Source: Methanobacteriota archaeon
GTDB taxonomy: Archaea; Thermoplasmatota; Thermoplasmata; Methanomassiliicoccales; UBA472
Direction of reading: 5' to 3'
DNA: 54,272 bases
Assembly: GCA_012729095.1 (NCBI GenBank)
Contig: JAAYDU010000044.1
Span: 1-54,272, forward strand
Shown here: positions 1 to 54,272 of the stretch, piece after piece
Layout of the letters: every line of letters begins with the position of its first letter
Position numbering within the stretch: the first letter of the stretch is position 1
The notes under the pieces: generated by a model
The model's database searches: none
The model's input: only the letters and a program-made list of their open reading frames with translations
Told to the model about the DNA's origin: nothing
Translations under genes and position numbers: made by a program

Positions 1-1
1 A

Positions 2-199
2 TCGCTCGGACTGGAGAGGGTGGAGTACGAGCCGGAGCAGTTCCCAGGGCTGGTGTACCGCTTGGACTCTCCGAAGGTCGTGGTACTTCTGTTCGGCTCC
101 GGCAAGCTGGTCTGCACCGGCGCCAAGGTCGAGGAGGATGCCGCGGAGGCGGTCGACAAGATCACCGAGGAACTGAAAGCGGCCGGCCTGCTGAAGTAG
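2..199 (+). CDS. tbp: TATA-box-binding protein, C-terminal part (5' end outside window)
   Basis: Reading frame 2 is open from the window edge to a TAG and gives 65 residues. They match the end of the second repeat of archaeal TBP: the FPGLVYRL segment, then [19 protein letters not shown], then an acidic alanine-rich C-terminal helix. TBP binds the TATA box and recruits TFB and RNA polymerase. The N-terminal two thirds lie upstream of the window. The product call rests on this conserved C-terminal block, which is highly diagnostic. Confidence 0.93.
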
Positions 200-248
200 G
201 CCGTCACCCTCGATCTTCGAAGATCACACCCGGCAGGGAACCCCATCC

Positions 249-824
249 ATGCAGGAAACAGGAAGTACACCGGCGGACCCTGTACTGGGAACGCCGCGCC
301 TGGTCCTGCGGCCGATGATACTGGAGGATTCCGTGCCGATGCACGTTCTCAGGTCCGATCCGGAAGCTACCCGCTGCTACGGCCAGGACCCTCATGCCGA
401 CCTGGAACGGACGCGGGACTGGGTGCGAGCTGCTCTGGAGGGGCGCAGGATGGGCAGTTCGATCACCTGGGCCATCACCCTGCGCCAGGACGGCCAGGTC
501 ATCGGCGAGTGCTGCCTCTGGAACATCGACGGCGATTCTAAGCGCGCTGAGCTGGGATACGAGCTGCTTCGCATACACTGGAAGCGCGGACTTATGGCCG
601 AGGCGCTGACCGCCGTGCTGGACCACGGGTTCGACGAGATGGGCCTGGGTCGCGTGGAGGCGAACCCTTTGAGCACGAACATAGCATCCCGTAAGGTCCT
701 GCTAGGTCTGGGCTTCCGGCACGAAGGGACACTGCGCCGAAGGCATTTTTTCAGGGGCGAATATCACGACGAGGACTGTTACGGCCTGCTCAGGGAGGAA
801 TGGGCCACCAGGTCAAAGATATGA
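249..824 (+). CDS. GNAT-family N-acetyltransferase (RimJ/RimL-like)
   Basis: This 191-residue protein is the usual length for the RimJ/RimL branch of GNAT acetyltransferases, which move an acetyl group from acetyl-CoA to protein N-termini or small amines. The N-terminus has the family pattern TPRLVLRPM, the middle has a WAITLRQDGQVIGECCLW strand pair, and the C-terminal part has ELGYELL followed by an acetyl-CoA-binding turn and NIASRKVLLGLGFRHEGTLR, the typical motif A/B region. The substrate cannot be read from the sequence. No strong ribosome binding site is seen. It is followed by 254 bases in which I see no gene. Confidence 0.88.
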   Translation: MQETGSTPADPVLGTPRLVLRPMILEDSVPMHVLRSDPEATRCYGQDPHADLERTRDWVRAALEGRRMGSSITWAITLRQDGQVIGECCLWNIDGDSKRAELGYELLRIHWKRGLMAEALTAVLDHGFDEMGLGRVEANPLSTNIASRKVLLGLGFRHEGTLRRRHFFRGEYHDEDCYGLLREEWATRSKI

Positions 825-1028
825 TCGGGCGAAGACTGGCGGCCTCGCGATCAGTGCTGTCCGGCCATTATCTCCGCCATGAGGCGAACCTAGGTCCTGC
901 GCAGGTGCTCTGTGACCGCCGAGAGCGAAATGCCGACCGTACCGACCTTGGCACCAGCCAGGTTCATTCCATGGCAACACCGAGGCTGGGTGTATCAATC
1001 CCTCGGAACAAGGGTCTCAAAGCACCTC

Positions 1029-1036
1029 TTAAATTA
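1029..1036 (+). promoter_or_regulatory. TATA box for ogt-alkA
   Basis: TTAAATTA lies about 46 bases before the ATG at 1079. This leaves room for a short leader containing the Shine-Dalgarno AGGAGGTC at 1063-1070. A second AT-rich stretch, TTATAAGT at 1047-1054, is too close to the ribosome site to be the functional box. Confidence 0.5.
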
Positions 1037-1078
1037 CGATACGCACTTATAAGTGAAAGATCAGGAGGTCGCCTGTTC

Positions 1079-1543
1079 ATGCACGTCCACCTTTTCATGA
1101 CCGACATCGGACCGGTGCACGTGGCCGAAGAGAACGGGGCCATCACCGAGGTACGGCTGGCGGGGGAGAAGGCTCTCGAGGGAGAGATGACGAGAACGCC
1201 TCTTCTCGAGAAGGCCGCCATCCAGATATCCGAATATCTTCTGGGTCATCGCAAGGAGTTCACACTTCCGCTGGCGCCCCAAGGAAGCGATTTCGCCATG
1301 GGGGTCTGGAAGGAGATGATGGACATCCCGTACGGGAAGGTCCGCACCTATGGTGAGCTGGCCAAGGCCATCGGACGCCCCGGGGCGGCCAGGGCGGTCG
1401 GGCAGGCCTGCAATCGCAACCCCATAGCCATCATGATACCATGTCACCGGGTGATCGGGGCCGGGGGCAAGCTCACCGGATACGCCGCGGGCATCGCCCT
1501 GAAGGAACGACTGCTGGAGCTAGAGCGAGATGCATTACTTTGA
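1079..1543 (+). CDS. ogt: methylated-DNA--protein-cysteine methyltransferase
   Basis: This suicide repair protein moves the alkyl group of O6-alkylguanine onto its own cysteine. The active-site motif PCHRV is at residues 121-125 (Cys122), preceded by the helix-turn-helix segment IPYGKVRTYGELAKAIGRPGA. The frame is open further upstream, to 800, but the family-like protein begins at 1079, where AGGAGGTC sits eight bases before the ATG. It then has 154 residues, a normal length. Its last 14 bases overlap the next gene, an AlkA-like glycosylase, so the two probably form an alkylation-repair operon. Confidence 0.95.
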   Translation: MHVHLFMTDIGPVHVAEENGAITEVRLAGEKALEGEMTRTPLLEKAAIQISEYLLGHRKEFTLPLAPQGSDFAMGVWKEMMDIPYGKVRTYGELAKAIGRPGAARAVGQACNRNPIAIMIPCHRVIGAGGKLTGYAAGIALKERLLELERDALL

Positions 1544-2171
1544 GTACGGCCAGGAGGAGATCGAACACCTCCGCCGCAGGGACGTCAGACTGGGGCGGGT
1601 CATCGACCGGTTGGGTGTGCTGAAGGCCGAGATGTATCCCGATCTTTTCACCGCCCTGGTAAGCAGCGTGGTCGGCCAGCAGATATCCGGGAAGGCCGCC
1701 GCCACGGTCTGGAACCGGGTGGTGCAACGCTTCGGCGAGATATCCCCCATCAAGTTGGACCAGGCTTCCGTAGAAGAGATCCAGTCATGCGGCATGTCCT
1801 TCCGCAAGGCCGAGTACGTCAAAGGCATTGCCAGGGCCTGCACCGACGGGGACCTGGACCTGGACGAGTTCAAGGAGCTTCCGGACGGGGAGGTGGTGAA
1901 GGCGCTGTGCTCCCTGAAGGGCATCGGACCCTGGACCGCGGAGATGATGCTCATCTTTTCCCTGGGAAGGAAGGACGTGGTGAGCTGGGGGGACCTGGCT
2001 ATACGCCGGGGCATGATGTCGCTGTACGGTCTGGGATACATGGGCAAGCCGGATTTCGAGAGGTTCCGAGCAAGATACTCTCCTTATGGCAGCGTCGCCT
2101 CGCTGTACATCTGGGAACTGGCGCATCAGCCGTCACTTCTGGATACGAACTCTAGGAGAACGGTACGGTAA
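1530..2171 (+). CDS. DNA-3-methyladenine glycosylase, AlkA-like (HhH-GPD)
   Basis: The 213-residue protein belongs to the helix-hairpin-helix GPD superfamily and should excise alkylated purines. The N-terminal domain has FTALVSSVVGQQISGKAA. The hairpin LKGIGPWTAEM is at about 129-139, and the catalytic aspartate is Asp155 in WGDLAIRRG. The protein is shorter than E. coli AlkA because it lacks that enzyme's N-terminal beta domain. The ATG at 1530 lies inside the end of ogt, implying translational coupling. Whether it prefers 3-methyladenine or another lesion cannot be told. Confidence 0.9.
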   Translation: MHYFEYGQEEIEHLRRRDVRLGRVIDRLGVLKAEMYPDLFTALVSSVVGQQISGKAAATVWNRVVQRFGEISPIKLDQASVEEIQSCGMSFRKAEYVKGIARACTDGDLDLDEFKELPDGEVVKALCSLKGIGPWTAEMMLIFSLGRKDVVSWGDLAIRRGMMSLYGLGYMGKPDFERFRARYSPYGSVASLYIWELAHQPSLLDTNSRRTVR

Positions 2172-2177
2172 TCATCG

Positions 2178-2195
2178 TTAAGTATGAATTTATCG
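2178..2195 (+). promoter_or_regulatory. TATA-type promoter of the small basic protein
   Basis: An AT-rich element, TTAAGTATGAATTTATC, follows the alkA stop. It is nearly identical to the element before the prenyl synthase at 26861-26876. Its centre is about 26 bases before the ATG at 2208, so transcription should begin at or very near the start codon. Confidence 0.6.
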
Positions 2196-2207
2196 ATATC
2201 ACCTGAT

Positions 2208-2312
2208 ATGGCAATGTCCAAGAAGGATTTGGGAAAGCAGAAGAAAAAGAACGCCGAGAAGAAGGCCAATGCTGCCGAGAAGGCCGCCCCGTCCAAGGGA
2301 AAAAAGAGGTAG
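2208..2312 (+). CDS. small lysine-rich protein (34 aa), function unknown
   Basis: A 34-residue frame starts MAMSKKDLGKQKKKNAEKKA and ends in GKKR-stop; 13 of the 34 residues are lysine. It has its own well-placed TATA element and appears leaderless, which supports a real gene despite its length. Start could also be the second Met at 2214. I do not recognise a family. The composition would suit a nucleic-acid or ribosome-associated peptide, but that is inference. Confidence 0.6.
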   Translation: MAMSKKDLGKQKKKNAEKKANAAEKAAPSKGKKR

Positions 2313-2427
2313 GTCCCCTCTAAAAATTTATTTCCGGTCGTTCGACCGCGCACCGCCCCGCTGGGGGTGACAACACCGTTCTCCATTTTGTCCCAACCCG
2401 AGCGAAGGCGCCGTCTTGGGAATTCGG

Positions 2428-2435
2428 TTTATATC
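2428..2435 (+). promoter_or_regulatory. TATA box of the ABC ATPase gene
   Basis: TTTATATC is centred about 26 bases upstream of the ATG at 2457. This spacing fixes 2457, rather than the upstream in-frame ATG at 2367, as the translation start of a leaderless message. Confidence 0.65.
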
Positions 2436-2456
2436 CTCCGTACGATACGGTCCCAC

Positions 2457-3257
2457 ATGCCCGGTGAACCGATCATCGAGATGCGAAAGGTCAGCGTCAG
2501 CAAGGGCTCGGCCACCTTGCTGAGGGACGTGGACATGACCATTCGGAAAGGTGAGCGATTGGTCATCCTGGGCCCGAACGGTTCCGGCAAGTCGTCCCTC
2601 ATAAAGACCATGATGGGCGAGCACCGGCACGACACCTCCGTTGCCGGGTCGTACGTCAAGCTCCGGGGTACCGAGCTATGGAACCTTTTCGACCTGCGTC
2701 AAGCGTTCGGCCTCGTCTCGGCGGACCTTCAGGTGAATTTCTCCCGGGACATGGCATGCCTGGAGGCCGTGGTGTCCGGTTTCTTCGGCTCCGTCGGAAC
2801 CAACCGTTCCCAGAACATCGACCCTGAGATGGAGAAACTGGCCATAGGCGCGCTCGAGGAGGTCGGCTCAACCCATCTGGCGATTCGGAGATACCACACA
2901 CTTTCCACCGGCGAGGCCCGCCGGGTGCTGATGGCCCGCGCCCTGGTCAACTCCCCGGAGGCGCTCATACTTGACGAGCCTATGAACTCCCTGGACCTAA
3001 CCGGGAAAGGGCTGGTCCGCTCGGCGATAAGGACGTTGGCAAAAGAAGGCAGGTCGCTGGTGCTGGTCACCCACGACCCGGCGGACATAGTGCCTGAGAT
3101 GGACAGGGTGGTCATGATGAAGGATGGCAGCGTTTTCAGGGACGGGGGGCTGCAGCTTCTGAACGAGGAGAACCTCTCCATGCTGTACGACGGGCCGATC
3201 GGGCTGTGCCGCATCGAGGGCCGGTACGTGGCCTGGCCCAAGGACGAGCAGGTTTGA
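2457..3257 (+). CDS. ABC-type ATPase, YlmA/ModF-like
   Basis: A 266-residue ABC ATPase. Walker A GPNGSGKSS is at 39-47, the signature LSTGEARR at 149-156, Walker B LILDEP at 170-175, and the histidine switch is in LVTHDP. The spacing and the sequence LGPNGSGKSSLIKTMMGE fit the COG1119 group (YlmA, ModF/PhrA). No permease or binding protein is adjacent, so it is either an orphan subunit or a soluble ABC protein. The start is set by the TATA box at 2428; the longer frame from 2367 would include the promoter. Confidence 0.88.
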   Translation: MPGEPIIEMRKVSVSKGSATLLRDVDMTIRKGERLVILGPNGSGKSSLIKTMMGEHRHDTSVAGSYVKLRGTELWNLFDLRQAFGLVSADLQVNFSRDMACLEAVVSGFFGSVGTNRSQNIDPEMEKLAIGALEEVGSTHLAIRRYHTLSTGEARRVLMARALVNSPEALILDEPMNSLDLTGKGLVRSAIRTLAKEGRSLVLVTHDPADIVPEMDRVVMMKDGSVFRDGGLQLLNEENLSMLYDGPIGLCRIEGRYVAWPKDEQV

Positions 3258-3400
3258 TCTTTTACCCATGGATTATCAAATCCGCTCGCATCAAGGTCCA
3301 GGCGAGCACCGCATCTCCCCGGTCCACGGACCTCGCTTGAGCCTCTGGCCCACTGGTGGGCCCCTTTGGAGGCCTTGGCGGAAGCATTCCTGCTAAATGT

Positions 3401-3408
3401 GATATACT
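3401..3408 (+). promoter_or_regulatory. TATA box of the aminopeptidase gene
   Basis: GATATACT lies 25-32 bases before the ATG at 3433, again leaderless spacing. The rest of 3258-3400 holds a GC-rich hairpin (GGCCCACTGGTGGGCC near 3346-3361) and no gene that I can see. Confidence 0.5.
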
Positions 3409-3432
3409 CTCCACTGAATAAACCGGACCCGT

Positions 3433-4548
3433 ATGTACGACCCTAGAATGCGCAAGTTAGCTGACGTGCTCATAGATCATTCAGTACGCCTCCAGAAGGG
3501 AGAGACGGTTTACATAGAGGCGTTCGACGTCCCTACCGAGATGGTGGAGGTTCTGCTGGATAAGGTCTACGAGGTGGGAGGGGTTCCAATGCTGGCTCTC
3601 CGCTCCGCCCGATTGCTTAGAAAATTGCTCATCGGTGCGGACCAGAAGACCCTCTCCCAGATCGGCGAGGTCGAACTCGTGAAGATGAAGAAGGCCCAGG
3701 CGTACATCGGGATGAGGGGCTCATACAACATCACCGAGAACTCAGACGTTCCGGCGGAGAAGACCGACATGTTCATGAAATGCTGGTCAGGTCCCGTACA
3801 TACCGAGTGGAGGGTCCCCAATACCAAGTGGGTGGTTCTTCGCTGGCCCACATCCTCCATGGCCCAGCAGGCCCAGATGTCCACCGAGGGCTTCGAGGAC
3901 TTCTATTTCGACACCTGCACCCTCGATTACTCCAAGATGTCCAAGGCCATGGACCCCCTGGTCAGCGTGCTGGAGCGCACGGACAAGGTGCGCATCGTGG
4001 GACCTGGAACCGATCTCTCCTTCTCCATCAAGGATATTCCGGTGGTCAAGTGCGACGGTGAGCGCAACATCCCGGACGGGGAGATATACACGGCTCCCGT
4101 CAAGGACTCGGTGAACGGGACGATCAGTTACAACGCGAGGTCCCTGTACCAGGGAAAGATCTTCGAGAACGTGGTACTCAAGTTCAAGGATGGAAAGGTC
4201 GTGGAGGCCACCAGTTCCGACACCGAGAGCCTCAACGTCATCCTGGACACGGACGAGGGGGCAAGGTACGTCGGAGAGTTCGCCATCGGCGTGAACCCTT
4301 TCGTGAACAAGGCCATGCTGGACACGCTCTTCGACGAGAAGATCGCCGGTTCCATACACTTCACTCCAGGCAACGCGTACCAGGAGGCGGACAACGGCAA
4401 CAAGTCCAACGTGCATTGGGACCTGGTACTGGTGCAGACCCCCGAATGGGGCGGTGGGGAGATATATTTCGACGGCTTGCTGGTCCGCAAGGACGGCCGC
4501 TTCGTGATCGACGAGCTCAAAGGCCTGAACCCCGAGAACCTGGTCTGA
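3433..4548 (+). CDS. M29 family aminopeptidase (AmpS/AmpT-like)
   Basis: A 371-residue cytoplasmic metallo-aminopeptidase of the thermophilic M29 family, which removes N-terminal residues from peptides using two metal ions. The expected ligands are visible: Glu217 in NIPDGE, Glu282 in GEFAIG, His309 in HFTPG, and His328 and Asp330 in NVHWD. The N-terminal lobe has the usual GETVYIEA segment. Its last 32 bases overlap the 3' end of the converging membrane-protein gene. Function is confident; peptide preference is not known. Confidence 0.93.
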   Translation: MYDPRMRKLADVLIDHSVRLQKGETVYIEAFDVPTEMVEVLLDKVYEVGGVPMLALRSARLLRKLLIGADQKTLSQIGEVELVKMKKAQAYIGMRGSYNITENSDVPAEKTDMFMKCWSGPVHTEWRVPNTKWVVLRWPTSSMAQQAQMSTEGFEDFYFDTCTLDYSKMSKAMDPLVSVLERTDKVRIVGPGTDLSFSIKDIPVVKCDGERNIPDGEIYTAPVKDSVNGTISYNARSLYQGKIFENVVLKFKDGKVVEATSSDTESLNVILDTDEGARYVGEFAIGVNPFVNKAMLDTLFDEKIAGSIHFTPGNAYQEADNGNKSNVHWDLVLVQTPEWGGGEIYFDGLLVRKDGRFVIDELKGLNPENLV

Positions 4549-5191
4549 GGACCTGAAGTTCCGCTCCCGCCGTGGCGCCCTTTCTCTCGGGAATCAGTAC
4601 CGCCAGCAAGAGCAACGCTCCGATCGCCACGGTCATGTACATGCCAATGCCCGGCTCTATCTTGGCAAGGGACGAGCTCACATCCATGTTGTACCTGACC
4701 ATGTCCATGCAGTCCAAGGCCGTCAGCGTCACCATCCCCGCCGACACGCCCACTATGGTCCATCTCCTGGGCACAATATCGGGAATGCGGCTCCCGGCCA
4801 GCAAAACGAACAATCCCCCGGCCGCCAGCAGCAGCACGTACCTGCCGTAGAACGTGTCGCTGGCGATGGCGCTAGCTCCGAGCAGACCGCCGAAGGCGCT
4901 CTCCCACGTGGTCAGGGGGGCCATGCAGGCCATGACCAGCAGTGTCAGGACCAGGTCCCTTCGCGGGACCGATTCCCCGGCGGTCTTTTTCATCATCGTC
5001 GGTCTCACCTTCCTCATCGGCAGTGCCCTGGGTGTGTTCACCGGAACGCTCCTTGGAGCATCCAACACGATCGTCGATATCTTCCTGCCGCAAATATTGC
5101 AGTATTCGTAATCCTTTCTGAGGGGTGCTCCGCAACCCTGGCATTTCGCTCTCATGCCCACCATGTAAGGCGGATCGCGCAGGGTGGTCAT
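4517..5191 (-). CDS. zinc-ribbon membrane protein, function unknown
   Basis: A 224-residue protein with an N-terminal zinc ribbon (CQGC and CNIC pairs at about residues 18-34) followed by a basic linker. Several hydrophobic segments then follow that should cross the membrane, around LVLTLLVMACMA, YVLLLAAGGLFVLLAG, WTIVGVSAGMVTLTAL and MTVAIGALLLLAVLI. No known family is recognised. The start has AAGGA about nine bases upstream; Met13 is an alternative. It is divergent from the cysteine-rich regulator at 5284, and the two promoters almost overlap, which suggests co-regulation. Confidence 0.75.
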   Translation of the reverse strand: MTTLRDPPYMVGMRAKCQGCGAPLRKDYEYCNICGRKISTIVLDAPRSVPVNTPRALPMRKVRPTMMKKTAGESVPRRDLVLTLLVMACMAPLTTWESAFGGLLGASAIASDTFYGRYVLLLAAGGLFVLLAGSRIPDIVPRRWTIVGVSAGMVTLTALDCMDMVRYNMDVSSSLAKIEPGIGMYMTVAIGALLLLAVLIPERKGATAGAELQVLRPGSRGSGL

Positions 5192-5229
5192 CCCTGATGT
5201 CCTTACAGTTAACCTTCCCTCGTCAACGG

Positions 5230-5262
5230 TTAAATAATGGAGAATGGAATCAAGTATTATTG
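5230..5262. promoter_or_regulatory. overlapping divergent promoters
   Basis: On the minus strand, CCATTATTTAA (5230-5240) can serve the zinc-ribbon membrane protein starting at 5191. On the plus strand, AAGTATTATTG (5252-5262) is about 27 bases before the ATG at 5284 and gives a leaderless regulator transcript. The boxes are only about 15 bases apart, so one bound factor could control both genes. Confidence 0.55.
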
Positions 5263-5283
5263 ACCGCAGATTGCCGAATCGAG

Positions 5284-5880
5284 ATGGCCTACATCGACCC
5301 TGAGACGTACACTTCCCTGGTCAACCACGGTCTGCGCAAGCGCATCCTGACCAAGCTGTATCGCTCTACCAGGGACTCGCCCATAAGCAAGCAGGAACTG
5401 GCGAACTCCCTGGGATTGGACTACCATCAGCTGGTCTACCAGCTCAATCATCACCTGAAGGACTTCTGGACGGTCAAGGAGGAGCAGAAGGTGCGAGGGA
5501 CCCGCATGGAGCTCATCGAAGCGACATTCCCTTACGCGGTGTTCATCACCATCGGCAGGGACAACGGCATCTTTCTGGTGGACCCGTTGGCCGACCTCTA
5601 CGGGCCGGTGACAAAGGTTGGCACGCGTTGCGACCAGTGCAGCAAGGAGGAAGCGGAGAGATGCATGGAATTCGCGCAGTCCCGCTTCGATTCCCAATCG
5701 CTCACGGAGTCGGAGAAAGGGGTGTTGGCCTCCAATGAACGACGGATGCCATACCGCCCCATGGAACTGGCTCTTCTTGCCGCGATAAAGGGCATACCCG
5801 CCGGTGAGAGATGTGTCATCGAGATACCCTGTCAGACCTGCGCCTTCCTGAGAAGAACGATGCGCATCGAGGGACTGTAA
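5284..5880 (+). CDS. winged-helix transcriptional regulator with six cysteines
   Basis: A 198-residue protein with an N-terminal ArsR-like winged helix (about residues 15-70, with ISKQELANSLGLDYHQLVYQ as the recognition region). The C-terminal half carries cysteines 116, 119, 127, 177, 183 and 186 in CxxC and CxxxxxCxxC patterns, which could bind zinc or an iron-sulfur cluster. Start 5284 is chosen because a TATA element precedes it at leaderless distance; the open frame from 5125 includes the promoter. The neighbours are a zinc-ribbon membrane protein and a CobW GTPase, so metal or redox sensing is a reasonable inference. Confidence 0.78.
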   Translation: MAYIDPETYTSLVNHGLRKRILTKLYRSTRDSPISKQELANSLGLDYHQLVYQLNHHLKDFWTVKEEQKVRGTRMELIEATFPYAVFITIGRDNGIFLVDPLADLYGPVTKVGTRCDQCSKEEAERCMEFAQSRFDSQSLTESEKGVLASNERRMPYRPMELALLAAIKGIPAGERCVIEIPCQTCAFLRRTMRIEGL

Positions 5881-5898
5881 TATTGGAGTCTCAAGAAA

Positions 5899-5907
5899 CG
5901 TATAAGC
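5899..5907 (+). promoter_or_regulatory. TATA box of the CobW-type GTPase gene
   Basis: CGTATAAGC lies 23-31 bases before the ATG at 5930 and just after the regulator stop codon, giving the GTPase its own leaderless transcript. Confidence 0.6.
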
Positions 5908-5929
5908 CCATCGGTGCGATAACCCGTGC

Positions 5930-7033
5930 ATGCAGTCTGGAGACAAGACCTCCACCAGGTTCGTGGTGCTGGGCGGATACTTGGGCGCGGGCAAGACCAC
6001 ACTGGCCGCCGCGCTCGGAAGGGAACTCAGGTCCAAGCACGGAAGGTCGGTGGCCATTATCACTAACGATCAAGGGAACGTCCTGGTGGACACCGAGTAC
6101 ATGAAGGATGCGGGGTTCGACGTCAAGGATGTGCTGGGAGGATGCTTCTGCGCCAACTTCGGGGAGTTCGTCAAGAACGCCCGCACCCTGGTTTCCATGG
6201 GACGCCCGGACGTGATAATCGCCGAACCGATAGGGACATCCACGGCCATACTGGGCTCGGTGGTCGCGCCCCTGCGCTCCATGTACCCCGACGAGTTCCA
6301 GGTGGCGCCGTTCTTCGTGGTCGTCGACGGCACCAGGGCGGCCGAGACGATGAGGAAGCCGGAAGGGTTCGGGCTGGGCGGAGGAAAGCTCATCCCCTCC
6401 CACCAGGTCAGGGAGGCGGAGTACGTATTGATCTCCAAAATGGACCGGCTCAGCGAGGAAGAGGTCAACAACGCCAGCGAGCTGATAAGGAACGAGGTCT
6501 CGGATGCGGAGGTGATCCCCTGCTCGGCATTCAGCCGGAAGAACCTGGACCTAGTGGTGGATATCATACTTTCAGATAAGGTCAGCACCAAGGAGCCCAA
6601 GGAGGTCGATCAGAAGATATTCGCCGTTGAGAAGGCATCCATGGGCTGGTTCAACGCCCACGCGAAACTGGTGGCCGAGGGGCGCCTTGACATCAACGCA
6701 TTCGTCACCGCCCTGATGCGCAGGGTGGCACTGGATTTCCCTCCGGAGGCCATCGGCCACGTCAAGATCATGCTCACGTCATCCACCGCCTCGGCCAAGA
6801 TGAGCCTGGTGGAGGACCGCATGCAGGTAGACGGCCTGAAGGGCGGCCGATACTTCACGGGGGAGGGCAGGATAGTGCTCAACGCCAGGGTGTCCGCCGC
6901 CCCCGACGACCTGAAGGAAGCGTTCGAGAAGGCCATACATGAGACGGCCTCGGAGACCGGTGCTCGCGTCCAGGAGATGGGGGAGGCCTGTTTCACCCCC
7001 AAGCCGGAGGCGCCCTCCCTGTTCATGAAATAA
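5930..7033 (+). CDS. CobW/G3E-family P-loop GTPase (metal chaperone)
   Basis: A 367-residue G3E GTPase. Walker A GGYLGAGKTT is at 15-24, the metal-site motif GGCFC at 70-74 (Cys72 and Cys74), and SKMD serves as the guanine-specificity motif. The C-terminal CobW domain of about 130 residues is present. Proteins of this group load metals or corrinoid cofactors into enzymes, and in methanogens they often sit near methyltransferase genes. No such gene is adjacent here; the closest partner is the cysteine-rich regulator upstream. The cargo is unknown. Confidence 0.88.
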   Translation: MQSGDKTSTRFVVLGGYLGAGKTTLAAALGRELRSKHGRSVAIITNDQGNVLVDTEYMKDAGFDVKDVLGGCFCANFGEFVKNARTLVSMGRPDVIIAEPIGTSTAILGSVVAPLRSMYPDEFQVAPFFVVVDGTRAAETMRKPEGFGLGGGKLIPSHQVREAEYVLISKMDRLSEEEVNNASELIRNEVSDAEVIPCSAFSRKNLDLVVDIILSDKVSTKEPKEVDQKIFAVEKASMGWFNAHAKLVAEGRLDINAFVTALMRRVALDFPPEAIGHVKIMLTSSTASAKMSLVEDRMQVDGLKGGRYFTGEGRIVLNARVSAAPDDLKEAFEKAIHETASETGARVQEMGEACFTPKPEAPSLFMK

Positions 7034-7155
7034 GGCGTTATATCGATTTAATCAGCGCTCGACCAAACTTTTTCTACCATTATTTCATTTTATATGTGTA
7101 AAAATCGACGTTCCATCGGAATTTATTAAGACATACACAGCGTTAAGAAGTAGGT
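7034..7155 (+). promoter_or_regulatory. AT-rich region before the Lrp regulator
   Basis: After the GTPase stop come short T-runs (CTTTTTC near 7068-7074) that may end its transcript. Two TATA-like elements follow: TTTTATATG near 7088-7096 and AATTTATTAAG at 7120-7130. The second is about 30 bases before the ATG at 7156 and is the better promoter. A doubled AT element is common where Lrp proteins control their own gene. Confidence 0.45.
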
Positions 7156-7599
7156 ATGCCGGTGGTCGATGCCATGAACCGGTGCATCCTGCAGCTCCTG
7201 GTGGACGACGGAAGGATGACGCACAACGAGATCGCGGCCAAGCTCAAGCGCTCCCCCTCCACAGTGCGCGACCGCATCAGGCGAATGGAGGACGACAAGA
7301 TAATACTCGGCTACTTCGCGGTGGTGAACAGCGAACGCATGGGGATCAAGGTGGACGCCATCCTTTTGGCCAACCTCCGTCCGGGCGTGCCATCCGAGGA
7401 GCTCAGGAAGCTCAAGGATGTGGAGGAGGTCAAGGAGGTCCTGCAGGTCACCGGGCCGCGCCGGGTGATGGTACGCCTGCAGGCCAGGGACCCGACCTCC
7501 CTGGAGCAGACCATTTCCTCGAAGGTGATAACAATGGGACTGGAGGACATCGAGCTGCGCTTGGTGACCAGTTCGGTCAACAGGTTACCGGGTGGCTAG
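7156..7599 (+). CDS. Lrp/AsnC-family transcriptional regulator
   Basis: A 147-residue protein with an N-terminal helix-turn-helix (MNRCILQLLVDDGRMTHNEI, then AAKLKRSPSTVRDRIRRMEDD) and a C-terminal RAM/ligand domain (about 65-140), the standard Lrp layout. Such proteins respond to amino acids. It converges with the glutamate synthase operon, overlapping its last gene by four bases, so a link to glutamate or nitrogen status is plausible but not shown. Confidence 0.92.
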   Translation: MPVVDAMNRCILQLLVDDGRMTHNEIAAKLKRSPSTVRDRIRRMEDDKIILGYFAVVNSERMGIKVDAILLANLRPGVPSEELRKLKDVEEVKEVLQVTGPRRVMVRLQARDPTSLEQTISSKVITMGLEDIELRLVTSSVNRLPGG

Positions 7600-8426
7600 A
7601 CGTTGGTCTTGTCGTAATATCCTGAGAACGGCCGGCTGGAACTGGGGGCGATCTTCACGTATCCGTTCATATCCTGATGGACCTCGGTCCCGAATGCCTT
7701 GATGAAGTCGCCCAAAAGCCTTCGGACCTCCCTCTCATCGTCCTCGTTCAAAGGGAGCAGGGCCGCCCCGGGGCCCAGCTGCTCCGGGGACACCTCTCCG
7801 CGAACGAATATGCGCCCGCCGTGCATCCCCGCGCCCAGGCTTCTTCCCACCGGAGGGCCTCCACCGAGGCCTAGCACCAGTATCGTCCCTCCGGCCATGT
7901 ACTCGCCAAGATAGTCCTTGGCCGTGCCGCCGATCACCGTGGTCGGCCGCGACTCGCCGAACTCCTTCATGTGTATTCCCACGCGATATCCAGTGTCCCC
8001 CTTCACCAGTATCTGCCCGCCTCTGGCGGCCAGGCCGGTCACGTCCCAGGCGTTTCCGTGAACTATTATCCTGCCTGAGTTCATGGTGTTCCCGGTCATG
8101 TCCTGGGCGTTGCCGAACACCTCTATGGTAGGCCCGTTGAGGAAGGCCCCAAGGTCGTTCCCTGGGGTTCCGTGCACGGCTACGTGGAGTCCGGGCACAG
8201 AGGCCGTGGATGCCAGATAGCGCTGCCCCATCACACCCTTGAGCTCTATGGACAGGCACCCCTGGCGCATGGCCTTGCGCATGGCGCAGTTGAGGGTGGT
8301 GTAATGCATTGGCTGGGTCGCGGAAAGGCTCAGGTCGATCACCGCCCGGTCCCCGACCACGCTCATGCTGTCCTTCCCGCAATCGCAATCGTGGGCATGC
8401 CCCTTGGGCCTGCAGACGTACTTCAT
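7596..8426 (-). CDS. glutamate synthase, GXGXG domain protein
   Basis: A 276-residue stand-alone version of the C-terminal beta-helix domain of the large glutamate synthase subunit. The repeated glycine pattern is clear (GQILVKGDTGYRVGIHMKEF, MAGGTILVLGLGG, GMHGGRIFVRGE). In archaea the large subunit is split into separate proteins, and this one holds the structural helix near the ammonia channel. Start is ATG 8426, sharing one base with the upstream stop (TGATG); a GTG at 8435 is possible. There is a cysteine cluster near the N-terminus (CRPKGHAHDCDCG). Confidence 0.93.
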   Translation of the reverse strand: MKYVCRPKGHAHDCDCGKDSMSVVGDRAVIDLSLSATQPMHYTTLNCAMRKAMRQGCLSIELKGVMGQRYLASTASVPGLHVAVHGTPGNDLGAFLNGPTIEVFGNAQDMTGNTMNSGRIIVHGNAWDVTGLAARGGQILVKGDTGYRVGIHMKEFGESRPTTVIGGTAKDYLGEYMAGGTILVLGLGGGPPVGRSLGAGMHGGRIFVRGEVSPEQLGPGAALLPLNEDDEREVRRLLGDFIKAFGTEVHQDMNGYVKIAPSSSRPFSGYYDKTNV

Positions 8427-9958
8427 CAGCCCCACCCTTCCCCGATATGCTTGACGTTCATCACTTCGGCGATCTTAGGATTGGGGCCGCGATAGCGCAG
8501 GCGGTCCCGATTGCCCACCAGGCTCTCCACGGAGTCGATGCCCATAGCCCCCATGACCTCCTTCAGCTCCTCGTTCCATGCCCGGTACAGGCGCACGATG
8601 CGCGCGGCGGCGACCTGGGGGTCCAGCCGGGAGGTCAGGTCGTCCCTCTGTGTGGCGATACCCCAGGAGCACAGGCCGCGATGGCACTGCTGGCATACCC
8701 TGCATCCCATGGCTATCATGGCCGAGGTGGATACCATGACCACGTCCGCTCCCAGGGCTAGCGCCTTTATCATGTCCGCCGAGGAGCGGACGCCTCCTCC
8801 CGCGCAGACGGTGACCCGGTTGCGCAGTCCCTCTTGCGTCAATCTCCTGTCAACGGCGGCAATGGCCACCTCCACCGGAAGGCCAGCATGGTCCCGGATG
8901 ACACGGGGCGCTGCCCCGGTGCCGCCCTTGAAACCATCGACGGTCAGGAAGTCCGCCCCCGCCCGAACGAGCCCTGACGCGATCGCTCCGACGTTGTGCA
9001 CGGCGGCGATCTTCACCCCCACCGGAAGGCGGTACTCGGTGCTCTCCTTGAGTACCGACACAAGCTGAGCCAGGTCCTCAATGCTGTATATGTCATGATG
9101 CGGGTACGGAGACAGGGCGTCCGTACCTCTGGGTATCATCCTGGTCTCGGATATCATGGTGGTGACCTTCTCCCCGGGAAGATGCCCGCCATGACCGGGC
9201 TTGGCGCCCTGCCCTATCTTGATCTCCACCGCGGCCACCCCTTTCAGGTATTCCGGTTTGATGCCGAACCTCCCCGAGGCCACCTCGGAGCATATGCGGT
9301 CGGCGTACTGGTAGAAGTCAGGGTGCAGGCCGCCTTCCCCGCTCCCGGCCACTATTCTCAGTTCATTGGCGGCCATGAACAGCGCCTTCTGTGCGTTGTA
9401 GGATATGGAACCTAGGGAAATGTGACCGAACATCAGCGGCATGTCCATTCTGATGAGGGGGGTGTCATCCTCTTGGACGATCACCTTGCCATCGCACACT
9501 TCCAGGCGCCCGGGGCGACGGCCCAGGTAGGTGATGGTCTCCACCGGCTCCCTCAGCGGATCTATGGAGGGATTGGTCACCTGAGCCGCGTCCAGGAGCA
9601 GGTCGTCGAATATAGGCGGGTGCGTATCGTCCGCTCCGCAGGAGGACAGGAGCACGCCGCCGGAACTGGCCTGGGCCAGGATGGACCTTCTGCTCCGTTC
9701 GGACCAATTGCCGTGCGGGGCGAACTGTGGGGGCACTGGGCGGACCTCGATGCAGTTGGCCGGGCATACCGCTATGCAGCGCCCGCAGGCCACGCATCCG
9801 CCTGACGGCACCACCCGCGACTCCTTGAACTCCAGGGCTTGATAGGAGCACTCGTTCACGCAGCGGCGGCAGACCCGGCACAGGTCATAGTTGATGGTCG
9901 GCATGAACCTCTCCGGTAGGCGATGGTCCAACCTTCTTGACGAGGGGGCGTCGATCAT
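8426..9958 (-). CDS. glutamate synthase, FMN synthase domain with ferredoxin domain
   Basis: A 510-residue protein. It begins with two 4Fe-4S motifs (CRVCRRCVNEC and CVACGRCIAVC), followed by the FMN-binding TIM barrel of glutamate synthase. The barrel shows SGEGGLHPDFYQYADRI, KIGQGAKPGHGGHLPGEKV, VDGFKGGTGAAP and the 3Fe-4S site CRVCQQCHRGLC. It makes glutamate from 2-oxoglutarate and ammonia, probably with reduced ferredoxin. ATG 9958 overlaps the stop of the glutaminase gene as ATGA, which decides the start over an upstream in-frame codon. Confidence 0.95.
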   Translation of the reverse strand: MIDAPSSRRLDHRLPERFMPTINYDLCRVCRRCVNECSYQALEFKESRVVPSGGCVACGRCIAVCPANCIEVRPVPPQFAPHGNWSERSRRSILAQASSGGVLLSSCGADDTHPPIFDDLLLDAAQVTNPSIDPLREPVETITYLGRRPGRLEVCDGKVIVQEDDTPLIRMDMPLMFGHISLGSISYNAQKALFMAANELRIVAGSGEGGLHPDFYQYADRICSEVASGRFGIKPEYLKGVAAVEIKIGQGAKPGHGGHLPGEKVTTMISETRMIPRGTDALSPYPHHDIYSIEDLAQLVSVLKESTEYRLPVGVKIAAVHNVGAIASGLVRAGADFLTVDGFKGGTGAAPRVIRDHAGLPVEVAIAAVDRRLTQEGLRNRVTVCAGGGVRSSADMIKALALGADVVMVSTSAMIAMGCRVCQQCHRGLCSWGIATQRDDLTSRLDPQVAAARIVRLYRAWNEELKEVMGAMGIDSVESLVGNRDRLRYRGPNPKIAEVMNVKHIGEGWG

Positions 9959-11181
9959 ACCCTCACCCCCTGGAACGACGGTTCGGTCCCCCTGCGCAGC
10001 ACGCCCTTTCCAGCCACTGCGATGAACGGATTTCCCGCTCCAGGCGCCCATGTTCGGGCGTCAGGTTCCACTATGCGTATGGCGCTCTCCTCGCTGGCGC
10101 AGTACGCCACGCCATCATCGGGCGACAGTCCTGCTATCATGGGCCTCAGCTTCTTGCGGTCGGCCAATGCGATCAGCGTTGTTTCGGGCCGGCTGCGGCC
10201 CACGATTATGCTGAACGGGCCGTTCAGAAAGGCCTCCTTGTACGTAATTCTCAACCACTCCGCCAGCCGCCGTTCCGCAGGGGGCAGTAGGCAGATCTCC
10301 TGATAGGTGGAAGGGGCCATGACGAAGGCCGCCACTTCGATCGGCAGTCGATTGCGGCGTACCAGCAGGTCCCACAGGTACGTCACCACCTCGGTGTCGG
10401 TGAGCACCGTGCAGCGGTAGCCGTTCATCTCCACCAGCTTGCGATTGACACCGTACGAAGTGATCTCACCGTTGTGGCACACGCCCCAATCCAGAAGGGA
10501 GAGCGGATGTGCCCCCGCCCACCAGGCCGGGGAATTGGTGGGAAATCGGGAATGGGACAGCCACATGGTCCCGGAGTATCTGTCCAGGTCGTACAGGTCT
10601 GCTATCTCGTACGAATAGCCGTTCCCCTTGAACACCGCCATGTCCTTGCCGCTGGAAACGCAGAAAGCATTGGGAACGTTCGCGTTGATGTGCTGGACGA
10701 TCTCCACAAGATAATCCTCCTCGCCCAGGTCTCGGTCGCCCCTCCACACCCTATTCTCAGGGACATCAACGAAGTAACGCCACACGATGGGATAGGGCGG
10801 GGATATGGTGGAGCGCTCCTTTATGAACACCACTTCATCGTGCATTATGTCCAGGCGTCCCTGGAGGAAATCCTCCACGTTGCGTTTCCCCTCTTCGTCA
10901 TCGAAGAAGAACTGCAGGCAATACTGGTCGCTGCGGTCCGGGAACAGGCCATAGCAGGCGTAACCGGCACCAAGGCCGTTCTCCCTCTCCTCCATGATGG
11001 TCAGCATTCGGGTTATTCGCTCCCCTCCGATCCTCTCTCCTTTCAAGGAGATCAATGAGGCGATCCCGCAACCTCCCAGCTGTCCCTGCCATCCAGGCGG
11101 GCTGCTGGCTATGTAGTTCTCCGCTCGCACGGGAGCTCCCAACCGGTCGGTCCTGTCCCTCCGGTCCTTTCGATGGATCAT
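9955..11181 (-). CDS. glutamate synthase, glutaminase (class II amidotransferase) domain
   Basis: A 408-residue class II glutamine amidotransferase, the first gene of the operon, supplying ammonia to the synthase domain. Seen are LGGCGIASLISLKGE (probable nucleophile region), SHSRFPTNSPAWWAGAHPL and CHNGEITSYGVNR, all typical of the archaeal stand-alone glutaminase domain. The catalytic cysteine is not at position 2 in this reading, so either processing or an unusual N-terminus must be assumed. Start 11181 is preferred because AAAGGAG at 11192-11198 lies ten bases upstream; ATG 11190 is only one base away from it. Confidence 0.88.
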   Translation of the reverse strand: MIHRKDRRDRTDRLGAPVRAENYIASSPPGWQGQLGGCGIASLISLKGERIGGERITRMLTIMEERENGLGAGYACYGLFPDRSDQYCLQFFFDDEEGKRNVEDFLQGRLDIMHDEVVFIKERSTISPPYPIVWRYFVDVPENRVWRGDRDLGEEDYLVEIVQHINANVPNAFCVSSGKDMAVFKGNGYSYEIADLYDLDRYSGTMWLSHSRFPTNSPAWWAGAHPLSLLDWGVCHNGEITSYGVNRKLVEMNGYRCTVLTDTEVVTYLWDLLVRRNRLPIEVAAFVMAPSTYQEICLLPPAERRLAEWLRITYKEAFLNGPFSIIVGRSRPETTLIALADRKKLRPMIAGLSPDDGVAYCASEESAIRIVEPDARTWAPGAGNPFIAVAGKGVLRRGTEPSFQGVRV

Positions 11182-11615
11182 ATGGCTCATACTCCTTTCA
11201 CCAGGTCTTCTCATTCCTCTAAGGCAAGGACCTAGGTGCATGCCCGAATATTTTACCTTTTTTGATGTACATTCATCTAAATCATTCGTTATTTTTAGAT
11301 TTTACATCATTTGTTTGACTTATTTTTAGATGAATGACAATAAAGCATATCGTTCTGTAGAGGGGTTTAATTAATTATTGACCCGATCGATGTAACTTTT
11401 TCGTAAATAATATTACGTTATCGTTTTTAAAAACATTTCATTCAACGGATACACGATAAATATCTACTGATAACATTAGTATATCAATATTTACCATCAC
11501 GCGGTCCAAGACGGTCTTCCCGCGGCATGATTCCTATAGAACTGGACCATACAAATCTGGAAAATGATATTAATACGGTTTTACTTATTGAAACGAAGAA
11601 GAAGGTGAAGTCGGC
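11182..11615. promoter_or_regulatory. AT-rich control region between glt operon and HTH-CBS regulator
   Basis: About 430 bases without a gene, markedly AT-rich against the GC-rich flanks. On the minus strand GGTAAAATATT (11248-11258) is a candidate TATA box for the glutamate synthase operon, with AAAGGAG near 11195. On the plus strand ATTAATACG (11569-11577) is a candidate box for the regulator, with AAGGTGA at 11602-11608. Several long AT runs (11360-11500) and the inverted repeat at 11270-11336 lie between. I see no open frame or RNA gene. Confidence 0.6.
11270..11336. repeat. 12-base perfect inverted repeat with a third half-site (putative operator)
   Basis: CATTCATCTAAA at 11270-11281 is matched by its exact reverse complement TTTAGATGAATG at 11325-11336. 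A third partial copy, TTTTTAGATTTTACATC, lies between them at 11293-11309, and shares the extra TACATC with the reverse complement of the first copy. The array is just upstream of the probable glt TATA box, where a repressor or activator would bind. The partner is unknown; the adjacent HTH-CBS protein is the obvious candidate. Confidence 0.6.
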
Positions 11616-12251
11616 ATGACATCCTCCCGTACGGCATTGGTACCGCAGTTGCCCGACCTCGATAAGATAAGGCAGATGAGGAAGCGCTTGAACCTGTCGC
11701 AGCGGGAACTTGCCAGCATGGCTGGGGTCAGCCAATCCCTGATCGCCAAGATCGAGCGGGGCACTATCGATCCCTCGTACAGCAACGTGCGCAAGATACT
11801 CTCCGCCTTCGAAGAGGTGATCCGCCGCCGGAAGGTGGAGGGGGTCCGTTCCGGCACGCAGCTCACCGTTGGGGACCTTGCCACTCGCGGGGTAATATTC
11901 GTCACTCCAGACCAGACGGTGGGGGAGGCCGTGGAGAGGATGATGAAGGGTCGGTTCACGCAGCTCCCGGTCATAGTGGGGGAGCGTATCGTGGGCGGTC
12001 TGACCGATGACGCCATTCGTGATTACACCATAGAACAGACCAAGACCAGGAAGAAGAGCTACGAGGAGGTCATGCGTACCCGGATAGAGGAGATCATGGA
12101 CGCGCCGTTCCCCATACTGAACGAGGACACCCCCATAGACCTGGCATCGTTCCACCTGCAGCGGGAGGAGGCCATACTCATCTCCCGCAAGGGGAACATC
12201 GTGGGCATACTTACCAGCGCCGATTTCCTGAACCTCGGGTTGAACCAATGA
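11616..12251 (+). CDS. HTH (XRE-type) regulator with two CBS domains
   Basis: A 211-residue protein. Residues about 15-60 form an XRE helix-turn-helix (MRKRLNLSQRELASMAGVSQ, then SLIAKIERGTIDPSY). Two CBS domains follow (about 85-135, with TVGEAVERMMKGRFTQLPVI, and 150-208, ending VGILTSADFLNLGL). CBS pairs bind adenine nucleotides, so DNA binding may respond to energy state. This is a widespread archaeal architecture. It is divergent from the glutamate synthase operon and separated from it by a region with an inverted repeat, suggesting that it controls nitrogen assimilation; this is inferred from position. Confidence 0.9.
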   Translation: MTSSRTALVPQLPDLDKIRQMRKRLNLSQRELASMAGVSQSLIAKIERGTIDPSYSNVRKILSAFEEVIRRRKVEGVRSGTQLTVGDLATRGVIFVTPDQTVGEAVERMMKGRFTQLPVIVGERIVGGLTDDAIRDYTIEQTKTRKKSYEEVMRTRIEEIMDAPFPILNEDTPIDLASFHLQREEAILISRKGNIVGILTSADFLNLGLNQ

Positions 12252-12293
12252 GGTCCAAGATGTACCGCTCCGGTCCTTTTCGATGGTGATGCC

Positions 12294-12905
12294 GTGAAGA
12301 GACGAGAGCTGGAGATGGTGCTGCAATCCCTGTCCCCCTTCTCCGCTCCCCGGCCCGATCTGGAGCAGTACTCCACCCCGGCGGTCATCTCCTCCGACCT
12401 TCTGTTCGAGGCTCTGGCCAGGGGGGACCTGGAAGGGCGCAAGGTGTTGGACCTGGGTTGCGGGACAGGCCCCCTGGGGATAGGAGCGGCGCTGCTGGGG
12501 GCCGACAAGGTCCTGGGCTTCGACAAGGATGCCCCGGCCTTGGAGCAGGCCAAGGCCAACGCCCAAAAGGCCGGCGTAGAGGTGGAGTTCCGTCAGGCGG
12601 AGATAGGCGATGTGCACGAAGAGGCCGACACGGTGATAATGAACCCCCCGTTCGGGGCGCAGAACAGGGGGGCCGACCGACCTTTCCTGACCGCGGCCAT
12701 GGGATGCGCCCCCGTCATCTACTCCCTTCACCTCAGCCACACTGAGGATTTCATCCAGCGCTTCGTTAAGCGTTCTGGGTTCACCGCTACCCCTTTAAAA
12801 AGGTATAAATTCGGGATCCCTTATATGTTCGAATTCCATAGCAAGGCGAAGAAAGAGGTCGACGTCACGCTATTTTACATTCTATGGAAAGGTGTGTTGG
12901 AATGA
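12294..12905 (+). CDS. METTL5-type N6-adenine RNA methyltransferase
   Basis: A 203-residue SAM-dependent methyltransferase. The start KRRELEMVLQSL and the segment LEQYSTPAVISSDLLF are typical of the archaeal METTL5 family, and the SAM site is VLDLGCGTGPLGIGA (51-65). NPPFG at 117-121 is the catalytic motif for N6 of adenine. METTL5 proteins methylate an adenosine in small-subunit rRNA. The start is GTG 12294, chosen by the family N-terminus. Its stop overlaps the csl4 start as ATGA, so the two are coupled. Confidence 0.88.
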   Translation: MKRRELEMVLQSLSPFSAPRPDLEQYSTPAVISSDLLFEALARGDLEGRKVLDLGCGTGPLGIGAALLGADKVLGFDKDAPALEQAKANAQKAGVEVEFRQAEIGDVHEEADTVIMNPPFGAQNRGADRPFLTAAMGCAPVIYSLHLSHTEDFIQRFVKRSGFTATPLKRYKFGIPYMFEFHSKAKKEVDVTLFYILWKGVLE

Positions 12906-13483
12906 GTGACAAGAAAAAGGTTTTACCAGGTGACGAGGTGGCCGTGGCGGAGGAGTACCTCCCGGCCGAAGGCACATACGAGGAGGGCGGCATAGTGTAT
13001 TCAGCCCTCACCGGCGAGCTCAAGGTGAACGAGGATGAAAAGTTCGTCAGCGTGGAGGCCGAGAACCCCATGGTCTCTTTGGCGGTCGGCGATTCCGTTT
13101 TCTGCGAGGTGACGGACGTGCGCGCCTCGATGGCCATCTGCGACGTGGTCGCGGTGGAGGGGCGCTCCCGAAATATAACCGGGGATACCAACGGAACGAT
13201 ACATGTCTCCAAGATATCCCAGGACTACGTTCAGGACGTGGGAAGGGAGTACAGGCCCAGTGACATCATCAGGGCCAAGGTCATGCAGGTGAAGCCCTCC
13301 ATACAGTTGAACACGGCCCATCCCCACTTCGGCGCGGTCAAGTCGCTGTGCAGGGTATGCCGCGCCCCGTTGCGAAGGACGGAGAGGGGGCTGTACTGCG
13401 ATCACTGCGAGGAGCACGAGCCGAGAAAGATCGCGGACGACTACGGCTTCGTGGAGACCATACTGCTGACGGGCAAGGAATGA
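12902..13483 (+). CDS. csl4: exosome complex RNA-binding protein Csl4
   Basis: A 193-residue protein with the Csl4 layout: N-terminal domain from VLPGDEVAVAEEYLPAEGTY, central S1 domain (about 65-150), and C-terminal zinc ribbon with CRVC and CDHC pairs. It caps the archaeal RNA exosome and helps capture RNA. ATG 12902 overlaps the stop of the METTL5 gene, supporting this start over the codon at 12884. Linkage of csl4 with this methyltransferase is common in archaea. Confidence 0.94.
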   Translation: MSDKKKVLPGDEVAVAEEYLPAEGTYEEGGIVYSALTGELKVNEDEKFVSVEAENPMVSLAVGDSVFCEVTDVRASMAICDVVAVEGRSRNITGDTNGTIHVSKISQDYVQDVGREYRPSDIIRAKVMQVKPSIQLNTAHPHFGAVKSLCRVCRAPLRRTERGLYCDHCEEHEPRKIADDYGFVETILLTGKE

Positions 13484-13659
13484 GGGGGAGAGCCCCTGAG
13501 CGAGTCCGAACGGGCGCGGGATGCGATCGCCGTTCCAGAGGCATCAAGGCGGTCGAAGGACCAAAACCGTACCCCGGCGGCATCGCGCGTGTACAGCATC
13601 GGTGCGAACGGTCCAAGCAGATCCAAGCCGGCGACGGGGAATGGCCCCTGGACAACTGA
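13480..13659 (+). CDS. possible small ORF between csl4 and the PP-loop gene
   Basis: ATG 13480 overlaps the csl4 stop as ATGA and opens a 59-residue arginine-rich frame that ends three bases before the PP-loop gene. A second frame, in phase with csl4 after its stop, is also open to a TGA that overlaps the next ATG, but it has no standard early start codon. Third-position GC is similar in both, and neither product is recognised. Either frame could be real, or the segment may be a leader or untranslated spacer. Confidence 0.25.
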   Translation: MRGRAPERVRTGAGCDRRSRGIKAVEGPKPYPGGIARVQHRCERSKQIQAGDGEWPLDN

Positions 13660-13662
13660 ACA

Positions 13663-14292
13663 ATGAAGCTCATAGCTCTTCTATCAGGGGGCATAGATTC
13701 CCCGGTGGCCGCCGGTCTGATGGCCCTTCGCGGAGCGGAAATGGTGCTCCTGCATATGGACAACCGCCCGTTCGGGAGCGATCTCGGGGTGCGAAAGGTG
13801 GAGCTTCTGGCCGAAGCCCTGCGCATGTCGAGCGGGCAGGAGATGCCGCTGTTCATGGCCCCCCACGGCGAGAACCAGGCCATCAACAAGGAGAGATGCA
13901 AGAGGCCCTACCAGTGCGTGCTCTGCAAACGCCTGATGCTGCGCACCGCGCAGGCCATGGCGTTGAAGGTTGGCGCATCCGGGATGGTCATGGGCGATTC
14001 GCTCGGCCAAGTGGCCTCCCAGACCCTGAACAACATCAGGGCGGAGCAGTACGGCCTAGATATGCCGGTCCTGCGCCCGTTGATAGGCCTGGACAAGCTG
14101 GAGATAGAGCGCCTCGCCAAGGAGATGGGCACCTACGGGATATCGATAATGAGCGACGGCAGCAAGGACTGCACAGCCGTGCCCTCCAGGGTCATAACCA
14201 ACGCCTCGGTAAAGGATATCCTGGAAGAGGAGGCCAAGGTGGACCTGGGGTCCATGGCCGTTCGCTCCGCCGAAATGGCAAAAAGGGCCTAA
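13663..14292 (+). CDS. PP-loop ATPase, ThiI catalytic-domain-like
   Basis: A 209-residue protein with the PP-loop SGGIDSP at 8-14, a paired-cysteine segment RPYQCVLCKRLM, and GDSLGQVASQTLNNI, all found in the ATP-pyrophosphatase domain of ThiI, which adenylates U8 of tRNA for 4-thiouridine synthesis. The N-terminal THUMP and ferredoxin-like RNA-binding domains of ordinary ThiI are missing, so the protein is only about half length. It may act with a separate RNA-binding partner or in another sulfur transfer. It converges with the small protein at 14289 and overlaps it by four bases. Confidence 0.8.
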   Translation: MKLIALLSGGIDSPVAAGLMALRGAEMVLLHMDNRPFGSDLGVRKVELLAEALRMSSGQEMPLFMAPHGENQAINKERCKRPYQCVLCKRLMLRTAQAMALKVGASGMVMGDSLGQVASQTLNNIRAEQYGLDMPVLRPLIGLDKLEIERLAKEMGTYGISIMSDGSKDCTAVPSRVITNASVKDILEEEAKVDLGSMAVRSAEMAKRA

Positions 14293-14552
14293 AGGTCTGG
14301 ATAGGCGCTGCAGGACAGGCCGACCGCGGGGTCATAGACCATGTCCGAGGTCACTCTCCTGAGGTACCTGGCCTGGACCCTTGATATGTATAGCTTCTGG
14401 TCCCCGACCTCAATGACAATGTCGTTGCTCTTGGGGGATTTCAGGGCCACAGGCAACATGATCGGTCCTGAACAGGAGGTGCAGATGCGATAGTCCTGCT
14501 TGTTCTGGATTATGAAATCGATCACGCCCTGGTCCACAGGTATCTTAGACAT
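14289..14552 (-). CDS. small conserved-looking protein with CTSC and C-terminal Cys
   Basis: An 87-residue protein with a CTSCSGP motif near residue 24, a patch of alternating hydrophobic residues (IVIEVGDQKLYISRVQARYL), and a further cysteine near the end (GLSCSAY). The pattern of separated cysteines would suit metal or iron-sulfur binding, but I do not recognise the family. A strong TATA element (GGATTATATACC on the minus strand, 14575-14586) is about 28 bases before the ATG, which supports a real leaderless gene. Confidence 0.72.
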   Translation of the reverse strand: MSKIPVDQGVIDFIIQNKQDYRICTSCSGPIMLPVALKSPKSNDIVIEVGDQKLYISRVQARYLRRVTSDMVYDPAVGLSCSAYPDL

Positions 14553-14574
14553 CGGGCATCGTTTATCAGCAGCT

Positions 14575-14586
14575 GGTATATAATCC
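14575..14586 (-). promoter_or_regulatory. TATA box of the 87-residue protein gene
   Basis: On the minus strand this reads GGATTATATACC, centred about 28 bases before the start at 14552. It is one of the clearest TATA boxes in the window. Confidence 0.65.
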
Positions 14587-14644
14587 CCACCTAGAAAATA
14601 CCGTTCTCAGTAAAGTTATCAAGTCCCAGAGGATATCCCCATTC

Positions 14645-15109
14645 GTGAAGGTAGTCTTGGACACCTCGGCACTGTTCGGGCTGGAACAGGTCCCTCAGGA
14701 CTGGGAAGCGTTCGTAACGGATGGGGTGCTGGCGGAGCTGGAGAAGTATCACGATCGCCGGGCAGAGCATCTCGTCCCCATGCTGAAGGTCTCCCAGGCC
14801 ACGGCCGTTTCCCTGTCCAAGGTGAAGGACGCTGCCAAGGGCACCGGCGATTCATCACGGCTATCCAGCACTGACATGGGCGTGCTGGCGCTGGCCTACG
14901 AGATCGGGGCTGCTGTGGCCACCGATGATTATTCCATACAGAACCTGGCGTCCGTGCTGGGCATAGAGTTCATCTCCATGAACATGAAGGGCATAACCAG
15001 GGTGGTTCGGTGGAACTACCTGTGCACTGGTTGTGGAAAGGTGTTCAAGGAACCGCACCCGGACTGCCCGGTGTGCGGCTCACCCCTGCGCACGACCCGC
15101 CGGAGATGA
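14645..15109 (+). CDS. nob1: rRNA maturation endonuclease Nob1
   Basis: A 154-residue PIN-domain nuclease with a C-terminal zinc ribbon, the archaeal Nob1 layout; Nob1 cuts the 3' end of pre-16S rRNA. The acidic residues expected in the PIN active site are Asp6, Glu31, Asp77 and Asp94/95. The ribbon cysteines are 127, 130, 141 and 144. The start is GTG at 14645, giving MKVVLDTSAL, the normal PIN N-terminus. It is divergent from the 87-residue protein and ends two bases before the converging proC. Confidence 0.93.
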   Translation: MKVVLDTSALFGLEQVPQDWEAFVTDGVLAELEKYHDRRAEHLVPMLKVSQATAVSLSKVKDAAKGTGDSSRLSSTDMGVLALAYEIGAAVATDDYSIQNLASVLGIEFISMNMKGITRVVRWNYLCTGCGKVFKEPHPDCPVCGSPLRTTRRR

Positions 15110-15110
15110 C

Positions 15111-15917
15111 TCAGTTCTTCCCACCCAGCTCCTCGCTGCGTTTGGCCCCGGCCTCCACGGCATCGATGAAGGCGCCTCGCAGGCCCGCCTCCTCCAGGAC
15201 CCTGATGCCCTCAATGGTCGTTCCTCCGGGGGAGGCGACCATGTCCTTCAGCTCTCCTGGGTGCTTCATAGTTTCCAGGTAGGTCTTACCAGCTCCGACC
15301 ACGGTCTGGGCCGCCAGTTTCAGGGCGACATCCCTCGGAAGACCGGCCAGCACTCCGCCGTCCGCCATGGCCTCGATCACCATGTATATGTAGGCTGGAC
15401 CGCTGCCGCTGAGCCCCGTCACAGCGTCCAACAGCCTCTCGTCCAATGCGAAGGCCACACCCACCGAGTCGAGTATGCTCTGCACAGTCTCCTTGTCCTC
15501 CTTCTTTGCGGAACGCCCCAGGGCGAACCCGGAAGCGGATGCCCCGACGAAGCATGGCTGGTTGGGCATCACTCTGACCACCCTCACGCCAAAGTTAAGA
15601 TGGGACTCCATGAACGATATCTTGACCCCGGCGGCTATGGAGACGAGCAGGTGGCTGTCGCTGAGATACGGCTTCAGCTCGTCAAGGACCGGCCCGACGT
15701 GATGCGGCTTGACCGCCAGGATCACCACGTCGGAGGACCGGACGACCTCGATGTTATCGGAGACCGTCTGCACTCCCAGGGTTTTGGTTATGTAATCACG
15801 CCTCTCCGGCACTATCTCGCTGGCGATCAAGTCCTCGGTCTTTGCCACCCCGGCCGAAATGATTCCCTTCATCATTGCCTCGGCCATATTCCCCGCACCT
15901 ACGAATCCGATCCTCAT
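15111..15917 (-). CDS. proC: pyrroline-5-carboxylate reductase
   Basis: A 268-residue enzyme that reduces 1-pyrroline-5-carboxylate to proline with NAD(P)H. The N-terminus [15 protein letters not shown] is the nucleotide-binding fold, and the C-terminal half has the family signature around [26 protein letters not shown] and [11 protein letters not shown]. Start 15917 is chosen over 15947 because GGGTGAT precedes it and the glycine-rich loop then begins at the usual position. Upstream on the same strand is a PfpI-family gene. Confidence 0.96.
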
Positions 15918-15960
15918 GGTATCACCCGTAATTGGCTCGCCGTTCATCGATAACTTCGTA

Positions 15961-16497
15961 TTAATCCGATTTGGTCCTCTGCCCCTTCAGCGACAGGAGG
16001 ACCTCTCTCATGAACGACGGCAGGTCATCTGGCCTCCGCGAGGTCACGATGTTACCGTCCACCACCACGTCCCGGTCGATGTAGCGGGCCCCGGCGTTGA
16101 TCAGGTCCATCTCTATGGATCGGTAGGAGGTCACCTTCCTCCCCCGGACCACGTTGGCCGAGACCAACAGGGACCCGCCGTGGCATATGGACGCCACCAG
16201 CATCTCCCTGTCGAAAACGATGCGCAAAAGCTCCACCACTGATCCATGCGTTCTCAGCCGGTCCGGGGCGAATCCCCCTGGAACGATCAGTCCCGCCAGC
16301 TCGCGGGGGTCCACCTGTTCCGCGGCCAGGGTCGCGACCGCCTGGTAACCGTGCTTTCCCCGGTAGGTCCCTGGTTTGGGCCCGATCAGAACTGGGTCAT
16401 AGCCCGCCTCCAACAAACGGTAATATGGATACCAAAGTTCGAGGTCCTCGTAATCGTCCTCTACCAGAACACCTACTTTTTTCAGTTCTTCCGTCAT
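15961..16497 (-). CDS. DJ-1/PfpI family protein
   Basis: A 178-residue protein of the PfpI branch of the DJ-1 superfamily. The nucleophile elbow ASICHGG holds Cys105 and His106, and the acidic partner lies in EDDYEDLE near residue 17. The segment [17 protein letters not shown] is typical. Members are described as intracellular proteases or protein deglycases acting on glycated residues. The promoter TATTAATA (16521-16528) is about 27 bases upstream on the minus strand. Confidence 0.92.
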
Positions 16498-16520
16498 GAG
16501 AATTACATTAGGGTCCGGAA

Positions 16521-16530
16521 TATTAATACC
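16521..16530 (-). promoter_or_regulatory. TATA box of the PfpI-family gene
   Basis: GGTATTAATA on the minus strand lies about 28 bases before the ATG at 16497. It shares the 180-base intergenic region with the fpo promoter on the other strand. Confidence 0.6.
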
Positions 16531-16647
16531 TCCTCGAACAGGAACGATCGGAATAGAAGCAAATTTTTTTATTATTGAGGTAACAATATTTAACTAACTG
16601 GTCGCTCTCAAAAATCTTCACAATTGACCTTCCGGGAACCTCAAAAG

Positions 16648-16655
16648 TTTAAATA
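16648..16655 (+). promoter_or_regulatory. TATA box of the fpo operon
   Basis: TTTAAATA is centred 26-27 bases before fpoA ATG 16678, with a purine-rich stretch (CTCAAAAG) just before it as a possible BRE. No Shine-Dalgarno is present, so fpoA is probably translated from a leaderless message while downstream genes are coupled by overlaps. Confidence 0.7.
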
Positions 16656-16677
16656 AAGGAATCATTATCCACCTACA

Positions 16678-17037
16678 ATGCTCGTAGATGACTATTTCCC
16701 GGTAGCAATGTTTGCTCTGGTGGCTCTACTTATCCCCGCCGTTGCGATTATCATGGGGAAGCTATTCAGGCCGACGAAGCAAGCTGAGATGAGAAACACG
16801 ACCTACGAGTGCGGTGAGAGGCCCATCGGAGTGGCCCAAATTCAGTTCCATGTTCAATTCTACATATACGCCATCATCTTCGTGGCCTTTGATATCCTCA
16901 CGGTTTTTCTTATCGTTTGGGCCATGGCCTTTGATGGACTCTCCGATATCGCCAACATTGCGGCGATAACGTTCCTCGTCATCCTGCTCGCTGGTGTATA
17001 TTACTCTTTGAAGAAGGAGAGGATATTGTGGATATAG
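16678..17037 (+). CDS. fpoA: Fpo/complex I subunit A (NuoA homologue)
   Basis: A 119-residue membrane protein with three transmembrane helices (about 10-30, 60-85, 92-112) and the conserved loop YECGERPIG, as in NuoA/FpoA. It helps join the membrane arm to the peripheral arm of the proton-pumping complex. It is the first gene of a 12-gene operon and overlaps fpoB by ten bases. Confidence 0.96.
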   Translation: MLVDDYFPVAMFALVALLIPAVAIIMGKLFRPTKQAEMRNTTYECGERPIGVAQIQFHVQFYIYAIIFVAFDILTVFLIVWAMAFDGLSDIANIAAITFLVILLAGVYYSLKKERILWI

Positions 17038-17591
17038 ACCTGTCATTCAACGCCATGACCATGACCGCCAAGCAGTTCGGTGAGATGACCAAGACGCTTG
17101 TGCGAGAGACCATGGTGGCCACCGGGGGCAAGAAGGTCATCGATAAGATAACCGCCCCCATATGGTCCTGGGGTCAGAGAAATTCCGTGTATCCCCTGCA
17201 CTTCGGTATCGCCTGCTGCGCCTTGGAGATGGCCGCCGCCGGCGGTCCCCGTTATGATGTCGAACGCCTTGGCATAGTTTTCAGATCTTCACCCAGACAG
17301 TCCGACGTGCTGCTTCTCAACGGCTGGATCTCCGCCAAGATCCGACCCTCTCTCAAGGCATTGTACGAGCAGATGCCTTCTCCGAAGTGGGTAGTGGCCA
17401 TGGGGGAGTGCACCATTTCGGGCGGTCCGTGGTACGACGCTTACAACGTCATACAGGGCGCGGACACCTTCATACCCGTCGATGTCTACGTTCCGGGATG
17501 CCCCTCCCGGCCCGAGGCGATGATCCAGGCCTTCAACATGCTGAACAAAAAACTGACCGCCGAGAACCGCGGCAGCTTCCTTGACGATTGA
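17028..17591 (+). CDS. fpoB: Fpo/complex I subunit B (NuoB homologue)
   Basis: A 187-residue peripheral subunit that carries cluster N2, the last iron-sulfur centre before the quinone-type acceptor. The ligands are Cys63 and Cys64 in the tandem-Cys motif, Cys128 in GECTISGG, and Cys158 in PGCPSRPE. The start is GTG 17028 inside the end of fpoA. It matches family length with a short N-terminal extension. Confidence 0.97.
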   Translation: MDIDLSFNAMTMTAKQFGEMTKTLVRETMVATGGKKVIDKITAPIWSWGQRNSVYPLHFGIACCALEMAAAGGPRYDVERLGIVFRSSPRQSDVLLLNGWISAKIRPSLKALYEQMPSPKWVVAMGECTISGGPWYDAYNVIQGADTFIPVDVYVPGCPSRPEAMIQAFNMLNKKLTAENRGSFLDD

Positions 17592-17600
17592 GGTGCTAAA

Positions 17601-18077
17601 ATGAGCCAAGTCATCGTTTACGATTCGCCCGACCGGTCCGTGGAGGACGTCACCAACGACATCAGGTCCAAGTTCCCCTCTGTGGAAGTTCTTAAGGTCG
17701 CCCCGCGCAGGATGCACCTCAGGGCTCCCCGCGAGGTCTTCCTAGACCTGTGCAAGTTCATGAAGGACGATCTCAGCTTCGAGCATAACTCCTGCGTGAC
17801 CCCCGTGGACTACATGGACCATTTCACTGTTGTATATCATATATCCTCGTGGACCAACCACATAATGGCCGAGGTGCAGGTCGACCTGCCCCGGGACGAT
17901 CCCACCGTGGATTCCATCACCCCCCTATGGGGCGGTGCCAACTGGCATGAGAGGGAGGCCTACGACCTCATGGGCGTGGTCTTCAAGGGTCATCCTGACC
18001 TGCGCCGCATAATGCTCCCCGAGGAGTTCAGGTTCCATCCCCTGAGAAAGGACTTCACCGTAGGAAGGAGGGTCTGA
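17601..18077 (+). CDS. fpoC: Fpo/complex I subunit C (NuoC homologue)
   Basis: A 158-residue protein of the 30-kDa subunit family. The signature WHEREAYDLMGVVFKGHPDL, followed by RRIMLPE, is intact. It forms part of the peripheral arm together with FpoB, D and I. It begins nine bases after fpoB and is separated from fpoD by one base. It is not fused to D, unlike the NuoCD of enteric bacteria. Confidence 0.97.
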   Translation: MSQVIVYDSPDRSVEDVTNDIRSKFPSVEVLKVAPRRMHLRAPREVFLDLCKFMKDDLSFEHNSCVTPVDYMDHFTVVYHISSWTNHIMAEVQVDLPRDDPTVDSITPLWGGANWHEREAYDLMGVVFKGHPDLRRIMLPEEFRFHPLRKDFTVGRRV

Positions 18078-18078
18078 G

Positions 18079-19167
18079 ATGCCAAGCGACGAGATGTGGA
18101 TCAACATGGGTCCCCAGCACCCCTTCAATCACGGTCTGTGGAACCTCAGGGTCAAGCTGAAGGGAGAGACGATAACCCAGGCCGAACCGATCATAGGCTA
18201 CCTGCATCGCGGCTGGGAGAAGATGGTGGAGAACCGCACCTATTCTCAGATAGTGCCACTGGCGGATCGTCTTTGCTATGGGTCATCACTTTCCTGGAAC
18301 CACCTGTACTGCCTCACCGCTGAGAAGCTGTTCGGCATAGAGGCCCCCGAGCGCGCCAAGTACATACGCGTGGCCGTTCTGGAACTGCAGCGCATAACCT
18401 CTCACCTTACGTGGCTGATGGCCGTCGGTACCGATCTGGGAAGCTACACCATCATGACATGGTCCATCAGGGAGAGGGAGCTGTTCCTGGACCTGCTCTG
18501 CAAGTTGAGCGGGGCTCGCATGACCTACAACTATTGCCGTATCGGAGGTGTAAGGAACGACTTCCCCGAGAACTACGAGCGGGATGTGAACCGCACCCTG
18601 GACGAGTTCGAGAGGCGCCTGCGCGACCTGGAATCGCTGATGGACGAGAACGAACCGTTCCTGATGAGGACCGTTGGTATAGGCAAGATGGACGGAAAGA
18701 CCGCCATGAACCTCGGCCTCACCGGCCCGATAATGAGGGCCAGCGGCGTGGACATGGACCTTCGCAGGCTGGACCCGTACGAGGTCTACGAGGACATGAA
18801 GTTCGAGATATGCACGCACACCGATGGCGACGTTTATGCCAGGTACCGCGTGCGCATGGACGAGATGCGCGAGAGCATGAAGATCGTCCGACAGGCCATG
18901 GCCGAGGCCCCCTCCGGCCCCATCCGGGTCAAGGCGCCCAGGTGCCCGCCCAAGGGGAACGCGGTCTGTCACGTGGAGGACCCCCGGGGGGAGTCGCTGA
19001 TGTACATGGTCAGCGACGGTACGGAAAGACCATACCGCCTGAAGGTACGGTCGCCCAACTTCGTCAATCTGTCCGCCTCGCCTCCCATGCTGCTCGGCTT
19101 CAAGATATCCGATGTCCCGGCGATCATGGGTGTCATGGACATGTGCATAGGAGAAACGGACAGGTGA
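18079..19167 (+). CDS. fpoD: Fpo/complex I subunit D (NuoD homologue)
   Basis: A 362-residue 49-kDa-type subunit that lines the quinone or methanophenazine cavity. Conserved parts include MGPQHPFNHGLW at the N-terminus, GYLHRGWEKM, and the C-terminal end PAIMGVMDMCIGETDR. The hydrogenase-type metal cysteines are absent, which separates it from Ech or Mbh large subunits. It follows fpoC after one base. Confidence 0.97.
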   Translation: MPSDEMWINMGPQHPFNHGLWNLRVKLKGETITQAEPIIGYLHRGWEKMVENRTYSQIVPLADRLCYGSSLSWNHLYCLTAEKLFGIEAPERAKYIRVAVLELQRITSHLTWLMAVGTDLGSYTIMTWSIRERELFLDLLCKLSGARMTYNYCRIGGVRNDFPENYERDVNRTLDEFERRLRDLESLMDENEPFLMRTVGIGKMDGKTAMNLGLTGPIMRASGVDMDLRRLDPYEVYEDMKFEICTHTDGDVYARYRVRMDEMRESMKIVRQAMAEAPSGPIRVKAPRCPPKGNAVCHVEDPRGESLMYMVSDGTERPYRLKVRSPNFVNLSASPPMLLGFKISDVPAIMGVMDMCIGETDR

Positions 19168-19171
19168 TCAG

Positions 19172-20257
19172 ATGTCGAACCTCTATATTGAACTGACCAA
19201 CTTCACCGAGTGGCTATTGGGACTGGTCGCCGCGCTCCTCGACTGGACAAAGCTGGGTTTCCTCAGCGACTTCGGAGACTGGCTGCAGACCGCACCGGTG
19301 GTGGACTTCGTCTCCACATTGTTGGTGGCGGTCATATTCCTCATAACGGCCATGATGTTCGGGCTGTGCTTCATATGGCAGGAGAGGAAGACGCTGGGAA
19401 GGTTCATGGACCGCCGCGGTACCCAGGTCGGTTTCCTCGGTTTCTTCCAGAACTTCGCTGATGGTATCAAGGTCATACTGAAGGAGCACATCGTTCCCAA
19501 GGATTCCGACCACCTGCTGTTCGAACTGGCCATATTTGCCTACCTTGCATCCACTTTCATGCTTTTCGGGTGCATACCGTACTCCGATAACTTTTACGTG
19601 ATCGACGTCGACCTGGCCGTGCTTCTCGGTATCGCCATATTCGCCTTCGGTCCATTCAGCATACTGATCGGTGGATGGTCCTCCAACAACAAGTTCACCC
19701 TGATTGGTGGAATGAGGGCCGCCGCTCAACTTATCGCCTTGGAGATCCCGCTCCTGCTGTGCATCGTCTCCGTGGCGGTGCTGACCGGGGACCTCTCCTT
19801 CGTTGGAGTGGTCACCTGGCAGGAAGAGAACATATGGCTCATAGTTCCGTTGTGCATAGGCGCGCTCACATTCTTCATCGCCGCCATCGGGGAGTCCGAA
19901 CGCATTCCGTTCGACCTTCCCGAAGCCGAGGCGGAGCTTGTCGAAGGGTGGGCCACCGAGTACGGGGATGTCAGGTGGGGCCTGCAGATGGCCTCCGATT
20001 ACTTCCGGGCCTACATCCTCTGCGGGCTGTTCACCATGTTGTTCCTTGGCGGATGGGCCGGTCCTGAGTTCATATGGGCTGAGGCATGGTACCTGTCCAA
20101 GACGTTCATCGTGTTCTTCTTCTTCATATGGGTCCGTGCGGCCACCGTGAGGATCAGGACCGATCAGATATTGAAATTGGGATGGAGGAGGCTCCTTCCC
20201 CTGGCGGTGGTCAACCTGTTGATAGCCGTCGCCCTTAAGGTCGCGGGGGTGTTCTAA
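19172..20257 (+). CDS. fpoH: Fpo/complex I subunit H (NuoH homologue)
   Basis: A 361-residue membrane subunit with about eight transmembrane segments. The conserved loop ERIPFDLPEAEAELVEGWAT, followed by EYGDVRWG, contacts the acceptor cavity, and ERKTLGRFMDRRGTQVG is the usual loop near the start. It links the peripheral arm to the proton-pumping arm. Its TAA shares one base with the fpoI ATG. Confidence 0.97.
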   Translation: MSNLYIELTNFTEWLLGLVAALLDWTKLGFLSDFGDWLQTAPVVDFVSTLLVAVIFLITAMMFGLCFIWQERKTLGRFMDRRGTQVGFLGFFQNFADGIKVILKEHIVPKDSDHLLFELAIFAYLASTFMLFGCIPYSDNFYVIDVDLAVLLGIAIFAFGPFSILIGGWSSNNKFTLIGGMRAAAQLIALEIPLLLCIVSVAVLTGDLSFVGVVTWQEENIWLIVPLCIGALTFFIAAIGESERIPFDLPEAEAELVEGWATEYGDVRWGLQMASDYFRAYILCGLFTMLFLGGWAGPEFIWAEAWYLSKTFIVFFFFIWVRAATVRIRTDQILKLGWRRLLPLAVVNLLIAVALKVAGVF

Positions 20258-21012
20258 TGAGGATAGAGGAAAGGAGATACACTAAGGCTGACCACTTCAG
20301 GGCCACCGGTTACGTGCTGAAGACCATGAAGGTCACCTTCAAGGGGGCTATCAGGGCCACCAAGAACCGGCCCTGCACGATATTGTACCCATGGGAGAAG
20401 TTGCTTTACCCTGACAACTTCCGCGGGCGCCCCGGCATAGTGCTGGAAAGGTGCATCGGCTGCGCACGCTGCGCCAAGGAATGCCCTAATCAATGCATAG
20501 AGATGGTGACGATCGAACTTCCCGACAAGGGAAAGGTCAAGCGTCCCCAGGTGAACCTCGGTCGCTGCATGATGTGCGGCAACTGTGCCGAGGCCTGTCC
20601 TACGAACGCCATGATAGTCACACCCGAGTTCGAGCTCTGCTCCTACAGCCGGGGCGGGCTGATATTCGACCCGGTAAAGCTGCAGCATCCACACAAGGCT
20701 GGCTATGAGGTGAACTACAGTTTCGCCCTGCTTTCCGAGATGAATGCGGGAGGGGAGATCAAGACCTATGCCAAGAACGACAACAGCGTTCACGACACCA
20801 TAGTCCTGGACGGGGCCAAGTGCATCTCCTGTTCGAGATGCGCCAAGACCTGCCCGACCGGGGCCATCGAGATGGTGGAGACCGGCGAGGTCAACCCCAA
20901 GACCAAGAAGCCGATCAAGCAACCCAAGTTCGACAACACTAAGTGCGTGGTGTGCGAGCAGTGCGTCGACGTGTGTCCAAAATCGGCCCTTAGCGTAAAG
21001 GAGGTGTTGTGA
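20257..21012 (+). CDS. fpoI: Fpo/complex I subunit I with four 4Fe-4S motifs
   Basis: A 251-residue iron-sulfur subunit. The first half is the normal FpoI/NuoI with two motifs (Cys66, 69, 72, 76 and Cys104, 107, 110, 114). The second half adds two more complete CxxCxxCxxxC motifs (Cys189, 192, 195, 199 and Cys230, 233, 236, 240), making a second ferredoxin-like domain after a linker of about 75 residues. Ordinary NuoI/FpoI proteins carry two clusters and are shorter. With no fpoF or NuoEFG in the operon, the extra domain could be where reduced ferredoxin docks; that is inference. Confidence 0.95.
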   Translation: MRIEERRYTKADHFRATGYVLKTMKVTFKGAIRATKNRPCTILYPWEKLLYPDNFRGRPGIVLERCIGCARCAKECPNQCIEMVTIELPDKGKVKRPQVNLGRCMMCGNCAEACPTNAMIVTPEFELCSYSRGGLIFDPVKLQHPHKAGYEVNYSFALLSEMNAGGEIKTYAKNDNSVHDTIVLDGAKCISCSRCAKTCPTGAIEMVETGEVNPKTKKPIKQPKFDNTKCVVCEQCVDVCPKSALSVKEVL

Positions 21013-21323
21013 TGGTGCTCACCGGAACTCTTCTGTTCTTTCTGATATTCGGCGCCCTGACCATTGGATGCGCCGCGATGGTGATCATATCCAAGGACAT
21101 CGTGCGCAGCGTGGTATGGCTTGCGGCGACCTTCCTGGGCGTTGCCATACTGTACGTGTTCCTGAACTCGGAATACCTGTTCCTCATCCAGATATTGGTG
21201 TATGTCGGCGCCATAAACGTCCTGATACTGTTCGGTATCATGCTTACGAAGCGCCGGATGGTGGGAGGGGACGCCTGCGAGGAGTATGAGCAGAACATCA
21301 TCAAGAGGAGGCGGTCCAAATGA
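21012..21323 (+). CDS. fpoJ: Fpo/complex I subunit J, N-terminal part
   Basis: A 103-residue membrane protein matching the first three helices of NuoJ (LLFFLIFGALTIGCAAMVII; IVRSVVWLAATFLGVAILYV; LIQILVYVGAINVLILFGIM). As in Methanosarcina, subunit J is encoded by two genes. The ATG shares a base with the fpoI stop (TGATG), which favours it over the GTG at 21009. Its end overlaps the next gene as ATGA. Confidence 0.93.
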   Translation: MVLTGTLLFFLIFGALTIGCAAMVIISKDIVRSVVWLAATFLGVAILYVFLNSEYLFLIQILVYVGAINVLILFGIMLTKRRMVGGDACEEYEQNIIKRRRSK

Positions 21324-21568
21324 AGAGTGGTGACTCAACCCAGGCCATAGTGGCCAAGTTGCTGGTGGTCGGGCTCCTTCTCGAGCTCATGCTGTACTCC
21401 CTGTTCTCCATAGAATTGGGCGAGATAGGTGGTACCGTGCTCAAGACCGCCGAGATCGGAACGGCCATATTCGCCGACTACGGGGTGGCCGTGCTCATGC
21501 TGGGCCTTATACTGTTCTCCGTCATAATTGGCGGCGTTTTCATTGCACAGGAGGAGGATGACGAATGA
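21320..21568 (+). CDS. fpoJ: Fpo/complex I subunit J, C-terminal part
   Basis: An 82-residue protein with two transmembrane helices, corresponding to the last part of NuoJ: a helix near LLVVGLLLELMLYSLFS, the loop containing GTAIFADYGVAV, and a final helix ending in GGVFIAQEEDDE. It overlaps both neighbours by four bases, so the order J1-J2-K is tightly coupled. Confidence 0.9.
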   Translation: MKSGDSTQAIVAKLLVVGLLLELMLYSLFSIELGEIGGTVLKTAEIGTAIFADYGVAVLMLGLILFSVIIGGVFIAQEEDDE

Positions 21569-21867
21569 TCCCGTTGGAGTTCGTGTTGATGATATCATCG
21601 GTCCTGTTCGTCATCGGGGCGGCCGGGGTCATATTGAAGAAGAACGCCATCATGATCCTGATGTCCATTGAGATAATGCTCAATGCGGCCAATATCAACC
21701 TGGTAGCGTTCTCATCGTACTTCGGTGATGCCACCGGGCAGGGTTTCGCCCTGTTCTCGATAGGCATCGCCGCCGCCGAGGTCACCATTGGCCTGGCTAT
21801 ACTGCTGAACCTCAACAAGCTGAGGAAAACCGTGAACGTGGACGACATTAACCTGCTGAGGTGGTAA
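21565..21867 (+). CDS. fpoK: Fpo/complex I subunit K (NuoK homologue)
   Basis: A 100-residue, three-helix membrane subunit with the NuoK pattern: KKNAIMILMSIEIMLNAANI and the conserved glutamates in helices two and three (ML-S-E and AAAEVTIGLAI). It forms one of the proton paths with subunits J and A. Confidence 0.96.
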   Translation: MIPLEFVLMISSVLFVIGAAGVILKKNAIMILMSIEIMLNAANINLVAFSSYFGDATGQGFALFSIGIAAAEVTIGLAILLNLNKLRKTVNVDDINLLRW

Positions 21868-21869
21868 AT

Positions 21870-23834
21870 ATGGACATACTGGAATTTGCATGGTTGATAC
21901 CGGTCCTGCCGCTGCTGGCCTTCGTCATCGTAGGCTTCTTAGGCAGCAAGATGAAGGACAAGGGCGGCATAGTGGCCTTGGCAGGTGTCGGGGGCGGGAT
22001 GGTGCTCGCCCTGTGGACGGCATTCGAACTGCTCACCACCGGCCGCATATACAGGGCGAATCAGGACTGGGTGGTCCTGAGCTCCGAGTACACCCTGGAG
22101 ATGGGCATTTACCTGGACAACGTGGCGGCCATGATGCTGATCGTGGTCTCCCTGATCTCGTTCCTGGTGGTCGTCTACTCCCTGGGCTATATGCATGACC
22201 AGGGCCCCCGGCGGCACCGCTACTTCACAGAGATATGCCTGTTCGTAGGCGTCATGCTAGGATTGGTCCTCGCCAACAACTTCTTCCAGATGTTCGTGTT
22301 CTGGGAACTGGTCGGTCTCTGCTCCTACCTGCTCATCGGGTTCTGGTACGAGAGGCCTGCCGCGGCCCGGGCGGCCAAGAAAGCATTCCTGGTGACCAGG
22401 GTGGGCGACGTGATGTTCATGGTCGGCCTGTTCATACTGTTCACCGAGCTGCGGACATTCAACTATGAGAGCGTGTGGGGCATGCTCGATTCCGCTGACC
22501 CAACGATGATGGCCTTCGCGGCTTTCTTCCTGTTCGGTGGGGCCATAGGCAAGAGCGCCCAGTTCCCGCTGCATGACTGGTTGCCTGACGCGATGGAAGG
22601 TCCGACCACGGTCTCCGCTTTGATACACGCGGCTACCATGGTCAACGCCGGTGTCTATTTGGTCGCCAGGTCATTCCCGATCATCGCCACCAGCGCCGAG
22701 GTCTCCCTGTTCGTCGGGGCGATCGGGGGCATAACCGCCTTCGTGGCCGCTACCATGGCGCTCTGCGCCCCGAAGATCAAGGGAGTGCTGGCCTATTCCA
22801 CAGTCTCCCAGCTGGGATACATGATCCTTGGCCTGGGTGCGGGAGCTTTCCTGTGGCATCATGGCCACCATGTCGCGGCCTCCGTGGCCTTCGGTGCTGG
22901 CCTGTTCCACCTGATGAACCACGCCTTCTTCAAGGGCCAGCTCTTCCTTGGTGCCGGTGCTGTGATACACTTCGTTCACACCGAGGAACTGGCCAAGATG
23001 GGCGGACTGGGCAAGTACATGAAGGTGAGCATGATAACCATGCTCATATCATGTCTGTCCATAGCTGGTATACCGCCCCTGTCCGGATTCTGGAGCAAGG
23101 ACGAGGTTCTCGCCATGACCTTCGAGGCCGGGGACGCCGGCCTGACCTTCATGGTGCTGTGGATATTGGGAGTGCTGACGGCCTTCATGACCGCCTTCTA
23201 CATGTTCCGCATGTGGTTCATGGTGTTCAAGGGCCAGCCCAACGAGGGCACCAAGCACGCCACCGAGCACGGGGGGCACAAGCACGAGGCCCCGGTCTCC
23301 ATGCTGCTCCCACTGGTCGTACTGGCCGCTCTGGCCTTCGGCTCAGGCTTCTCCCTGTTCATAGGGGACGGGTTCTTTGGTGCCATTTACTACGACCACG
23401 CTCACGTTCTGAGCATAGGCGAGCGATTGACCGAGGTGTTCACCTCTCCGTTGACCTACATATCCATAGTGGCTGCCGTGAGCGGCATCATGCTGGCTTA
23501 CTTCAGCTTCAACAAGACCAAGGTATCTGCCGAGAAGGTCGTGTCCAAAGGCTTCCCCAAGGCAATGCACCAGCTGCTACTGGACCGCTACAAGTTCCCG
23601 GTGGCCTATGACAAGATTGGATACGTGGGCGTGTACGGCACCTCTCTGCTGCTTGACAAGTTCGATCGCTACGTAATCGACGGTATAGTGAACGGGATAA
23701 GCGCATTCCTGATCAAGAGCGGGGGCGTGGTTCGCAAGCTTCAGAACGGCTTTGTGCAGAGCTATGCCACCCTGCTTCTCATCGGGGTGTCGTTCATCAT
23801 GATCCTTCTCTACGTCGTAGGAGTGCTGAGGTGA
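21870..23834 (+). CDS. fpoL: Fpo/complex I subunit L (NuoL homologue)
   Basis: A 654-residue antiporter-like subunit with many transmembrane helices and the long C-terminal lateral extension that braces the membrane arm. The channel signature HDWLPDAMEGPTTVSALIHA with a following ATMVNAGVYL is intact. ATG 21870 is chosen because GAGGTGG precedes it; an in-frame GTG at 21861 lies within fpoK. A histidine-rich cytoplasmic loop (HATEHGGHKHE) is seen near residue 470. Confidence 0.96.
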   Translation: MDILEFAWLIPVLPLLAFVIVGFLGSKMKDKGGIVALAGVGGGMVLALWTAFELLTTGRIYRANQDWVVLSSEYTLEMGIYLDNVAAMMLIVVSLISFLVVVYSLGYMHDQGPRRHRYFTEICLFVGVMLGLVLANNFFQMFVFWELVGLCSYLLIGFWYERPAAARAAKKAFLVTRVGDVMFMVGLFILFTELRTFNYESVWGMLDSADPTMMAFAAFFLFGGAIGKSAQFPLHDWLPDAMEGPTTVSALIHAATMVNAGVYLVARSFPIIATSAEVSLFVGAIGGITAFVAATMALCAPKIKGVLAYSTVSQLGYMILGLGAGAFLWHHGHHVAASVAFGAGLFHLMNHAFFKGQLFLGAGAVIHFVHTEELAKMGGLGKYMKVSMITMLISCLSIAGIPPLSGFWSKDEVLAMTFEAGDAGLTFMVLWILGVLTAFMTAFYMFRMWFMVFKGQPNEGTKHATEHGGHKHEAPVSMLLPLVVLAALAFGSGFSLFIGDGFFGAIYYDHAHVLSIGERLTEVFTSPLTYISIVAAVSGIMLAYFSFNKTKVSAEKVVSKGFPKAMHQLLLDRYKFPVAYDKIGYVGVYGTSLLLDKFDRYVIDGIVNGISAFLIKSGGVVRKLQNGFVQSYATLLLIGVSFIMILLYVVGVLR

Positions 23835-23838
23835 TCCC

Positions 23839-25326
23839 ATGGAAATACCGATACTATCCCTGATGTTGCTCGTATCCCTGGTCGGTGCATTGGTCACCTT
23901 CTTCATGGGAAAGAATCCCAAGATGGCCAAGATGTCCGCTCTGGTCTTCTCGGCCATACCGCTGGCGCTTTCCCTGTTCATGCTCACCGAGTATGTGCAG
24001 ACCGCCGGAGGGTACCAGTTCGAGGAATCCTTCACCTGGATCGAGTCGCTAGGCATATCCTACATGCTGGGAGTGGACGGGATCAGCGTGCCCATGGTCT
24101 TCCTGAGCACCCTGCTCGTGTTCCTTGCGGTAATATTCTCCTGGGACATCGACCATCGGACCAACCAGTTCATGGCTCTCCTTCTGGTGCTGGAGCTGGG
24201 AGTGCTGGGCGTGTTCACTGCCCTGGACTACTTCCTGTTCTACATCTTCTGGGAGGTCGTGCTGATCCCGATGTACTTCCTGATCAGCGTATGGGGCGGT
24301 CCGCGCAGGGCCTACTCGGCGATCAAGTTCTTCATATACACCCACATCGCCAGTCTGGCAATGCTGCTCGGTATATTCGCCCTGTACTTCGAGGCTGCCT
24401 CCATCAACGGGTCTTACTCGTTCAGCATGATCGACATCAACGCGGTGTCCCCCATGTTCGGACAGACCTTCCAGGTGATCGTGTTCGGGGCCCTCTTCTT
24501 CGGCTTCGCCGTGAAGATGCCCTCTTTCCCCTTCCATACCTGGCTTCCGGATGCCCACGTGGAGGCTCCCACCGCCGGGTCGGTACTTCTGGCCGGCCTG
24601 CTGCTCAAGATGGGCTCCTACGGTATCATTCGCATCGCCTTCCCGGCCCTGCCCGACGGTGCCAGCGAGTGGCAATGGGTGATGGTCATACTGGCCATAC
24701 TGTCCATAGTCTATGGGGCCATCATGTGCCTGGCGCAGAAGGACCTCAAGAAGATGGTGGCCTACTCCTCCATCAGTCACATGGGCATAGTGATGCTAGG
24801 GTTCGCCACCTTCACCGAGATAGGCATAGCCGCCGGTGTGTTCCAGATGTTCGCCCACGGTCTCATCACCGCCGTTCTCTTCATGATGTGCGGCGTGGTG
24901 CAGCACAAGGCTGGCACCAGGAACATACCCCGTCTTGGAGGGCTCGCGTCAAAGATGCCTCTGGGCGCGACGTTCATGATGATAGGTTTCATGGCATCTC
25001 TGGGCCTTCCGGGCATGGTAGGCTTCGTGGCCGAGTTCTCGGTCATGACCGCCACCTTCGACGCCTTCGGATGGCTGCTGCTGATACCAGTGACAAGCAT
25101 CGCCTTCACCGCTGCCTATTACATATGGGCGATGCAGCGGACCCTGTTCGGGCCGCTCACCAAGGAGGTGGACGCCGATCACCTGCACGACGTGTACTGG
25201 TACGAGGCGCTGCCCATGGCGGTGCTTTGCGGCCTCATCGTGCTGTTCGGCATGTTCCCGGCCTTGGTGATGGATTACATACGCCCTGCTCTTGGCACCG
25301 TACTGGGCCTTCTGGGAGGGATCTAA
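23839..25326 (+). CDS. fpoM: Fpo/complex I subunit M (NuoM homologue)
   Basis: A 495-residue antiporter-like subunit. The key channel region is FHTWLPDAHVEAPTAGSVLL with AGLLLKMGSYG, and the charged loop DYFLFYIFWEVVLIPMYFLI holds the conserved glutamate. It starts four bases after fpoL and is followed directly by fpoN with no gap. Confidence 0.97.
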   Translation: MEIPILSLMLLVSLVGALVTFFMGKNPKMAKMSALVFSAIPLALSLFMLTEYVQTAGGYQFEESFTWIESLGISYMLGVDGISVPMVFLSTLLVFLAVIFSWDIDHRTNQFMALLLVLELGVLGVFTALDYFLFYIFWEVVLIPMYFLISVWGGPRRAYSAIKFFIYTHIASLAMLLGIFALYFEAASINGSYSFSMIDINAVSPMFGQTFQVIVFGALFFGFAVKMPSFPFHTWLPDAHVEAPTAGSVLLAGLLLKMGSYGIIRIAFPALPDGASEWQWVMVILAILSIVYGAIMCLAQKDLKKMVAYSSISHMGIVMLGFATFTEIGIAAGVFQMFAHGLITAVLFMMCGVVQHKAGTRNIPRLGGLASKMPLGATFMMIGFMASLGLPGMVGFVAEFSVMTATFDAFGWLLLIPVTSIAFTAAYYIWAMQRTLFGPLTKEVDADHLHDVYWYEALPMAVLCGLIVLFGMFPALVMDYIRPALGTVLGLLGGI

Positions 25327-26781
25327 GTGGACTACACAGCATTGTATCCCGAGATAATAGTGGCCCTGTTCGCGCTGGCATTGCCCGCGGTCAACCTGCT
25401 GCTCAAGGACAACCGGTTCCTGGCCGCGGTCTCGTTGGCAGGCCTAGGCCTGTCCATGTTGTCCGTGCTCATGTACTTCCTGGATGATATGGGCCCCATA
25501 GCGTTCGACAATGGACTGATGGTGCTGGACGACTTCAGCGCGCTGTTCATGATGGTGTTCCTCTCCGTGGCCTTCCTGGTCATACTGGCCTCGTCCCGGT
25601 CCATCGAGGGCGAAAAGCATGTCGCGGAGTACTACTCGCTGGTATTGCTGGCGACCGTCGGCATGATGCTGGTGGCCTCCGCCACGGACCTGTTCGTGCT
25701 GTATGTAGGCATAGAGATCACCAGCCTGTCCTCGTATGCTCTGGTGGCCTTCCGCAAGAAGGACATAAGGGGCACGGAGGCGGCCACGAAGTACTTCATC
25801 TTCGGCGGCATCTCATCTGCCTTCACCCTGTTCGGCATATCACTGATATACGGGCTCACTGGGACCACCAGCTTCGAGGAGATCGGAGCTTTGGTCGGAA
25901 CCCTGGAGGAGTACAAGGAAATGCTGTGGATGGCACTGGTCATGGTCATAGTGGGCTTCGGCTTCAAGGTGGCCATGGTGCCGTTCCATTCCTGGGCACC
26001 TGACGTGTACGATGGCGCTCCCACGACCATCACCGCCATGCTAGCCGCGGGCTCCAAGAAGATGGGTTTCGTAGCCATGTTCAAGTTCTTCCTCATAGCC
26101 ATGTTGGCCATCAAGGCCGACTGGGAGATCGTGGTGGCGATGCTTGCCATCATCACCATGACCGTGGGGAACCTTGCGGCCCTGAACCAGACAAGCATCA
26201 AGAGGATGCTCGCCTACTCCAGCATAGCCCAGGCCGGTTACATACTGATCGCGGTGGCGGTGGGAACAGAGTTCGCGCTGACCGGGGGCATATTCCACAT
26301 AATGACCCATGCCTTCATGAAGGGTGGCGCGTTCATTGTCGTCGCGACACTGGCCACCGTGGCCATCGGGGAGAGGATAGCGGACTACAAGGGACTGGCC
26401 AAGAGGTCGAACTTCATGGCCTTCTCCATGACCGTGCTGCTCTTCTCGCTAGCGGGAATACCGCCCTTGGCCGGTTTCGCCAGCAAGGTCGTGCTGTTCT
26501 CCTCGCCGATAATGGGCACCGTGCAGGGCGCGGAGTGGATGGTCTGGCTGTCCGTGGCAGGAATAATCAACAGCGCCATATCCCTGTACTACTACGCCCG
26601 CGTGGTCAAGTACATGTACGTGGACGAGCTGGAAGAGGGAGCCCCGTCCGAGAAGCTGAAACTGCCCAAGGCCATGGCCGCCGCGGTGGCCATATGCGTG
26701 GTGGCTGTGATCGGCATCGGCGTGTTCCCCGAGTACTTCATACAGTTTTGCCAGGACGCCGCCCAGGCCCTTTTCGCCTGA
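25327..26781 (+). CDS. fpoN: Fpo/complex I subunit N (NuoN homologue)
   Basis: A 484-residue antiporter-like subunit and the last gene of the operon. It shows FHSWAPDVYDGAPTTITAML and the glutamate of YVGIEITSLSSYAL. The start codon is GTG immediately after the fpoM stop. No fpoO or fpoF follows; a T-run lies just downstream. Confidence 0.96.
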   Translation: MDYTALYPEIIVALFALALPAVNLLLKDNRFLAAVSLAGLGLSMLSVLMYFLDDMGPIAFDNGLMVLDDFSALFMMVFLSVAFLVILASSRSIEGEKHVAEYYSLVLLATVGMMLVASATDLFVLYVGIEITSLSSYALVAFRKKDIRGTEAATKYFIFGGISSAFTLFGISLIYGLTGTTSFEEIGALVGTLEEYKEMLWMALVMVIVGFGFKVAMVPFHSWAPDVYDGAPTTITAMLAAGSKKMGFVAMFKFFLIAMLAIKADWEIVVAMLAIITMTVGNLAALNQTSIKRMLAYSSIAQAGYILIAVAVGTEFALTGGIFHIMTHAFMKGGAFIVVATLATVAIGERIADYKGLAKRSNFMAFSMTVLLFSLAGIPPLAGFASKVVLFSSPIMGTVQGAEWMVWLSVAGIINSAISLYYYARVVKYMYVDELEEGAPSEKLKLPKAMAAAVAICVVAVIGIGVFPEYFIQFCQDAAQALFA

Positions 26782-26802
26782 AAAACCCTTTCCCATCTCC
26801 CA

Positions 26803-26809
26803 TTTTTTT
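26803..26809 (+). terminator. poly-T terminator of the fpo operon
   Basis: Seven T residues (CATTTTTTTATC) occur 22 bases after the fpoN stop. Archaeal polymerase stops at such tracts without needing a hairpin, and the next gene has its own promoter. Confidence 0.6.
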
Positions 26810-26860
26810 ATCAACTGGCGCACACGCTGGATTTTTCAGTTTTAAAAGGCCAGTAACGGT

Positions 26861-26876
26861 TAAGTATAAATTTATC
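26861..26876 (+). promoter_or_regulatory. TATA-type promoter of the prenyl synthase gene
   Basis: TAAGTATAAATTTATC has its core GTATAAAT about 23 bases before the ATG at 26891. It closely resembles the element at 2178-2195, including the flanking GTTAAG. Confidence 0.65.
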
Positions 26877-26890
26877 ATATCGAGCGAACG

Positions 26891-27853
26891 ATGTCTCAGA
26901 GCTGGGATTCCTCTATAAAGGATGAGCTTCAGATGGTGGAACTGGAGATCCACCGCAGCATTCGCTCTGAGCAGCCAGTTCTGACCGAGATATGCGGTTA
27001 CGTGATCTCGTCCGGAGGCAAGCGCATGCGCCCCGGGGTCACCATACTGTCCTATCTGGCTTCCGGGGGAAAGGATGTCAGCGAGGCCATCAAGATCGCC
27101 GCGGCCTTCGAGATGATACACTCCGCCACCTTGATACACGATGACATAAACGACCGTTCCGAGAAGCGCAGAGGGCGCCTCTCCGCCTACAAGAAGTTCG
27201 GCCTGCAGCAGGCACTGGTCAGCGGGGACTTCCTGTTCGTAAAGGCCTTCGCCATAGGCGGGTTCTTCAACGAGGAGATAGTCAGCCTCGTGGCGGAAGC
27301 GTGCACGGCCATAGCCGAGAGCGAGATCGTGCAGTTCGAAAAGGAGGGCGAGATCGCCCCTCTGGACGTCTACCTGGGCATAATCGAGGGCAAGACCGCC
27401 AAGCCCATCATGGCCGGGGCCCGCATCGGCGCATACCTGGCGAAGGCCTCTCCGGAGCGCATACATGCCATGGGCGAGTACGGTTTGAACATAGGGATGG
27501 CCTTCCAGATAGTCGATGACATACTGGACATAGTGGGTACCGAAAGCTCACTGGGCAAACCTAGGATGGTGGACTTCTACGAGGGCAAGGCAACCCTGCC
27601 TTTGATACACGCCATGGAAGACCCTGAGGTGGGTCAGCGCATCTCCCAGCTCTTCCACAGCAAGGTCAAGGGCAATGAGGACATCGAGGAGGTCTTCTCC
27701 CTGATATCCAGAACGGACGCGGTCGAGAGGTCCAAGGAGAAGGCCAAGGAGTACGCCGAGAAGGCAATTAAGGCCCTGGAAGGCCTTCCAGATTCGGAGC
27801 ACCGGACGGGCCTTCGGCGATTGGCGGCAAAGGTGGTCGACCGCAACTACTGA
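26891..27853 (+). CDS. polyprenyl diphosphate synthase (geranylgeranyl-type)
   Basis: A 320-residue trans-prenyltransferase that extends allylic diphosphates with isopentenyl diphosphate to make the chains of archaeal membrane lipids. The first aspartate-rich motif is DDIND at 84-88 and the second DDILD at 209-213. The residue five before the first motif is Ala79, a small residue, which in this family fits products of C20 or longer (inference). It is followed after 22 bases by a reductase of the same lipid pathway. Confidence 0.94.
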   Translation: MSQSWDSSIKDELQMVELEIHRSIRSEQPVLTEICGYVISSGGKRMRPGVTILSYLASGGKDVSEAIKIAAAFEMIHSATLIHDDINDRSEKRRGRLSAYKKFGLQQALVSGDFLFVKAFAIGGFFNEEIVSLVAEACTAIAESEIVQFEKEGEIAPLDVYLGIIEGKTAKPIMAGARIGAYLAKASPERIHAMGEYGLNIGMAFQIVDDILDIVGTESSLGKPRMVDFYEGKATLPLIHAMEDPEVGQRISQLFHSKVKGNEDIEEVFSLISRTDAVERSKEKAKEYAEKAIKALEGLPDSEHRTGLRRLAAKVVDRNY

Positions 27854-27875
27854 GCCATCGTTCGAGGTGAATCAA

Positions 27876-28964
27876 ATGGTCAAAGAGCTTAGTTACGACA
27901 TAGTGGTGGTAGGGGCCGGTCCCGCCGGGTCCACCACGGCACGCTTCGCTGCGGAGGCCGGAGCCAACGTCCTGGTACTCGAGAGGCGGTCCAAGGTAGG
28001 CGTTCCGGTGCGCTGCGGCGAGCTCATGCCAGACCTGAAGGAGATGAGCGACATCTTTCCCATGGCCGGGGACATGAGCGACATTTTCGATGTGCCTTCC
28101 GACCTGATATCCCTCAACTTCGACACCATTCGCATTTTCTCCCCTAAGAACACCAGGTACGAGGTGCCCTTTTCGGGATACACCACCGACCGCGACCGTC
28201 TGGACCAGTTCTTCGCCTCTCAGGCCGTCAAGGCCGGGGCGGAGGTCATGACCGGGCAGAGGGTGGTCAAGGTCGAAGAGGGCATGGTGCATACTGATGA
28301 CCTTTCGGTACATGCCAAGGTCATCGTGGGCGCCGACGGTCCTCTCTCCCTGGTCGGCAAGGCCTTCAGGCTGGACCGCTCTGCGGACCTGTGTCCCGCC
28401 GTGACCGTGCAAGTGCCCGGAGAGTTCGAGCCGGTGCCTGAGATGTACTTCGGCACGGTGGCGCCGGGCGGATACGCGTGGGTGATCCCCAAGAAAGGAT
28501 GCGCCAACGTGGGACTGGGCGTCTCAAGGAAGTTCGCCAAGATGACCGTCGGCGAGTACTTCGACGGCTTCGTAAGGTTCAGGGGGCTCGAGACAGGAAA
28601 GCCGGAAGGCAAGGTCGTCCCTATGTCCAGCCCTGTGAAGCGCACCGTTTCCGGGCAGGCGATGATAGTCGGTGACGCCGCCGGTCAGGTGATGGCCGTC
28701 AATGGCGGGGGCATACCCATGGCCCGCATAACCGGAAAGGTTGCCGGAACGGTCGCTGCCGCGAACGTGTTGAAGGGCACCTCCCTGTCCGAGTATGAAA
28801 GGGAATGGCGCCGTCAGGTGTTCAAGCCCCTGCGCACCGCCGCGCGCACCAAGGTGCTAGCGGAACTGTGCTTCGGCAGCGTGTGGCGAACGGAAACGGC
28901 AATGAAGGTTCTAGGTCCTCGCAGGATGAACAACCTGATCCGCTGCCGCCCTATATTCCCCTAG
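27876..28964 (+). CDS. geranylgeranyl reductase family FAD protein
   Basis: A 362-residue FAD enzyme. The dinucleotide fold VVGAGPAGSTTARFAAEAGA is at about 11-30, the second FAD motif is MIVGDAAGQVMAVNGGGI, and the catalytic-domain pattern YAWVIPKKG is present. In archaea these enzymes saturate the isoprenoid chains of ether lipids. It is somewhat shorter than typical digeranylgeranylglycerophospholipid reductases, so another prenyl substrate is possible. ATG 27876 is chosen because GAGGTGA precedes it. It converges with the radical SAM gene, with a four-base overlap. Confidence 0.85.
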   Translation: MVKELSYDIVVVGAGPAGSTTARFAAEAGANVLVLERRSKVGVPVRCGELMPDLKEMSDIFPMAGDMSDIFDVPSDLISLNFDTIRIFSPKNTRYEVPFSGYTTDRDRLDQFFASQAVKAGAEVMTGQRVVKVEEGMVHTDDLSVHAKVIVGADGPLSLVGKAFRLDRSADLCPAVTVQVPGEFEPVPEMYFGTVAPGGYAWVIPKKGCANVGLGVSRKFAKMTVGEYFDGFVRFRGLETGKPEGKVVPMSSPVKRTVSGQAMIVGDAAGQVMAVNGGGIPMARITGKVAGTVAAANVLKGTSLSEYEREWRRQVFKPLRTAARTKVLAELCFGSVWRTETAMKVLGPRRMNNLIRCRPIFP

Positions 28965-30673
28965 ACGCCCCTCAATATGGCCCAGGCGGCCCGGGGAACG
29001 CTTCTTATCAGCCCTTTCGCGGACCACTCCATCTCCCGCTTGTGGGTGATGGTGCTCTCCATCAGTTCCTCGGAACGCCTCTGCAGTTCCTGGAAGGCCT
29101 TTGCCTTCTCATCGGGGTCTGTGATAACCATGGCCGCATCGACGCGCTTCATCATGTCCGCCGCGTCCGCCGATCGTTTGAGCCGGTAATCCAGTTCCAC
29201 CTTGTCGATCAGGCCGCACTCGAACCTGGCCTTGTTGATGGCGTCCGCGGCCTCGTAGCTGACCTCGGCGATGTCGTCCCTGGTCATCCATTTCGTTTCG
29301 TACGAGAGCACGTGCTTCCAGGATGGCGAGGTCAATCGGGCGCGATGCTCCTCCAGGGTCCTCGCCAACGATATGTATCCGAAACGCTCGGGATCCTCGA
29401 AGGCCAGGGAGGCCGGGTCAAGGAAGGGCGCGAGCGGGGAGATGAAGACGCAGAGCCGGGGGTCCTTGTCCGCGGCGAGGTACAGCTGCTTGGCGTACTC
29501 CGCGCTCTTCACGGCCGACTCCCTGGTCTGCTTGGGAAGGCCTATCATGAAGAACACGTCGAATCTTTCCGCCCCATACTTCAGGGCGTTCTTTATCGAG
29601 GCCTCCAGCTCCTCGTTGGAGTACCTTCGGCCCAGGGCCTCGCGCACCTCGGGATCGTGCGAGTCCGGTGAGATCTCCACGGCGAACCCCTTGGTGTGGG
29701 TGGAAGCCAATCTGTAGAACTCCTCGTCGGGAGGGGTGAAGAACTCGAACACCAGGGAGTTCGTCACGCCCAGGCGCTTGACCTCCGTGAAGAAGCGCTT
29801 CATGTAGTCCTTGCCGCCCCTCCGAGGGTCGCCGACGATGAACGTCGGCGCTTTGATGTACTGCTGAATGTTATGGACGTCCTGGGCCAGTTTCTCCGGC
29901 GAGCGGAATGCGGGCTTCTGCCGGTTGAGGAACTTGTGCATAGCCGGGCAGGAGCCGCCGCAGACCGTGCAGTTGAGGTGGCAGCCCTTGATGGAGAACA
30001 CCATGGTTATCGGGTACCTGTCCCAGTCCTTGAACGGCTTGTGGCCTTCCAGGTCCCTGTGGCGAATGACCGAGCGGACTATCCAACCGTAATCCACGTC
30101 CTGATAGTCCAAGCTTTCCGGGACGTAGGTGACGGGATTGTGATGCTCCCCTCCCTCGTCCTTCCAGCTCAGGTTGGGGACCTGTTCCAGGGGCGTCCCG
30201 TCCTTCAGGGCGGCCATCAGCTGCCTCAAAGGCTCCTCGGTAGAATCGCCCTTCATTATCATGTCGACCTGCGGGTATCCCAGCAGCTCCTCGTGATAGT
30301 AGGTGGAGGAGAAACCTCCGAAGAGCACCTTGGACTCCGGGTGAAGCTTCCTTATCAGCTTGGCGATCTCCAGCGCCCCGTGGGCGTGGGGCAGCCAATG
30401 AAGGTCGATGCCGAACACCTTGGCCTTGAGCTTGGATAAAAGCTTCTCGACGTCCAGCTTGCGGTCGTTGAGCATCATGCTAGCCAGGTTCACGATGCGC
30501 ACCTTGAACCCGTTATTGGCCAGGTGAGAGGCCATGGAGGTGAAACCGAAAGGATACATCTCGAAGACCGGGGTGGAGGGGACCATATCGCTCACCGGTC
30601 CGTAGAACAGGAACTCCTTTCTGAAGTCGTAAACGCTCGGCGCGTGCAGGAATATGATGTCCTCTTTGCTCAT
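28961..30673 (-). CDS. B12-binding-domain radical SAM protein
   Basis: A 570-residue protein. The N-terminal part (about 1-165) resembles a B12-binding Rossmann domain (FGFTSMASHLANNGFKVRIV, then LFGGFSSTYYHEELL). The radical SAM domain has CxxxCxxC at Cys231, 235 and 238, followed by GGSCPA. It resembles the archaeal B12/radical SAM group typified by Thermoplasma Ta0216, whose reactions are mostly unknown; some related enzymes modify membrane lipids. The neighbours (prenyl synthase, geranylgeranyl reductase, UppS) make a lipid substrate plausible. ATG 30673 is preferred over GTG 30691. Confidence 0.82.
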   Translation of the reverse strand: MSKEDIIFLHAPSVYDFRKEFLFYGPVSDMVPSTPVFEMYPFGFTSMASHLANNGFKVRIVNLASMMLNDRKLDVEKLLSKLKAKVFGIDLHWLPHAHGALEIAKLIRKLHPESKVLFGGFSSTYYHEELLGYPQVDMIMKGDSTEEPLRQLMAALKDGTPLEQVPNLSWKDEGGEHHNPVTYVPESLDYQDVDYGWIVRSVIRHRDLEGHKPFKDWDRYPITMVFSIKGCHLNCTVCGGSCPAMHKFLNRQKPAFRSPEKLAQDVHNIQQYIKAPTFIVGDPRRGGKDYMKRFFTEVKRLGVTNSLVFEFFTPPDEEFYRLASTHTKGFAVEISPDSHDPEVREALGRRYSNEELEASIKNALKYGAERFDVFFMIGLPKQTRESAVKSAEYAKQLYLAADKDPRLCVFISPLAPFLDPASLAFEDPERFGYISLARTLEEHRARLTSPSWKHVLSYETKWMTRDDIAEVSYEAADAINKARFECGLIDKVELDYRLKRSADAADMMKRVDAAMVITDPDEKAKAFQELQRRSEELMESTITHKREMEWSAKGLIRSVPRAAWAILRGV

Positions 30674-30705
30674 ACCTATGCTCACTGGCACGTTGAGATG
30701 ATCGG

Positions 30706-30717
30706 ATATATTTAAAT
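30706..30717 (-). promoter_or_regulatory. TATA box of the radical SAM gene
   Basis: On the minus strand this reads ATTTAAATATAT, lying between the UppS stop and the radical SAM start. It gives the radical SAM gene its own transcript with a leader of roughly 14 bases to ATG 30673. Confidence 0.6.
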
Positions 30718-30727
30718 TGCGTCCTTG

Positions 30728-31510
30728 TCACTTGCCGAAGCGCCGCTGCCTGGCCTGGTAAGTGCGTATCGCTCGCATGAAATCCACCTTGCGAAATCCC
30801 GGCCAGAAAACGTCGGTGAAGTACAGTTCGGAGTAGGCAAGCTGCCAAAGCAGGAAGTTGGACACCCGCTCCTCGCCGGAGGTGCGAAGCACCAGGTCGG
30901 GGTCCTTGAAATCAGCGGTGTACAGGTAGCTGGAAACGGTCCTCTCGTCGATATCGTCGACCGCCAGCTCGCCATCCTTGACCTTGGAGGCGATGCGCTT
31001 GATGGCAGAGATCATCTCCTGCCGGCTGCCGTAGGCCAGGGCTATGTTGTAATAATAGCTGTCATAGTCCTTTGTACGTTCCTCGGCCACTTCTATCGCC
31101 TTGATCACATTCTCCGGGAGCAGCTCGCGCTGACCTAGCACGGTGACCTTGATACGGTTGCGGTGGATCCGCTGGTCGTCCGCCAGTTTAAGGAAGCTCT
31201 CTTCGAACAGGGACATGAGGTAATGCACCTCGTTCTCGTCCCGGTTGAGGTTCTCGGTCGAGAACGCATAGACGGTGAGGACCTTGATCCCCATCTCCCG
31301 GCACCATTCCATCACCTCCTCCAGCTTGTCCTTGCCTTTGACGTGACCCTCGTGCACGGCCAGCCCTATCTCCTGGGCGAAGCGGCGGTTCCCGTCCATG
31401 ATGATGGCCACATGCTCAGGGATGGCCCCCTCCATCACCTCCTTGAACAGCCGCTTCTCATACGTCTGGTAAGCGGTGTTCGCTATGACGCGGGTGATCT
31501 CGTTGGACAT
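30728..31510 (-). CDS. uppS: cis-prenyltransferase, UppS family
   Basis: A 260-residue cis-prenyl chain elongating enzyme that makes the polyprenyl carrier for glycan assembly. The diphosphate-binding motif IIMDGNRRFA holds Asp39. VLTVYAFSTENLNR and the C-terminal DLVLRTSGEERVSNFLLWQL are the other family blocks, all intact. It lies 28 bases downstream of the marker-11-like gene and is probably cotranscribed with it. Confidence 0.95.
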   Translation of the reverse strand: MSNEITRVIANTAYQTYEKRLFKEVMEGAIPEHVAIIMDGNRRFAQEIGLAVHEGHVKGKDKLEEVMEWCREMGIKVLTVYAFSTENLNRDENEVHYLMSLFEESFLKLADDQRIHRNRIKVTVLGQRELLPENVIKAIEVAEERTKDYDSYYYNIALAYGSRQEMISAIKRIASKVKDGELAVDDIDERTVSSYLYTADFKDPDLVLRTSGEERVSNFLLWQLAYSELYFTDVFWPGFRKVDFMRAIRTYQARQRRFGK

Positions 31511-31538
31511 CAGGGCTACCTATCCGATCGACCATAAT

Positions 31539-32492
31539 CTAACTTTCGAAGTCTTCAGGGAGCCCGGCGGCCTTAACGCCCAGGTCGAAGCACCCGATGG
31601 CAGCCACCGCTCCGATGGTACCACGGCTGCCGGTGATGTCTATCACCTTGACGCCTGCTCGCTCGGCGACGTCGATCGCCTGTTGCGGCTCGTAGATGAC
31701 GCTCTTGGCCTTCCAACCATATTCCTCCAGCTCCTTGGGCACGCGCAGTCCCACCAGATAGGCCATGGTGGTCTCTGATGAATAGGTGTTCTTCCTGAAG
31801 GCCTCCTTGAAGTAGTCCAACAGTGCCGGGAGCTCGCTTTCCCTCACCGCAAAGCTCACCCCGGACGAGGAGCAGTTGGTGGTCTTCTGCGGTACGTTGG
31901 GATTGAGCTGTATGATCTTGTGCTTGAGGAAGGTGCCGACAGGGCACTCCCTGGCCACCTTGAGCATCATGGACCAGGAAGCGCCCTTGTCCTTGGTGTC
32001 CGTGTCGTCGACGGAGATTATGACCCGTATGAGCTTGGGGGTGATGACGGTCACCTCCACGGCGTGAGCGCCCCCTATCTTGACATCGTCCGGGTATTCC
32101 GTCTCAATGGTCCCCGGTCCCTGGGGCATGCACGCCCCGACACCCACGCTTGCTCCGGCCAGTCCCACCCAGGTGGTGCGGACCACATCCCCGTTCACCA
32201 CCAGGGAGCGCAGCCCCTGTCCTCCGACGTCCTTGGACGCCGGGCCGAAGTGAAGCTCCCCCTCGCCGATGATGGTGTCCATTATGATGGTGTTGCCCTC
32301 CACGGTGATGTTGGTTATGGCACCCCCGGCGCGCTTGCGATTGCAGGCGTCCCATTCCACAGGTCCCTTGGCCGAGCACTCCTCTATCACTTGGGCCACG
32401 CCGTTCTTCTCGTCCACCAGCGTGAACACGCCTCGGCAGAACAACCTTCCATACTTTTCAGTGACCTCTTCCGGTTTGAGAACTTGCACCAT
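31539..32492 (-). CDS. methanogenesis marker protein 11-like, TiaS-related
   Basis: A 317-residue protein with the motif VDDTDTKDKGASW near residue 160, followed by LNPNVPQKTTNCSSSGVSFA and a C-terminal GSRGTIGAVAAIG. These blocks are shared with the tRNA-Ile2 agmatinylcytidine synthetase TiaS. The TTNC and KGASW variants fit the group described as methanogenesis marker 11, reported almost only in methanogens. Its biochemical role is unknown. The call is from memory of motifs, so family assignment needs a profile search. It seems to head an operon with uppS. Confidence 0.68.
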   Translation of the reverse strand: MVQVLKPEEVTEKYGRLFCRGVFTLVDEKNGVAQVIEECSAKGPVEWDACNRKRAGGAITNITVEGNTIIMDTIIGEGELHFGPASKDVGGQGLRSLVVNGDVVRTTWVGLAGASVGVGACMPQGPGTIETEYPDDVKIGGAHAVEVTVITPKLIRVIISVDDTDTKDKGASWSMMLKVARECPVGTFLKHKIIQLNPNVPQKTTNCSSSGVSFAVRESELPALLDYFKEAFRKNTYSSETTMAYLVGLRVPKELEEYGWKAKSVIYEPQQAIDVAERAGVKVIDITGSRGTIGAVAAIGCFDLGVKAAGLPEDFES

Positions 32493-32535
32493 GATTACAT
32501 CCCTTGGTTCATTTGAAGGAGGTGAATGGATAATG

Positions 32536-33405
32536 TTACGGCTTATTTAGGTTTGCCAGGCCGAAGGTCGCATAACGCGAGGGAACGTTGGACATCTCCA
32601 GTATGATCGTTCTCCCGTCCCGCAGGCGGTAAAATAGCCACTTCCCCTTGCAGCCAAGGACCTCGCCGCGATGCCTTCCGGCCACCTGGGCGAAGGAGGC
32701 GTTCGACGGATCGTAGGGAAGGAGCGGGTACCTGTCCAGCATGATGACCGGACCCGGGTCGGAAACCGATCCGTCCAGCGGTGAGAGGAGTTCATCAAGC
32801 CTATCCTGGTACGATCCCCGGTCCTTGGCGGCGCCCTGTGCCTTAAGGAACGATGTCCTTCGCACCCACTGCGTGGCGCCCATTTCCTTGGACAGCCGGT
32901 TCTCCGCCTCCCTGGCCGCTTTTCGGTTAGGGTAACTGCCAAGCTTGGCCACGGCGTCCGCCCCCTGTTCCACCGCCCGCTCCATGAACCTGGTGGAAAG
33001 GGTCATGCCCACCTTGATAAGGTCCCCGTAGAAAGCGGCGTACACGTGATGCTCCCTGGCGCATATCTCCCCGCCCCTTTCCCGGCAGCGCTCGTTCGTT
33101 CTGTGCACTCCGTCGCACTCCGGTTCGAACACGCAGCTCTGTACCGGTATCCAGGTGGATGCGCACAAGGGGCACTGGTCGAACTGTCCTGACACCACGT
33201 TCCGCATCTTGCACGGTTCGTACCTACCGTCCACGAACGAGCCCACGCATCGCCTGGTCTCAGAGAGCGTGAGGTCAAGACGTTCGCCGGGCCGGAACTC
33301 CTCCCCCATCTCCCTGACCTCATCGGCCTTGAGGTCATGCACGAGCAAGGCTGGCCTGAAACCCTCCCATCTCCAGGAGATCGCATGGTGGTCGAATGCC
33401 GTCAT
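32536..33405 (-). CDS. DUF2797-like zinc-binding protein
   Basis: A 289-residue protein with cysteine pairs in the first half (DQCPLCAS, CVFEPEC, ERCRERGGEICA) and a central block HHVYAAFYGDLIKVGMTLST with ERAVEQGADAVAKLG, which matches the DUF2797 pattern. That block looks like a GIY-YIG fold, but the function of the family is unknown. Start is uncertain: ATG 33405 and ATG 33420 both fit, and TATA-like elements lie at 33418-33427 and 33467-33477 on the minus strand. Confidence 0.75.
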   Translation of the reverse strand: MTAFDHHAISWRWEGFRPALLVHDLKADEVREMGEEFRPGERLDLTLSETRRCVGSFVDGRYEPCKMRNVVSGQFDQCPLCASTWIPVQSCVFEPECDGVHRTNERCRERGGEICAREHHVYAAFYGDLIKVGMTLSTRFMERAVEQGADAVAKLGSYPNRKAAREAENRLSKEMGATQWVRRTSFLKAQGAAKDRGSYQDRLDELLSPLDGSVSDPGPVIMLDRYPLLPYDPSNASFAQVAGRHRGEVLGCKGKWLFYRLRDGRTIILEMSNVPSRYATFGLANLNKP

Positions 33406-33550
33406 GCCCCTTCGGCGCATTATACTGTCCGCCGTTTCGAACACGAAATCCCGAAACGAGGAACGCCGATTTAAGCATGACCGGGGGTTCGTTGAACGTG
33501 GAAGCATGGCCGAACGAGGCGTATCAAAAATGAAACAGCACCAATAACCG

Positions 33551-33559
33551 TTTTATATG
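33551..33559 (+). promoter_or_regulatory. TATA box of the small membrane protein gene
   Basis: TTTTATATG is about 30 bases before the ATG at 33585. A second AT element (GGTATATCTT, 33561-33570) is nearer and could be used instead. Confidence 0.55.
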
Positions 33560-33584
33560 AGGTATATCTTCTTTAGTAAACATA

Positions 33585-33854
33585 ATGTCAATAATAACTG
33601 TAAGTGCAGCTACTACAGCGGCGGCGAGCAGCGCCGTGTCGATAACCACCGCTATCAGCGTTGGCATCGGCGGAGCGCTCATAGCAGTGCTGCTGATCAT
33701 GCTGCTCTCCTCCAGGGAGCTCATATCCGCTTCCAACAAGGGCTCCAAGAAGGTCCTGGCGACCCTAGACTCGGCCATAGTGCCACTGCTCGTGGTGTTC
33801 TCCCTGACCATTGTGTTCCAGGTCCTGGAGATCGTGGGCACCATCAGCGTCTGA
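33585..33854 (+). CDS. small two-helix membrane protein, function unknown
   Basis: An 89-residue protein. A serine, alanine and threonine-rich N-terminus leads into a first hydrophobic helix (ISVGIGGALIAVLLIMLL). A polar loop with SRELISASNKGSKK follows, then a second helix (IVPLLVVFSLTIVFQVLEIV). It is a single-gene unit with its own TATA box and a downstream T7 tract, which suggests that it is well expressed. I do not recognise a family. Confidence 0.78.
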   Translation: MSIITVSAATTAAASSAVSITTAISVGIGGALIAVLLIMLLSSRELISASNKGSKKVLATLDSAIVPLLVVFSLTIVFQVLEIVGTISV

Positions 33855-33870
33855 ACCTCTCGTTCAGCGC

Positions 33871-33877
33871 TTTTTTT
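33871..33877 (+). terminator. poly-T terminator of the small membrane protein gene
   Basis: Seven T residues follow GCGC 17 bases after the stop codon at 33854. Confidence 0.6.
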
Positions 33878-33891
33878 AATAGATGATAATA

Positions 33892-33922
33892 CTGGCGGTG
33901 CTCTTTTACCGCCAGCAAAAAA
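33892..33922 (-). terminator. hairpin and T-tract after kptA
   Basis: CTGGCGGT (33892-33899) and ACCGCCAG (33908-33915) form a perfect 8-base stem with an 8-base loop. On the minus strand a six-T run (complement of 33917-33922) lies between the kptA stop and this stem. The order is T-run first and hairpin second, so the T-run is probably the stop signal and the stem may block read-through from either side. Confidence 0.5.
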
Positions 33923-33933
33923 GGTAATAGGTT

Positions 33934-34581
33934 CTAAAGGGTCTCTTCCTCTTCCTTGCGGGAGAGGAACTCCGGCGGTATCTCGTGTGTCAGGAACACG
34001 GTCCTTCCTGCCTGGGATATCTCGTTCCCCGCCGCGATGGCCGCTGCGGCATCGATCTCCAGTATTATCGGCGATTCCACCCTGACCCGGCCGGCGTTGA
34101 GGGCGTCCTGGTACGTCCTGGAAAGATGCACCATCTTGCGGTCCGATGGTCTGAGCCCGGTCTCCAATATTATGTCCGCCTCCTCCGGCGTGGCCGGATA
34201 GTAGAGGTGGTCCGGAATGTTGTCGGTGGGCAGCTTGAGATCGAGCTCCAAAGAGTGACCGTAGGTGGCGCGCATCAGGTCGTTGCTGATCTGATACCTC
34301 CCCTTGGGGTCGGTCTCGATTATGGCCACAAGGTGATGGGGTCTGAGCCAGTGGTAGCGGCGGTTGCTGTCCCGCAGAGAATTGATGAAGCCCCTGATGC
34401 TGACGAACCCCTGCTCGTCCATGTCCAGGCCGAAACGCTCGGGGAAGTGCCTCAGTACTCCGGCCAGGGTACGTCCGAGCTGGTCCAGCTCCTGCTCGCT
34501 CATCAGGAACTTGCCTGGTTCTCCGCAGATGGGGCAGTTCTCCCCGCGAAAGTATCCGTGCTCGCCGCATTCCCTTAACAT
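33934..34581 (-). CDS. kptA: RNA 2'-phosphotransferase KptA/Tpt1
   Basis: A 215-residue enzyme that moves an internal RNA 2'-phosphate to NAD. An N-terminal zinc ribbon (CGEHGYFRGENCPICGEPGK) precedes the KptA domain, which has LSRTLAG-type and LRPHHLVAIIETDPKGRYQI blocks and the C-terminal HLSRTYQDALNAGRVR and LTHEIPPEFLS. The ribbon fusion is found in several archaeal versions. Start 34581 is set by a TATA element (34611-34618) at leaderless distance; a TTG at 34602 is less likely. Confidence 0.9.
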   Translation of the reverse strand: MLRECGEHGYFRGENCPICGEPGKFLMSEQELDQLGRTLAGVLRHFPERFGLDMDEQGFVSIRGFINSLRDSNRRYHWLRPHHLVAIIETDPKGRYQISNDLMRATYGHSLELDLKLPTDNIPDHLYYPATPEEADIILETGLRPSDRKMVHLSRTYQDALNAGRVRVESPIILEIDAAAAIAAGNEISQAGRTVFLTHEIPPEFLSRKEEEETL

Positions 34582-34610
34582 AACGAACCCTCGAAGATAC
34601 AAAGATGGAC

Positions 34611-35510
34611 TTAAACTTTAGGCCGACCCTGGGCCTCCAGGGACCTCTCCGCGGCCAGCACGGTGTTGCTCATGAGCATCACGATGGTCATGGGCCCCAC
34701 TCCCTTGGGGACCGGGGTTATCGCCGAGGCCTTCTCCTTAACGGCCTCGAAATCCACGTCGCCGACGAAACGGTAGCCCTTGGGGGCGGAGGGATCGTCG
34801 ATCCTGTTGGAACCGGCATCCACCACGACGGCGCCGTCCTTCACCATGTCCGCGGTTATGAACCCAGCCTTGCCCACCCCGCTGATCAGCACGTCGGCCT
34901 GCGCGGTCAATGCCTCGAGGCCCGATGTCCTTGAATGGCAAACGGTGACCGTGGCGTCCACGCCTTTCTGCATGAGAATGGCCGCCATGGGTTTGCCGAC
35001 TATGTTGCTGCGGCCCACCACGACCACGTGCTTGCCGGCGACATCGATCCCATACGTGGAGAGCATCACATGTATCCCATAGGGCGTGGCTGGCAAGAAA
35101 CCGCCATCCTCCCCTATGAGCATCTTACCCACGTTCGTGGGGTGGAAGCCGTCCACGTCCTTCTTCGGATCAATTGCGGCGATAACCTTTCCGACGTCGA
35201 TGTGCCTTGGCACCGGCAGTTGAACGAGTATGCCGTGCACCTGGGGGTCCCGGTTCAGATCGTCTATCAGGTTCAGAAGCGCGTCCTCGCTGAGGTCGGC
35301 CGGTTTCCGCACGGTCAATGAGTACATTCCCAGGTCCTGACACGCCTTTCCTTTCATGGTCACGTAGGACACCGAGGCGGGATCGTCCCCGACTATGATG
35401 ACCGCCAGTCCCGGGACGACTCCCTTCTCCTTCAGCGCGGAGATCCTGTCCACCAGGTCCTTCCTGATGCGGTCCGCGACCTCCTTGCCATGTAAAAGTC
35501 TCGCGCCCAT
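34611..35510 (-). CDS. folD: methylene-THF dehydrogenase/methenyl-THF cyclohydrolase
   Basis: A 299-residue bifunctional enzyme interconverting methylene-, methenyl- and formyl-tetrahydrofolate with NAD(P). The catalytic pair is Tyr49 and Lys53 in SYVTMKGK, and the family signatures DGFHPTNVGKM and VVVGRSNIVGKPMA are intact. It is divergent from formate-THF ligase across 98 bases, so the two catalyse consecutive steps of a folate methyl branch and probably share control. The substrate is folate rather than methanopterin by family; this is a bacterial-type route in an archaeon. Confidence 0.96.
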   Translation of the reverse strand: MGARLLHGKEVADRIRKDLVDRISALKEKGVVPGLAVIIVGDDPASVSYVTMKGKACQDLGMYSLTVRKPADLSEDALLNLIDDLNRDPQVHGILVQLPVPRHIDVGKVIAAIDPKKDVDGFHPTNVGKMLIGEDGGFLPATPYGIHVMLSTYGIDVAGKHVVVVGRSNIVGKPMAAILMQKGVDATVTVCHSRTSGLEALTAQADVLISGVGKAGFITADMVKDGAVVVDAGSNRIDDPSAPKGYRFVGDVDFEAVKEKASAITPVPKGVGPMTIVMLMSNTVLAAERSLEAQGRPKV

Positions 35511-35539
35511 TTGCCGATCGGGCCTCTTGATGCCTTATC

Positions 35540-35577
35540 CATATTAAAGAATTGCCGGGCGATAAACCATTTTAACC
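35540..35577. promoter_or_regulatory. divergent promoters of folD and fhs
   Basis: On the minus strand CTTTAATATGGA (35539-35550) is about 35 bases from the folD start. On the plus strand CATTTTAACC (35568-35577) is about 37 bases from the fhs start, which also has AAGGTAG just upstream. The boxes are about 25 bases apart. Confidence 0.5.
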
Positions 35578-35608
35578 TCGGTCTGGATATCGGTTCTCAA
35601 GGTAGCGC

Positions 35609-37282
35609 ATGAAGAGCAACATCGAGATTTCCCAGGAGGCCAAGGTGCTCCCCATCGGCCAGATAGCCGCCCAGCTGGGGATAGGGGAGGAGGAGATCGT
35701 TCCGTACGGCAGGCACATGGCCAAGGTGCCGCTGTCGGTGCTCAAGCGCTACGAGGACCGCCCCAATGGAAATCTGGTGCTGGTCACGGCCATCACCCCC
35801 ACCCCGGCCGGTGAAGGCAAGACGGTAACCACCATCGGCCTGGTGGAGGCTCTCGGTAAACAGGGCCACAAGGTCATGGGGGCGATACGCGAGCCGTCCC
35901 TCGGTCCCACCTTCGGTCTGAAGGGAGGGGCCACCGGGGGCGGCCTCGCTCAGGTCTATCCGATGTGGGACATCGACCTGCACTTCACCGGCGACATACA
36001 CGCCGTGGGCGCCGCCCACAATCTCCTGTCGACCATACTGGAGAACCACATCGCCAAAGGCAACAAGCTGAACGTCGACCCGACCCGGATCTTCCTGAAG
36101 AAAGCGATCGACATGAACTGCCGGGAGCTGCGCAACATTGTCGTCGGTTTGGGCGGGCGCAAGGAGGGCGGCATTCCGCACGAGAGCGGCTTCATCATCA
36201 CGGTGGCCTCGGAGATCAGCGCGATACTGGCTCTGACCACGTCCATGACCGACCTTAAGAAACGCCTAGGTAAGATACTGGTCGGGTACACCTACGACAA
36301 CCAGCCCGTGCACGCCCGTGACCTGGGGTGCGTGGGGGCCATGGCCACGCTGTTGAAGGATGCCATACACCCCAACCTGGTGCAGACGTTGGAAGGGCAG
36401 CCGTTCTTCATACACGGGTTCCCTTTCGCCAACATCGCCCACGGTAACAGCTCCATCATCGCCACCAGGTACGCGCTGAAGATGGCGGACATAGTGGTCA
36501 CCGAGGCCGGTTTCGGTGCTGATCTGGGCGCGGAGAAGTTCTTCGATATCGTTTGCCGCAGCGACGGCTTCCGCCCGAACTGCGCGGTGCTGGTCTGTTC
36601 CATAAAAGCTCTCAAGATGCACGGGGGATGCTCCCTGAAGGCGGTCGGTTGCGAGGACCCCGAGGCGTTGAGAAAAGGATTCTCCAACCTGGACAAGCAC
36701 ATCGAGAACATACGGCACTTCGGCGTTCCGATCGTTGTCGCCATCAACCACTTCCCGGCCGATACGGAGGAGGAGGTGCGCATTGTCAGGGAGCATTGCG
36801 GTCAGATGGGCGTGCGATGCGCCCTGTCCGAGGTCTTCGAAAAAGGCGGGGCTGGTGGACAGGAGCTGGCCGATCAAGTCACTGAAGCGATCGAGAAGGA
36901 TGCCTGCGACTTCCGATACCTCTACGAGCTCGACGTTCCCTTGAAGGAGAAGATCAGGACCATTGCCACCGAGATGTACGGGGCTCAGGTGGTGGAGTAC
37001 GAGACGGCCGCCAAGAGGCACCTGCGAGTGATAGAGGAAGCCGGTATAGGCAACTTCATGGTGTGCATGGCCAAGACCCAGCTGTCCCTTACCGACAGGC
37101 CGGAAATGAAAGGCGCGCCCACGGGCTGGGAGCTTACGGTCAGGGAGATATTCGTATCGTCCGGGGCCGGTTTCGTCGTTCCCATATGCGGGCGCATCAT
37201 GCTCATCCCCGGACTTCCGTCGCAACCTTCCGCCCTTGGCATCGATATAGACGAGGACGGAAAGATCACCGGTCTGTACTGA
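35609..37282 (+). CDS. fhs: formate--tetrahydrofolate ligase
   Basis: A 557-residue enzyme that makes 10-formyl-THF from formate, ATP and THF, the first folate step of the bacterial Wood-Ljungdahl methyl branch. The P-loop-like TPTPAGEGKT is at 63-72, with EPSLGPTFGLKGGATGGG and TEAGFGADLGAEKFFDIVCR further on, all highly conserved. Full length. With FolD, MetF and PurH in the same window it can also supply formyl groups for purines. The 3' end overlaps the converging DUF3786-like gene by 17 bases. Confidence 0.97.
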   Translation: MKSNIEISQEAKVLPIGQIAAQLGIGEEEIVPYGRHMAKVPLSVLKRYEDRPNGNLVLVTAITPTPAGEGKTVTTIGLVEALGKQGHKVMGAIREPSLGPTFGLKGGATGGGLAQVYPMWDIDLHFTGDIHAVGAAHNLLSTILENHIAKGNKLNVDPTRIFLKKAIDMNCRELRNIVVGLGGRKEGGIPHESGFIITVASEISAILALTTSMTDLKKRLGKILVGYTYDNQPVHARDLGCVGAMATLLKDAIHPNLVQTLEGQPFFIHGFPFANIAHGNSSIIATRYALKMADIVVTEAGFGADLGAEKFFDIVCRSDGFRPNCAVLVCSIKALKMHGGCSLKAVGCEDPEALRKGFSNLDKHIENIRHFGVPIVVAINHFPADTEEEVRIVREHCGQMGVRCALSEVFEKGGAGGQELADQVTEAIEKDACDFRYLYELDVPLKEKIRTIATEMYGAQVVEYETAAKRHLRVIEEAGIGNFMVCMAKTQLSLTDRPEMKGAPTGWELTVREIFVSSGAGFVVPICGRIMLIPGLPSQPSALGIDIDEDGKITGLY

Positions 37283-37865
37283 GAAGCGCCTGTGCGATGC
37301 TGATGCCCAGCTCGGCCAGGTCCTCGGCCGGTAGGGTCCGTGCTCCTCCGGAATCAAAGAGCGTCGCGGCCCTTCCGGGCACCTCGCCATCGCCCCGCCA
37401 GGCCGCCACGGCTATCTTCAGGCGCGGGAACGCTTGGAGGTTGACCGCGGCTTCGCCCAATTCCATCGCCGTTCCACCGAGCGGGGTTGCATCGATCAGC
37501 AGGTCCCCTGGAGACCTTCCGTAACGCTCCGCCAGCGGCGTCAGCGCTCTTTGCCTGAACGCCTCGGCGAAGGGGCGTCCGGAGGGAAGCATGTCGAAGG
37601 ATGTCCACTCGTCGTCCCTTCTCCAGGTCACGCATCCTTTCAAATGGTGCAGCGTCACCAGCCCCCATCCCCCGCCCAAGATATCCGGGGCGGTCACACA
37701 TCGATCGGCCAGATCAACGACGGTCTCCTGTCCCACGATCTGCAGGACCAGCTCCCTGCCCCGCAGCTCCCCTCCCGAGGCCAAGGCAAGATCCTTGTCC
37801 GGAATTCCCGTCAAGGCGTCCCAGGCAAGCATGATGGCGTGGCGGTAGGCCGGATTACAGGGCAT
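37266..37865 (-). CDS. DUF3786-like protein
   Basis: A 199-residue protein resembling the DUF3786 family. It has an N-terminal PAYRHAIMLAWDALTG, a central LVTLHHLKGCVTWRRDDEWT with a FDMLPSGRPF block, then LGGTAMELGEA, and a C-terminal LKIAVAAWRGDGEVPGRA with LFDSGG and EDLAELG. DUF3786 genes often lie near corrinoid or acetyl-CoA pathway genes, but no activity is known. Here it sits between fhs and the HdrA-MetF operon. Start 37865 overlaps the end of the upstream deacetylase by 11 bases, with GAGAGG before it. Confidence 0.72.
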   Translation of the reverse strand: MPCNPAYRHAIMLAWDALTGIPDKDLALASGGELRGRELVLQIVGQETVVDLADRCVTAPDILGGGWGLVTLHHLKGCVTWRRDDEWTSFDMLPSGRPFAEAFRQRALTPLAERYGRSPGDLLIDATPLGGTAMELGEAAVNLQAFPRLKIAVAAWRGDGEVPGRAATLFDSGGARTLPAEDLAELGISIAQALLSTDR

Positions 37866-38679
37866 CCTCTCTCCGCAGGTGTTCGGCGATGCTGACCAGC
37901 TCGCATCCTGAGCTTTCGACATGCTCCAGCAGCGTTCTCAGGTCGTTCATCTCTTTGTTCACATCCTCTATCGTCCGGATCCCTGAGCAGTAGCTCTCCA
38001 CCGGATGCCAGGAATGCGTGGCGATAACCAGCAGCCCCTCCTGGAAACCATCCACCAGGTCCAGGTAGTCGGTGATACGTCTCTTTCCCTCATGGTACGG
38101 CCAAAGATAGGAGACGATCCTCTTCCCCCGGCCGTCCCGGGACCAGCACACCGGTATCTCCGGCAACCCGTTCTTGTTGCGGTAAGGGCGGACCTTGCCG
38201 TCCACCAGCTCGACGGTGTCCGAGGAATCGTACAGGAATTCCCTGGCATGAAGCTCTTCCAGCAAGATGTCGGTCACCCTCTGGTAGGGAGCTCTGAACC
38301 CCCTTTCGCCCTTTCCGAACGCACGGTCCAGAGCAGCCGTTCCCTTGTCCAGCACGGTCTTTGTGCTTCCCAGGTCCAAGGGCAGCCCGGTCTCCTTTCC
38401 GGTGAAGTCCTCGTGGTCGTAGCCGTGCAGCGCGACCTCTTGATGGCGCATAATGTCCTTGAGGTCCATCCTATCCAGGAGAACCTCCGCCGTCCGTCCT
38501 TCCCAGAAGAACGTTCCCCTGATGCCGATCTCTTCCATAAGGCCGGCCATCAGCTCCAGGCCTCGGGCGGACGAATCGAAGCGGGGATACTTTCCCCCGT
38601 TGGAGATGGAGCATATCTCTCCTTTACAGGCCAGGTTGACGTCCCGGTCCACGTCCACGGTGAAGGCCACGGCGCGCAC
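37855..38679 (-). CDS. polysaccharide deacetylase family (NodB-like) protein
   Basis: A 274-residue protein with the NodB motifs: FTVDVDRD at the N-terminus (catalytic aspartate), HGYDHEDF (metal histidines), and RGFRAPYQR. A late histidine is seen in IATHSWHP. There is no signal peptide, so it would act in the cytoplasm, on an N-acetyl sugar or other amide. The start is GTG at 38679 with a TTAAG box 26 bases upstream (38703-38709). It is coupled to the DUF3786-like gene. Confidence 0.85.
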   Translation of the reverse strand: MRAVAFTVDVDRDVNLACKGEICSISNGGKYPRFDSSARGLELMAGLMEEIGIRGTFFWEGRTAEVLLDRMDLKDIMRHQEVALHGYDHEDFTGKETGLPLDLGSTKTVLDKGTAALDRAFGKGERGFRAPYQRVTDILLEELHAREFLYDSSDTVELVDGKVRPYRNKNGLPEIPVCWSRDGRGKRIVSYLWPYHEGKRRITDYLDLVDGFQEGLLVIATHSWHPVESYCSGIRTIEDVNKEMNDLRTLLEHVESSGCELVSIAEHLRREDAL

Positions 38680-38731
38680 GCGGGTATATCCCGCGGCCAG
38701 GACTTAAGCGGTGCGGTCCCCCGCAAAAAGT

Positions 38732-38766
38732 TTTTAATATCTGGCTATTGGTGGCAAACGTATAAT
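38732..38766 (+). promoter_or_regulatory. two TATA elements before the HdrA-MetF operon
   Basis: TTTTAATAT (38732-38740) and CGTATAAT (38759-38766) both precede the first gene at 38824, giving leaders of about 60 or 35 bases. The short-lived frame starting at ATG 38765 ends after 26 codons and overlaps the operon start; I do not treat it as a gene. Confidence 0.45.
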
Positions 38767-38823
38767 GGAAGCCTTTCCCGGACCGCTTGGACCAGCCTAT
38801 TCGTCAGGTGTTCCCTCCTTAAC

Positions 38824-40026
38824 ATGGCAGGGGGTAAGGACATAGCAAAGGTGGTCGTGGTCGGAGGTGGCCCGGCCGGTCTGGCCTGCGCGGCCGAACT
38901 GGCCGTCCGGGGGGTCAGCGTCGCCCTGCTGGAAAAGAGGGGGAGCTTGGGCGGCCGGGTGCAGGACCTTTCGTGCAAGGGCAAGGTCCGCTGCCGGCAA
39001 TGCGACGTGTGCCGGGTCCATCGCCTGCGCTCGCAAGTTCTAGCGTCAGAGCTCATCACCGTGCATACCCGCGTGGAACTGGAGCAGGTGGAACGCAACA
39101 ACGGCCGCTACCGCTTCGATCTCGTTCGTCCGAACGACGCCATCAACGCCGGCCTGTGCTCCCGATGCGGCAAGTGCGTGGAAGCGTGCCCCACCGGGGC
39201 CATGACCAAGGCCGCCGGAAAGATAGTACTGGACCGGAACTCGTGCCGCTCTATCCAAGGTTTGGAGTGCGAGAGGTGCGTCAGTGTATGCCCGGTCGGC
39301 GCCATCGACCTGTTCGGCGAGGAGCATCTCAGCGTAAACGGGAACGCCGTGGTCGTGGCCACCGGGTCTCTGGAGTTTCCGGCGTCCGAGGAAAAGCGCC
39401 TGGGCTTCGGAGAGGTATCTGGCGTCATGACCTCCATGGACCTGGAGTCTTTCCTGGAAGGAAAAATGGATGCGGACCTCGAGAACGGGAAGAAGGCGGC
39501 GTTCATCCTGTGCGTCGGATCGCGCTCATCGAGTGTGGGAACGCCCAAGTGTTCCTCGGTCTGCTGTAAGTACTCTCTCAGGCAGGCGCTCACCCTCAAG
39601 GAAATGTTCCCCAAGCTATCGATCACAATGTTCATAATGGATTGGCGCGGGTTGAGCGATGATGACGGGCTGCTCAGGGAGCTGGCGACCACCGATATTC
39701 AGGTTGTCCGCTCACGTCCCGCCGAGATATTCAGCGAAGGGGGGCGCCCGGCGGTCCGCTACGAATCCGGGAACGATGTCGAGTGCCAATGTTACGATAC
39801 TGTGGTTCTCTCGGTCGGGCTGATGCCCGATCTGGACGATGACACGCTATCGCAAATGGCCATTCCCCGGGACCCCTGGGGGGATCTGAAGGACGAAAAC
39901 TGTGCGGACCGGGGTGTATTCCTGGCCGGCAGCTGCCGCGGTCCCAGGGACATCGGCCATTGCGTTGCCGATGGGATCGTGGCCGCTCATCATGCCATGA
40001 AGCATCTGGGGGTAGACCATGGGTGA
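38824..40026 (+). CDS. HdrA-like flavin and iron-sulfur protein (FAD part)
   Basis: A 400-residue protein equivalent to the central part of heterodisulfide reductase subunit A. The FAD fold VVVGGGPAGLACAAELA is at 10-26. A cysteine group (Cys51, 57, 60, 63) follows, then an inserted double ferredoxin (Cys112, 115, 118, 122; Cys141, 149, 152, 156), and the HdrA-specific block CSSVCCKYSLRQAL at 243-256. The C-terminal FAD segment RGVFLAGSCRGPRDIGH is present. The usual HdrA N-terminal domain and C-terminal ferredoxin are missing here and appear to be in the next gene. Likely role: flavin-based bifurcation or confurcation with MetF (inference). Confidence 0.88.
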   Translation: MAGGKDIAKVVVVGGGPAGLACAAELAVRGVSVALLEKRGSLGGRVQDLSCKGKVRCRQCDVCRVHRLRSQVLASELITVHTRVELEQVERNNGRYRFDLVRPNDAINAGLCSRCGKCVEACPTGAMTKAAGKIVLDRNSCRSIQGLECERCVSVCPVGAIDLFGEEHLSVNGNAVVVATGSLEFPASEEKRLGFGEVSGVMTSMDLESFLEGKMDADLENGKKAAFILCVGSRSSSVGTPKCSSVCCKYSLRQALTLKEMFPKLSITMFIMDWRGLSDDDGLLRELATTDIQVVRSRPAEIFSEGGRPAVRYESGNDVECQCYDTVVLSVGLMPDLDDDTLSQMAIPRDPWGDLKDENCADRGVFLAGSCRGPRDIGHCVADGIVAAHHAMKHLGVDHG

Positions 40027-41344
40027 GCCGATGAAGGCGGCGGTGTTCATATGCCGGGCGCACGGGGCCAACCTTGTCGCGTACCGGGGCCTCCTGAAGC
40101 ATCCCCGGGTCGGGCACTCGGAGATGCTCCCCAGTTGCTGCTCCGAAGAGGGTAGGAACCACGTTCAGCTACATCTTCTTGGACGAACGACACAAGCGCT
40201 GCTGGTGCTGGGCTGCTCCGCTTTCGAGTTGAAACGATATCAGGACATAGCCGTCCTGGCCGGGATACCCCCGACCAGGGTGGCCGTCGTGCCGTTCCAG
40301 CTCAGGACCTCCCATGCCGCCGAGCTCGCCCTGGCCAGGGTGCTTGACGACCGCGAGGCGAGGTTTCCCGCGGAGGCCCACAGCGACGGGCTGTGCCTGA
40401 TCGGAGAGGGGGTTTCCGCGGACGCCGCGTTCGAACAGGCGGTGGCCGAAGGCCTGAACGTCGTTCGCATCGCTCCGGGCGATGTGGACTGGAACGAGGC
40501 GCGGCTCACTGGGGGAAGGGGCCATTTCATCCTGGAGGCCGGAGAGGTGATGCACCATTTCGGACTCGCGCTCATTTCGTTCGACCTGAGCGTTGAGGTG
40601 GATAGGTCATGCTTCGGGGAAGGCGACACCGTGGTGGTCTTGGCCGGGGGCGAGGAATGCCTTCGTTCGTTCGTTTCAGAACTGGATGGCGCCCTGTCCA
40701 AAAGCGGCAAGGTCTACGCCGTTGTCCAGGAGACCCCGTTCTCCGGTGACGGCGAGATACTGTACCAGGACCTCCAGCTGCGAGGCGTAACGTTCCTAAG
40801 GGCGCCCGATATCAAGGTGTTTGACGGTTCGATGACGGTCATCGATGAGCACCTGGGATGTCCGTTGACGATCAAGGTCAGGGACCTTGTCACCGTGCGG
40901 TCCTCCAGACCTGGGGCGGTGGATGAGGTGCTGAAGGCCTTTGGAATGCCGCCATCACGCAGGCCGATCGGCCTCGTACCAGGCGACAGCGGCATGCCCG
41001 GCGTGTTCATGTGCGGTTCGGCGCTCTCCGCTCGCCATGAGGACGACCCGGCCGAGCTGTCCAGGGCAACCGTCACATCCCTCGTTGGAACTATCGGTTC
41101 TCCGCTTCCTAGGATACCATTGGCCGCGATCGACACGGAGAGGTGCTCGAATTGCCTGACCTGCCTGCGGCTCTGCCCGTACGGAGCTCCCTATTTCAGC
41201 GAGGGGAGGATGCACATTTCGGCCGAGAGATGCCAGGGATGCGGCATGTGCTTGGCGGCATGTCCCAGCATGGCCATTTCGATGCCGCCCTCGGACCTCC
41301 GGGCGGAAGCCGGGGCGATTAAAATGGGAGGGGGTCTGAAATGA
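40019..41344 (+). CDS. second HdrA-like subunit: N-terminal domain, degenerate FAD region, ferredoxin
   Basis: A 441-residue protein. Residues 5-120 (AAVFICRAHGANL, then LLVLGCSAFELKRYQ) look like the HdrA N-terminal domain. The middle (about 200-350, with GDGEILYQDLQLRGVTFLRA and GMPGVFMCGSA) looks like the second half of HdrA but lacks a clear FAD glycine motif. The C-terminus has two 4Fe-4S motifs (Cys376, 379, 382, 386; Cys405, 408, 411, 415). It appears to supply the parts missing from the preceding protein, so together they would form one split, partly duplicated HdrA. It overlaps its neighbour by eight bases. Confidence 0.8.
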   Translation: MGEPMKAAVFICRAHGANLVAYRGLLKHPRVGHSEMLPSCCSEEGRNHVQLHLLGRTTQALLVLGCSAFELKRYQDIAVLAGIPPTRVAVVPFQLRTSHAAELALARVLDDREARFPAEAHSDGLCLIGEGVSADAAFEQAVAEGLNVVRIAPGDVDWNEARLTGGRGHFILEAGEVMHHFGLALISFDLSVEVDRSCFGEGDTVVVLAGGEECLRSFVSELDGALSKSGKVYAVVQETPFSGDGEILYQDLQLRGVTFLRAPDIKVFDGSMTVIDEHLGCPLTIKVRDLVTVRSSRPGAVDEVLKAFGMPPSRRPIGLVPGDSGMPGVFMCGSALSARHEDDPAELSRATVTSLVGTIGSPLPRIPLAAIDTERCSNCLTCLRLCPYGAPYFSEGRMHISAERCQGCGMCLAACPSMAISMPPSDLRAEAGAIKMGGGLK

Positions 41345-41718
41345 TAGTATGCTACTGCTGTTCCCGATCAGGGGTGCCGGCCGCGCTGTCTGCCCTGGAG
41401 GAGGGCGGTCTGGACGACGTGATCGTCCGGGAGGTGCCTTGCGCCGGTTCCGTAGAACGATGGGAAGTGCTGCGCAGCTTCCGACAGGGCGCGGAGGGGG
41501 TGCTCATAGTCGGCTGCCTGCTGGAGAACTGCGCCCATCACTACGGGAGCGAGGTCGCCGCGCGTCGGGCTGTCCTGCTGGAAAGGACCGTGCAGGACGC
41601 AGGGCTGTCCAAAGGCAGGGTGGCCATGGTCCATCTGGCCGAGCATCAGCCACTTCGTTTCCGAAGGGCGGTTGAGGAGATGAGAGCGGTGATCGGTACA
41701 GCAGGGGGTCAAGCATGA
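41341..41718 (+). CDS. mvhD: MvhD/FlpD-like 2Fe-2S electron-transfer subunit
   Basis: A 125-residue protein with the MvhD cysteine pattern: CYCC at 4-7, Cys34 in VPCAGSV, and Cys59 and Cys64 in GVLIVGCLLENCAHHYG. In methanogens MvhD passes electrons between a hydrogenase or formate dehydrogenase and HdrA. Here it is bound by ATGA overlaps to the HdrA-like gene before and metV after, so it probably connects the HdrA-like pair to MetVF. No hydrogenase subunit is nearby. Confidence 0.88.
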   Translation: MIVCYCCSRSGVPAALSALEEGGLDDVIVREVPCAGSVERWEVLRSFRQGAEGVLIVGCLLENCAHHYGSEVAARRAVLLERTVQDAGLSKGRVAMVHLAEHQPLRFRRAVEEMRAVIGTAGGQA

Positions 41719-42407
41719 TAATCGCCGAGAAAAAACCTCTCCCCGAGGTATTGGGGATGCTCGAAGGATCCAGCGAGGTGCTCGTGCTTGGCTGCAGGTC
41801 ATGCACCGCGATCTGCCTGGTCGGAGGAGAAAGGGAGGCCATGGAGACCTGCGAGGCTCTGGCGTTGCATTCCGAGATCAAGGACAAGGGATGGAAGGTC
41901 AGATCGCTGACCGTGGAGCGGGCGTGCGAAAGGGAGTTCCTGACGCCGCTCAACGGCTTCAAGGGAACCGTGGTCAGCATGGCCTGCGGGGTGGGCGCCC
42001 AGGTCGTCCAGGAACACTGTCCCGATGCCAGGGTGGTGCCCGGGGTGAACACCTCCAACATGGGGGCGCCGGAGGGCACGGGGACGTTCGTGGAGAGATG
42101 CGCCGGCTGCGGCGATTGCATTCTCCATCTTACAGCAGGGATATGCCCGATCGCCCGCTGCGCCAAATCCCTGCTGAACGGACCCTGCGGGGGAAGTCAG
42201 AACGGACGCTGCGAGGTGTCGCCGGACACTCCCTGTGCTTGGGACCAGATAGTGAAGGCACTGGAAAGGCAGGGGCGGCTCGATCTGCTGGATGCGAACA
42301 TACCGCCCAGGGACTGGAGGCCCAGCAGGAACGGGGGGCCGAGGCGCATAGTGAACGCCGAGGCTTCCCCGGGTGATGCCCAGCGGAGATGGAGGGAAGG
42401 TGAATGA
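41715..42407 (+). CDS. metV: MetV, methylenetetrahydrofolate reductase partner
   Basis: A 230-residue cysteine-rich protein of the MetV type found with MetF in acetogens. GCRSCTAIC (27-34) begins the protein and a C-terminal zinc-binding cluster contains CAGCGDC (129-135), CPIARC, and LNGPCGG with GRCE. MetV is needed for the MetF reaction in organisms that lack the large MetF. It overlaps both mvhD and metF by four bases, and the three are surely translated together. Confidence 0.9.
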   Translation: MIIAEKKPLPEVLGMLEGSSEVLVLGCRSCTAICLVGGEREAMETCEALALHSEIKDKGWKVRSLTVERACEREFLTPLNGFKGTVVSMACGVGAQVVQEHCPDARVVPGVNTSNMGAPEGTGTFVERCAGCGDCILHLTAGICPIARCAKSLLNGPCGGSQNGRCEVSPDTPCAWDQIVKALERQGRLDLLDANIPPRDWRPSRNGGPRRIVNAEASPGDAQRRWREGE

Positions 42408-43306
42408 GCGTCTCGCGCCTGCAGGAGGTCCTTGATTCGGGAAGGTTCGCGGTGACCGCCGAGATAGGCCCTCCGCGCTCCTGCGAGACGGAAAGGCTGA
42501 GGGAGACGGCCAGGGCGCTCAAGGGCAGCGCCCACGCTTTCAACCTGACGGACAACCAGGCGGCGAACGTACGCATGTCCAGCATCGCCTCTTCCGTGAT
42601 ATGCCTGCAGGAAGGGCTGGAGCCGGTGATGCAGATGACGTGCCGGGACCGCAATCGCATCGCCATTCAGAGCGATGTTATCGGAGCGAGCGCGTTGGGC
42701 ATAAGGAACGTACTTTGCATAAGCGGTGACCACCAGATGTTCGGTGACCATCCCCAGGCGAAGAACGTGTACGATCTCGATTCCATACAGGAGCTGATGG
42801 TACTTCGGCGCATGAGGGACGATGGGACGAATTGGTCCGGCGAGGCGCTCCCGCAGCCGCCGCAGCTGTACCTTGGGGCGGCGGCAAACCCCTTCGCAGA
42901 CCCCTTCGAGTTCCGGGTGACCCGGCTGGCCAAGAAGATCGACGCCGGTGCGCAGTTCGTGCAGACCCAGTGCGTCCTTGACATAGAGCGGTTCAAGAGG
43001 TTCATGCGGCTGGCGGTGGAGAAGGGGTTGCACGAGAGGGTGCACATCATCGCCGGCGTGATCCCTATGCGCTCGCACAAGGCGGCGCTGTTCATGAAGA
43101 ACAAGGTGGCGGGCATGAGCGTTCCCGATAGCGTGGTGGAACGGTTGCGGCGGGCGTCCGACCCTCGTGAAGAGGGCATCAGGCTGTGCGTGGAGACCAT
43201 GCAGGACCTGGGATCAATAAGAGGGGTGCACGGCGTGCACATAACCGCCATCGCCTGGGAGGACATCATCCCCCGGCTGGTGACCGAGGCTGGCATCAGG
43301 CCATAG
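42404..43306 (+). CDS. metF: 5,10-methylenetetrahydrofolate reductase
   Basis: A 300-residue flavin TIM-barrel enzyme that reduces methylene-THF to methyl-THF. The N-terminal EIGPPR carries the conserved catalytic glutamate, and blocks such as NVLCISGDHQMFGDHPQAK and GAQFVQTQCVLDIERFKRFM are typical. The small MetF type needs MetV as partner, encoded just upstream. As the last gene of the HdrA-HdrA-MvhD-MetV operon it is the probable substrate-level end of the electron chain. Confidence 0.95.
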   Translation: MSVSRLQEVLDSGRFAVTAEIGPPRSCETERLRETARALKGSAHAFNLTDNQAANVRMSSIASSVICLQEGLEPVMQMTCRDRNRIAIQSDVIGASALGIRNVLCISGDHQMFGDHPQAKNVYDLDSIQELMVLRRMRDDGTNWSGEALPQPPQLYLGAAANPFADPFEFRVTRLAKKIDAGAQFVQTQCVLDIERFKRFMRLAVEKGLHERVHIIAGVIPMRSHKAALFMKNKVAGMSVPDSVVERLRRASDPREEGIRLCVETMQDLGSIRGVHGVHITAIAWEDIIPRLVTEAGIRP

Positions 43307-43523
43307 GGCGCGTTTTCCGCCGGAAGGTCACGTGACGGTGGGGGGCATTGACCCGCGCACCGCTCACAGGGCTCCACGCCCGGCGCTGGGAGGGGCGCAG
43401 ATCGTCAGCGAGCATACGCCTATCCGGGCCGGGTCCAGCCCCCCATGGCGGAGGGGAAGAAGCTCAGGAAGCTGTAGTAGGAGGTCAAGTCGTTCCATGA
43501 CCGCCTGCTGGACGACCGCACAT

Positions 43524-43532
43524 GGTAAATAG
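43524..43532 (+). promoter_or_regulatory. TATA-like element before the UROD-type methyltransferase
   Basis: GGTAAATAG lies 14-22 bases before ATG 43546 and 23-31 bases before the in-frame ATG 43555, so the second ATG fits leaderless spacing better. The rest of the 239-base gap after metF shows no convincing gene. Confidence 0.4.
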
Positions 43533-43545
43533 CCCGTGATTCCTG

Positions 43546-44682
43546 ATGTTATCCATGGACCCAGTGGAAGTGCAGAACTTCTTCGCCCCCATTGACATGG
43601 AGTGGCACAAGGAGGCTAGAAGGCGTTTCGCATCACCTTTCCTCGGCACGCGTCACGGTCACATCCCAGTGGACCCCATGATGCTCTCCCATGCTGCCGT
43701 GGTCAGCGGAAGGACCATCCGGGAGTTCTATGAGAACCCGGAACTTGGTGCGCATTGCGTCGCGTCGGTGCAGGAACTTTACGATCTCCTGCCGGTAACC
43801 CATTGGTACTTCTCCCTGGTGTGGTTGTCCGAGCTGGGCATGGAGACTCAGTACATGGACCTCATGCCCCCGGTCCCCAAGGCCCCGGTCATACTGGACC
43901 CCTCCCAGGCCGACGAGCTGCATGTTCCCGGCCCGGAGGACCTGTTGAAGGGATGGACCATCAACCAGCTGTTCCGCGCGAACGATTACGTGGAGAAGAA
44001 CATTCCCTACATGTTCACGCCGCTGGCCATCGCATCGGACCTGACGGGGAGCGCAGCCCAGCTGTGCGGGCTGGAGAACTTCATAATGTGGACCATCACC
44101 GAGCCCGATGTGGCCCACAAGCTTGTCCGCACCTACATGGAGACCGCGGCGAACGGGGCGGAGGTCATCGCCAACCGTTACGGAAGCGCGGCCATCACCA
44201 CCGGTTCGGTTCTGGGAAACAACGACATATTCTCCGACGACATGGTGCGGGACTTCTCAGCCAAGTACCTGAACGAGTTCGTCCTGAAATGCTTCGAGAA
44301 GGGGGCTGGCCCCCAGGTCTTCTACCATCTTTGCGGGAACCACTGCACGGACTTCAAGGTGCTCAAGGAGCACATGATCTGGTCTCCCATGACCATAGTG
44401 CATGTAGGGTACAAGGACCGGGAGGTGTTCCCGGCGGACCTGCTGATCAAGGAGTTCGGCGATCTGGCCACCTGCATGGGAACGGTGGACACCAAGCTGA
44501 TGGTGAGCGGCACGCCCAAGCGCATATACGAGCAGGCCAGGGACCAGCTGATACGGGGGAGGGACTGTCCCTCCGGTTTCATACTGGGAACGGCATGCGA
44601 GGTGCCCGCCCTCACGCCTCCCAACAACATCATGGCCCTGAACAAGGCGGCCCAGGACTTCGGGACGTACGGCACCTGGTAA
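43546..44682 (+). CDS. UROD-family methyltransferase (MtaA/MtbA-like fold)
   Basis: A 378-residue protein of the uroporphyrinogen decarboxylase superfamily. The zinc site of the methylcobamide:thiol methyltransferases is visible as His261 and Cys263 in FYHLCGNH, with Cys351 in GTACEVPA as the third ligand. This makes a methyl-transfer role more likely than decarboxylation. No corrinoid protein or MtxB-type partner lies beside it, so its methyl donor and acceptor are unknown. Nearby MetF and AcsE genes suggest a link to folate or corrinoid methyl groups. Start could also be 43555. Confidence 0.82.
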   Translation: MLSMDPVEVQNFFAPIDMEWHKEARRRFASPFLGTRHGHIPVDPMMLSHAAVVSGRTIREFYENPELGAHCVASVQELYDLLPVTHWYFSLVWLSELGMETQYMDLMPPVPKAPVILDPSQADELHVPGPEDLLKGWTINQLFRANDYVEKNIPYMFTPLAIASDLTGSAAQLCGLENFIMWTITEPDVAHKLVRTYMETAANGAEVIANRYGSAAITTGSVLGNNDIFSDDMVRDFSAKYLNEFVLKCFEKGAGPQVFYHLCGNHCTDFKVLKEHMIWSPMTIVHVGYKDREVFPADLLIKEFGDLATCMGTVDTKLMVSGTPKRIYEQARDQLIRGRDCPSGFILGTACEVPALTPPNNIMALNKAAQDFGTYGTW

Positions 44683-44750
44683 GGCGCCGTCATCTTCATC
44701 CCCCAGATACTGGACGACGGTCCCGGACCAACCATGGTCGCGGTGGCGAT

Positions 44751-44918
44751 ATGGGCATTGGCAGATGTTCCCTTAGTTCTGCTCTTCGCCTGGGATATGT
44801 GACCGATCCCCGCGGTCGAGCGACCGTCCTGGACCCCGCTCTTTCCACAAAGGACCGCAGCGTGCTCAGGGAAAAGGTTCATCACCGCTTAGGCCAACTG
44901 ATGAACGGTCTATCATGA
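44751..44918 (+). CDS. possible small ORF coupled to the TPR protein
   Basis: ATG 44751 opens a 55-residue frame whose TGA overlaps the next ATG as ATGA. The second half (TDPRGRATVLDPALSTKDRS, then VLREKVHHRLGQLMNG) looks protein-like, but no family is recognised and no promoter or ribosome site is clear. It could also be the remnant of a longer gene. Confidence 0.3.
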   Translation: MGIGRCSLSSALRLGYVTDPRGRATVLDPALSTKDRSVLREKVHHRLGQLMNGLS

Positions 44919-45829
44919 GCTTCGATCAGCAGGGGTCCACACTGTGCCGATGGCGGGCGGAGCGCGGGTCACATCCTGGCGAAGATGAGAAGGTCATGTG
45001 GGGGAAGACGATCGAAAGCCTGCAGACCAGGCTGCGTTCCGGGACCGACCCCGAGGAGATGGCCGACCTGCATCATCGTCTGACCGTGGCTCACATCAAG
45101 CTGGAGGACTACGGCACCGCCCTGGGGTGGGTGGAAAGGGGACTGCAGCTCAAGGCGCCGTCATGGGAGCATCAGCTCCTTGAGGACAAGGCCGAGGTGC
45201 TATTCCTCCTGGGAAGGGAGGCGGAGAGCATGGCGCTTCTCAACGAGATCTATCCCAAGGAACCGCCAGTCATATGCAGGATGAAGGACGAAGCGCCCCG
45301 GCATCACCGCACGATCGAATCACTGGGGATGGTCTGCCCGGAATGCGGTTTCGAGTCCGACTACGGCGTTCGGTCCTGCCCGAAATGCGGACGCCGCGTG
45401 GACGAGTGCTTCCAGCTGGTGAAGAGGTCGAGGAGCGTTCTCGGCCCGTACGGAAAGGGTGTCGGCTGCCAAATGCCCAGCCCGCATCGCACCAGGGCGG
45501 TACGCGTCTTCCACACGACGTACACGGTCGATTTCGACGACCCGGAGCGTTACCTCACCGCGGTCCAGGACCAGTTCCTGGGCCGCCGGCGCGAGACCAT
45601 AACCACCAGGAAACGGGTTCTATGGTCGCCTTTGGCGGCGGCGCTCTGCCTGGCAGCGGCGTTCCTCTTGGCCATTTCAGCGGCGATCGGCATGGGGCAC
45701 GAGGGGACCACCATTGCAGCACTGGCCCTCCTGGGCATCGCCACCGTCCTCCCTCTCCTTCTCTTCTTCGCTTGGGCGGCCGTCCCGCCACGGACATCGG
45801 GCGCGCTTGCGCCTGACGAGGAAAGGTGA
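44915..45829 (+). CDS. TPR-like, zinc-ribbon, two-helix membrane protein
   Basis: A 304-residue protein of unknown function. Residues about 40-120 form helical repeats like TPRs (LHHRLTVAHIKLEDYGTALG with WVERGLQL). A zinc ribbon follows (CPECGFESDYGVRSCPKCGR, about 149-168), then a soluble stretch and two C-terminal transmembrane helices (LAAALCLAAAFLLAISAAIG and ALALLGIATVLPLLLFFAWA). The start may instead be ATG 44996, giving MWGKTIESLQ. It faces the 3' end of acsE. Confidence 0.72.
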   Translation: MSFDQQGSTLCRWRAERGSHPGEDEKVMWGKTIESLQTRLRSGTDPEEMADLHHRLTVAHIKLEDYGTALGWVERGLQLKAPSWEHQLLEDKAEVLFLLGREAESMALLNEIYPKEPPVICRMKDEAPRHHRTIESLGMVCPECGFESDYGVRSCPKCGRRVDECFQLVKRSRSVLGPYGKGVGCQMPSPHRTRAVRVFHTTYTVDFDDPERYLTAVQDQFLGRRRETITTRKRVLWSPLAAALCLAAAFLLAISAAIGMGHEGTTIAALALLGIATVLPLLLFFAWAAVPPRTSGALAPDEER

Positions 45830-45869
45830 ATCAACGCCGGCGCCGTCCCAGGAGGTGGATGTATGTCTT

Positions 45870-46646
45870 TCAGGCCCTCAGGAAATCGTCGCAGTACAGC
45901 TTCTCCGCCTTCAGCAGCTCCCCGGCCTTGATGACGTTCATCAGATCGGCATCCTGCACGTCCACTATGGCCGCGCTAAGGCCGACGCCCATGAGCATGC
46001 CCAGGAAGGTGCGGTTCAGAAGACTTCTCTCCTTCGCTCCATTGGAGACGTTCGACAATCCCACGACGGTGCGGGGGGAAGGATCGTTGAGAGTCTGGAA
46101 CAGCTGCATGGCCTTGATGACCTTCACGGGCTGGTCCTGAGCGGCCTTGATGGGCATGACCAGTGGATCGAGCATCAGCCGCTCGGGCATCACATCGTGC
46201 TCCATGGCCGTGGTGATCATCAGCATGGCCATCTCCGCCCTGGATTCCGCGTCGTTCGGAATGCCACGTTCGTCCATGGTCAGGCATATCACGTCCGCGT
46301 CGTGCTCCCGGGCCAGTGGGAAAAGCGCCTGCATCTTCTTCATCTCCGCTGTCGTGGAGTTGATGATGAGCTTGTTGCGGCAGGCCTTGATGCCGGCCGT
46401 CATGGTCTTGATGCCGGGCGTGTCGATGCACAGCGGAAGGTCGGTAACCTCCTGGACCGTGCGAACCAACCATTCCATGGCCGCTGGTCCGTCGTCCCGT
46501 CCCGGCCCCACGTTCAGGTCAAGGGCGTGGGCCCCGCACTCCACCTGCTGGACGGCGTGCTGCTGGATGAACCTCTCGTCCCTGGCATCTATGGCCTGTC
46601 CGACCGCGGTGAACAGGCCGTTCAACCTCTCGCTGATGACCAACAT
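45870..46646 (-). CDS. acsE: methyl-THF:corrinoid iron-sulfur protein methyltransferase
   Basis: A 258-residue TIM-barrel protein of the dihydropteroate-synthase superfamily, very like Moorella AcsE: VISERLNGLFTAVGQAI, GAHALDLNVGP, MEWLVRTVQEVTDLPLCIDT, NKLIINSTTAEMKK, RLMLDPLVMPIKAAQDQ and VVGLSNVSNGAKERSLLNRT. It passes the methyl group of methyl-THF to the corrinoid protein of CODH/ACS. ATG 46646 lies about 32 bases after a TATA element and replaces a TTG at 46670 as start. Methanopterin-using archaea do not normally carry this enzyme, so it supports a folate-based pathway. Confidence 0.93.
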   Translation of the reverse strand: MLVISERLNGLFTAVGQAIDARDERFIQQHAVQQVECGAHALDLNVGPGRDDGPAAMEWLVRTVQEVTDLPLCIDTPGIKTMTAGIKACRNKLIINSTTAEMKKMQALFPLAREHDADVICLTMDERGIPNDAESRAEMAMLMITTAMEHDVMPERLMLDPLVMPIKAAQDQPVKVIKAMQLFQTLNDPSPRTVVGLSNVSNGAKERSLLNRTFLGMLMGVGLSAAIVDVQDADLMNVIKAGELLKAEKLYCDDFLRA

Positions 46647-46672
46647 CTTGTTCGGAACGTCATGTCCCAAGA

Positions 46673-46684
46673 CCGTTTTAAGCG
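46673..46684 (-). promoter_or_regulatory. TATA element of acsE
   Basis: CGCTTAAAACGG on the minus strand is about 32 bases before ATG 46646, so the transcript has little or no leader. Confidence 0.5.
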
Positions 46685-46771
46685 TTCCCGCCCGGATATC
46701 CCCCGATCAGATACGACGAAAGGGCGCGGTCCTGGACGGTCATCATATGATTCCTATCGGCCATCGCTATC

Positions 46772-46779
46772 TTTAATAC
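46772..46779 (+). promoter_or_regulatory. TATA box of purH
   Basis: TTTAATAC lies 70 bases before ATG 46846. The expected transcript start near 46801 excludes the upstream ATG 46783 and leaves AAGGAG (46835-46840) as ribosome site for ATG 46846. Confidence 0.55.
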
Positions 46780-46845
46780 GGAATGAGCAATATACCCCTG
46801 GCATACCATCCTTCTTGGTGTGCCTATCCCAACGAAGGAGTTCAC

Positions 46846-48399
46846 ATGGTCAAGATCGAGAGGGCGGTTGTCAGCGTCTCGGACAAGGATGGTATAGTTG
46901 ATTTCTGCAAGGGCCTCAGTCAGCTGGGCGTGGAGCTTGTTTCCACCGGCGGCACGGCCGACATGCTGTCCTCCCACGGATTGAACGTCACAAGCATATC
47001 CGACTATACAGGCTCCCCGGAGATGATGGACGGTCGGGTGAAAACGCTGCACCCGGCCATATTCGCCGGGCTTCTCGCCAGAAGGGATTCCCAGGATCAC
47101 ATGCGCCAGCTGAACGAATCGGGATTGAAGCGCATCGACATGGTTGTTGTGAACCTGTACCCGTTCCGGGATACCGTGCTAAGCAAGGGGGACGACCTGG
47201 AGGAGGTTATCGAGAACATCGATATCGGCGGGCCGTCGATGATACGCGCCGCGGCCAAGAACTCCGGCTCCGTGGCGGCGGTCACCGATCCGCGCAGTTA
47301 CCCCGCACTCCTGGAGGAGCTCAGGACCAACGGCGGGGAGCTTTCCAGACCCACCCTTCGCAAGCTGATGCTGAACGCGTTCCGTTCCACCGCCTATTAC
47401 GATTCCCTGATAGCCTCTCATCTAGGCGCCGAGTTCGGCGACGAGGGTTTCCCGGAAACCTACAGCATGGGACTGGAGAAGCGCCAGGACCTTAGGTATG
47501 GCGAGAACCCGCAGCAGACCGCGGCGTTCTACGCGGACCCCTTCACCAAGGGCGTTTGCGTCTCCCGATCCGAGCAGATGCACGGGAAGGAACTGTCTTA
47601 CAACAACATCCTTGATCTGGAATCGGCCTTGGAGCTGGTGCGGGAGTTCGAGAGGCCCACTGCCATAGTCATAAAGCACACCAATCCCTGCGGCGCCGCG
47701 TCGGCGGACACCATCTCCGAAGCGTTCGCCAGGTCCTACGGCGTCGATCCCATGGCGGCCTTCGGCTGCGTCATCGGCCTCAACCGCAACGTGGACCTTG
47801 CGACGGCGACAGACATCTCCCAGCACTTCGTGGACTGCGTCATCGCCCCGGATTACGACGGGGATGCCCTGGAGCTGCTGAAGAGAAAGAAGAACATACG
47901 GCTGCTGAGGACGAACGCTCCGATCACGCTGGACACCGCTCCGGAGTGGCGCATGAAGCGCATCAAGGGCGGGCTGCTGGTGCAGACCAACGAGCATGTG
48001 CCCGTTTCCGCCCAAGACCTGAAAGTGGTGACCAAGCGCGCTCCGACCGAGGAGGAGGTGCACGGGATGCTCTTCGCCAACAAGGTGTGCAAGCACGTGT
48101 GGTCCAACTCCATCATCCTGGCCAAGGGCGAGACAGTGGTCGGCATCGGCGCGGGGCAGATGTCCCGCGTCGATTCTTCCATGATCGCCGCGCACAAGGC
48201 CGGGGAAAAGGCCAAGGGCAGCGTTCTGGCATCGGACGCCTTCTTCCCGTTCCGGGACGGTGTCGACACGGCGGCGAATGCCGGCGTGACCGCCATAATC
48301 CAGCCCGGCGGTTCGATACGCGACCAGGAGTCCATTGACGCGGCGAACGAGCATGGCATGGCCATGGTCTTCACCGGGGTAAGGCTGTTCAGGCACTGA
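46846..48399 (+). CDS. purH: bifunctional AICAR transformylase/IMP cyclohydrolase
   Basis: A 517-residue enzyme for the last two steps of IMP synthesis, using 10-formyl-THF. The N-terminal MGS-like cyclohydrolase domain begins VKIERAVVSVSDKDGIVDFC and includes GRVKTLHPAIFAGLL. The transformylase domain has the catalytic IKHTNPCGAAS and NPQQTAAFYAD. Many archaea use other enzymes here (PurP, PurO), so the folate-dependent bacterial type agrees with Fhs and FolD in this window. AAGGAG before ATG 46846 decides the start. Confidence 0.96.
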   Translation: MVKIERAVVSVSDKDGIVDFCKGLSQLGVELVSTGGTADMLSSHGLNVTSISDYTGSPEMMDGRVKTLHPAIFAGLLARRDSQDHMRQLNESGLKRIDMVVVNLYPFRDTVLSKGDDLEEVIENIDIGGPSMIRAAAKNSGSVAAVTDPRSYPALLEELRTNGGELSRPTLRKLMLNAFRSTAYYDSLIASHLGAEFGDEGFPETYSMGLEKRQDLRYGENPQQTAAFYADPFTKGVCVSRSEQMHGKELSYNNILDLESALELVREFERPTAIVIKHTNPCGAASADTISEAFARSYGVDPMAAFGCVIGLNRNVDLATATDISQHFVDCVIAPDYDGDALELLKRKKNIRLLRTNAPITLDTAPEWRMKRIKGGLLVQTNEHVPVSAQDLKVVTKRAPTEEEVHGMLFANKVCKHVWSNSIILAKGETVVGIGAGQMSRVDSSMIAAHKAGEKAKGSVLASDAFFPFRDGVDTAANAGVTAIIQPGGSIRDQESIDAANEHGMAMVFTGVRLFRH

Positions 48400-48526
48400 A
48401 CGATCATGTCGTGACGTTCAAGGTCGAGGAGGGCGCCCTTGCAGGACCTCTGCTCTGGACACGATCCCTCATCACACGCCGAGCTACGATCGGCACATGT
48501 CCATTATCTTTCCGAGGCCGGGAGCC

Positions 48527-48534
48527 TTTAATAA
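48527..48534 (+). promoter_or_regulatory. TATA box of the RACo gene
   Basis: TTTAATAA is centred 26 bases before ATG 48557. It fixes this start over the in-frame ATG 48497, which would lie upstream of the promoter. Confidence 0.65.
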
Positions 48535-48556
48535 CGCGGGAACGGATTCGCTTGGG

Positions 48557-50461
48557 ATGAGCCCTCGGATCACTTTCCACCCTAAAGGCCGCAGCGTCGA
48601 CGCACCGAAAGGCACCAGCCTGCTGGAGGCAGCGATACTCGCGGGGGTGGAGATCAACAGCGCCTGCGGCGGAAAAGGCACTTGTGGGCGCTGCCGGGTG
48701 GTGGTGAGCGGGGAGTTCGAGTCCCAGCCCACGGACAAGGTCAGCGGGGAGGAGTGGGCCGCTGGCTACCGCCTGGCCTGCATGACCCGGGTGGTTGGGG
48801 ACTGCACAGTGTTCGTCCCCGAGGAGAGCCAGCTCAGGCCTATGCAGGTGGTCGGTGGCAGGGACGATACCTCGCTGAAGGAGGTATCTCCGTTGGTAAA
48901 GGCCGTGCACGTGAAGCTGAGGCCGCCGACCCTGCAGGACAACGACGCCGACCTGGAGCGGCTGCTCAAGCAGCTTGGCTTTGAACCTGGAGGGCTGGAG
49001 GTGCCACTGCCGCTTCTGAGGGAGCTGCCGCGCACCCTGCGGGAAGGGGAATGGACGGCCACCGCCTTCCTGGACGGGGATCGCCTGGTCGACCTGAGGC
49101 CCAGCGACGCCGTCTCGCGCAACTTCGGGGTGGCCGTGGACGTGGGGACGACCACCGTGGCCTTGCAGCTACTGGACATGAAGAGCGGGCGCATGGTGGC
49201 CCAGGTCTCCGACTACAACCGGCAACTGATGTACGGGGAGGACGTGCTGGCCCGCATCATGCACGCCGAGGACCACGGGCCGGAGCCTCTGAGGACGGCC
49301 ATCATCGACACCATAAACCACATGCTGGCCAGGGCGTGCTCCGTCAGCGACGAGTGCGCGGGGAACGGCAAACGGGTGTGCGCCGACGAGATCACCGCCA
49401 TGGTGCTGTCGGGGAACACCACCATGATGCACATGCTGCTGGGCCTGGACGCCAGGTCGATACGTTACGAACCGTACACCCCGGTGACCAACATTCCCCC
49501 CCGGGCGGCCGCAAGTGAGCTGGGCATAAAGATCGGACCGCTGGCGTCGGTGCACCTGGTGCCCGGTAGGGCCAGCTATGTCGGGGGAGACGTGGTGGCC
49601 GACGTGGTGGCCTCCGGCATGGCCAAAAGGGACGGTGTCTGCCTCCTAATAGACGTGGGCACCAACGGTGAGGTGGTCCTGGGAAACAGGGACTGGATGC
49701 TGGCATGCTCCGCCTCCGCGGGACCCGCCTTCGAGGGAGGGGAGGTCTGCCACGGCATGCGTGCCGGGGACGGGGCAATAGAGAAGGTCTCCCTGCGCAA
49801 CGGCGTGGAGTATTCCACAGTTGGAAAGACCAGGCCCAAGGGGCTATGCGGTTCCGGTCTGATCGACCTGCTGGCGCAGATGTTCCTCACCGGGGTCATA
49901 GACAAGAAGGGCCGCATGCAGCGGTCGGAGAGGGTCAGGGACGGGGAGTTCGGAAAGGAGTACGTTCTCGTCTATTCCAAGGACACGGAGAGGGACGGGT
50001 ACGACCTGAAGGCCACAGGCATGAGCTGCTGCCCCGTGGACAAGGTGGAACACCGCAGGGACATCAGCATCACCGAGGAGGACATCGCCAATGTCATACG
50101 CACCAAGGCGGCCATCTTCGCCGCGGCCGAGGTGCTTCTGGACACAGCCTCCCTGGACTTCGGGGACCTGGAGCGGGTGTACGTGGCCGGGGGCTTCGGG
50201 CGCCATATAGACCTTGACAACGCGGTCTCCATCGGGCTGCTTCCGGACCTGCCCCGGGACCGCTTCACCTTCCTGGGGAACGCCTCCTTGGACGGGGCCA
50301 AGCTGTACATGCTCTCGAAGGAGAAGAGAGAGGAGACCTTCAGCGTGCACAGGGCCATGACGTACGTGGAGCTGTCCACCGAACAAAGGTTCTTCGACCG
50401 CTTCTCCTCGGCGTCTTTCCTGCCGCACACCGACCTGGGAAGGTTCCCGTCCGTCAGGTGA
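48557..50461 (+). CDS. corrinoid activation ATPase, RACo type
   Basis: A 634-residue reductive activator of corrinoid proteins. The N-terminal 2Fe-2S ferredoxin domain has Cys37, 43, 46 and 75 (CGGKGTCGRC and RLACM). After a linker the ASKHA ATPase region begins GVAVDVGTTTVALQLLD and includes LLIDVGTNGEVVLG and YVAGGFGRHIDLDNA. It uses ATP to drive reduction of inactive Co(II) corrinoid. This is the bacterial RACo form; methanogen RamA carries 4Fe-4S clusters at its C-terminus instead. It lies between purH and a divergent radical SAM gene. Confidence 0.92.
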   Translation: MSPRITFHPKGRSVDAPKGTSLLEAAILAGVEINSACGGKGTCGRCRVVVSGEFESQPTDKVSGEEWAAGYRLACMTRVVGDCTVFVPEESQLRPMQVVGGRDDTSLKEVSPLVKAVHVKLRPPTLQDNDADLERLLKQLGFEPGGLEVPLPLLRELPRTLREGEWTATAFLDGDRLVDLRPSDAVSRNFGVAVDVGTTTVALQLLDMKSGRMVAQVSDYNRQLMYGEDVLARIMHAEDHGPEPLRTAIIDTINHMLARACSVSDECAGNGKRVCADEITAMVLSGNTTMMHMLLGLDARSIRYEPYTPVTNIPPRAAASELGIKIGPLASVHLVPGRASYVGGDVVADVVASGMAKRDGVCLLIDVGTNGEVVLGNRDWMLACSASAGPAFEGGEVCHGMRAGDGAIEKVSLRNGVEYSTVGKTRPKGLCGSGLIDLLAQMFLTGVIDKKGRMQRSERVRDGEFGKEYVLVYSKDTERDGYDLKATGMSCCPVDKVEHRRDISITEEDIANVIRTKAAIFAAAEVLLDTASLDFGDLERVYVAGGFGRHIDLDNAVSIGLLPDLPRDRFTFLGNASLDGAKLYMLSKEKREETFSVHRAMTYVELSTEQRFFDRFSSASFLPHTDLGRFPSVR

Positions 50462-51154
50462 TCAGAGCACTACCTCGAAGCCGCTTCCCTTGACCTTAAC
50501 CCGCGGCAGGTGCTTCCTGGCTGCCCTCCCGTAGGCCATCATGGTCTCCTGGTCCGGGCTGGGGTTGGTGATGCCGGCGAACCCCACGTCGTTCTGGCTG
50601 GACATGAACTGGGTCACCTGCAGCTCGTCCACGTACCCGCTCAGGTCCTTGGCCACCCTCTCCACCGACTCCTCGGTGTACCGTCCCGGAATTATTCGCA
50701 GTACGGCCCTGACCCGCTGCCCCTTCAGCACCTCCAGGGTCCTGGCGACCTTTTCCAGGTGCTCCTTGGCCTTCTCCGGGCCGTATGACGTCAGGGAGGT
50801 CAGAAGATCGGGATCGTCCAACGGGGCCTTTACCTCCAGAACGTACCTTTTCACGTGGCCTTTGGAGGCGGCAACGAAGTCCGGGTCCATGCCCGTCGTC
50901 TTTAGAATGACATCCTTGCCCCTGGCGTGCAGTATGCGTATCAATTCCAAGGCCTCCTTCCCATGCACTGCCGGTTCCGCGCCACCAAGGAATACGGAGC
51001 GAATGCCGTTGTCGGTCATGACCTGTACCACCTTGTCCAGGTCGTGGTCCCGGAAATGGGCCGAGGTGTGCGAACAGTACTTGCACTGCATCGGGCATCC
51101 ATAGAACTCCACGGAGGCGTTGGGCTTGGTCCGGTTGAGCGTGATCAACCGCAT
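50462..51154 (-). CDS. radical SAM protein, PFL-activase-like
   Basis: A 230-residue radical SAM protein with CxxxCxxC at Cys20, 24 and 27 and an early SVEFYGCPMQCKYC segment. The next motif FLGGAEPAVHGKEALELIR corresponds to the GGEP region of glycyl-radical activases. No glycyl-radical enzyme is adjacent. Because it sits among corrinoid and CODH/ACS accessory genes it may serve that pathway, but the substrate is unknown. It begins with a TATA element (51176-51185, minus strand) 27 bases upstream. Its stop abuts the converging RACo gene. Confidence 0.83.
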   Translation of the reverse strand: MRLITLNRTKPNASVEFYGCPMQCKYCSHTSAHFRDHDLDKVVQVMTDNGIRSVFLGGAEPAVHGKEALELIRILHARGKDVILKTTGMDPDFVAASKGHVKRYVLEVKAPLDDPDLLTSLTSYGPEKAKEHLEKVARTLEVLKGQRVRAVLRIIPGRYTEESVERVAKDLSGYVDELQVTQFMSSQNDVGFAGITNPSPDQETMMAYGRAARKHLPRVKVKGSGFEVVL

Positions 51155-51175
51155 GATTTCACATTCGATGGAGGG

Positions 51176-51185
51176 GGTATAATGC
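51176..51185 (-). promoter_or_regulatory. TATA box of the radical SAM gene at 51154
   Basis: GCATTATACC on the minus strand is centred about 27 bases before ATG 51154, again leaderless. Confidence 0.6.
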
Positions 51186-51227
51186 TTTGCCGGCAGTGTC
51201 GATAAGGTTCAAGGGGCATTCGAAAGA

Positions 51228-51578
51228 GTGAACCAGGAGGCGGTGCAGGAGGTGTTCGGGCGCAGAGCATCGAAGTACGTCAGCAGCGCCACCCACTCCG
51301 ACCAGGGCCTTCTGGACAGGATGCCCGGGACGTGCGGCGAGCTGCCTGGAAAACTGGTGCTGGACGTGGCCACGGGCACCGGCCACACGGCGATGAGGAT
51401 CGCTTTCGAAGCCGGCACCGTCGCCGGGCTGGACATCACCCGCCGCATGCTGGAGATGGCAGGCGTCCTCAATTTCGGCGGCATCGTGGTCATTGACGGT
51501 AGCAGCGCTTCCGATGGTCCCGGGATGGGCGCGGCCATGGAACGCCTGGACCGCCTGCACGACAGCTCGCATGTCAGG
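51228..51578 (+). pseudogene. broken class I SAM methyltransferase
   Basis: From GTG 51228 the translation begins like a UbiE-type methyltransferase (EVFGRRASKYVSSATHSDQG), with SAM motif LVLDVATGTGHTAM (43-56) and GLDITRRMLEMAG (67-79). It then jumps directly to VLNFGGIVVIDGSSASDGPG, which is like a late strand of the same fold, followed by ERLDRLHDSSHVR. The 60-70 residues that hold the substrate and catalytic motifs are missing, although the frame is kept. After about residue 117 the sequence no longer looks like the family. It is best explained as a pseudogene with an internal deletion and lost C-terminus. Confidence 0.62.
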
Positions 51579-51820
51579 GGGCGCGAGGGGGTGAATGGAA
51601 AAGGTCTTTGGACATGGCCGGTCCGCGCTTTACGTTCCGGAGCACACAAAGAATCTTCCCCCGACCTCCCTAACCTGGAACGCAGGGCCGGAGGGCGCCG
51701 CGGATCTAGCGCCGCGCTCGCTCGCTACCGGCGGGGATATGCCGGCGAATGGCCGTCACGGAGGTCGACTGAACGATGCACTTGGACCGCTGCTTCAAAA
51801 CGCTTCGCGCCACCAAATGA
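51579..51820. other. gap with no supported gene
   Basis: Between the broken methyltransferase and the promoter of the MetE-core gene I see only low-quality open frames (one of 76 codons from 51595). None has a recognisable product, ribosome site or clear codon bias. It may be decayed sequence belonging to the pseudogene. Confidence 0.4.
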
Positions 51821-51828
51821 TTTAATAA
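51821..51828 (+). promoter_or_regulatory. TATA box of the MetE-core/cooC operon
   Basis: TTTAATAA is centred 25-26 bases before ATG 51850. Confidence 0.65.
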
Positions 51829-51849
51829 AGCGAAGGATAACTCCCGGCC

Positions 51850-52881
51850 ATGGCCTGGAACTGCGCCGCCACCGGTATAGGCTCGCTGCCTCACAAGGAC
51901 CCCCAAAGGGCTTTGGACCTTATACTGTCCAGCATGAGCGAGGTGCCCTACTGGCCGCAGCTGCCGTCGCTCGGGTTCGGGGAGAACATGTACGCACAGT
52001 TCTCCACCAAGCTGCCGGGGATAGTGGTGGACGTTCTCAAGAAGCGGATCACCGTTGACCTGAACGATTACGACCCGGAGGCCTTCTACACCGCGGTGGT
52101 GACTGAAGACATAGATCATTTCGCGCATTCCAAGGGGAACTTCCAGGGGCTATACGGTCTTCTGGAGAGGTTCAAGGGAAAGAGGGTCCCGGCGATCAAG
52201 GGGCAGGTCACCGGGCCGGTCAGCACCGGGCTGCAGATACTGGATAAGAGCGGCAAGGCGGCCATTTACGATGAGGCGTACGGGGAGATAATCCGGCGCA
52301 ACCTGAACATGCAGGCCAAGTGGCAAGCCAGGAGGCTGAAGGAGATATCCGACCGGCCGATCATATTCCTGGACGAGCCCTCGCTCACGCTGATCGGCAC
52401 TCCGTTCGCCTCCATATCGCAGAGGCAGGTGGTTGAGTGGACCGACGAGGTGCTGGACGGCGTGGACGCCATCAAGGGCATGCACTGCTGCGGCAACACC
52501 GATTGGCCTCTGCTGCTCTCCACGTCCATAGACCTGCTGAGCTTTGACGCCTATAACTACGCGCATACCGTATCGCTGTTCCCCAAGGAGGTCTCCGCCT
52601 TCCTGGAAAGGGGCGGTTCCATAGCTTGGGGTCTGATACCCAACATGGAGGAGCAGATCGCCAAGGAGACGGTGGGAACGCTGCTGAAGAGGTTCGAGGA
52701 CTACATGGACATGCTCTACCGCAAGGGCATGGACCTGGACCTGGTGCTTGAACGCTCCCTCATCACCCCCCAATGCGGGCTGGGAGGGCTGGACGAGACC
52801 AATGCGGAAAAGGTGCTGGTACTGCTCAAGGGCACGGTCGAGGCAATCAGGCAGCGCTATCATCTGGGTGACATGGCATGA
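51850..52881 (+). CDS. MetE C-terminal-domain-like (core) methyltransferase, probable methionine synthase
   Basis: A 343-residue protein of the cobalamin-independent methionine synthase/UROD superfamily, starting ATGIGSLPHKDP. The zinc ligands of MetE are in place: His212 and Cys214 in MHCCGNTDW, and Cys309 in TPQCGLGGL. It lacks the N-terminal barrel of MetE that binds folate, as in the short 'core' methionine synthases that take methyl groups from corrinoid proteins. It overlaps a CooC gene as ATGA and is near RACo and AcsE, so methyl transfer from the CODH/ACS corrinoid protein to homocysteine is a good hypothesis. Other thiol acceptors are possible. Confidence 0.85.
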   Translation: MAWNCAATGIGSLPHKDPQRALDLILSSMSEVPYWPQLPSLGFGENMYAQFSTKLPGIVVDVLKKRITVDLNDYDPEAFYTAVVTEDIDHFAHSKGNFQGLYGLLERFKGKRVPAIKGQVTGPVSTGLQILDKSGKAAIYDEAYGEIIRRNLNMQAKWQARRLKEISDRPIIFLDEPSLTLIGTPFASISQRQVVEWTDEVLDGVDAIKGMHCCGNTDWPLLLSTSIDLLSFDAYNYAHTVSLFPKEVSAFLERGGSIAWGLIPNMEEQIAKETVGTLLKRFEDYMDMLYRKGMDLDLVLERSLITPQCGLGGLDETNAEKVLVLLKGTVEAIRQRYHLGDMA

Positions 52882-53630
52882 GCTTCCTGGCCGCCGTGGC
52901 TGGCAAGGGAGGGGTGGGCAAGAGCACGCTGTCCGCCCTCATGGTCCGGCTTTTATCGGAAGAGGCCATAGTACTGGCCGTGGATGCCGACCCCAACAGC
53001 AACCTGGGGCAGAAGCTGGGAACGGAGGTGCCGGGTTCCGTAGGGCAGATACGGGAAAGGCTTCTCAGCAAGGGAGGGCAGCCACCCCGGGACATGAGCA
53101 AGCAGGAGTACCTCAAGCTGAAGCTCAGGGAGATACTGGTCGAGGGGGACGGCTATGACCTGCTGACCATGGGCAGGCCCGAAGGTCCCGGGTGCTATTG
53201 TTACGTGAACAACCTGCTGCGGGTGTTCGTGGACCAGGTCATGGATTCATATCCTCACGTCATTATTGACAACGAGGCGGGTATGGAGCACCTGTCCAGG
53301 CGAACGGCAAGGGAGATCGACCTTCTCATACTGGTCTCGGATCCCACCGCGGTGGGCGTGGCCACCGCCTTGCGGCTGTCCCAGCTGGCCGACGAGCTGG
53401 ACCTCAAGGTCAAGAGGAAGGTCCTTCTGATGAACGGGGTTCGGCCTGGCAGAGAGGGAACCGCAGAGCAGCTGGCCAGGGATACAGGTCTGGAGCATTT
53501 CCTGTTGCACGATGACGAGGCAGTGCGCGACGCTTCCTGGTCCGGCGCTCCGGTCAATGGGGACGAGCACCTGGCGTCCGAGCTCAGGGAGATCGTTCCG
53601 AACCTCTTCCCCTCCAGTAGGCGAAGGTGA
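52878..53630 (+). CDS. cooC: CooC/AcsF-like nickel-insertion ATPase
   Basis: A 250-residue MinD-type ATPase with the deviant Walker A AGKGGVGKST (8-17), DADPNSNLGQKLG as switch region, and CYC at 106-108, the cysteine pair CooC uses to bind nickel between two monomers. It matures CO dehydrogenase or acetyl-CoA synthase. The CODH/ACS genes are not in the window, but this gene implies that they exist in the genome. It starts with an ATGA overlap and its last 47 bases overlap the converging FN3 gene. Confidence 0.92.
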   Translation: MSFLAAVAGKGGVGKSTLSALMVRLLSEEAIVLAVDADPNSNLGQKLGTEVPGSVGQIRERLLSKGGQPPRDMSKQEYLKLKLREILVEGDGYDLLTMGRPEGPGCYCYVNNLLRVFVDQVMDSYPHVIIDNEAGMEHLSRRTAREIDLLILVSDPTAVGVATALRLSQLADELDLKVKRKVLLMNGVRPGREGTAEQLARDTGLEHFLLHDDEAVRDASWSGAPVNGDEHLASELREIVPNLFPSSRRR

Positions 53631-54036
53631 GCGTGGCCGATGTCACGGCAAGGATGAGGGCCATCACCGTCACCGGGTACTCGTTGGACGGGGCCTCAAC
53701 GATAGCGACCTGGCTCATCGCCCCCTCTCCAGCGGTCGTGTTGGCGCTGACCGCGTAGAAGTAGGTCCGATCTCGCAGGACCTCAGCGTCGTATCCCGCG
53801 GTGTAGTTGCCGTCCAGGGAATCATAGAACAATAGGTCGTTCGGCTGCGTCCCCCGGTACACGTTGTACTCCAGTACCGTAACGTTGCCCTCCGGGGGCT
53901 CCCAGGACAGGTATATTCGCGCCCCATCCCTTTCCGCCTCAAGGTTCAAAGGGGCTCCCGGAACGTCATCGGCCCGCACTGCTGGCAATGTTAGGATGAG
54001 AAGCAGGACGATCGCACCAACCGCGAGACGTTTCAC
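53584..54036 (-). CDS. secreted or anchored FN3-domain protein
   Basis: A 150-residue protein. It begins with a signal peptide (basic KRL, hydrophobic AVGAIVLLLILTLPAV, then ADDVPG). A single fibronectin type III domain follows (APLNLEAERDGARIYLSWEP through YFYAVSANTTAGEG), with a C-terminal hydrophobic anchor (VTVMALILAVTSATLTFAYW) and a basic tail. It should face the outside of the cell. The start is GTG 54036, with a TATA element (54057-54066) about 25 bases upstream. Confidence 0.82.
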   Translation of the reverse strand: MKRLAVGAIVLLLILTLPAVRADDVPGAPLNLEAERDGARIYLSWEPPEGNVTVLEYNVYRGTQPNDLLFYDSLDGNYTAGYDAEVLRDRTYFYAVSANTTAGEGAMSQVAIVEAPSNEYPVTVMALILAVTSATLTFAYWRGRGSERSP

Positions 54037-54056
54037 GCATTGGTATCCTCAGGGCG

Positions 54057-54066
54057 GTAATTAATG
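54057..54066 (-). promoter_or_regulatory. TATA box of the FN3 gene
   Basis: CATTAATTAC on the minus strand is centred about 25 bases before GTG 54036, giving a leaderless transcript with a GTG start. Confidence 0.5.
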
Positions 54067-54104
54067 CTTTCAAGAAAAAGGAAAGGAAAGGTTTGGAAAA
54101 ATGT

Positions 54105-54272
54105 TCAATCGGGGAAGCTCACGTCCTCGGGGTCCGGGATCTCGTAATCGTCCAGGTCCGGTTCCACGCACTCGAAGGTCATTGTATCCGACCATCCGTC
54201 GCCGGAACCGAAGGTGCTGGCGCTGCCGGAGTAGGCGCTCCCAAGGTACCCAGTGTAGGTGACCTCCTCCCA
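54105..54272 (-). CDS. C-terminus of an acidic protein (5' end outside window)
   Basis: The minus strand is open from the window edge to a TGA at 54105-54107 and gives 55 residues. They are rich in Gly, Ser and Thr (TGYLGSAYSGSASTFGSGDG) and then in acidic residues with proline (VEPDLDDYEIPDPEDVSFPD). The tail resembles the end of a surface or secreted protein, but no family can be named from this piece. Confidence 0.6.
   Translation of the reverse strand, partial: WEEVTYTGYLGSAYSGSASTFGSGDGWSDTMTFECVEPDLDDYEIPDPEDVSFPD

Follow-up and report, generated by a model that had tools for sequence, protein, structure and literature searches.

A second dicluster ferredoxin domain in FpoI of the headless Fpo-like complex of Methanomassiliicoccales, a probable outward extension of the electron input path

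How does an Fpo-like complex that has no input module receive its electrons? Headless Fpo is already known in Methanomassiliicoccales (PMC4153887, PMC6147122, PMC7374477), and for 11-subunit complex I enzymes it is an open question which donor supplies the electrons and where they enter (PMC11238625). The locus described here, in a window of 54,272 nt (the whole stretch of DNA that was analysed), sharpens that question. Its fpoI/nuoI-like gene encodes four 4Fe-4S motifs and so exceeds the usual NuoI/FpoI limit of two clusters. In the literature searched, which excluded Lang 2015 and Kroninger 2016 and 2019, FpoI of this order is only listed and a second FpoI domain is not mentioned. With a dicluster domain joined covalently to the subunit where electrons are expected to enter, the donor question becomes experimentally testable, and the extended FpoI is fixed across the order of the biochemically studied M. 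luminyensis.

The complex is encoded on the forward strand by one operon with the order A-B-C-D-H-I-JN-JC-K-L-M-N, spanning positions 16678–26781. Upstream of fpoI lie fpoA/nuoA (16678–17037; PF00507), fpoB/nuoB with predicted cluster N2 (17028–17591; PF01058, and PRK06411 above its cut-off), fpoC/nuoC (17601–18077; PF00329), fpoD/nuoD (18079–19167; PF00346) and fpoH/nuoH (19172–20257; PF00146). Downstream are three short membrane subunits, fpoJN, fpoJC and fpoK (21009–21867; NCBIfam NuoJ, NuoK and FpoK matches), followed by the antiporter-like proton-pump subunits fpoL, fpoM and fpoN (21861–26781), ORFs named from sequence whose counterparts in relatives follow one another in the same way. 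With A, B, C, D, H, I, J, K, L, M and N in one operon and E, F and G absent from it, this is a headless 11-subunit complex of the Fpo-like or Nuo-like kind. Reading of the operon by ORF, Pfam and NCBIfam agreed with the original prediction that it holds no fpoF, fpoO or NuoEFG genes. The genome search for fpoF that had been proposed as a check was run on the whole genome (1.68 Mb, 99.4% complete), and neither the FrhB/FdhB C-terminal domain of the FpoF family (PF04432) nor the NuoF C-terminal domain (PF10589) was found in it. Methyl-CoM reductase is encoded in the same genome, whose closest named relatives are MAGs of Methanomassiliicoccales.

Curated cut-offs for F420H2 dehydrogenase (Fpo) are missed by five subunits: FpoC scores 119 of 220 bits, FpoD 383 of 600, FpoH 235 of 475 and FpoK 129 of 145, while FpoI, the core domain of which is alike, reaches 108 bits against a cut-off of 180 for its 135-position family (NF040612), with the best stretch at residues 29–125. 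The FpoF input subunit that defines this dehydrogenase is also missing, the genome having no FrhB/FdhB C-terminal domain. The 11-subunit layout is shared with Hfo, the Fpo-like 4g hydrogenase of Bathyarchaeia (PMC7886697), whose subunit D carries [NiFe] motifs. FpoD of the window, in contrast, has no [NiFe]-binding Cys pairs, with neither a CxxC pair nor an L1/L2 motif detected. The complex is therefore not a hydrogenase, and identity as a group 4 [NiFe] hydrogenase was ruled out.

The fpoI gene (20257–21012, forward strand) encodes a protein of 251 aa and overlaps both neighbours: its ATG shares one base with the fpoH stop codon, and fpoJ starts before fpoI ends. Four complete CxxCxxCxxxC motifs begin at residues 66, 104, 189 and 230 (20452–20484, 20566–20598, 20821–20853 and 20944–20976), as had been claimed, and Pfam matches comprise two Fer4_7 dicluster stretches and four Fer4 stretches. 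The first two motifs fall within an N-terminal NuoI/FpoI core (residues 33–141; 20353–20679) with predicted clusters N6a and N6b. This is the best stretch for NuoI TIGR01971 (139.7 bits, cut-off 113), and residues 15–147 align with NdhI in a PDB match. Two CxxCxxCxxxCP motifs in the core and a gene position between nuoH and nuoJ identify the protein as a NuoI/FpoI subunit. An interdomain linker of about 39 aa (residues 142–180; 20680–20796), conserved within the genus in the alignment, leads to the added C-terminal 2×[4Fe-4S] domain (residues 181–248; 20797–21000), where the last two motifs form a separate Fer4_7 domain at residues 188–244. The best PDB matches of this domain are the polyferredoxins MvhB and FwdF, likewise chains of 4Fe-4S domains; these differ in being separate proteins and not the NuoI subunit of a complex I. 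An Fpo complex without its input module, and with a second dicluster domain on FpoI, is thus what operon and genome search bear out. Net charge of the C-terminal domain, considered as a sign of a ferredoxin-docking face, was dropped: it varies from +3 to −4, is not consistently basic and outlines no clear electrostatic docking face. An AlphaFold2 model of FpoI built from seven sequences had a pLDDT of 37 and was discarded.

How widespread the extended form is was surveyed across Thermoplasmatota, in which some loci were cut by the end of the fetched stretch or contig. Four motifs were present in all 38 Methanomassiliicoccales genomes from which FpoI was extracted, a recurrence that makes the four-motif protein no chance feature, and in an alignment of 17 rows from the order none of the eight Cys of the C-terminal domain varies. 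A wider scan detected FpoI in 111 of 120 order genomes, with matches spanning both domains in 107 of the 111; most of the nine genomes lacking a match are incomplete assemblies. Elsewhere in the phylum, the four-motif form occurs in families f5 (14 loci), f14 (6), f11 (1) and f30 (1), a six-motif form at one locus in f9, and two-motif NuoI in f7, f8, f12, f15, f23, f29, f31, f37, f38 and f42, nearly all of these loci lying in A-to-N-type operons. Extended FpoI is a fixed form in Methanomassiliicoccales and recurs in other Thermoplasmatota. Outside Methanomassiliicoccales, 22 genomes have the four- or six-cluster form, and no methyl-CoM reductase was found in them, so the function of the extended form is not tied to heterodisulfide reduction. 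The six-motif FpoI (L063:6953–7867, G248) is 305 aa long and belongs to an 11-subunit operon in a genome without methyl-CoM reductase. At L064:4654–6273 (G017, f15), a two-cluster NuoI has a C-terminal Lys/Ala/Pro-rich tail devoid of Cys where the added domain would be.

Two-cluster NuoI of other Thermoplasmatota is also found in equally headless operons; where a surveyed genome outside the order, with either form, had a NuoF-type match, this lay, in the cases compared, on a different contig or at a long distance from nuoI. Since headless operons carry both NuoI forms, the doubled domain is a further character that marks only one group, and headlessness is not confined to complexes with the extra domain, which corrects the link drawn in the original prediction. 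The phylum survey found a NuoF domain in none of the 38 order genomes and an FrhB-family domain in 5. In the one FrhB-family case inspected (G174), the gene is outside fpo, beside an HdrA-like/glutamate-synthase-like cluster; this unusual F420/HdrA-type cluster (L128:1965–8846) encodes the FrhB-family protein, a large HdrA-like protein and glutamate-synthase-like proteins. The finding named beforehand as fatal to the idea, a form common to all related FpoI proteins together with an FpoF encoded elsewhere, thus occurs by half: the form is common to the FpoI of the order (38 of 38), but the window's genome encodes no FpoF elsewhere.

We consider it probable that the C-terminal domain lengthens the redox wire outward and accepts electrons from ferredoxin; we infer where the domain lies, what donates to it and how the clusters are ordered. 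The N-terminal domain would hold the usual N6a and N6b clusters adjoining FpoB (N2), and the second, NuoI/polyferredoxin-like dicluster domain would probably sit at the apex, in place of NuoG or FpoF. Reduced ferredoxin would dock on the C-terminal domain, and electrons would run from ferredoxin through the C-terminal clusters to N6a, N6b and N2 and on to the membrane or an HdrD-side acceptor, a flow that would drive proton pumping. Precedents come from several systems. In headless photosynthetic complex I (cyanobacterial NDH-1), ferredoxin docks at NdhI and electrons enter at N6a, then pass to N6b and N2 (PMC7021789). Published headless Fpo complexes, which like this one have subunits A–N without FpoF (and in Methanomassiliicoccales also without FpoO), have ferredoxin as their proposed or shown donor (PMC4153887, PMC7374477, PMC10470525): the headless Fpo of M. 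luminyensis oxidises ferredoxin and is coupled to HdrD (PMC7374477), and in Methanothrix the FpoI/FpoB clusters have been proposed as the ferredoxin entry (PMC10470525). NuoI/NdhI of NDH-1 resembles the present subunit in its N6a/N6b domain and the absence of an NADH module. It differs in having two clusters, and in that ferredoxin binding is aided by the extra subunits NdhV and NdhO, not by an added domain. To accept electrons from ferredoxin, photosynthetic NDH-1 needs no more than a two-cluster NuoI (PMC7021789); this, with the two-cluster NuoI of headless Thermoplasmatota operons, means that the extra domain is not generally required for such input. Of the suggestion that the added domain extends the electron path or docks ferredoxin, an input role stands as likely, by inference; the domain has proved not to be specific to this genome. 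Next to NuoEFG/FpoF modules and bare two-cluster NuoI, extended NuoI would be a third way of getting electrons into the complex.

Alternatively, HdrD or HdrA-type proteins could dock on the C-terminal domain or draw electrons from it, which would connect heterodisulfide reductase to the Fpo-like complex without an intermediary. In this order, which lacks HdrE, Fpo is generally accepted to be coupled to HdrD (PMC7374477, PMC4153887), and several HdrD/HdrB-type CCG proteins are encoded, a further point in favour. A dedicated site of either kind is nevertheless unlikely, because the domain occurs without methanogenesis, in the 22 genomes that lack methyl-CoM reductase, and because the HdrA/MetF cluster marker is absent from 76 of 120 order genomes. 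There is a further difficulty: in complex I, electrons that leave before N2 bypass the coupling site, and an exit at this point would skip it. The HdrA-like proteins of the window, once suggested as the docking partner, are encoded in a THF-type methylene-THF reductase cluster of their own (~38.8–43.3 kb), and since its MetV marker is found in only 44 of the 120 order genomes, they were ruled out as a general partner of FpoI.

Two further readings concern the clusters themselves. If they carried no catalytic electrons, the domain would be mainly structural, a cap over N6a where NuoG is absent that stabilises the peripheral arm. Its fixation in the order on the subunit expected at the arm apex would suit such a cap, as would the Cys-free tail that takes its place in L064, a close relative placed just beyond the extended forms. 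However, the aligned rows of the order keep every one of the eight Cys, and the rise to six clusters in one family better fits a wire, so that we regard a purely structural role as quite improbable. At the other extreme, the longer wire would form a hub that more than one soluble donor could feed, among them ferredoxin, MvhD/HdrA complexes and CODH. It has been proposed that 11-subunit complexes act as platforms on which multiple donors dock (PMC11238625), and in eight genomes, drawn from three families, the fpo operon shares a contig with the HdrA/MvhD/MetF cluster marker at a distance of 12–23 kb; this linkage may, however, be plain synteny, and no donor subunit is fused or co-operonic. A multi-donor hub seems to us the least probable of these roles, and extension of the wire toward ferredoxin is the reading we carry forward.

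The trees bear on how the extended form arose. In an FpoD tree (73 rows) and an FpoD+FpoH tree (55 rows), the extended rows all fall on one side of a branch with support of 71 and 81, respectively, and f15, the two-cluster family with the Lys/Ala/Pro-rich tail, lies just outside them in both. A single origin of the extended complexes is favoured by these topologies, with branch support of 71–81 that is not decisive. Methanomassiliicoccales complexes are nearer to f14 and f30, of other classes, than to two-cluster relatives of their own class, and because constraining the class to one clade was rejected (p about 2e-63), transfer or old paralogy is implied behind the class-crossing pattern.

As to the domain itself, a profile of the order's C-terminal domain found the FpoI C-terminus as its first match in the four-cluster genomes tested, the N-terminal domain in the six-cluster genome, and NuoI as its best match in two-cluster genomes. 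In the window's genome, the nearest relative of the C-terminal domain is the FpoI N-terminal domain (59.8 bits vs 39.2 for the next ferredoxin domain). The C-terminal domains group together in the domain tree (99/100), with one unrelated outside ferredoxin domain placed inside, and their treatment as one clade was not rejected (p 0.21). A grouping of NuoI N-terminal and C-terminal domains against the rest in one tree was rejected at p 0.006, a test blunted by the EchF-type NuoI homologues included in the rest. Duplication of the NuoI domain and fusion are thus both possible as its origin. We tentatively suggest, as an idea with somewhat less than even chances, that in a Thermoplasmatota branch of complex I the input module was replaced by growth of NuoI from two to four to six clusters, giving a built-in polyferredoxin arm that had a single origin, spread across classes and works in methanogens as well as non-methanogens.

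Other genes of the window and its relatives were noted in passing. Positions 34611–43306 and 48497–53630 hold THF-type C1 pathway genes, including HdrA-like, MvhD-like, MetV and MetF genes, a RACo-type activator, a CooC-like ATPase, and folD and fhs (the last two named from sequence). The distance of 12–23 kb from fpoI to the MetV marker was recorded in G000, G062, G083, G134, G165, G186, G210 and G239, and may reflect synteny or a functional link. An HdrD-like gene lies near putative group-4 hydrogenase or Ehr-type genes, as read from sequence, at locus L136 (G000:C43:20500–36000). Right after fpoN (26891–28964, and also in L004) come genes of the polyprenyl synthase and geranylgeranyl-reductase-like kinds, which may serve to make a membrane electron carrier.
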